Source of the DNA: Acidobacteriota bacterium
GTDB taxonomy: Bacteria; Acidobacteriota; Polarisedimenticolia; J045
Direction of reading: 5' to 3'
Assembly: GCA_027021395.1 (NCBI GenBank)
Contig: JALUUK010000541.1
Span: forward strand, 1 to 35,188
DNA: 35,188 bases
Below the pieces are notes generated by a model that had not been told where the DNA came from, made no database searches, and worked only from the letters and a program-made list of their open reading frames with translations. Position numbers and translations under genes: made by a program. Shown here piece by piece: positions 1 to 35,188 of the stretch; within the stretch, counting starts at the first letter, position 1; the number at the start of each line of letters is the position of its first letter.

Positions 1-1
1 T

Positions 2-1264
2 CCCGCCGTTCCGCTGCCGACCACCGAACTCAATACGATTCAAAACAACACTCGACAGTTCGCGGGTGCTCCGATCTCTCTCGATCTGGTCGATGCCGAC
101 ATCAAGCAGGTCTTCGGTATCTTTCATGAGATCTCCGGCCTGAACTTCGTGCTCGATCCGAACGTCACCGGCCAGGTGACGATCGTCGTCGACCAGATCC
201 CTTGGGATCAGGCGATGGATTTGGTGCTGAAGAACAACGGCCTAGGCATGGTTCTCGAAGGCAGCGTGGTGCGCGTCGCCCCCGTGGCGAAACTTGCGCA
301 GGAAGCAGCCGCTCGTAAGGCGCTCAACGATGCCAAGGAACTCGAGGATCCTCCCGTTACCATCACGCGAACGCTGTCCTACGCCAAGGCCAAGGAAGTG
401 CAGCGGGTCGTACGCCAGGCTCTGCTGAGTACGAAGGGCCGGGTGATCGAGGATGTGCGCACGAATACCTTGATCATTCGCGACGTGCCGATACGCATCG
501 ACGCGATCGATCGCTTGTTGACGACGCTCGATGCGGAAACGCCGCAAGTCATGATCGAAGCTCGTATCGTCGAAGTATCGCGCGACTTCGTTCACGATCT
601 CGGTGTTTCCTGGGGATTCACCGGCACGGCGAGTCCGGCTCTAGGGACCGAGACGAACTTGGATTTCCCGCATCGCGCTGCGGTCGCCTACGACCTCAAC
701 CTGCCGCGCAATCCGGCGGCCAACGCACTCGGCTTTTCCTTCGGAAACGTGCTCGATTCGTTCACCTTGGACATCACGCTCGATGCTCTAGAGACGGAAG
801 GCTACGCGAGGCGCTTGTCGTCGCCCAAGATCGCAACTCAGAACAACGAACCCGCAGAAATCGAGCAGGGAGTGCGCATTCCGGTCGTCAGCACCACGGC
901 AACCGAAATCGACGTCCGCTTCGTCTCCGCTTCACTGAGACTGAAAGTCGTTCCGCAGATCACCGCGGAAGGTACGGTCGTCTTGGAAATCGAAGTCGAA
1001 AACAACTCGCCGGATTTCGTCAACACCGTGGGCGATGTGCCGGCCATCAATACCCAGCGCGCGCAAACGAAGGTGCTCATCGCCGATGGTGGGACGACCG
1101 TCATCGCGGGAATCTTCACGGTCAACGAAGGGCGTTCTGAAGAAGGCGTGCCCTGGCTGCGCAATGTTCCGGGCCTCGGCTGGCTCTTCCGCTCGAAGAA
1201 CATTCAAACCCGCAACCGCGAACTCTTGATTTTCCTGACGCCGCGCATCATCAAGGCGTCCTGA
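2..1264 (+). CDS. pilQ: Type IV pilus secretin PilQ, C-terminal part (5' truncated by window edge)
   Basis: Frame is open from base 2 (PAVPLPTTELNTIQNNTRQFAGAPISLDLVDADIKQVFGIFHEISGLNFVLDPNV..., STN/secretin N-domain). C-terminus VPWLRNVPGLGWLFRSKNIQTRNRELLIFLTPRII is the secretin signature. The GTG at 149 is internal. Confidence 0.95.
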   Translation, partial: PAVPLPTTELNTIQNNTRQFAGAPISLDLVDADIKQVFGIFHEISGLNFVLDPNVTGQVTIVVDQIPWDQAMDLVLKNNGLGMVLEGSVVRVAPVAKLAQEAAARKALNDAKELEDPPVTITRTLSYAKAKEVQRVVRQALLSTKGRVIEDVRTNTLIIRDVPIRIDAIDRLLTTLDAETPQVMIEARIVEVSRDFVHDLGVSWGFTGTASPALGTETNLDFPHRAAVAYDLNLPRNPAANALGFSFGNVLDSFTLDITLDALETEGYARRLSSPKIATQNNEPAEIEQGVRIPVVSTTATEIDVRFVSASLRLKVVPQITAEGTVVLEIEVENNSPDFVNTVGDVPAINTQRAQTKVLIADGGTTVIAGIFTVNEGRSEEGVPWLRNVPGLGWLFRSKNIQTRNRELLIFLTPRIIKAS

Positions 1265-1300
1265 TCGATGAACCTCATGAACGAGACACGGAGCACAATC

Positions 1301-1861
1301 ATGAAAGATGGAACACGACCGTTTTTCTATCTGGCGTTGTCGGTGATTCTTACGGCGCTGACAGCCGTGGGCTGCAACTCGAACATCGAGGATCCGCAGG
1401 AATCGCAGAATCAGGTCACCGTGGCCAGCGTGGTGCCGCTACAGGCCTGTGTCGACTACGACGGCGTGATGATGGATGTCGACGGCGACGGCACAGAGGA
1501 ACCGGTCTATTTCGGTGTGGCGCAGGACGTCAAACTGCAGTCGCGCATTCGGGGAAACACGGGAATCAACAAATTCTCCGACGTGATTTTCTCGAGCGTG
1601 ACGATTTCGTACGCTTTGAGCAGCGGCGTGAATCCGCCGGAACGCATTGAAGCGGTGACCATCACCGTGCCGGCCGACGGTTTCGCCACACAAGGCATCG
1701 AGACGGTGCTTGGGCGTGACGTCGTTCCTCCCGGCTTCTTCGGACCCGGGGTGACCGGTACGATCTATCTTCGCTTCCGGGGGGAGGACGCCCAGGGCCT
1801 ACCCGCGAGCGCGACGGGACAGATTCCCTTGGCCACCGCCTCGGTATGCGACACCATCTGA
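1301..1861 (+). CDS. Putative lipoprotein of unknown function downstream of pilQ
   Basis: MKDGTRPFFYLALSVILTALTAVGC: signal peptide with lipobox LTAVGC. ORF opens at 1268; ATG at 1301 gives a better signal peptide. Confidence 0.75.
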   Translation: MKDGTRPFFYLALSVILTALTAVGCNSNIEDPQESQNQVTVASVVPLQACVDYDGVMMDVDGDGTEEPVYFGVAQDVKLQSRIRGNTGINKFSDVIFSSVTISYALSSGVNPPERIEAVTITVPADGFATQGIETVLGRDVVPPGFFGPGVTGTIYLRFRGEDAQGLPASATGQIPLATASVCDTI

Positions 1862-2277
1862 TCAAGACCGACGAGCCCGTGCGCGGCGGTGACCTCAAAG
1901 CGCTACTGCAGGAGTGCTTTTCGACCTGTCCCGAGATCGACTTCGCTTGTCTCGTCGGCCGGGATGGTCTGTCGATCGCCGGCGCATTTTCCGAGGAAAC
2001 GGCTCCCGGTGGCGTCATCGGTAAGGAGGCGCTCGAGGCGGAGGCCGCGGCGCTCGGGACGGTGACAGCCTTTCTGCGGCTTTCGAGTCTCAAGTGCGAT
2101 GCCGGGGTTGGTGCCCTCGAAGAATGGTCTCTTAGGGGCTCAGAACGCCTCGTGGTGCTTCGTCCGGTGATGGCGGGAAATCTCTTCCTCGTACTCGGCG
2201 CAAAGGTCACCGCTTGGTCCGGACAACTGCGCTTTGCGGCCCGCGTCGCCGCCGGTCGAATTCAGCAAAGCCTCTGA
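1846..2277 (+). CDS. Roadblock/LC7 domain protein
   Basis: LKALLQECFSTCPEIDFACLVGRDGLSIAGAFSEE... matches the Roadblock/LC7 pattern and length (143 aa). Overlaps the lipoprotein stop by 16 nt. Confidence 0.65.
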   Translation: MRHHLIKTDEPVRGGDLKALLQECFSTCPEIDFACLVGRDGLSIAGAFSEETAPGGVIGKEALEAEAAALGTVTAFLRLSSLKCDAGVGALEEWSLRGSERLVVLRPVMAGNLFLVLGAKVTAWSGQLRFAARVAAGRIQQSL

Positions 2278-2337
2278 CGCAAAGCTCCCGACAGCGTGGT
2301 AGCATGCCTGTCGCTTCGAGATGCGGAGGAGGACGGC

Positions 2338-2853
2338 GTGGACGCGCGAGAGCTGAAAGATTTACTCAGGTACGTCAAGAGCGCGCAGTTCGAAGAATTC
2401 GAACTAGAACTCGAGGGACTGCGACTGCGAGTGGTTCGTTCTCGACAGCCGGATGAGGCCGCGGCGGCTGCGCCGACCTATGCGCCGGTCCAGCCGTTGC
2501 AAGCCGCGCCGCCTCTGCTAGCGCACGCGCCGGTAGCCCAGGCGCCCGTCGCGCCACCCCCAAGTGCCGAAGCGAACACCGCCGAGGTCGCCGAGAACAA
2601 GAAAGACGACGGGCTCGTCGACCTGACCTCACCGATGGTGGGCACCTTCTATGCGGCGTCCAAGCCCGGCGCGCCGGCCTTCGTCAGTGTGGGGGATCGC
2701 ATCGAAGTGGGGCAAACGCTCTGCATCATCGAGGCCATGAAGCTGATGAACGAGTTCGATTCGGAGGTGGCCGGGACCATCGTCGAAGTCCTTCCCGAAA
2801 ATGGTCAGCCCGTAGAATTCGGAGAAGTCCTCTTCCGCATTCGTCCCAACTGA
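2338..2853 (+). CDS. accB: Acetyl-CoA carboxylase biotin carboxyl carrier protein
   Basis: Biotinylation motif [11 protein letters not shown]-rich linker; GTG start at 2338 preceded by GGAGGAGG. Confidence 0.93.
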
Positions 2854-2885
2854 CCGCATTACGCCGAGTCTACAGAGCCGACGAC

Positions 2886-4262
2886 ATGTTCAAGAAGATC
2901 CTGATTGCCAACCGTGGAGAGATTGCTCTGAGAGTGATCTGGGCATGCCGGGAACTCGGCATTCGAACCGTGGCGATTCACAGCGATGTCGATCGCGATT
3001 CGTTGCACGTGCGGTTTGCCGATGAGGATATTTGCATCGGTCCGGCCAACAACGCCGACTCCTATCTCAACGTGACGGCGGTGCTTTCCGCCGCCGAGAT
3101 CACCGGGGCGGATGCGATCCATCCCGGCTACGGATTCTTGGCGGAAAACGCGCATTTTGCGGAGGTCTGCGCCGAATGTGGGATCACCTTCATCGGCCCG
3201 AGCCCGGATACGATCCGGCGAATGGGAGACAAGGCCGAGGCGCGCCGAACCATGCGCCTTGCGAACGTGCCGGTCGTCCCCGGTTCCGAAGGGTTGATCG
3301 AAAACCTCGACGAAGCCGCGGAAATGGCGGCGGCGATCGGCTATCCCGTGATCGTCAAGGCTTCGGCGGGTGGCGGAGGGCGCGGCATGCGCGTCGTGAA
3401 CGGCGCCGAGGAACTCGACGATGCCGTCGAGACGGCATCCTCCGAGGCAGCGGCCGCGTTCGGTAGTGGCGCGGTCTATCTCGAAAAGTACATCGTCAGG
3501 CCCCGGCACATCGAGTTTCAAGTTCTCGGCGATCGTCAGGGCCATTGCGTGCACCTCTTCGAGCGCGAATGTTCGATCCAGCGTCGCCACCAGAAGATCC
3601 TCGAAGAAGCCCCCTCGGTCGCGCTCGATGCCGAGCTGCGGGCGGAGATGGGTGCGGCGGCGGTGCGTGCCGCCGAAGTCGTGAACTACGAGGGCGCGGG
3701 GACGATCGAGTTCCTGCTCGACGAGGACCGTTCGTTCTACTTCATGGAGATGAACACGCGGATTCAGGTCGAGCACCCCGTCACCGAGAACATCACCGGG
3801 ATCGATCTGATCAAAGAACAGATTCGCATTGCCGCCGGTGAGCCGATTTCTTTCGCTCAGGAGGATCTGCGCATCCTCGGGCACAGCATCGAGGTGCGCA
3901 TCACCGCCGAGGACCCGTGGACTTTCGTTCCCTGTCCGGGAAAGATCGATATCTTTCACCCGCCGGGTGGTCCGGGCATCCGGGTCGATACGGCGGCCTA
4001 TGCCGGCTACACCGTACTGCCTCACTACGACTCGATGATCGGCAAGTTGATCGCACGGGCGCCTTCCCGGCCCGAGGCGATTTCGCGGATCAAGCGGGGC
4101 GTGGACCTCTTCGTCATAGAGGGGATTTCGTCGAACCTAGCCCTGCTGCAGGAAATCCTCGATGACCCCGATTTCGTCAACGGTGACCTCTCCACGGCCT
4201 TCATGGAGGAGTTTCTCGAGCGCCGCCGCCAAAGGCTCCGAGGCGAGGCGGCCCCCCGCTAG
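2886..4262 (+). CDS. accC: Acetyl-CoA carboxylase biotin carboxylase subunit
   Basis: [52 protein letters not shown]: biotin carboxylase/ATP-grasp signatures. Confidence 0.96.
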
Positions 4263-4424
4263 GAGCGCTTTCTCCCGCCCCCAAGGGCCTTCTCGCCTTC
4301 GGGGAATCCCCGATTCGCAACATTCCTCCTTCTCTCGGCCTTGACCAGCATCGTGCCGGCCACCAATTTTGACCACGGAGGTCCCCGGTGCGGCGATTCG
4401 CACCGGCGGATGAGGACTGTGCGC

Positions 4425-6155
4425 ATGACCGATCGCATCGGAGAACTGCTGCTCACCGAAGGCCTGATCTCTGAGGAGTCGCTTCAAGAGGCCCTCGAGC
4501 GTCAGCGCGCCGAGGGGGGCAAGCTGGGCTATCACCTCGTGCATCTCGGCTCGGTCAGCGAGGAAGACCTAGTCCACCTGCTTTCCGAGCAGTATGGGAT
4601 TCCTGCCATCGATCTTCGCAGTCTCTACCCCCACATCGATCGCGTACTGCTCGAAACCATTCCCGAAGATCTCGCCACGCGCTATCACGTTTTTCCCGTT
4701 CATCGCACCGGCAACGTCTTGACCTTGGCGATGTCCGATCCAACCAACGTGGTCGCGCTCGACGACATCCGCTTCAGGACGGGCTGTGAAGTGGAACCGG
4801 TTCTCGCCAGCGAGTTCGCCATCCAGGAGGGGATCGAGCATTCCTACGAGGAAAAACGACTCGATCTCGCCGAGTTTGAAGACGAACTGACGGATACGGC
4901 GTCGGTCGATGAAGACGAAGACCTCGAAGTGTTGGCGGACGAAGACGAGATCGACGCCTCCAACCTCGAAGCCCTCTCGGCGGATGCCCCCGTGGTGCGC
5001 ATCGTCAACCGGATCCTGGTCGATGCCATCCGCAAGGGAACGTCGGATATTCACATCGAGACCTACGAAAAGGATTTCCGGGTTCGTCTGAGAATCGACG
5101 GCGTGCTCTACGAATACATGAACCCGCCGATGAAGCTGAGGGACGCCATCATTTCGCGTCTCAAGATCATGGCCAAGTTGGATATCGCTGAACGCAGACT
5201 ACCGCAAGACGGGCGGATCAAGATCAAGATGCGCCTGGACGACCGGACACGCGAGATGGACTACCGTGTGTCCAGCGTGCCGACGCTGCACGGCGAGAAA
5301 GTCGTACTTCGTTTGCTCGACAAAGAGAACCTCTGTCTCGATCTGACGAAACTGGGTTTCGAAGCCGGTACGCTGCAGGCCATTGAAGAGAATATCTCGA
5401 AGCCTTGGGGCATGGTTCTGGTGACCGGGCCCACCGGCTCGGGGAAGACGAACACTCTCTACTCTTCCATCTCGAAGGTCAACTCGCCGGAAACGAACAT
5501 CATGACGGCCGAAGATCCTGTGGAGTTCAATCTTCACGGCATCAATCAGGTGCAGACCAAGGAGGCTATCGGACTGACCTTCGCAGAGGCGCTTCGTTCG
5601 TTCTTACGCCAAGATCCGGACATCATCCTGATCGGAGAGATTCGTGATTTCGAGACCGCGGAGATCGCGATCAAGGCCGCATTGACCGGCCACCTCGTGC
5701 TATCGACCCTGCATACGAATGATGCTCCGTCCACGATCAACCGCCTGATGAACATGGGAATCGAGCCTTTTCTCGTCTCGTCGTCCGTGAACCTGATATG
5801 TGCGCAGCGCCTGGTGCGCAGGGTCTGCACGGAGTGCAAGGAAGAGGTCGAAATATCACCGAAGGCCCTGGTGGACATCGGCTATTCGCCCGAAGAAGCC
5901 GAGACCGTCAAGCCCATGAAGGGGCGCGGTTGTGCCAACTGCAACAGCAGCGGCTACAAGGGACGCGTCGGGCTCTTCGAAGTGATGGAAATATCCGAGG
6001 AAATCCGCGAAATGATTCTCACGGGCTGCTCGACGCTCGAACTCAAGAGGCAAGCGGTGGAAGAGGGCATGATCACCCTGCGCCGAGCCGGGCTTTTGAA
6101 GATTCAAGGCGGTCACACCACGATCGAAGAGGTGGTTCGAGAGACGGTTTTCTAA
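4425..6155 (+). CDS. pilB: Type IV pilus extension ATPase PilB (GspE/PilB family, N-terminal MshEN-like domain)
   Basis: Walker A GPTGSGKTNTLYS, RQDPDIILIGEIRD, CTEC/CANC zinc motif, N-terminal RIGELLLTEGLISEESLQEAL. ATG at 4425 chosen over the 4341 ORF start. Confidence 0.93.
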   Translation: MTDRIGELLLTEGLISEESLQEALERQRAEGGKLGYHLVHLGSVSEEDLVHLLSEQYGIPAIDLRSLYPHIDRVLLETIPEDLATRYHVFPVHRTGNVLTLAMSDPTNVVALDDIRFRTGCEVEPVLASEFAIQEGIEHSYEEKRLDLAEFEDELTDTASVDEDEDLEVLADEDEIDASNLEALSADAPVVRIVNRILVDAIRKGTSDIHIETYEKDFRVRLRIDGVLYEYMNPPMKLRDAIISRLKIMAKLDIAERRLPQDGRIKIKMRLDDRTREMDYRVSSVPTLHGEKVVLRLLDKENLCLDLTKLGFEAGTLQAIEENISKPWGMVLVTGPTGSGKTNTLYSSISKVNSPETNIMTAEDPVEFNLHGINQVQTKEAIGLTFAEALRSFLRQDPDIILIGEIRDFETAEIAIKAALTGHLVLSTLHTNDAPSTINRLMNMGIEPFLVSSSVNLICAQRLVRRVCTECKEEVEISPKALVDIGYSPEEAETVKPMKGRGCANCNSSGYKGRVGLFEVMEISEEIREMILTGCSTLELKRQAVEEGMITLRRAGLLKIQGGHTTIEEVVRETVF

Positions 6156-6179
6156 GCGGGGACCGAACCCCGGGGAGCG

Positions 6180-7298
6180 ATGCCTGTGTCCGTGACACTG
6201 CACCAACTGCTCAAGGCCATGATCGAGTGTGGAGGAAGCGACCTTCACATCACGACAAACTCTTCGCCGCAGGTGCGGATGGATGGGATGTTGGTGCCCC
6301 TACAGAGTCCGCCGCTGACCGCGCCGGAGACCAAGGCATTGGTCTATTCCGCCCTGACCGATCAGCAGAAGCATCGCTTCGAAGAAGACATGGAACTCGA
6401 CTTTTCGTTCGGGATCAAGGGGCTCGCTCGCTTTCGAGCAAACGTCTTTTCGCAGCGCGGAGCGGTCGCCGCAGCCTTCCGGACCATCCCTTGGGAAATC
6501 AAGTCCTTCGCCGATCTCGGGCTGCCGGATGTGATTGCTTCGCTCGCCGATAGGCCACGTGGATTGGTCTTGGTGACGGGGCCCACAGGATCCGGAAAGA
6601 GCACCACGCTCGCTGCCATGCTCGACAAGATCAACAACGAGAGACAGGCTCATATCGTTACGATCGAGGATCCCATCGAATATCTGCATTCGCACAAGCG
6701 CTGCATCGTCAACCAGCGGGAACTCAACTCCGATACGCGCTCATTTCCGAACGCACTGCGCTCGGTCCTGCGGCAGGATCCCGATGTGGTTCTGATCGGT
6801 GAAATGCGCGACCTCGAGACGATCGAGTGTGCGCTGCGCGTTGCGGAGACGGGACATCTGACCTTTGCCACGTTGCATACGAATTCGGCGTCTCAGACCA
6901 TCAACCGCATCATCGACGTGTTTCCCGCCAATCAGCAGGGGCAGGTGCGGGCCCAACTTTCGTTGGTGCTCGAGGGAATCTTGTGTCAGACGCTCCTTCC
7001 GCGTGCATCGGGCAAGGGACGTGCGCTCGCGATGGAGATCCTCGTTCCCAATTCCGCGATTCGGAATCTGATTCGTGAGGACAAGGTGCATCAGATCTAT
7101 TCGATGATGCAGACCGGTCAGGCGAAGTTCGGAATGCAGACGTTCAATCAATCCCTCGCCACGCTTTACTTCCGGCGTCAGATTGCGCTGCAGACCGCCC
7201 TGTCGATTTCGAGCCTCCCGGATGAGCTTCAAGAAATGATCAATCGTGGCGCAGGCACGTTGGGCGGAGGCATGACGTCTCCGGCCGGTAGGCGCTGA
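6180..7298 (+). CDS. pilT: Type IV pilus retraction ATPase PilT
   Basis: GPTGSGKSTTLAAMLDKIN, RQDPDVVLIGEMRD, AIRNLIREDKVHQIYSMMQTG (PilT-specific C-terminal motif). Confidence 0.95.
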   Translation: MPVSVTLHQLLKAMIECGGSDLHITTNSSPQVRMDGMLVPLQSPPLTAPETKALVYSALTDQQKHRFEEDMELDFSFGIKGLARFRANVFSQRGAVAAAFRTIPWEIKSFADLGLPDVIASLADRPRGLVLVTGPTGSGKSTTLAAMLDKINNERQAHIVTIEDPIEYLHSHKRCIVNQRELNSDTRSFPNALRSVLRQDPDVVLIGEMRDLETIECALRVAETGHLTFATLHTNSASQTINRIIDVFPANQQGQVRAQLSLVLEGILCQTLLPRASGKGRALAMEILVPNSAIRNLIREDKVHQIYSMMQTGQAKFGMQTFNQSLATLYFRRQIALQTALSISSLPDELQEMINRGAGTLGGGMTSPAGRR

Positions 7299-7314
7299 GG
7301 CCACAGGAGAGACC

Positions 7315-8517
7315 ATGAGTACGTTTGCTTGGAAAGGGCGTTCGCGCAGCGGAGAGAGCCGTGACGGCACACTCGAGGCCAGCAATCGGGAAGAGGCGGT
7401 AGCGGCGCTGCGTCGCCAAGGCATCGTCGTTTCCTCGATTTCCGAGAAGGGGAAGGAAATTGCGCTTCCCAAACTCGGCGGGAGCGTGAGCAAGAAGGAA
7501 ATCGCCGTCTTTACACGTCAGTTCTCGGTGATGATCGACGCCGGTCTGCCGTTGGTGCAGTGCTTGGAGATCCTGTCTTCACAGGCCACCAACCGCGTCA
7601 TGCAGCAGGTCCTCGTCGATGTGCGCACGAGTGTCGAGGGTGGTTCCACCCTCGCGGATGCGATGCGCAAACATCCGAAGATCTTCGACGACCTCTACTG
7701 CAACATGGTGGCCGCGGGGGAGTCGGGAGGAATTCTCGATACGATCTTGCAGCGGCTTTCGCTCTACATCGAAAAGATCGTCAAACTGCGCTCGGCGATA
7801 CGCGGGGCGATGATCTACCCCGTGGCGGTGATGGGTATCGCGGTGGTCGTGGTGTGGATCATCTTGACATGGGTGATCCCGGTCTTCGGCGACCTCTTCA
7901 CCGGCCTTGGTGCTGAATTGCCGCTGCCGACGCGGATCACCATCGGGCTTTCGCACTTTCTGCAACGCTGGTGGTGGCTGATCTTGATGGGTGTCGTCGG
8001 GTCGGTCATTGGACTATTCCAATACCACAAGACTCAAAAAGGCAAGCGGGTGATCGACCGGCTTCTGCTGAAGATTCCGGTGATGGGCATCTTGCTGAAG
8101 AAGGTCGCCGTTGCGCGTTTCTGCCGCACGCTGGCTACACTGACGTCCTCGGGCGTGCCGATTCTCGACGGACTCGACATCACGGCGCGGACATCAGGCA
8201 ACGCCATCGTCGAAGATGCAATCATCAACGTGCGCAAAGAGGTCGAGCAGGGACGAACCATCTCTGAGCCGTTGGGCGAGACGGGTGTCTTTCCATCGAT
8301 GGTCGTTCAGATGATGGCAGTCGGTGAACAAACCGGTGCTCTCGATACGATGCTGTCCAAGATCGCCGACTTCTATGAAGACGAGGTCGATGAGGCGACA
8401 CAGAACCTTCTGGCGATGCTCGAGCCGGTGATGATCTCTTTCCTCGGTGTCATCATCGGTGGAATCGTCATTTCGATGTATCTACCGATGTTCAGCCTGA
8501 TCTCCAAGATCGGTTAG
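7315..8517 (+). CDS. pilC: Type IV pilus inner membrane platform protein PilC
   Basis: Two GspF domains: FTRQFSVMIDAGLPLVQCLEIL and FCRTLATLTSSGVPILDGLDI; 400 aa, C-terminal TM. Confidence 0.94.
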   Translation: MSTFAWKGRSRSGESRDGTLEASNREEAVAALRRQGIVVSSISEKGKEIALPKLGGSVSKKEIAVFTRQFSVMIDAGLPLVQCLEILSSQATNRVMQQVLVDVRTSVEGGSTLADAMRKHPKIFDDLYCNMVAAGESGGILDTILQRLSLYIEKIVKLRSAIRGAMIYPVAVMGIAVVVVWIILTWVIPVFGDLFTGLGAELPLPTRITIGLSHFLQRWWWLILMGVVGSVIGLFQYHKTQKGKRVIDRLLLKIPVMGILLKKVAVARFCRTLATLTSSGVPILDGLDITARTSGNAIVEDAIINVRKEVEQGRTISEPLGETGVFPSMVVQMMAVGEQTGALDTMLSKIADFYEDEVDEATQNLLAMLEPVMISFLGVIIGGIVISMYLPMFSLISKIG

Positions 8518-8540
8518 AGCCGGTTGCTCGAGACGAGGCG

Positions 8541-10181
8541 ATGAACCGAACCCGGCGGCAGCTCAGGCGGCTCAACGCCGCTCGCGCCGTCGCGGTGAGC
8601 ACGCTGTTACTCGTGGCGCTGGCGACCGAAATCGTCTTCAAGCCACGGGAATCCCTAGGAGGAATCCACCTCCTCTCCGCATTCGCATTCGGTACGGTCT
8701 TGCTCTACGCCCTGCTGGATCGCTGGATGGGAGAGACGAAGCTGCTTGCGGCCTTGCAGGTGGCCGGCGATGTGCTCTTGGTTTCGTTTTTCGTCTTCGA
8801 GACGGGTGGACCACTTTCGCCGCTTTCTTTTCTCTACGCCGTTCCGGTGATGGTCGCCGCCGCCATGTTGGGCCTCGTCGGGGGCTTGATGGCGGCGGGC
8901 GGGGCGTGGTTCATCTACGGAAGTCTCTTGGTTCATCTGGCGTGGTATGGGCCGCCTGGAGAAGTTCAACTCGGAGGCCTGCTCTACGGAGCGGTTTCGC
9001 ACTTGGTCGGCTTCTTGACGCTCGGCGCTCTCGGGGGCCTGCTCGCCGACAGATTGGCTAGAGCCGATCGCGAACTCGAAGAACGGCAAGTCGATCTCGA
9101 GGCCTTGCGTGCGCTTCACGCAGATATCGTAGAGAGTATTTCAACAGGTCTGATGACCACGGATCCGCAGGGCATCGTCACTTTCGTCAATCAGGCCGGC
9201 CGGGCGATCCTTCACGAGCGGAATGAATCGGCCATCGGCGGTTCCGCCGCACGGCTGTTCGGCCTTCCCGAGGATTTTCTCGAGCAGGCCGAAGACCACC
9301 TGCAAAGCGGCCGACGCTATCGCTTCGAGCGGCAGTGGAGTCGGCCCGCGGACGGGGAAGATCTCTTTCTCGGCTTTGCCGTTTCCAAGCTCGCCGGGCC
9401 TTCCGGCCGGGCCGACGGCTGGCTGATCGTCTTCCAAGACCTGACCGAGATCGCTTCTCTCGAGGAACAGGTGCGCACACGGGAACGCATGGCGGCGCTT
9501 GGAGAGATGGCCGCGGGTATCGCCCATGAGCTGCGCAATCCGCTCGCGGCCGTCACGGGTTGCGTGCAAGTCCTCCAGCAGCGCACACAGCGACTCGCGG
9601 GCGCAGACGGTGATGACGAGGGGGGCGATTTGCTGCAGATCGTCGTGCGAGAGTCTTCGCGTCTCGATCGAACGATTCGCGATTTCTTGATGTTCGCCCG
9701 TCCCGGAGAGTTCAAGACCCGGCTATGCGATTTGGCGCAATTGATGGAAGAACTCGCTCGCATGCTACGAAAAAGTCCGGATTTCAGCTCGGCGCATTCG
9801 GTCGTCGTCGAGACCGGGCCACGGGCCACGCAAGCTCCGGTCGATCCCGACCGCATCCGTCAGGTCTTTTGGAATCTCGCCTCGAATGCGCTCAAAGCCA
9901 TGCCCGAGGGTGGAAAACTAACCATTCACGTTGGGGGATTCGGAGGAGACCAAGTACTGGTCGCCTTCCGAGACGAAGGGTGTGGAATGGATCAAGAGGC
10001 GGTCAAACGCTATTTCCAGCCGTTTCGAGGTGATTTCAAGACTGGATCCGGGCTTGGAGCCGCCATCGTTTACCGTATCATCGAGGAGCACGGCGGCCGG
10101 GTGCAGGTCGTATCCCACCCGGGCCGTGGAACGGAAATCCGACTGCTTTTGCCGGGAGTTCGGGAGTATGCTCATGCCTGA
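8541..10181 (+). CDS. pilS: Membrane sensor histidine kinase, PilS-like (TM + PAS + HisKA/HATPase)
   Basis: N-terminal multi-TM; PAS region IVESISTGLMTTDPQGIVTFVNQAG; H-box GEMAAGIAHELRNPLAAV; HATPase NLASNALKAM and GSGLGAAIV; adjacent to pilR. Confidence 0.88.
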   Translation: MNRTRRQLRRLNAARAVAVSTLLLVALATEIVFKPRESLGGIHLLSAFAFGTVLLYALLDRWMGETKLLAALQVAGDVLLVSFFVFETGGPLSPLSFLYAVPVMVAAAMLGLVGGLMAAGGAWFIYGSLLVHLAWYGPPGEVQLGGLLYGAVSHLVGFLTLGALGGLLADRLARADRELEERQVDLEALRALHADIVESISTGLMTTDPQGIVTFVNQAGRAILHERNESAIGGSAARLFGLPEDFLEQAEDHLQSGRRYRFERQWSRPADGEDLFLGFAVSKLAGPSGRADGWLIVFQDLTEIASLEEQVRTRERMAALGEMAAGIAHELRNPLAAVTGCVQVLQQRTQRLAGADGDDEGGDLLQIVVRESSRLDRTIRDFLMFARPGEFKTRLCDLAQLMEELARMLRKSPDFSSAHSVVVETGPRATQAPVDPDRIRQVFWNLASNALKAMPEGGKLTIHVGGFGGDQVLVAFRDEGCGMDQEAVKRYFQPFRGDFKTGSGLGAAIVYRIIEEHGGRVQVVSHPGRGTEIRLLLPGVREYAHA

Positions 10182-10219
10182 GCTCGTCGGAACCGGAGAA
10201 TGAGAGGAGTGGTACTTCA

Positions 10220-11632
10220 GTGGCCTTGATACTCGTCGTCGACGATGAAGCGGGGATCCGCGAGATGTTGCGAGCCGTGCTCGAGGAGGACGGCCATCGC
10301 GTCCAAGTCGCAGAACATGCCGAGTCCGCCCTAGCTCGGGTGCTCGACGAGGGAGCCGATCTGCTCATCACCGACATCTCCATGCCGGGAATGAGTGGGG
10401 TGGAACTGCTAGAGGCCATCAAGAGGCAGGGACGCGAAATCCCGGCCATCGTGATCACGGCCTTCGGATCGAAAGAGTCTGCCATCGAGGCCATGCGTCA
10501 GGGAGCAGTGAACTATCTAGAAAAGCCCTTCGATGTCGAAGAAATGCGCATGCATGTTCGCCGGGCGCTCGGCCAACAGCGTTTGACCGACGAGAACCGG
10601 CGTCTGCGCGCGACGCTTCAGGTCGAAGCCGATATCATCGGGCGTTCTTCCGCCATTCGGGACGTCAAGAGCCTCGTCGAGCGCATTGCTCCGACCGATA
10701 GCACGGTCTTGATCACGGGTGAATCCGGCACCGGCAAGGAAGTCGTCGCTCGCGCGATTCACGCAGCATCGAACCGCGGCGATCAACCCTTCGTTTCGGT
10801 CAACTGCGGAGCCATTCCCGACCACCTGCTCGAGTCGGAACTCTTCGGTGCCATCCGAGGGGCCTACACGGGGGCGGACAAGGATCGCCGCGGCCTCGTG
10901 CAGGCGGCGGACGGGGGCACGCTCTTTCTCGATGAGATCGGCGACATGCCGCACGAAATGCAGGTCAAGCTGCTGCGCGTGCTGCAGGAAAGGTGCATCC
11001 GCCGCGTGGGCGGAACCGAAGAAGTCCCCGTCGACGTACGCATTCTGACGGCGACCCATCAGGACCTGGAAACGCTGGTGCGAGACAAGGTCTTTCGGGA
11101 AGATCTCTACTACAGAATCAACGTGATTCGCGTCGCCGTTCCGGCTCTTCGAGAGCGAAGAGACGATATTCCGGAGTTCGTCTACCGCTTCGCCGAAAAG
11201 CACGCCGAAAGCATGGGAAGGCGGGTCACGGGTTTCGAGCCCGGGTTCATCGATGCGCTCTGCTCGCACTCTTGGCCCGGGAACGTCAGAGAACTCGAGA
11301 ACGTCGTGGAAAGGGCCGTGGCGCTCTCGACGGGGGAGAGGCTCGAGAAGTCCTCTCTCGATCCGATGCTCTTCTGCGGAGATCGGCGCGAGCGAAGCGG
11401 CTCTCAGCAAGCGACTCTCGACGATATCGGCGACATCGAAGAGCACCTCGAGTCGGAAAGAAAGCGCTTCATGGAAGAAGCGCTACTCGCCTGTGGGTCG
11501 GTGCAAACGAAGGCCGCAGAGCGACTCGGCATGACGACGCGCTCGTTTCGTTACTTCGCTCGCAAGTACGGCTTGCTTCGTTCCGCCGGACAGGCAGAAG
11601 AGGAAGTCCACGCAACGTCGCACGAGGATTGA
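10220..11632 (+). CDS. pilR: Sigma-54-dependent response regulator, PilR-like
   Basis: Receiver [17 protein letters not shown]+ [21 protein letters not shown] loop; C-terminal Fis-type HTH; GTG start. Confidence 0.92.
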
Positions 11633-11839
11633 CCGCTCTCTTTCGTTTCGATGGCAAGGCGTTCGATACGTCCGGAAACGGTCGCTTGGAACATCTGCGA
11701 ACGGCTTCGACAAAGGCGGAAAATACGTTCGTTCGTAGCCCGTTCGGGGAGCGGAAGGCGGACGGACACTCATTGTCAGTATCTCTGGCATTGGGCGTCA
11801 CTTCCACGAAAAGGGAAAGCGGGGCGACTTCCGTGGTGG

Positions 11840-11864
11840 CGGCGTAACTCTCTTTCTTACGCCG
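11840..11864. promoter_or_regulatory. 8-bp perfect dyad CGGCGTAA-N9-TTACGCCG, candidate activator (PilR-type) enhancer site
   Basis: Perfect inverted repeat centred about 58 bp upstream of the GC of a sigma-54 -24/-12 element. Confidence 0.35.
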
Positions 11865-11896
11865 TGTTATGTGCCGGACCCTTCATCTTCCTGCTG

Positions 11897-11912
11897 TGGC
11901 ATCGGGGTTGCT
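11897..11912 (+). promoter_or_regulatory. Sigma-54 (-24/-12) promoter for pilin 1
   Basis: TGGCATCGGGGTTGCT: GG and GC separated by exactly 10 bp, close to TGGCACGN4TTGCW; pilR immediately upstream, pilin gene downstream. Confidence 0.75.
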
Positions 11913-11950
11913 AAGAGTGGGGTGACTCTAATTAGGGAGGTGACACGAAC

Positions 11951-12421
11951 ATGCGACGGATCAATCGGAAGGAAAGTGGTTTCACACTGATCGAGCTGCT
12001 CATCGTGGTAGCGATCATCGGCATCATCGCGGCCATCGCGATTCCGAACCTGCTGAACGCAATCGATCGCGGTAAGCAGAAGCGCACCATGGCGGATTGC
12101 CGCTCGATCGGTACATCGGTCGAAGCCTACTCCGTGGACAACAACTTCTATCCCAACCGGGGGAGCCTCAGTTCCTTGGTGACCGTCAACGGCAACGTCG
12201 ATCAGGACATCGAGCCGGTGTACATCAAGAAGGCTCCGGAGCAGGACGGCTGGGGAACCGATTTCTACTACGGTTCCGACCGCAATGACTACACCGTGCG
12301 TTCCTACGGTAAGGATGGAACGTCTACGACGGCTACCGGTGGAAAGACCACTGACTTCAACGCGGACATCATCTTCTCCGATGGTTCCTTCTTGCAGTGG
12401 CCTGAAGGTCAGCAGCAGTAA
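11951..12421 (+). CDS. pilA: Type IV pilin / GspG-like major pilin, paralogue 1
   Basis: Prepilin motif KESG|FTLIELLIVVAIIGIIAAIAIPNLLNAI; C-terminal DGWGTDFYYGSDRNDYTVRSYGKDG; strong SD GGAGGTGA. Confidence 0.93.
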   Translation: MRRINRKESGFTLIELLIVVAIIGIIAAIAIPNLLNAIDRGKQKRTMADCRSIGTSVEAYSVDNNFYPNRGSLSSLVTVNGNVDQDIEPVYIKKAPEQDGWGTDFYYGSDRNDYTVRSYGKDGTSTTATGGKTTDFNADIIFSDGSFLQWPEGQQQ

Positions 12422-12436
12422 GTCGATCGGAAGGCG

Positions 12437-12480
12437 GCCGGGGCATCGGGTGTCATGACCCGCCCCGGCTCTCTTTCTGT
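12437..12480 (+). terminator. Intrinsic terminator/attenuator after pilin 1
   Basis: GCCGGGG-CAT-CGGGT-GTCATG-ACCCG-CCCCGGC hairpin followed by TCTCTTTCTGT. Confidence 0.6.
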
Positions 12481-12516
12481 CTACCCGTCGACTCGGGAAA
12501 AATGGGAGGGTAGCCG

Positions 12517-12981
12517 ATGAAGACGAATCTGCAGAAGACGGTTGCTCGAGGTGATGGTGGCTTCACGCTGATCGAACTGCTCGTGGTCGTGGCCATCATC
12601 GGAATCATCTCGGCGGCAGCGGTCACCAACATGCAGAGCGCATTGGATAAATCCCGCCAGCGAAAAACCTTGGCGAACATGCGTAACCTATCGACCGCGA
12701 TTTCGGCCTACAACACCGACTACAGCGAGTTGCCGGGCAATGGCTTGACGGCCTCCGAACTCGAGGACCTGCTCGAAGGCAATGTCTTCAACACCGTCGA
12801 TGCTACGGATGCCTGGGGCTACGATCTGGCCTACAGCAGCAACGCGGGAAGCTACACCGTCGAGAGCTACGCGCGTGACGGTGCCGACGGTCCAGCGAAT
12901 ATCACACCGGCCACGAAGACCGATTTCGACAACGACATGGTCTTGGTGGACGGGCGTTTTCTAAATAGCCCGGAGATCTGA
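12517..12981 (+). CDS. Type IV pilin / GspG-like pilin, paralogue 2 (Pro22 replaced by Thr)
   Basis: DGG|FTLIELLVVVAIIGIISAAAVTNMQSAL; C-terminal DAWGYDLAYSSNAGSYTVESYARDGADG. Confidence 0.92.
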   Translation: MKTNLQKTVARGDGGFTLIELLVVVAIIGIISAAAVTNMQSALDKSRQRKTLANMRNLSTAISAYNTDYSELPGNGLTASELEDLLEGNVFNTVDATDAWGYDLAYSSNAGSYTVESYARDGADGPANITPATKTDFDNDMVLVDGRFLNSPEI

Positions 12982-13028
12982 CGGGACGGTAAGGCTTGGT
13001 CTCTGTTCGGTTTTCGGGACGCAAAACG

Positions 13029-13064
13029 GTTCTCCCCGCAAAAATGGGGAGAACTTTCTTTTTT
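13029..13064 (+). terminator. Strong rho-independent terminator after pilin 2
   Basis: GTTCTCCCC-GCAAAAAT-GGGGAGAAC (9-bp perfect stem) followed by TTTCTTTTTT. Confidence 0.9.
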
Positions 13065-13102
13065 GTCCGAAGATTCTCGGCACCGTGCCGCTCCGGTCGG
13101 AA

Positions 13103-13119
13103 CGGCACGAAATCTTGCA
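13103..13119 (+). promoter_or_regulatory. Sigma-54-like element upstream of pilin 3 with a spacer one bp too long
   Basis: CGGCACGAAATCTTGCA: both half-elements good, but GG to GC spacing is 11 rather than 10. Confidence 0.35.
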
Positions 13120-13204
13120 TAATATACGGCCGGTCCGCCTAAATATTTTTCACCTTCGGGATGGGTTCACCGTACTTTTCTGATCGTCGACGAGGTCGTG
13201 GCGA

Positions 13205-13330
13205 CCGCTGAGAGGCCGGGGTAGTCTCAGCGGGAGTCGTCGGGCCATCGGATCGGGTCGGCCGGGGCGGCCCGAATCCTGTGTTTCGTCGCAAGAAAGC
13301 GCGCGACGCCTAGGCGATGGTGCCCCGGCC
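13205..13330 (+). promoter_or_regulatory. Structured 5' leader of pilin 3 with alternative pairings
   Basis: Hairpin CCGCTGAGA-N11-TCTCAGCGG (13205-13233) with loop containing GGCCGGGG (13214-13221); second GGCCGGGG(C) at 13260-13268; single complementary (G)CCCCGGCC at 13322-13330; inner CGTCGC/GCGACG stem. Confidence 0.4.
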
Positions 13331-13386
13331 TGCGTAGGTAAGAAGGTCGAGCAACACACATTATCTTGCATGGAGGTATCGATACG

Positions 13387-13872
13387 ATGAGCGGCCACGC
13401 TGATTCTTCCAACCGAAAGAACCGTTCCCAAGCCGGGTTCACCCTGATCGAGATGCTCATCGTCGTGGCGATCATCGCCATGATTGCAGCGATCGCCGTA
13501 CCGCAGATCATGACGGCGATGCAGAAAGGCCGCGTGGCGACCACGCAGCAGGCGATGAGATCGCTCGCTCAGGCTCTGGCCGAATACAGCCTGAAACACG
13601 CCGAGTTTCCCAAGATTGGAGATACCGCAAGCCTCGTCCCCGTTGGAGACGGCTTGATCAACGGGCTGATCGCCGAGTCTTCCTACGACAAGCTCAACGC
13701 CGAAGATTCCTGGGGACGGCCCATCTACTACGGCTCGGACGGGATCAACTTCACCTTGCGATCCTATTCGCAAAACGGCGAACTCGACCCGGCGACGGGA
13801 GAGGAGAACCCCAGCGACCCCAATGCCGACATCATCTGCATCAACGGGAATTTTCAGCAAGTTCCCAAGTGA
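13387..13872 (+). CDS. Type IV pilin / GspG-like pilin, paralogue 3
   Basis: MSGHADSSNRKNRSQAG|FTLIEMLIVVAIIAMIAAIAVPQIMTAM; C-terminal DSWGRPIYYGSDGINFTLRSYSQNG; SD GGAGGT. Confidence 0.92.
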   Translation: MSGHADSSNRKNRSQAGFTLIEMLIVVAIIAMIAAIAVPQIMTAMQKGRVATTQQAMRSLAQALAEYSLKHAEFPKIGDTASLVPVGDGLINGLIAESSYDKLNAEDSWGRPIYYGSDGINFTLRSYSQNGELDPATGEENPSDPNADIICINGNFQQVPK

Positions 13873-13932
13873 CGGGACGGCGCTTGCTTGACCCTAGGTC
13901 AGGCATGAATCGGGGTATGGGTTGTTCTTTCG

Positions 13933-13962
13933 GGCTCCGGGGTTCATCGTGACCTCGGAGCC
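13933..13962 (+). terminator. Hairpin terminator after pilin 3
   Basis: GGCTCCGGGGT-TCATCGTG-ACCTCGGAGCC, 11-bp stem (one G-T wobble) followed by TGATTCTTG; weak T-tract. Confidence 0.5.
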
Positions 13963-13968
13963 TGATTC

Positions 13969-15453
13969 TTGACTCGACCGAGCAGACGACACTTTCGTTG
14001 GGTACCGGTACTCACCACCGCCGCCGTGGGCGGCGGTGTGGGTGCGATTCATTTCGGATTCATTCCCGACGACCTCTACATCTACCTGACCATGACGCGC
14101 AACGTTCTCGCCGGCGACGGCTGGGGTTTTGCGCCGGGCGAGGCCGTCAACGTGGCCTCATCGCCGGCGTGGTTCGCATGGCTTCTTTTCCTAGGCAAGT
14201 GCTTCGGTGTGGAAACGTTGGCTCCTCGCCTGTCGTCGGGCCTCTTCACGATGGTGGGGATCGGCCTCGCTGCAGGGTTCGCACAGCGCCTCGCCGGGCG
14301 CAGTGCCGCCGGATGGTTGGCGGGCTCGCTCTTGGCGTTTGACGTTTGGATCGGGCGGTGGTGCTGGAGCGGCATGGAGACCGGGGCGACGGTCGCGCTC
14401 GTCGTTGCCTTCGTTTGGCTGCGATACGAGGCTCGACCCGGGCGGGGAGCGGACCGAATCGCTTCTTTGCTCTTGGGCGTCGGGCCGCTGCTACGGCCTG
14501 AACTCGTGCTCTTGGCGGTCGTCTCGCTCAGCGTCGACACCCTGAGGTTCGTCATCGAGCGGGATCGCGCGCGTCTCGCGCGTCTCGCCTGGGATCTCGG
14601 CTCGTTGGTGCTGGTGGGAGGGATCTGGCTGGCCGTCTCTGCGAGCATTTGGGGTTCGCCGATTCCGGCCACGATGGTTGCCAAAGGGTCGCTCGGTGCT
14701 TCGCATCTTTCCGCTTGGCGGGCCGGCCTTAGGGTCTTGGCCGTGATCGGTTCTTCTCAAGGAGCGATCGCCATACTCGCCGTCCTCCTGGGCTTGGGCT
14801 TTTTGCGCAAGGGGACGCGCCGCAGCGACGTGGCCGCGATCATCTTGGGCATGACGGCGTTGCTGGTGTTGGTTTACGCACTGCGCCACGTGACGGTCTA
14901 TACGCGCTATGCTCTGCCGGTGAGCATCCTGCTGACGGTTCTCGGTGCGGCGGCTTTGCTCGACTCGCGTGCGGCGAGTCGCCTGCGGGGGGTGTGCGCA
15001 TGCCTCGTCTTGTCGGTGAGCGCAGCATGGAATCTGGGATTCGGAGCGCAAGTGGTATGGCCCGGAACCAAGGCTTACGCACGTTCGATGAATGAGATGG
15101 TATTGCCGCTCGTCGATGAGTTGCGGGAGAAGTCGAAACCCGGTGATGTCATCGCCGTGCCGAATATCGGAGCCTTCGGGTTTTTCTCCAAGAGACGCAT
15201 TCTCGATCTCAATGGACTGGCGACTCCCGACTTGGTTTCATACAAGCGCGAGGGGCGCTTGCGGGAATACCTCGAGCAGCATCCGCCGGATTGGTTGGTG
15301 GAGATCGAACCCTCGCCCCGACGGTGGGAGGCCGATCCGGGGCGTTTGATTCTTCGCCGCATCGGGGTGCATCGCTTTGACGGGATGTTCGTCACGCGAA
15401 AGGAACCGATGTACTACACGGTCTACAGAGTCGAGGGCCTGCGCCGACCATGA
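13969..15453 (+). CDS. Multi-TM glycosyltransferase, GT39/ArnT-like (GT-C fold)
   Basis: FIPDDLYIYLTMTRNVLAGDGWGFAPGEAVNVASSPAW (GT-C DD motif in first periplasmic loop), many TM segments, C-terminal IGAFGFFSKRRILDLNGL. TTG start uncertain. Confidence 0.7.
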   Translation: MTRPSRRHFRWVPVLTTAAVGGGVGAIHFGFIPDDLYIYLTMTRNVLAGDGWGFAPGEAVNVASSPAWFAWLLFLGKCFGVETLAPRLSSGLFTMVGIGLAAGFAQRLAGRSAAGWLAGSLLAFDVWIGRWCWSGMETGATVALVVAFVWLRYEARPGRGADRIASLLLGVGPLLRPELVLLAVVSLSVDTLRFVIERDRARLARLAWDLGSLVLVGGIWLAVSASIWGSPIPATMVAKGSLGASHLSAWRAGLRVLAVIGSSQGAIAILAVLLGLGFLRKGTRRSDVAAIILGMTALLVLVYALRHVTVYTRYALPVSILLTVLGAAALLDSRAASRLRGVCACLVLSVSAAWNLGFGAQVVWPGTKAYARSMNEMVLPLVDELREKSKPGDVIAVPNIGAFGFFSKRRILDLNGLATPDLVSYKREGRLREYLEQHPPDWLVEIEPSPRRWEADPGRLILRRIGVHRFDGMFVTRKEPMYYTVYRVEGLRRP

Positions 15454-18400
15454 AAGAAGGAAACTCTTCCGCGACGGCTTCGGCTCTGACGCTCGGCGCC
15501 GCGCTGGCTTTGGCCATGCTGGCTCCGCCCGAAGTCTACGAAGAGTCGGGAGCCTCCATCGCGCTCTTGCTGGCCCTCGGTTTTCTCGTAAGCCGCCCTG
15601 CGACGCGTGCCGCCGTTTGGATGGTCGGTGCCGGGCTTTTCGCGGCAAACCTCTTCGTTTCGCTCGCGCCGGGCCGAACGGTGTCATGGCTTCCGTATTT
15701 CGGCATCGTCTTTGCCGCTTTCGTGCTCGCTCGCTCGCTCGGAGCAGCAAGACGCGAGAGCCTGCATTTGCTGATGGCGGCTTGCGGTGCGGCGCTCGGC
15801 TTCTACGCGCTTGCGCAACGTTTTTTTCTGCTCGAACGCGATGCTCAGATCGCACGGGAATCCGGGGCTATGCCCCTGTTGCTGGCCCGCTTGGAGACGA
15901 GCCGACCCTTTGCGACTCACATGGTTCCCGCTTCGCTCGCCGGCGTCTTGGTGCTCGCGGCTTGCGCACTGCTGATCTGGGCTGAGAAGCGCCGCGCGCG
16001 CGACACGATGGCGTGGCGGAAGGAAAGGTGGTTGGTGGCCGCCTTGGCCTTGCCCATCGCAGCGGGTTTCTTGGTCACCGGCTCGCTGGGAGGGTGGGCG
16101 GGGTTGGCCGCAGCCGTGCTGGTCGTGCTGCGGCCGCGTCTCGGTGCACGTTCTCGGCGAGGCGTGCTCGCCGGTCTCGTTGGGCTCGTGTTGGTAGCGG
16201 CCGTCCTGATCGCGCTTCGGCCTGTTTCGGTCTTTGATTTCCAAGATCCGGACAATCCGCTGGTTCTGCGCGCAGGCAACTGGCGCGCGGCCGTGCTGAC
16301 GGCGGCGGAGGGCGGCCCGCTCGGCACCGGACTCGGCAGCTTCGGCTCGCTCTACCCCTCGGTGCGTCGTCTCGAAGACAACGAGACGCACTTCGTTCAC
16401 AACTCCTGGCTGCAACTGACGGTGGAGGGCGGGTTGCCTTTCGGCCTGCTCTTGATCTGGGGCGCAGTGATCCTGTGGCGGCGCGTCTCTTCCGAAAACG
16501 GATGGCAAGCATGCCTCGCCTTGGCGGCTCCGGTGGCCTTTGCCGTTCACAACCTCGTGGACTTTACGGCCTATCTTCCAGGAGTCGCGCTGCCGGCCGC
16601 GGTTTTGACGGGCTTTGCTTTTTCGACTTCGGCACGGGATCGCTCGCAGACGCTTGGCACTCCACTCGGGCTGCGCCTAGCGATCGTCGCAATGCTGATT
16701 CTATTCGCGGCGTTTTTTGCGGGCGAGTTTCTTGCGAAATCCGAGATTCGCCGGTTCAGCACCGAGATCAGCGAGATCGATGACGACGAGGTCGTGCGCC
16801 GCATGTCGGCGGCGAGCTTCGGCGCGCGATGGAATCCGCGCACGATGACTCACCTCGTGCGCGCAACGATGGGGCGTGAAGCGGGGCCCGGGCGGCCGCA
16901 GCCGCGCACGCGGGCATGGGTGGATCGTCTCACGGCCATGGACCCCCTCTCTCCAGTGCCTTGGGAACTTCTTGGAGATCTCGCGTTGATCGAAGGGCGG
17001 CCGGCGGAAGCGTGGCTGCACTACCGTCACGCTCTCGCTCGCTACCCGGTCGACGAGGAGGTGGCCCAAAAAATCGCGGGATTGCAAGAGGCGCTCGAGC
17101 GACGGGGTTTTCTAGAGGAAGCGGCTGAGAACTACGAAGCGCAGCCGATGGCGCGGGATTTCGTTTGGGAGAGTTGGGACGACCTGCTACTGATCATTGC
17201 CGTGGCGATGATCTCCGCACTTTTTTGGCAGCGACGCCGGTCGACGGGGGCGCCGGCCGAGGCCTTGGGGCTGGCGTTGCTTCTCCTGCTCGCACCGTGG
17301 GGGGAGGGGGGAGCGCTGCCCGGAGTTCGGTTCGGCTTGGCGCTGGTGATCACCGTCACGCTCGCGCTCTTCCTATGGCGCGATCGCAAGGATCACACCG
17401 CCCTTGCCGTTCCTCGGCCCGTGATCTCGCTGATCGGCGCCGTTTTGGTCGTGGCGGCGATGGCGGCGTTCTTTTCTCCCGCTCCGGCCGATGCGCGCGA
17501 TGGCTTTTCGACGCTTTTTCTGGCGCTTGCGGCGATGGCTCTATCGGCCGCTCTTGGGGCGAGGCACGCGGGTTGGCTGGAGATCATCGTTGGAGTCACC
17601 GGGCTCGCGGCCTCTTTGGCGGGTCTGCTTTGGTTGCTTCAAATCATGGCCCCTTGGCTGGGCATCGACCTTTCGAACGCGCCCGCACCCTTTTTCGTGC
17701 CGGCCGGCGGGCGACCGGTCGGCGACTTTTTGCATCCCGGACATCTTTCGACCTTTATCGTGGCCTGTGCGTTCGTGTTGCTCGCGAGCGGGATGGCGAC
17801 GCCGGTGCGCCGCTTTCGGCTGGCGCACGCCGCGCTGCTCTTGCTCTTGGGCACGGCGGGAATCGGAGCCATGGGCTTTCGCCGAGGCACCTTCGTGGCG
17901 CTGATCGCCGGAGCCTTGGCACTGGCGGCGATTTCCCGCTCGCGTCGCGTGAGGCGGGCAGCCTTGGCGGTGATCGCCGTCGGAGTCATGGTCGGTTTGC
18001 CGCTTCTGGCCTGGAGATTCTGGGGAGGGGAAGCGCACTCCGGGACGCGATTCGCCATCTGGCAGGCCTGCCTCGAAGCGAGCTGGATGCGACCTCTGCA
18101 AGGTTTCGGCCCCGGCGCCTTCGACGCCGTCTCGACGCACTTTTCCCTTTCGCACCCGCAGGAGTGGGTGCGCTACGGACGGGTTTTTCGCGGCCCTCAT
18201 TCCGACGCCATTCAAGCGATCTTGGCATTGGGCTGGCCCGGCGGGTTCTTGGCCATCGGAGCCTTCGCCTACTGCTGGTTGCGTGCGGGAAGGTACGCGA
18301 GGCAGGGGCATGCCGTGGTGGCCGGTCTGTTGGCCGCAGTGGCGGCGACCGGCGCGCACGCGCTCTTTGACGACCTCTACTCGGAGCGTCCGGCGTTGGC

Positions 18401-19145
18401 GCTTTTTACCGCCGTTTGGCTCGGGGCGGCCGTTGGCAGAGCGCTTCACGAACGGGTCGGGCGAAGCGTTTCGGCCCCTGTGCGGCGAGGCCTGCTCGCA
18501 TCCGCTGTGATTCTTTTGATCTGGGCCGAGGGCATGCCTTGGGCTGCGGAACGTCTCGATCGGGAAGCCATGCCGAAAGCGGCGACCCGCGTCGACTCTC
18601 TACGCTCCAAGTTCTGGTTTCACCGCGCTCGCCGCGATGCGGGAGGGATGCTCACTCCGGTCGATCGGGTGGGAACGAGCATCGCGCGGGGCGTGTGGCT
18701 GGAATCCGGGACGGCGAGCGCGCATGCCGAAAGGGCGCAATGGCTCGAATCCCTCTGCCGCGGGCCTTTGCCCGAGCGGGGGATCTGTCGGGCAGCGGCC
18801 GATGCATGGAGCGCGCAACTCGCACTGCGGCCGCATGATGCTCTCGCGCGCTTTCGTCGCGCGCTCTTGTGGAAGCATCTCGGGCAGCCCGCCTCGCTCG
18901 AGGCGGATCTCGCCCTGCTGATCGCCTGGGAGCCCCATTTCCTGCCGGCGCGACTGGAGATGATCTCCCTGATGGTCGAGCAGCGCCGGAGCGCCTCCGC
19001 CCGTTCGGAATTGGCCGAATTCGACGAGACCGTGCTTTCCCTGCGGGGGTGGCGGCCATCGAATCGCCTCGAGCAAAGTTTTCTTGCCGTTTCGACAGCG
19101 CGAATCGACCGTTTGCGCGCCGAAGTCGGGCGCTCGTCGCCGTAG
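15450..19145 (+). CDS. Tandem-duplicated O-antigen ligase/polymerase-like (Wzy_C/WaaL/PglL) membrane protein with two TPR-like segments
   Basis: 1231-aa single ORF. Module 1 loop GNWRAAVLTAAEGGPLGTGLGSFGS...ETHFVHNSWLQLTVEGGLPFG; module 2 loop RFAIWQACLEASWMRPLQGFGPGAFDA...RGPHSDAIQAILALGWPGGF. Helical repeats follow each module. ATGA overlap with the previous gene. Confidence 0.75.
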   Translation: MKEGNSSATASALTLGAALALAMLAPPEVYEESGASIALLLALGFLVSRPATRAAVWMVGAGLFAANLFVSLAPGRTVSWLPYFGIVFAAFVLARSLGAARRESLHLLMAACGAALGFYALAQRFFLLERDAQIARESGAMPLLLARLETSRPFATHMVPASLAGVLVLAACALLIWAEKRRARDTMAWRKERWLVAALALPIAAGFLVTGSLGGWAGLAAAVLVVLRPRLGARSRRGVLAGLVGLVLVAAVLIALRPVSVFDFQDPDNPLVLRAGNWRAAVLTAAEGGPLGTGLGSFGSLYPSVRRLEDNETHFVHNSWLQLTVEGGLPFGLLLIWGAVILWRRVSSENGWQACLALAAPVAFAVHNLVDFTAYLPGVALPAAVLTGFAFSTSARDRSQTLGTPLGLRLAIVAMLILFAAFFAGEFLAKSEIRRFSTEISEIDDDEVVRRMSAASFGARWNPRTMTHLVRATMGREAGPGRPQPRTRAWVDRLTAMDPLSPVPWELLGDLALIEGRPAEAWLHYRHALARYPVDEEVAQKIAGLQEALERRGFLEEAAENYEAQPMARDFVWESWDDLLLIIAVAMISALFWQRRRSTGAPAEALGLALLLLLAPWGEGGALPGVRFGLALVITVTLALFLWRDRKDHTALAVPRPVISLIGAVLVVAAMAAFFSPAPADARDGFSTLFLALAAMALSAALGARHAGWLEIIVGVTGLAASLAGLLWLLQIMAPWLGIDLSNAPAPFFVPAGGRPVGDFLHPGHLSTFIVACAFVLLASGMATPVRRFRLAHAALLLLLGTAGIGAMGFRRGTFVALIAGALALAAISRSRRVRRAALAVIAVGVMVGLPLLAWRFWGGEAHSGTRFAIWQACLEASWMRPLQGFGPGAFDAVSTHFSLSHPQEWVRYGRVFRGPHSDAIQAILALGWPGGFLAIGAFAYCWLRAGRYARQGHAVVAGLLAAVAATGAHALFDDLYSERPALALFTAVWLGAAVGRALHERVGRSVSAPVRRGLLASAVILLIWAEGMPWAAERLDREAMPKAATRVDSLRSKFWFHRARRDAGGMLTPVDRVGTSIARGVWLESGTASAHAERAQWLESLCRGPLPERGICRAAADAWSAQLALRPHDALARFRRALLWKHLGQPASLEADLALLIAWEPHFLPARLEMISLMVEQRRSASARSELAEFDETVLSLRGWRPSNRLEQSFLAVSTARIDRLRAEVGRSSP

Positions 19146-19204
19146 TCGGGATAGAATCTCGCCTTGCAGCGGGCGACGGCGCCCCGTGGGAAAGGAGTTG
19201 GTTG

Positions 19205-20137
19205 ATGAAGAAGTTTCTTTGGGGAAAGGTTTTCGCGGCGGCAGCCGTCTTGGCTTCTGGTCTGTTCGTCGTATCGGGGGTTCAGCCCGCTCTTGCCGAT
19301 GAAAGTCTCGATTTGCGCCCGCGTCTTGCGGTCGGTCAGTCGGTCTCGCTAGTGAACAAGACGGTGACGACCATCGACATGATGGGCCAGAATCAGAAGA
19401 TCGAGATGTCACTGTTCATGACGGCGACGGGAAGGGAAGGCGGCGGATTGTCGATCGTATACGATCGCGTCAAGGCGGACTTCGCTTCCCCGATGATGGG
19501 TAGTTTTTCCTTCGATTCCGACGCGAAGGAGGCTCCGGACAATCCCATCGCCGACGCGATCGGCAAGAGCTTCACCTCCTTCGTCGGGACGCCGATCGAA
19601 GTGGAATTCGACGCAGACGGAAAAGTGCAAGTCAAAAACGCGGCCGAGATCGACGAGAAGATCAAGAGCGCGCTGGCCGCGACGCCGATGGCCGGACAGA
19701 TCGACACCAGTTCATACAAGCAGGGACTCGACTATTTCGCGCCCATGCTGCCGAAATCCACCGTGAAGAAGGGCGATAGCTGGACTTCGATCAGGGAGCA
19801 GAACATGCAGGGCATGACTCTGGCGCTGACGTCCGAGAATACGCTCGAAGAAGTGAGCGGTGATTCTTACACCATCGCTTCCACCGGAACCTTGAAGCTG
19901 AACGCACCCGAGGCGGCGGCGAAAGACGATCCGCAAGCTCAGATGCTTGCCATGATGCTCAAGAACGCCAATGCGGAGACCATCGAAATCGCGGGTTCCG
20001 GCACATATTCGCGCCGGGATGGGCTGGCCATCGCATCCACCTCTACAGCATCATTCAAGATCAACATGAGCATTCCCGGTCAAGGCGAGATGGCCATGGT
20101 GGTATCGACCAAGGGTACGGTCGAACGCATCAAGTGA
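19205..20137 (+). CDS. Secreted protein, DUF6263-like
   Basis: Signal peptide MKKFLWGKVFAAAAVLASGLFVVSGVQPALA; body resembles the DUF6263 pattern (LRPRLAVGQSVSLVNKTVTTIDMMGQ... VKKGDSW...). SD AAAGGAG. Confidence 0.6.
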   Translation: MKKFLWGKVFAAAAVLASGLFVVSGVQPALADESLDLRPRLAVGQSVSLVNKTVTTIDMMGQNQKIEMSLFMTATGREGGGLSIVYDRVKADFASPMMGSFSFDSDAKEAPDNPIADAIGKSFTSFVGTPIEVEFDADGKVQVKNAAEIDEKIKSALAATPMAGQIDTSSYKQGLDYFAPMLPKSTVKKGDSWTSIREQNMQGMTLALTSENTLEEVSGDSYTIASTGTLKLNAPEAAAKDDPQAQMLAMMLKNANAETIEIAGSGTYSRRDGLAIASTSTASFKINMSIPGQGEMAMVVSTKGTVERIK

Positions 20138-20147
20138 GGGTCGTCCG

Positions 20148-21152
20148 ATTCGTGCATCGAAGGATCAGCCTCTCGTCAGCATTCTGATCCTTACGTTCAA
20201 TTCACGCGAGGTCGCCATGGATGCCGTGGCGACCTCCTTGGCGCAAACTCACTCTTCGCTCGAGGTTCTGGTCATCGACAACGCGAGTGTCGACGGTACG
20301 GCGGATGCCGTGCGCGACAACTTCGGTGAGCGGGTCGAGGTCATTCGTTTCGAGAAAAATTTCGGATACACCGGTGGATATAACCGTGCATTTCGTCTCG
20401 CGAGAGGCGAGTTTTTCCTGGTGCTCAATCCCGATGCCAGACTCGAAGCGGACTACGTCGAAAAGGCTTTGCCGGCCTTCGAGGACGAGCGCGTGGGCAT
20501 GGTCGCCGGGCTGCTGCTTCGTGCCGATCGACAGACGGTCGACAGCAGCGGACAGTTTCTGGCGCGCTCTCGCTGCACTCTCGATCGCGGCTACGGTCGG
20601 CCGGCCTCCAAAGCCCGCGACCGCGCGGGGACGATCTTGGCGGCTTGCGGTGCCGCTGCCATGTACCGGCGGCGGATGGTCGAGGATCTCGCGGACGATG
20701 GGGAGTTCTTCGATGCGGGCTATTTCGCCTATCACGAGGATCTGGAGGTGGGTTGGCGTGCTTGGCGCGCGGGCTGGCGTGCGCTTTTCGTCCCCGAGGC
20801 GATCGCCATTCATCTTCGAGGTTCGGGGCAGGGAGGGCAGCGAGGCGTTGCGCGCATCCGGCGCATGCTCGATCGCCCCGCCGCGATTCAATGCCATATC
20901 CTCAAGAACCGCTACTTGGCCATGATCCGGCACGACGCCTTCACTTCGATCTGCCGGGATCTGCCGTGGATTCTTTGGCGGGAAGCGACGGTGATGCCCT
21001 TGCTCGTTCTTCGGCGGCCCGATGTGCTCCGCAGGCTTTGGCGGCATCGGCGTCTTTTCCGTCGCGCTTGGCGTCAGCGCCGGGAAGACCGCCGTCGGCG
21101 AGGTGTATGGGGTCCTTGGAGCCGACAGACGCCGCCGAGAGGTGTGTGGTGA
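20148..21152 (+). CDS. Glycosyltransferase family 2 (rhamnosyltransferase-like); start codon unclear
   Basis: QPLVSILILTFNSREVAMDAVATSLAQTHSSLEVLVIDNASVDGTADAV is a GT2 N-terminus. First ATG (20217) lies inside the conserved fold; ATT at 20148 is a tentative start. Confidence 0.85.
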   Translation: MRASKDQPLVSILILTFNSREVAMDAVATSLAQTHSSLEVLVIDNASVDGTADAVRDNFGERVEVIRFEKNFGYTGGYNRAFRLARGEFFLVLNPDARLEADYVEKALPAFEDERVGMVAGLLLRADRQTVDSSGQFLARSRCTLDRGYGRPASKARDRAGTILAACGAAAMYRRRMVEDLADDGEFFDAGYFAYHEDLEVGWRAWRAGWRALFVPEAIAIHLRGSGQGGQRGVARIRRMLDRPAAIQCHILKNRYLAMIRHDAFTSICRDLPWILWREATVMPLLVLRRPDVLRRLWRHRRLFRRAWRQRREDRRRRGVWGPWSRQTPPRGVW

Positions 21153-22165
21153 ACCCCGCGGTGAAAGATGCCTTGCTTGCCGGCTTGGCGTTCTTGATCG
21201 CTTGGGGCGTATCGCTTTGGAGCACGCCGAGGCTGCGCGAAGCGGCGATCCGCTTCGGCATCGTCGATCGGCCCGACGGGAAGCTCAAGACGCAGCAAGA
21301 GCCGGTGGCTTATCTCGGCGGCTTGGCGGTGGCTTTCGGCATGCTGGTGGCGGTCGGTGTGACCTACTCTTTTTCGGCCGAGATCTTGGGCATTCTTTTT
21401 GCGGGCTGGATCGTCTTGGTGCTCGGTCTACTTGACGATCTCGGTTCGCTCTCACCGAAGGTGAAGTTGGCGGGGCAGTTGTTGGCCGTGTTGGTGATGA
21501 TCAAGGCCGATGTGCGCATCCATCTCGTCTTCTTGCCGGAGTGGGTCGCGATTCCGCTGACCGTGCTCTGGATGCTCTCGGTCATCAATGCCTTCAATCT
21601 GATCGATATCATGGACGGGCTATCGAGTGGCGTCGGCATCGTTGCGGCGGTCTATTTCGGTGGGATCGCGCTGATCGGCGGCCTTTCATCCACGGGCTTC
21701 CTCGGCCTCGCGCTTGCGGGTGCTTTGCTCGGATTCCGGCGCTACAACACCGCTCCAGCCAAGATCTACCTCGGCGACACGGGCAGCATGTTCTGCGGTT
21801 TCATGCTCGGCGCGTTGGCGATGGTCAATCGCTACACCATCGAGCATCGCCTAGCGGCCGTGGTGCCGTTGCTCATTCTGGGGGTTCCGTTTTTCGACAT
21901 GCTCTTCGTGATGTACGTGCGCTGGCGCCGGGGACATCCCGTGATGCTCGGATCTCCCGACCACATCGCCTTGCGCCTGAGGAAGTGGCGCTTGTCCACC
22001 GAGGCGACGGTGCATCTGAACGTCATCGTATCGTCCATCCTCGGTGCGTGCGGCGTTGCGGTGATGCTCGTTCCGCTCGAGTGGGCCGCCGGCCTGATCG
22101 GCGTGCTTGCTCTTCTCATCTTGGTCACGGCGGCCTGGCTGAAGACGATCGATATGTCCTTGTAG
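21149..22165 (+). CDS. Polyprenyl-phosphate sugar-1-phosphate transferase, WecA/MraY family
   Basis: DDLGSLSPKVKLAGQLLAV, NAFNLIDIMDGLSSG, KIYLGDTGSMFCGFMLG; GTGA overlap with the GT2 stop. Confidence 0.88.
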   Translation: MNPAVKDALLAGLAFLIAWGVSLWSTPRLREAAIRFGIVDRPDGKLKTQQEPVAYLGGLAVAFGMLVAVGVTYSFSAEILGILFAGWIVLVLGLLDDLGSLSPKVKLAGQLLAVLVMIKADVRIHLVFLPEWVAIPLTVLWMLSVINAFNLIDIMDGLSSGVGIVAAVYFGGIALIGGLSSTGFLGLALAGALLGFRRYNTAPAKIYLGDTGSMFCGFMLGALAMVNRYTIEHRLAAVVPLLILGVPFFDMLFVMYVRWRRGHPVMLGSPDHIALRLRKWRLSTEATVHLNVIVSSILGACGVAVMLVPLEWAAGLIGVLALLILVTAAWLKTIDMSL

Positions 22166-22212
22166 AAGCGCCGGTCGGCCGATGCTACGCTGCCGTGAGT
22201 CGGAGGACGATC

Positions 22213-22815
22213 GTGAGCCGGAAGAAAGCAATGACGGATCATCCCATCCATGAGCTCATCGCCGCGCGGTGGAGTCCATACAGCTTCGAGGAGCGTCCCG
22301 TTCGCCCCTCGGATCTCGCATCGATCTTCGAAGCGGCCCGATGGTCGGCGTCGTCGTACAACGAGCAGCCTTGGAGCTTCATCGTAGCGACCGCGGACGA
22401 GCAAGAAGAATTCGAGCGCATGCTCTCTTGTCTCGGTGAGTGGAATCAGGGATGGGCGAAGGCTGCGCCCGTGCTCGTTCTCGCGGTGACCAACCAGCGT
22501 TTTGCAAAGAACGGCAAAGAAAACCGCGCAGCCGTCTACGACTTGGGGCAGGCTGTAGCCAATCTGGTGATCGAAGCGACGGCTCGCGGCTTGTCCGTTC
22601 ATCAAATGGCCGGAATCTTGCCCGACAAGGCTCGAGAGATCTATCAGATTCCGGAACACGCCGATGTGTGGACGGCGCTGGCGATAGGTTACCGTGGAGA
22701 GGCTGCCGCACTTCCGGATGCGCTGAAGGAAAAAGATCTCGCGGCGAGAGAACGCAAACCCCTGGCTCAATTCGTATTTTCCGGCCGTTGGGGTCATTCC
22801 GACTACGACGGGTGA
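22213..22815 (+). CDS. Nitroreductase family protein
   Basis: HPIHELIAARWSPYSFEERPV, EAARWSASSYNEQPWSFIVAT, GLSVHQMAGI: NTR fold; GTG start with GGAGG. Confidence 0.88.
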   Translation: MSRKKAMTDHPIHELIAARWSPYSFEERPVRPSDLASIFEAARWSASSYNEQPWSFIVATADEQEEFERMLSCLGEWNQGWAKAAPVLVLAVTNQRFAKNGKENRAAVYDLGQAVANLVIEATARGLSVHQMAGILPDKAREIYQIPEHADVWTALAIGYRGEAAALPDALKEKDLAARERKPLAQFVFSGRWGHSDYDG

Positions 22816-22929
22816 GAGACGTCGCCCGCCGAGCGTGGAGCGCTTTCACGAAGGGCACGCAGAGGGGGCGGTGGCCCGTGGGGGGAGCCGACCCTACTCT
22901 TTCCTGGTGGATAGGATACCTAGGCGACG

Positions 22930-24291
22930 ATGATCTTGATCTTGGGCGGCGGTCTGGCCGGTATGTCGACGGCTTTCCACCTCGCGCGCGAGCAGCCGGG
23001 GCTGGAAAGGCTCATCTTGGAGAAAAACGCGCGCGGGGGCGGCTTGGCCCGATCGCGCCGGGTGGGGGAGTTCATCTTCGACTACACCGGCCACTATTTG
23101 CATCTCAGAGATCCCGAGACGACGGCGCTGGTGCGAGACTTGCTCGGCGAGAATCTCTTCGAAGCTGAACGACGTTCAACGATCCACATGCACGGCACGG
23201 AAGTGGCTTTTCCTTTTCAAGCCCACCTCCACGGCCTGCCGAGAGAAGTGGTTGCGCGCTGCTTGCTGGATTTTTTCGAGGCATCTCGGCATGAGATGCC
23301 GGAAAACGCCGCCGAGGGTTCCTTCGCAAGCTGGGCACGGCTGACTTTCGGTCATGCGATCGCCGAAGAGTTCATGATTCCCTACAACGAGAAGCTCTTC
23401 GGCGTGTCTGCCGACGAGATCACCGCGGAGTGGGTGGCTTGGTCGGTGCCGCGGCCGGATCTCGAGCAGGTCGTGCGCGGCGCGCTGGGGATGAGCAACG
23501 AGGGGTTGGGTTACAACGCGCGTTTCTCGTATCCCCGGCAAGGCGGGATCGCCGCCCTGCCGCGCGCGCTCCAAGAACGTGTCATCGCCGACATGCGCTT
23601 CGCATCCGAAGTTCAGGCGATCGACCTGAAGCAGAAGAGCGTGACCCTCAGCGACGGCGAGGTGATTTCTTGGGACTTCCTGGTTTCGACCCTGCCGCTA
23701 CCGCTCTTTTGTCGCATGATTTCGGCCATGCCCAACGAAGGTGACCTCGATCGCTTGCGTGCCGCCGCCGGAACCTTGCGAGCAAGCGCGACCTACGATG
23801 TGGCGCTTGGAATCGATCGGGAGAGCTTGGCCGGGGGCACGCATTGGATCTATTTTCCCGAGGCGAAGTATTCCTTCTACCGAGTCGGTTTTCCGAGCAA
23901 TGTTTGTTCTGCTCTCGCGCCCGCCGGATGCTCGACCGCGTCGGTCGAGATCACCGAAAAGGCGGGGCAGGTCGTCTCCGAAGAAGAACTCATCGAGCAG
24001 GCGCACCGCGGGCTGATCGAGGCGGGTATCCTCGATGAGCGCGATCGCATCGTCGCGCACGACGTCGCGCGGATCGATCCGGCCTATGTGCTCTACGACG
24101 AGAATCACGCGAAGGCGACCGGAGAGATTCAGCGACTTTTCGAAGACTTGGATCTTCACTCGATCGGACGGTATGGCGCATGGACCTACAGCTTCATGGA
24201 ACGAGCGTTGATGGACGGACGCGAGACGGCGGCTCGGCTGCTCGAGCGGGCGGGATCCGCGTCTGCCACATCATCACCAAGCTCGAGCTAG
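22930..24291 (+). CDS. FAD-dependent oxidoreductase, UDP-galactopyranose mutase/protoporphyrinogen-oxidase-like
   Basis: MILILGGGLAGMSTAFHLAREQ...LILEKNARGGGLARSRRVGEFIFDYTGHYLHL Rossmann FAD motif; GRYGAWTYSFMERALMDGRETA C-terminal motif. Confidence 0.85.
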   Translation: MILILGGGLAGMSTAFHLAREQPGLERLILEKNARGGGLARSRRVGEFIFDYTGHYLHLRDPETTALVRDLLGENLFEAERRSTIHMHGTEVAFPFQAHLHGLPREVVARCLLDFFEASRHEMPENAAEGSFASWARLTFGHAIAEEFMIPYNEKLFGVSADEITAEWVAWSVPRPDLEQVVRGALGMSNEGLGYNARFSYPRQGGIAALPRALQERVIADMRFASEVQAIDLKQKSVTLSDGEVISWDFLVSTLPLPLFCRMISAMPNEGDLDRLRAAAGTLRASATYDVALGIDRESLAGGTHWIYFPEAKYSFYRVGFPSNVCSALAPAGCSTASVEITEKAGQVVSEEELIEQAHRGLIEAGILDERDRIVAHDVARIDPAYVLYDENHAKATGEIQRLFEDLDLHSIGRYGAWTYSFMERALMDGRETAARLLERAGSASATSSPSSS

Positions 24292-25418
24292 GCGGAGCCC
24301 AACAGAACACGCTCTACACCGTCGCTCATCTCGATCGCGAGCGCTTCGCCCCGTTCTTGATTGCCGGCCCCGGCGGCGTACTCGATGACGAGGCGCGCGA
24401 GATCGAAGGTCTAGGCTTTGAAACGTGTTCGTCGCTCGTACGTCCGATTTCGCCGCGAGCCGACCTCGAGGCTCTGCGAGATCTCACGCGGCGCTTGCGT
24501 CGACTCGCGCCGCATGTCGTGCATACGCATTCCTCCAAAGCCGGTATTCTCGGTCGTTGGGCCGCACGGATCGCCGGAGTTCCGGTGGTCATTCACACGG
24601 TGCACGGCTGGGGATTCCACGCGCATCAGGCGCCCTGGAAGCGCTGGACCTTCATCGCGCTCGAACGGGCCGTACGGCGCCATACCACACGGCTGGTCGC
24701 GGTCTCCAAGGCCAATGTCGAGGCCGGAGTCGATCGTCGCATCGCGCGGCGTGAAGAATTCGAAGTGATCTATTCCGGAGTGGCGCTCGAGCCTTACCGG
24801 CGCGCCGCCGGAAACGGCATGCTGCGCCGAGAACTCGGTCTCGCCCCGGAAACGCCGCTTGCCGGGATGGTGGCTTGTCTCAAGCCGCAGAAGGCCCCGG
24901 TGGACTTCGTCGAGGTGGCCGCGAGCGTATCGAAGGATCGACCCGATGCGCACTTCGTCTTGGCCGGAGATGGGGAACTCAGGGAAGAGGTTGAACGGGC
25001 CGTCATCGCGCACGGCTTGCAGGGCCGTTTCCACCTCCTCGGTTGGCGTCGCGATGTGCCCGAAGTCATCGGCGATCTCGACGTGTTGGTCTTGACTTCG
25101 CTGCACGAAGGTTTGCCGCGTGTCTTTCCCGAGGCGATGGCTGCAGGACGGCCCATCGTGGCCACGGCGGTCGATGGCGGTCCGGAGGCCGTTCATCACG
25201 GGCGCAACGGTTTCTTGCATCCGGTTCGCGACGTCGAGGGCATGGCGCGCAGCCTGTCGACTTTGCTCTCAGATGCGGATCTGCGACGCCGCATGGGCGA
25301 GGAGGGCCGCCCGCGCGCCGAAGCTTGGGATATCGATCTGATGGTTCGCAAGCAGGAAGAACTCTACCTCTCAGAGATAGCGAAGTGCGTTGGACTTGAA
25401 GAGGCACCAAATCGTTGA
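24180..25418 (+). CDS. Glycosyltransferase family 4 (GT-B)
   Basis: RVCHIITKLELGGAQQNTLYTVAHL; VVIHTVHGWGF; FPEAMAAGRPIVATAVDGGPEAV. The only in-frame ATG start (24180) gives a 112-nt overlap with the flavoprotein. Confidence 0.9.
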   Translation: MDLQLHGTSVDGRTRDGGSAARAGGIRVCHIITKLELGGAQQNTLYTVAHLDRERFAPFLIAGPGGVLDDEAREIEGLGFETCSSLVRPISPRADLEALRDLTRRLRRLAPHVVHTHSSKAGILGRWAARIAGVPVVIHTVHGWGFHAHQAPWKRWTFIALERAVRRHTTRLVAVSKANVEAGVDRRIARREEFEVIYSGVALEPYRRAAGNGMLRRELGLAPETPLAGMVACLKPQKAPVDFVEVAASVSKDRPDAHFVLAGDGELREEVERAVIAHGLQGRFHLLGWRRDVPEVIGDLDVLVLTSLHEGLPRVFPEAMAAGRPIVATAVDGGPEAVHHGRNGFLHPVRDVEGMARSLSTLLSDADLRRRMGEEGRPRAEAWDIDLMVRKQEELYLSEIAKCVGLEEAPNR

Positions 25419-26465
25419 GCCGGGTTCGAGGCCCATGCTCGTGATCGTACGAGAGGTGACCTCGACGATCATCGGCAAGCCGACATCGATCTCGACGAAG
25501 ACCTGACCTTCATGAGGGACGAGGCGGCGAATCGTTCCGGGCCACTGGTTTTGAACGGAAATTCCGCAGACATGCTGCGCGGAAAGCGCGATATCTTGGG
25601 GACGCAAGGCGAGCGAGCGCTCCGTTCCGAGCGGGTCGGCAACGAGCGGTGCGTTGACGACGGGCGGCGTCGTGCCCGCTTCGCCCAAGACGACCTGCCA
25701 GCGGGTGATGCCCTGTTCACGACGGTGTTCCACGGCGCGGCAGCGCAACAGGCTGACCAAGCCGAGAGATTGCATCGAACGGAGTGCTCGCTGCTGCATC
25801 ATCAGATCGAGGTAGCGACCGTGCGCCTCGAGGCGTCCGCTTTCGATGATCAGCATCATTTCGCCGATCTGCAGAAACTCGCCGATTTCATGTGTGACAT
25901 AGAGGATCGGTAAGCCGGAGCGGCCGGCGATCTTGCGCAAGAGGTTCAGTGCGCGGCGCTTGAGTCTCGGATCGAGCGCCGAGAGCGGTTCGTCGAGCAG
26001 CAGCGCCCGGGGGTGGGCGAGCAGGGAGCGCGCCAAGGCGGTGCGTTGCGCTTCGCCGCCGGAGAGCGAACGGGGTCGGCGGGAAAGCAGCCCGGCGATT
26101 TCGAGTTCTTCGACGACCTCGTCGAAGGAGACGATCTGCCGCCCTCGCTGCGCATGCTTTCCGGCATAGTCGAGATTGGCGCGAACGCTCATGTGCGGGA
26201 AGAGCCGTGCTCGCTGAAAGACCAAGGCCACGGCGCGCCGGTGCGCGGGCAGGTTTCGTCGCGCTTTGCAATCGAAGAGAATTCTTCCGTCAAGCGCAAT
26301 GCGGCCGGAATCCGGCGTGGCGAGGCCGGCGAGCAGATGCAGCAAGGTGGATTTCCCGGCGCCCGAGTGCCCGAGAATCCCCCATACGCCCGGAGAGGCG
26401 GAGGCCTCGATATCTAGGGCGAAGTCGCCGCGGCGCCACCTCACGTCGAATGCGAGGCCCGTCAT
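25371..26465 (-). CDS. modC: Molybdate ABC transporter ATP-binding protein
   Basis: GHSGAGKSTLLHLLAGL, LSGGEAQRTALARSLLAHPRALLLDEPLSALD, C-terminal TOBE-like region; follows modB with ATGA overlap. Confidence 0.9.
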   Translation of the reverse strand: MTGLAFDVRWRRGDFALDIEASASPGVWGILGHSGAGKSTLLHLLAGLATPDSGRIALDGRILFDCKARRNLPAHRRAVALVFQRARLFPHMSVRANLDYAGKHAQRGRQIVSFDEVVEELEIAGLLSRRPRSLSGGEAQRTALARSLLAHPRALLLDEPLSALDPRLKRRALNLLRKIAGRSGLPILYVTHEIGEFLQIGEMMLIIESGRLEAHGRYLDLMMQQRALRSMQSLGLVSLLRCRAVEHRREQGITRWQVVLGEAGTTPPVVNAPLVADPLGTERSLALRPQDIALSAQHVCGISVQNQWPGTIRRLVPHEGQVFVEIDVGLPMIVEVTSRTITSMGLEPGSTIWCLFKSNALRYL

Positions 26466-27157
26466 GGTTCGTTCCACCGCCGCGCGCGCCGGGCGAGCCA
26501 CTCCGAGGTCGCGAGCGAGGCGAAAGAGAGGACGAGCGAGAGCACGGCCAAGCGCAAGGCCGCGCCCTCGGCGCCGGGAGTTTGCGCGGTGGAGAAGATG
26601 GCAAGCGGCAGCGTGCGCGTTTCGCCCTGAATATTGCCGGCGAGGATGATCGTCGCACCGAATTCACCGAGGCTGCGGGCGAAGGCCAGCATCAGACCGG
26701 TGATGATTCCCGGGGCGGCCAAAGGCAGAGTGATCGACCACCATCGCCGCAGCGGGCCTGCGCCGAGCAGGGCGGCGGCCTCTTCCAATCCTTCGTCGGA
26801 CGATTCCATGGAAACGCGGACGGCGCGCACGAGCAGGGGGAAGCCCATGACGGCGGAGGCCATCACGGCACCGCGCCGGGTGAAGGCGATGTCGAGGCCC
26901 ATGGCATCCAGAATCGGGGAGATCGGTCCGGAGCGACCGAGCAGCAGCAAGAGCATGTATCCCACGACGACCGGAGGGAGTACGAGCGGCAGATGCACGA
27001 GCAGATCGACCACGCCCTTACCGAAGAAACGCCGGCGGGCGAGCAGCCAGCCGAGATAGATCCCGGGCAGGGCTGTGACCGCTACGGCACCGAGCGCCAC
27101 CTGGATCGAGAGCTTCAGCGCTTCCCACTCCGCCGCGTTGGGGGCGTCCCAGATCAT
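26462..27157 (-). CDS. modB: Molybdate ABC transporter permease
   Basis: SIQVALGAVAVTALPGIYLGWLLAR, LPLVLPPVVVGYMLLLLLG, ITLPLAAPGIITGLMLAFARSLGEFGATIILAG (EAA loop). Confidence 0.92.
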   Translation of the reverse strand: MIWDAPNAAEWEALKLSIQVALGAVAVTALPGIYLGWLLARRRFFGKGVVDLLVHLPLVLPPVVVGYMLLLLLGRSGPISPILDAMGLDIAFTRRGAVMASAVMGFPLLVRAVRVSMESSDEGLEEAAALLGAGPLRRWWSITLPLAAPGIITGLMLAFARSLGEFGATIILAGNIQGETRTLPLAIFSTAQTPGAEGAALRLAVLSLVLSFASLATSEWLARRARRWNEP

Positions 27158-27927
27158 CGTCCGCCTCCCGCATCGTCGTCGGGCGAAAGAAAACCGGCCT
27201 CGAGGAAGATCTCGCGGCTGTCTGCGGCGAGAAGGCGCTCGTAGAGCCTCGTCGCATCGCGACCGGCGCGTTGGGTGAGCGCCAGCGGATAGCGGATCTT
27301 CGGCTGTGCACCTACGGGCACGGTCTCGATGATCTCGACGCGCCGGGACGCGGCGGCATCGGAAGCGTAGACCAGGCCGAGGTCGGCTTCTCCCATCTCG
27401 ACGATGGCCAGCGCCGCACGCGCATCCACCGCGGGAAGCAGGCGTGGGGCGAACGTTTCCCAAAGGCCCATCGCTTCGAGGGCGCTTCGCCCGTAGAGAC
27501 CGCAGGGAACATGGGCCGGATCAGCCATGGAGAACGGCCCCTCGGTGAACTCGTCGGCGCGCATTCCGTCTCGTGCCTTCGCGGCCGGCACGACGAAGAC
27601 GAGGGAATTGCTCAAGAGGGATACGGTGGAACCCGGCGCGATCACTCCCTTTCTTGCGATATCGTCCATCCATGCGGTGTTGGCCAGCAAGACGAGGTCG
27701 GCCGTCGCGCCGAGCGCGAGTTGCCGGGCGAGTGCCGAGGAGGCGGCGAAATGAGCGCGCACTTCGATGCCGGTTTCCGCTTCGAAGCCCGCGATGATGC
27801 GCACCATCGCGGGCTCCGTGCTCGCCGCAGCGAATAGGGTCACCGGCCGACTCTCGGTGGAGGGGCTGCACGCCGACGTTCCGAGATAGGCCAAGCAGGC
27901 GGCCGAGACGAGCCAAAGGCGCTTCAC
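27154..27927 (-). CDS. modA: Molybdate ABC transporter substrate-binding lipoprotein
   Basis: Lipobox LGTSAC; VTLFAAASTEPAMVRIIAGFEAETGIEV...; GTG start with GGAG. Confidence 0.9.
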   Translation of the reverse strand: MKRLWLVSAACLAYLGTSACSPSTESRPVTLFAAASTEPAMVRIIAGFEAETGIEVRAHFAASSALARQLALGATADLVLLANTAWMDDIARKGVIAPGSTVSLLSNSLVFVVPAAKARDGMRADEFTEGPFSMADPAHVPCGLYGRSALEAMGLWETFAPRLLPAVDARAALAIVEMGEADLGLVYASDAAASRRVEIIETVPVGAQPKIRYPLALTQRAGRDATRLYERLLAADSREIFLEAGFLSPDDDAGGGR

Positions 27928-28054
27928 GATCTTCTCCGGCCGGGCGGTGAGCGTGCCGGGCGGGTGGCGACAGATCATATCGCGGAGCCGGGGCGTTGCG
28001 AGTGGCATAGCTCGCATATCCGGGAATCGCCGGTACGATTTGCATGGCCTCGAC

Positions 28055-28083
28055 TTGACAGTGCGGGAAAAGCTCCATAATCC
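28055..28083 (+). promoter_or_regulatory. Sigma-70-type promoter upstream of the ABC (PilH-like) operon
   Basis: TTGACA at 28055-28060, CATAAT at 28076-28081 (15-bp spacer) or TAATCC with 17-bp spacer; ATG only about 12 nt downstream. Confidence 0.45.
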
Positions 28084-28094
28084 TCGACTCCGAG

Positions 28095-29123
28095 ATGTGT
28101 GCTGAAAAATCCAAGAAACCCATACCCCTGAAACTCGAACGGGTCACGAAGCGCTACAAGACGCATTTCTGGCAGCGTGCGGCCGTTTCCGTGGACGATC
28201 TCTCGCTGAGCATCGAGCCCGGCAGCGTGCTCGGTCTGCTCGGCCACAACGGAGCGGGCAAGACCACCACGATCAAGCTGGCGCTCGGGCTGATCTTCCC
28301 CGATTCCGGTGATGTCCGGCTCTTCGGGGATGCGGCGAGCAAGCCTGCGGCTCGTGCGCGGGTGGGATACTTGCCGGAAGCTCCGTACTTTCCCGAGGAT
28401 CTGACCGGCCGAGAGTTGGTGGAACTTTCCGCACGGCTCTACGGTATGGACCGGGCCACCCGCCGACGCCGAGCCGGCGAGATGCTCGAGCGCCTCGGGC
28501 TCGGACGCGCGGCCGACCGAAAGATTCGCAAGTACTCCAAAGGCATGGTGCAACGGGCAGGGTTGGCGAGGGCCTTGGTGACCGAACCCGAATTCGTCAT
28601 TCTCGACGAACCGATGAGCGGCCTCGATCCGGTCGGGCGTCGCGAGGTGCGGGACCTGATTCTCGCCTTGCGCAAGGCGGGTACGACCGTGCTCTTCGCC
28701 TCGCACGTGCTCAGCGATGCCGAGATGCTCTGCGATCATGTGGCGATCTTGCGCAACGGCCGGTTGATTCGTCAGATCGAAATGGCGCGTCTGTCGCGGG
28801 AGCGCCGCACCAAGCACTGGGAAGTCGAGGTGTCCGGGGGAGAAGTCGTTCCGGATGCCGAGGTGATATCCGTTCGCGGCAACGAGCGGCTCTTGAGGTT
28901 CCCCGCTTCCCTGGACTCGGAGACGATCATCGCCCGCTTGCAAAACGCGGGAGTCACGCTGCTTTCTCTCGCCCCGCAGAGACAGAATCTCGAAGATCTC
29001 TTCATGGAGAGTTTCGAGCGGGCGGAAGACCTCGATGCGTCGTCTCACGATTCGACCGTTTCCCGAGAAACGACATCCCCGGGCAACGACACCGAAGAGA
29101 AGAAAGAGGAGGTGGTGGCATGA
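28095..29123 (+). CDS. ABC transporter ATP-binding protein, PilH-like by context
   Basis: GHNGAGKTTTIKLALGLIFPDSG, YSKGMVQRAGLARALVTEPEFVILDEPMSGLDPVGRREV; ABC-2 exporter type. Order matches Myxococcus pilGHI-pilD neighbourhood. Confidence 0.85.
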   Translation: MCAEKSKKPIPLKLERVTKRYKTHFWQRAAVSVDDLSLSIEPGSVLGLLGHNGAGKTTTIKLALGLIFPDSGDVRLFGDAASKPAARARVGYLPEAPYFPEDLTGRELVELSARLYGMDRATRRRRAGEMLERLGLGRAADRKIRKYSKGMVQRAGLARALVTEPEFVILDEPMSGLDPVGRREVRDLILALRKAGTTVLFASHVLSDAEMLCDHVAILRNGRLIRQIEMARLSRERRTKHWEVEVSGGEVVPDAEVISVRGNERLLRFPASLDSETIIARLQNAGVTLLSLAPQRQNLEDLFMESFERAEDLDASSHDSTVSRETTSPGNDTEEKKEEVVA

Positions 29124-29884
29124 ACCGCGTGTTGGCGCTTGCCGCTTCGACCTTCCAAGAAGCGATCAGGCATCGCATCCTGTATCTGCTGCTTTTTTTC
29201 GCGGTTGGAATGATCGCGGCATCTCGTCTCCTGTCCATGCTGACGGTGGGCGAGGACGACAAGATCATCAAGGACGTCGGCATGAGCGCGATCAACGTCT
29301 TCGGCGTCTTGATTGCGCTCTTCGTTGGTGTCGGATTGATCTTTCGTGAGATGGAGAAGCGAACCGTCCTGGTGACGCTTTCCGGCCCGGTCGCGCGTTG
29401 GGAGTATCTTCTGGGCAAGTATTTCGGACTCGCGGGAGCGATCACGCTCAACGCCGCGCTGATGGCTTTGATGCTCTTCGGCATCTTGCTCTATCGTGGC
29501 GCATTTTCCGGCTCTCTGGTCACGGCCGTTTTCATGCTTTGGGTCGAACTGATGTTCATCACCAGCGTGGCGGTGTTTTTCTCTACGCTCTCCACCCCGA
29601 TCTTCTCGGCGCTCTTTACTGCAGGTGCCTATATCGTCGGGCACATGACTTGGTCGTTGCCGATGCTCGAAGCCAAGGTGCCGGAGGGGTTTTGGCGCGA
29701 TGTCGTGCATGGACTCTATCTGCTTCTACCTGATCTAGAGTACGGGGATGTTCGCGCTCTGGCGGTTCACGGCGTCGAGATTCCCTTCGATCGCGTGCTT
29801 TGGGGGACGGTCTACGGGCTCTCGTATGCCGGCTTGTTGTTGCTGGCGGCGTGCTTGATCTTTAGACGGCGGGATCTCGTGTGA
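29120..29884 (+). CDS. ABC-2 type permease, PilI-like by context
   Basis: NRVLALAASTFQEAIRHRILYLLLFFAVGM..., six or so TM segments; ATGA overlap with the ATPase gene. Confidence 0.8.
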   Translation: MNRVLALAASTFQEAIRHRILYLLLFFAVGMIAASRLLSMLTVGEDDKIIKDVGMSAINVFGVLIALFVGVGLIFREMEKRTVLVTLSGPVARWEYLLGKYFGLAGAITLNAALMALMLFGILLYRGAFSGSLVTAVFMLWVELMFITSVAVFFSTLSTPIFSALFTAGAYIVGHMTWSLPMLEAKVPEGFWRDVVHGLYLLLPDLEYGDVRALAVHGVEIPFDRVLWGTVYGLSYAGLLLLAACLIFRRRDLV

Positions 29885-30732
29885 TGATGCGTTCGGCGGT
29901 GGTCGTGACGGCTATGGCCCTGCTCTTGGGTTCGTTGACGAGCGTCGCCCGCGTGCACCTCGAGCGGTTGGAAGAGCAGAGACTCGAAGCATCGCTATTG
30001 TATCTTCCCAAGGGGCACTACTTGCGCGCGATGTCGTTGGGGCACGAAGAGACTCTGGCGGACATTTTCTACGTCTGGTCCTTGCAGTACTACTCCAACT
30101 ACAGCGACGAAAAGCGTTTCGACTACCTCGAGCAGGTTTTTTCTCATGTGATCGCCGAACTCGATCCGCGTTTCGTGGAGGTCTATCTGGTGGGGGCATT
30201 GATCATGTCCACCGAGGCGGGTAGGTCGGATCTCGCGCTCGATCTTTACGACAAAGGTCTCGAACGCAATCCCGATTCTTGGGAACTGGCCTACTGGGCC
30301 GGCTGGGAGAGCTACGACACGAAGGACTATACGCGCGCTAGAATCTACTGGAAACGAGCCGCCGAAATGCCCGGCGCGCCGCCGTTCATCGAAAGGCTGG
30401 CTTCTCGCATGCTCGAGTATGCAGGTGATCTTCGGGCCGCTTTGGCCGAATATGTCGACTTGGCCGAAAATGCCGAGGATGAAAGGACCCGCAAGGTCGC
30501 GCGTGTCTGGATCGATCGTGTGATGGTCGAGTTGGCCGAGGACCTCTACGAAGAGGCACTCGAGCAATTCGAGCTACGACATGGACGCTGCGTGCGGGAT
30601 CTCGATGAGGTCGTCCGAGCGGGAATCCTCAGTGCTCACCCCTCTCTGCCCGAGGGGCGCACGATTCGCTTGTTGCCGGAGACCTGCGCCATCGAGGTCA
30701 GCGAGGCCCGGGTGCTCGAGCAGGACCGGTGA
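29881..30732 (+). CDS. TPR-like protein with N-terminal signal anchor, candidate PilG counterpart
   Basis: N-terminal TM; helical repeats ALDLYDKGLERNPDSWELAYWAGWESYDTKDYTRARIYWKRA; 4-nt overlaps with both neighbours. Confidence 0.6.
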   Translation: MMMRSAVVVTAMALLLGSLTSVARVHLERLEEQRLEASLLYLPKGHYLRAMSLGHEETLADIFYVWSLQYYSNYSDEKRFDYLEQVFSHVIAELDPRFVEVYLVGALIMSTEAGRSDLALDLYDKGLERNPDSWELAYWAGWESYDTKDYTRARIYWKRAAEMPGAPPFIERLASRMLEYAGDLRAALAEYVDLAENAEDERTRKVARVWIDRVMVELAEDLYEEALEQFELRHGRCVRDLDEVVRAGILSAHPSLPEGRTIRLLPETCAIEVSEARVLEQDR

Positions 30733-31580
30733 CCGAAATCGGCGTGCTCGGTCCGGCCGGTTGGCCGATGGAGTTCTTCATCCTTCTCGTCTTCTGCGGG
30801 TTGGTTTTCGGGTCGTTCCTCAACGTCTGTATTTACAGGATCCCGCTAGGGAAGAGCGTCGTCTCTCCGCGTTCAGCGTGCCCTTCATGCGGCACGGCGA
30901 TCGCGTGGTACGGGAACGTTCCTGTCCTCTCTTGGCTGGTCTTGCGCGGCCGCTGCGCCCATTGCCGCGCACCCATTTCGGTGCGTTATCCCTTTGTCGA
31001 GGCGCTGAACGCCGGCTTGTGGGTGGCGGTGGCGATATGGTTCGGTCCGAGCATCACCGCGCTCTTGCTGCTGCCCTTCGTTTCCATCTTGCTGGTCTTG
31101 TTTTTCACCGATTGGGATCATCACCTGCTGCCCGACCGCTTGACCTTTCCGTTGGCGATTGTCGGCTTGATCGTGGCTCCTTTCAATCCACGCCTCGATT
31201 TCGGGTACGGGATTCTCTCCGAGGGTGGAACGGGGGGGCGCATGCTCGCGGCTCTGCTCGGCGCCGTTCTTGGCTACGGTATCTTCTTTACGCTGGCTTT
31301 CGTCTGGAAGGTCTTTTTCGACAAGGACGCCATGGGAGGCGGTGACCTGAAGATGATGCTCGGGGTGGGGGCCTTCTTGGGGATGGGCGGGGTCATCACG
31401 ACGATCTTCTTGGCATCGATCCTGGGGACCGTGCTGGCTCTCCCGTTCTTGCTCACAGGGCGTTGGGCGATGACCCGCCAACTTCCCTTCGGATGCTTCC
31501 TCGCTCCCGCGGCATTGATCTCGGCATTCACCGGCATCGAAGCACTGCGGTGGTATCTCGGTATCATCACGTATACCTAG
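30729..31580 (+). CDS. pilD: Prepilin leader peptidase PilD
   Basis: FGSFLNVCIYRIP, CPSCG...CAHC zinc motif, FFTDWDHHLLPD, GGGDLKMMLGVGAFLG (aspartyl GxGD-type motif). Confidence 0.95.
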   Translation: MTEIGVLGPAGWPMEFFILLVFCGLVFGSFLNVCIYRIPLGKSVVSPRSACPSCGTAIAWYGNVPVLSWLVLRGRCAHCRAPISVRYPFVEALNAGLWVAVAIWFGPSITALLLLPFVSILLVLFFTDWDHHLLPDRLTFPLAIVGLIVAPFNPRLDFGYGILSEGGTGGRMLAALLGAVLGYGIFFTLAFVWKVFFDKDAMGGGDLKMMLGVGAFLGMGGVITTIFLASILGTVLALPFLLTGRWAMTRQLPFGCFLAPAALISAFTGIEALRWYLGIITYT

Positions 31581-31716
31581 CGTTCGCGGTCGCAAAACTC
31601 TCGCGGAGAGTGTTCGGTGTCCGAGGGAAATGTTCGCATCCGAGACGGATTGAGCCTCTAGGTATCGGAAATCCCCGAAAAGACGCGCGGCACGCGTCGT
31701 GCAATGGTTCGGCACC

Positions 31717-32187
31717 ATGAGGAACGTCTCCCAGAACGCCGACTCGTCTCGCGGCTATGCTCTGCTCGACGCATTGACCGCCATGGTGCTGTTCAGCGTG
31801 ATCGCCACGGCGATGATCGGGCTCGCCCATGATGCGAAGCATCACCTCTCTCTAGCGAAGGACTACGATCGCGCACGTATCGCCGGAGAAACGGTGCTTG
31901 CCGATCTCGAAGCGATCTCATGGCATCGACTGCAGGAAACGTTCTCCCTCTCTGAAGATGAAGGCACGGCGCGTATCGGCAGCGGGGACGGAAGCGCTCC
32001 GCCTTCGTGGGACGAACTCGTTGCCGACTTGCGTGAGGGCAGAGTCGAAGCGCGGCTCGAGGCACTCGGAAGGCGCGGTGCCGGAGCCTCTTTCAAAAAC
32101 GCCGTGGCCTTGCGCATCCGGGTGGAAACGAGCTTCGGGCGGGAGCGCGAACGGAGGAAGGTGAGGTTGACGCATGTTCGCTTTTGA
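31717..32187 (+). CDS. Minor pilin, PilV/GspI-like
   Basis: SSRG|YALLDALTAMVLFSVIATAMIG degenerate class III signal (Asp at +5); position after pilD and before pilW/X-like genes. Confidence 0.75.
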   Translation: MRNVSQNADSSRGYALLDALTAMVLFSVIATAMIGLAHDAKHHLSLAKDYDRARIAGETVLADLEAISWHRLQETFSLSEDEGTARIGSGDGSAPPSWDELVADLREGRVEARLEALGRRGAGASFKNAVALRIRVETSFGRERERRKVRLTHVRF

Positions 32188-33037
32188 TCTGCTGCGAAAG
32201 CGATTCGGCGAGCGGGGAACGAGTTCGGCGGAGTTCTTGGTGGGTGCTAGCGTTGGATTCGTGGTGGCGGCAGCCGCCTTGACGTTGACCGTGGGGCTGT
32301 TGTCGAGCTATGCCGAGGATTCCTTGCGCGCGGAGCGAAGCGCAGCCGCTCGGTGGGCGCTCGACGTGATGGCGGAAGACATCGCGCAAACCGGTCTTGG
32401 GGTAGCGAACGGCCGGTGGCCGGCGATGGTGGATGAACGAATCGAGTTCTTCGAGCGCGCGGCGCTCGGAGTGCGATCCGATTTCGATGCGACGGATGAC
32501 GATGCCGCAAGAGATCCGGAGGAGGAAATCCTCCGCGATGCCGTCGAGGCCGCTCCGACGGGCAACGACGAGGTGGTCTTCTTCCTTCGGCGGAGAGCAG
32601 ATGGAGGTGGGATGCGTCGCATTCTCTTCGAGGCGGATCTCGACTCTTCGGATCGCGTGACGCGGGAAGATGGAACGCTGCTCGCCCGCCGCGACGGCTC
32701 GGTCGAGCAGGTGAGTGCCGGACCCTATCTCGAGGCGGATGATCGGCGGGAGGGCACGCTCTACCGTCTGCACTTCACCAGCAATGCGAGCCGTTTTGCT
32801 ACGGGAAGAAACCGCGTTTCCATTCCCCTGCTCGACCACGTCGTCGCGCTCGCATTCGAAGCCTTCGACGCAGAAGAAGAGCCGCTCGAGCCCTGCGGCG
32901 GCATGGATGACGAAGATGCACGTGCGTGTCGTGCATCCATACGGGGGATGTCGATGCGTATCGAGGTGGCGGTTCCCGGCGGCGAGAACCTCGTTTTCGA
33001 TCGGAGAGTGAAGATCGGTGAAGGAAGCGGAAGATGA
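32174..33037 (+). CDS. Minor pilin, PilW/GspJ-like
   Basis: GERG|TSSAEFLVGASVGFVVAAAALTLTVG; ALDVMAEDIAQTGLGVANG is typical of PilW/GspJ. Confidence 0.75.
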   Translation: MFAFDLLRKRFGERGTSSAEFLVGASVGFVVAAAALTLTVGLLSSYAEDSLRAERSAAARWALDVMAEDIAQTGLGVANGRWPAMVDERIEFFERAALGVRSDFDATDDDAARDPEEEILRDAVEAAPTGNDEVVFFLRRRADGGGMRRILFEADLDSSDRVTREDGTLLARRDGSVEQVSAGPYLEADDRREGTLYRLHFTSNASRFATGRNRVSIPLLDHVVALAFEAFDAEEEPLEPCGGMDDEDARACRASIRGMSMRIEVAVPGGENLVFDRRVKIGEGSGR

Positions 33038-34818
33038 ATCAGTCGAGCGAAGAAAGAGCGGCGGGCCACCGGAACGGGAGAAGCGATGAACGGGGCGCGG
33101 CGTTGCTGATCGTGATCATCGTCTCGTTGTTGGCGGCTTCCATCGCTATCGGCTATTGGACCGCTTCGCGCGTGAGTTTTCTAGGTGCGAAGAGGCGCAT
33201 CGCCGCAGCGCAGGCCCAGCATTTGGCTCGTTCGCTGGTTCAGGCGGTACCGGGCTGGTTTCACGAGGTCGAAGTCGGCGCGCTGCTCGCGCCCCCCGGT
33301 GTGGATGACGTCGAGCGAGACCTCCGGCAAGTGGATCCGGACGACGACGGCCGGTTCGTGCCCTGGGAGTCGGCGGATCCTCCCTGGAACGTTCGCTACA
33401 AGGAGGGAGAGACAGAAAACCTCTTTCGACCTCCGCTTTCATCCGAGCCCGACGCGCGCTTCGCCGGATCCCGCGACGGTCCCGATGTCTTGCTCGAAAA
33501 GGGTGGAGTGGGGGAATCCTATCTCGAAGAATGGATGCAGATGCTCGAGCCGGAACTTCCGCTGGCGATTCGCAGCGTGAGAATCTTTCGCCCATATCGC
33601 GGGCGCCCGCGGGAGATCGTAGCGACGGTGGCGGTCGAAGTCTCGCGGCGCATCGCAGGCGGCCGCGAGGTCGTACGCCGCGTCGAGGCGCAGATCGTCA
33701 AGACTTTTTTCGAGCGCTTCGATCGGCCGTTGCTCGCGGAAGGAGATGCGGAGTTTTCGGGTGCAGCTTCGTGGGGGCACGGCGAGGCCGTGATCGGCGG
33801 AGATCTCCACGCTTCCGAGAGCACTTGGCGAAGATGGCCGGGAGGGGTTCCTTGGAAAGCAATCGACCAGCCGCTGCTCGACGACAGCGATGCCGATGGT
33901 ACGGCGGACGATGCCGATGCGGACGGAAATCCCGATCTGAGCGCTTGGCGCGACCTTCCGGGAGCCGTACCCGATCCCTGGTGGCGGGCTCGCGTCGGCG
34001 GCAACTGGCCGGATCTCGGGCTGTCGCCTAGTGCGTGCGAAGCGCCGTTTCCATTCGGTCCCCGTGCGGACCCTCCCATGGCGGCATCGAAGACGGAAGA
34101 CCGATCGGGCATCTTCCTCAATTGCCCTTCAGCAAATCGGGAATCGATCCTGCCGGGAGCATGGATGGATCTGGCGAAACGAGGAGTGCGCGGCGCTCTT
34201 CATGCGGTCGAGGATGAGCAGCGGCCGGGTTTCTTCCGCCGCGACGGCCTTGGCGAGCCGCTCTTGCCGAAGGCCCTGCTCGGCGGCCATCGCGGACTCT
34301 TGTGGCTCGAGCTTCGGGTCAGTGACGAGGTCTCGCTCACGCTCGACGGAGCGAGCGGCGCGGTGCTGGTGAGCGGCGGGGATCTTCGCGTGCGGGGCAG
34401 AGAGACGGGAGACTTCGATTCACGTGTGCCCGGCGATCTCGCCGACTTCGGCGGGCAGGATCGCGCAGACCTCACCGGCGATCGGCGGCTCGACGCTTCG
34501 CCGACCAGCAACGCATGTTCGGCCTGGGAGGTGGGCCGCTTTCTGGAAGCAGGCGATGCGGGGCTCGATCCGACGAGCCACGCGTGCTCGGTGGAGGCGA
34601 TCCATTTTCGCGGTCTCTTGGCTGCCGAGCGCATCTTGGCGCTCGATGGCCCCGCGGTGATCCGGGGCCAAGTACGCGGCGGAGAACTGCGGTTTCGCGC
34701 AGAGACCCAATCCGTCTCGGTGCAGGCCGAAGCCTCTGCGCGATTTGACACACTCCGGTGGCCGGGGCCGGAGAGCGTGCCCCGCTTCTTCGCGAGCGAA
34801 ATACGAGATTCGCACTAG
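33034..34818 (+). CDS. Large PilX/GspK-like minor pilin with Asp-rich calcium-binding-type segment
   Basis: DERG|AALLIVIIVSLLAASIAIGYW (no Glu5, as in GspK/PilX); DDSDADGTADDADADGNPD at 33880-33936; 594 aa; ATGA overlap. Confidence 0.7.
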   Translation: MNQSSEERAAGHRNGRSDERGAALLIVIIVSLLAASIAIGYWTASRVSFLGAKRRIAAAQAQHLARSLVQAVPGWFHEVEVGALLAPPGVDDVERDLRQVDPDDDGRFVPWESADPPWNVRYKEGETENLFRPPLSSEPDARFAGSRDGPDVLLEKGGVGESYLEEWMQMLEPELPLAIRSVRIFRPYRGRPREIVATVAVEVSRRIAGGREVVRRVEAQIVKTFFERFDRPLLAEGDAEFSGAASWGHGEAVIGGDLHASESTWRRWPGGVPWKAIDQPLLDDSDADGTADDADADGNPDLSAWRDLPGAVPDPWWRARVGGNWPDLGLSPSACEAPFPFGPRADPPMAASKTEDRSGIFLNCPSANRESILPGAWMDLAKRGVRGALHAVEDEQRPGFFRRDGLGEPLLPKALLGGHRGLLWLELRVSDEVSLTLDGASGAVLVSGGDLRVRGRETGDFDSRVPGDLADFGGQDRADLTGDRRLDASPTSNACSAWEVGRFLEAGDAGLDPTSHACSVEAIHFRGLLAAERILALDGPAVIRGQVRGGELRFRAETQSVSVQAEASARFDTLRWPGPESVPRFFASEIRDSH

Positions 34819-34823
34819 CTCGT

Positions 34824-34868
34824 ACCCGCCTCCGCCTGTCCGCCTCCTTCCGGCGGGTGGACGCGGGT
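34824..34868 (+). terminator. GC-rich hairpin after the pilX-like gene (terminator-like)
   Basis: ACCCGC (34824-34829) pairs with GCGGGT (34863-34868); inner GTCC/GGAC and GCC/GGC around TCCTTCC. No long T-run. Confidence 0.35.
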
Positions 34869-34983
34869 GGGGTGGTGGCGCCATATTTTCCATCGCCCGG
34901 ACAGGGAACTTATCATAGGGACGAGGAGTGGTTTCTCGGCCACGGATTCGTCCGATGGCGAGGCGGCCGCTCTAGGAGCCAAG

Positions 34984-35188
34984 ATGACTTCCAAGACGAT
35001 GAATGTGAGCGATTCTCGGTCGCGTTTCGCGGGTTTCACCGCGGTGCCCTGCTTGGTTCTTGCTCTAGTTCTATCGACAGGCTGGGGTTTTTCCGGGAAT
35101 CACGAGCCGGAGATTCAGAAGCAAGACGAGGAGCGAATGGCCAAGGCGCAGAAGGAGGCGAAAGCTCGTCGCGCGGCCAAGAGCGGTG
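34984..35188 (+). CDS. N-terminus of a secreted protein (truncated by window edge)
   Basis: MTSKTMNVSDSRSRFAGFTAVPCLVLALVLSTGWGFSGNHEPEIQKQDEERMAKAQKEAKARRAAKSG: signal-peptide-like start, frame open to window end. Confidence 0.6.
   Translation, partial: MTSKTMNVSDSRSRFAGFTAVPCLVLALVLSTGWGFSGNHEPEIQKQDEERMAKAQKEAKARRAAKSG

Follow-up and report, generated by a model that had tools for sequence, protein, structure and literature searches.

Most accounts of O-antigen ligases and of pilin oligosaccharyltransferases treat them as single-module proteins, and Wzy-dependent pathways need both polymerase and ligase activities. WaaL, the LPS O-antigen ligase, has lipid A-core as its acceptor. In the ligase WaaL (CAZy GT121; PDB 7TPG), Arg-191 and Arg-265 are assigned to the diphosphate and His-313 to the acceptor; polymerases of the same clan have Asp or Glu where ligases have His (PMC10920833). 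Genes for the O-oligosaccharyltransferase PglL adjoin pilin genes in 21 of 31 cases (PMC3643930). A TPR-bearing glycosyltransferase that acts on a surface-filament protein is known in FlmG, the flagellin glycosyltransferase of a cytoplasmic O-glycosylation pathway (PMC7591256). In Geobacter, the glycan genes of the xap cluster (GSU1498-1508) come directly after pilin genes; work on this cluster has concerned the export of exopolysaccharide and involves an ABC transporter.

Here, we describe a protein from an uncultured member of the Acidobacteriota in which two Wzy_C modules share a single chain. Like WaaL, it has Wzy_C and a periplasmic loop with Arg and His; unlike WaaL, it carries two modules plus TPR domains, is encoded in a pilus locus, and has no equivalent of Arg-191 in module 1. 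With the PglL/TfpO-type enzymes it shares Wzy_C and a gene beside pilins, yet neither it nor its relatives have PglL_A, whereas PglL is single-module and keeps Arg-224, which is absent from module 1. The likeness to FlmG lies in a TPR-bearing glycosyltransferase in a surface-filament setting, and that to the Geobacter cluster in position. Separate tandem Wzy_C/TPR gene pairs in other Acidobacteriota pilus loci have the same modules, order and neighbours, and differ in being two genes, in having no linker helix and in keeping the NPN, SRG and Glu motifs of module 2 intact. We estimate at about one in two the probability of a fused two-subunit glycan ligase that belongs to a type IV pilus locus and probably glycosylates pilin.

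The gene occupies positions 15450–19145 on the plus strand of the window, the whole 35,188-nucleotide stretch analysed, and translates as one stop-free frame of 1231 aa, just as the original prediction had it. Two Pfam Wzy_C matches (PF04932) lie in this frame, at 41.4 bits (16044–16454) and 39.4 bits (17847–18254), both above the curated cut-off of 31.7 bits; in a Pfam scan of the aligned relatives, Wzy_C was found at E≤0.01 in 33/33 module-1 rows and 30/31 module-2 rows. The membrane domain of module 1 (residues 1–430, 15450–16740) is followed by a presumably periplasmic TPR-like domain (about residues 445–560, 16782–17129), an added transmembrane linker helix (residues 574–596, 17169–17237), the membrane domain of module 2 (residues 605–1035, 17262–18554) and a second TPR-like helical domain (18573–19049), all on the plus strand. 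WaaL 7TPG is the best sequence-profile match for both membrane domains, at E 4.2e-10 for module 1 and E 9.2e-14 for module 2. The two halves have homologous profiles (HHalign probability 99.9%, E 4.9e-36), although BLASTP of one half against the other gave no significant pairwise similarity (E 6.7).

Predicted structure agrees with this domain layout. The full-length AlphaFold model, based on 11 sequences, has a pLDDT of 76 and a pTM of 0.55; its parts are usable but their relative placement is not. It contains two membrane bundles with a helical-repeat domain after each, and its top PDB match is again WaaL 7TPG (E 5.8e-4, TM-score 0.63 by target length, with the matching half not specified). 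Modelled alone, module 1 reaches a pLDDT of 92.8 and a pTM of 0.92. Its repeat matches solved TPRs in Foldseek (1na0, TMt 0.72), and the top matches of the module are TPR-type and other helical-repeat proteins. WaaL 7TPG is not among the first 50 Foldseek matches of module 1, and the kinship of this module with WaaL therefore rests on sequence profiles. For the second repeat domain, the AlphaFold helices are joined by Pfam TPR matches in most module-2 relatives (TPR_19 in 24/31 module-2 alignment rows). Pfam, AlphaFold and Foldseek thus uphold the earlier description of two Wzy_C-type modules, each with a TPR-like segment behind it.

How widespread is the fused form? In a sample of 12 genomes from the window's family, 11 carry the gene. 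Both modules lie in a single open frame in all eight family loci that are unbroken by contig ends, which come from several genera and include a one-contig genome; each frame has two Wzy_C matches, both above the cut-off in 7/8. Partial family loci that cover the joint are fused too, and those relatives with a fused protein that carry names are Acidobacteriota metagenome-assembled genomes. The twelfth genome (G005, 100% complete) has no orthologue of the fused gene. It also has no close PilR orthologue (best match 44% identical), which suggests that the entire pilus locus is missing from it, as though lost. In other families of the class in which both modules were found, the modules occupy two different frames in adjacent genes of the same order and strand, many of them overlapping by 1–17 nt, often by 4 nt as ATGA or GTGA. 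Certain families elsewhere in the phylum have gene pairs of this kind too. Among the genomes searched, the fusion is confined to one family of uncultured Acidobacteriota. A search with the single protein across genome contigs and viral contigs found no relative, and an open-literature search, whose coverage leaves out most subscription journals, turned up neither a double Wzy_C protein nor such a gene pair.

Individual separate loci need a brief comment. At L053, the partner directly behind module 1 is module-2-like according to a profile search; a hydrolase frame wrongly picked as the partner stands outside the residue counts yet is a row of alignment A3. At L063 and L060, one ligase gene contains stop codons or frame breaks, possibly sequencing errors.

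The joint itself differs between the two forms. In separate genes, module 1 ends a median of 23 residues past its last conserved TPR proline, and the GEGG motif of module 2 has 19 residues before it; in fused proteins, the same stretch is 84 residues long, about 42 more than the sum of these. In 11/11 fused proteins, the extra residues include a hydrophobic segment that reads SWDDLLLIIAVAMISALFW in the window and usually has an Arg after it, and AlphaFold renders the segment as a helix. If module 1 ends in a periplasmic TPR domain and module 2 begins in the cytoplasm, then mere removal of the stop codon would turn module 2 over in the membrane, and one more helix would restore its original orientation. 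The need to avoid such a flip would explain the gain of the helix, which we infer lets module 2 enter the membrane as it did before.

The history of the two halves can be read from a membrane-core tree, made by a quick method with SH-aLRT support only and an arbitrary root. All module-1 rows, fused or not, are separated from all module-2 rows and share their side of the tree with other Wzy_C proteins. In each half, the fused rows make up a single clade (SH-aLRT 100). The split and the single fused clade per half indicate that two old, different genes were joined once. Phylogeny of the halves, proposed earlier as a check, thus points to a single fusion of two anciently diverged genes and away from duplicated halves. 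Alignment A4, in which separate module-1 and module-2 rows were mixed with fused ones, laid module 2 on module 1 and was left unused. That the protein arose by fusion of a conserved ligase gene pair is, in our judgement, nearly certain; the original prediction saw the single two-module protein, but this origin was not visible to it.

Placing the residues of both modules by alignment to WaaL 7TPG, and taking their roles from PMC10920833, we find that the modules are unequal. Module 2 has equivalents of all three WaaL residues (Arg812 for Arg-191, Arg867 for Arg-265, His917 for His-313) and of all three PglL residues (R224, R298, H349). Module 1 has Arg274 and His317, corresponding to Arg-265 and His-313, and two of the three PglL residues. 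Its Arg-191 position is never Arg: it is Leu213 in the window, and Ala, Ile, Leu, Val, Phe, Tyr, Met or Gly elsewhere. Module 1 also has two further invariant Arg, R152 and R257, and R257, R274 and H317 are present in every row counted. The acceptor-activating His is found in 34/34 counted rows of module 1 (codon 16398–16400, plus strand) and 32/33 of module 2 (codon 18198–18200, plus strand), at the very positions first predicted.

Asymmetry between the modules had been anticipated, and it exists, but not where it was located. The original argument was that module 2 has Leu where Glu usually follows the His. A Glu is indeed missing, but the window has Ala926, not Leu, and the absence is limited to the fused family, in which Glu nine residues past the His occurs in 0/9 proteins as against 24/24 separate relatives. 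WaaL 7TPG likewise has no Glu there, but Thr, which makes the argument weak; the Glu difference arose late, within the fused family. The asymmetry that holds class-wide is the missing Arg-191 equivalent of module 1. Two other motifs of module 2 have changed alongside the Glu. N(P)N has become H(P)G in 9/9 fused proteins, while separate genes keep the first Asn in 22/24 and the second in 21/24, and the Gly after Arg812, present in 23/24 separate genes, is Ala in 8/9 fused ones. Wzy_C scores of module 2 are about 21–45 bits in the fused family versus about 64–81 bits in the separate genes listed.

A type IV pilus and glycan locus, as opposed to an LPS-core locus, fills most of the window. The gene order is secretin, accC, pilB, pilT, pilC, pilS, pilR, three pilins, a 494-aa ORF and the fusion gene. 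The pilB-pilT-pilC-pilS-pilR-like genes (4341–11632, plus strand) were assigned by Pfam and keep the same order in relatives; the three type IV pilin-like genes (11951–12421, 12517–12981 and 13366–13872, plus strand) match N_methyl and T2SSG in Pfam. The fusion gene had been placed directly downstream of these pilins; in fact, the 494-aa membrane glycosyltransferase-like ORF (13969–15453, plus strand) intervenes and overlaps it by 4 nt. This ORF has only a weak match to LA_3751-type glycosyltransferases (NCBIfam NF047440, below cut-off). It sits between the pilins and the fusion gene in five family loci and was undetected in others, which makes it look like an optional insertion. After the fusion gene come a DUF6263 gene, a GT2 glycosyltransferase and a WecA-like lipid-phosphate glycosyltransferase (PF00535 and PF00953; 20217–22165, plus strand; conserved beside the fusion in the family), a nitroreductase gene (22250–22815), and an FAD oxidoreductase and a GT1 glycosyltransferase (22930–25418, plus strand; Pfam; conserved family neighbours), with a PilD-type peptidase further on. 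Linkage to pilins extends to separate pairs: among 20 aligned separate loci with enough upstream sequence, 19 have a pilin no more than about 650 nt upstream. The pair at L068 (7269–10945), with no pilin in the 7 kb upstream, is the one clear exception.

Taken together with what is known of the family, the residues mark both modules as ligase-type enzymes of lipid-diphosphate-linked glycans. Conserved gene order, gene overlap and fusion suggest that the two ligases normally work as a pair. Module 2 has a complete ligase set of two Arg and one His; in module 1, its own invariant Arg (R152 and R257) would serve, or this module may have a mainly acceptor-binding or structural role. That its catalytic-type residues are invariant argues for activity. 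By analogy with PglL, position would make pilin the acceptor, since the window and nearly all relatives have pilins upstream. A bolder version is that an obligate two-subunit pilus glycan ligase with two active sites, one of its subunits being without the usual first diphosphate-binding Arg, is widespread in Acidobacteriota, and that one family has made of it a single two-active-site protein in which three motifs of module 2, and with them probably its specificity, have changed; this is possible, though we hold it only tentatively. An arrangement of one ligase per pilin was also considered, but in several families both ligase genes are retained beside a single detected pilin, and the idea was rejected.

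Could the double frame be spurious? The window comes from a fragmented metagenome bin of 818 contigs, with a completeness of 93.8% and a contamination of 6.9%, in which an assembly artefact, read-through or recent internal duplication might be suspected. The same fusion recurs in eight genomes, the one-contig genome among them, and family-wide conservation of the double frame rules out an artefact. Internal tandem duplication is excluded by the failure of BLASTP to align the halves and by the place of other Wzy_C proteins in the tree, which keeps the modules apart. We consider the chance of any such origin negligible. A more substantial proposal, that of the original prediction, was a polymerase plus a ligase in one chain. 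Two unlike modules, one of them non-canonical, could fit a pathway that requires both activities. Yet both modules keep His and neither has the Asp or Glu expected at this position of a GT-C1 polymerase or SEDS protein, and since polymerases of the clan are set apart by just this residue (PMC10920833), the proposal is not borne out and we regard it as quite improbable. Somewhat less unlikely is that module 2 alone is catalytic, with module 1 reduced to a degenerate partner whose task is to position either the acceptor or the lipid donor. In favor of this, module 1 is without an Arg-191 equivalent in every row and does not have the NxN motif of module 2; on the other hand, its R257, R274 and H317 are kept more strictly than some motifs of module 2.

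The remaining question concerns the acceptor. The modules may ligate a surface polysaccharide to lipid or to another non-pilin acceptor, with a glycan cluster merely housed in a pilus locus. PglL_A (PF15864), the published marker of pilin ligases, matched neither the window protein nor any row, and the protein is accordingly not a member of PglL by this marker. WecA-like, glycosyltransferase and ABC genes lie downstream, and in Geobacter, a cluster for an anchoring polysaccharide occupies a similar place directly downstream of pilin genes, so that location does not prove a pilin acceptor. Against this, adjacency to pilins is tight even where the downstream glycan genes differ between families, and no Wzx, Wza or Wzz-like gene was recognised among the window proteins scanned. 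We think a non-pilin acceptor rather unlikely, on a par with catalysis by module 2 alone, and favor a fused two-subunit ligase that probably glycosylates pilin.

A conserved pair that later fused, and in doing so gained a helix in keeping with the topology, argues strongly, if indirectly, that two such ligases can act as a unit. It points to a route of pilus modification in a little-studied phylum, and it gives a defined protein with which to ask why two ligase modules are needed. Finally, we note some minor features of the window. Of the three pilin-like genes, only the third is without a clear orthologue in the other loci examined. On the minus strand, positions 25371–28017 encode an ABC ATPase with TOBE, a membrane-protein-like ORF and a periplasmic-binding-protein-like ORF, which resemble a molybdate transporter and interrupt the cluster. 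Further on, at 32174–34818, two ORFs with hydrophobic N-termini and no Pfam match could be minor pilin-like (PilW/PilX-like) proteins.
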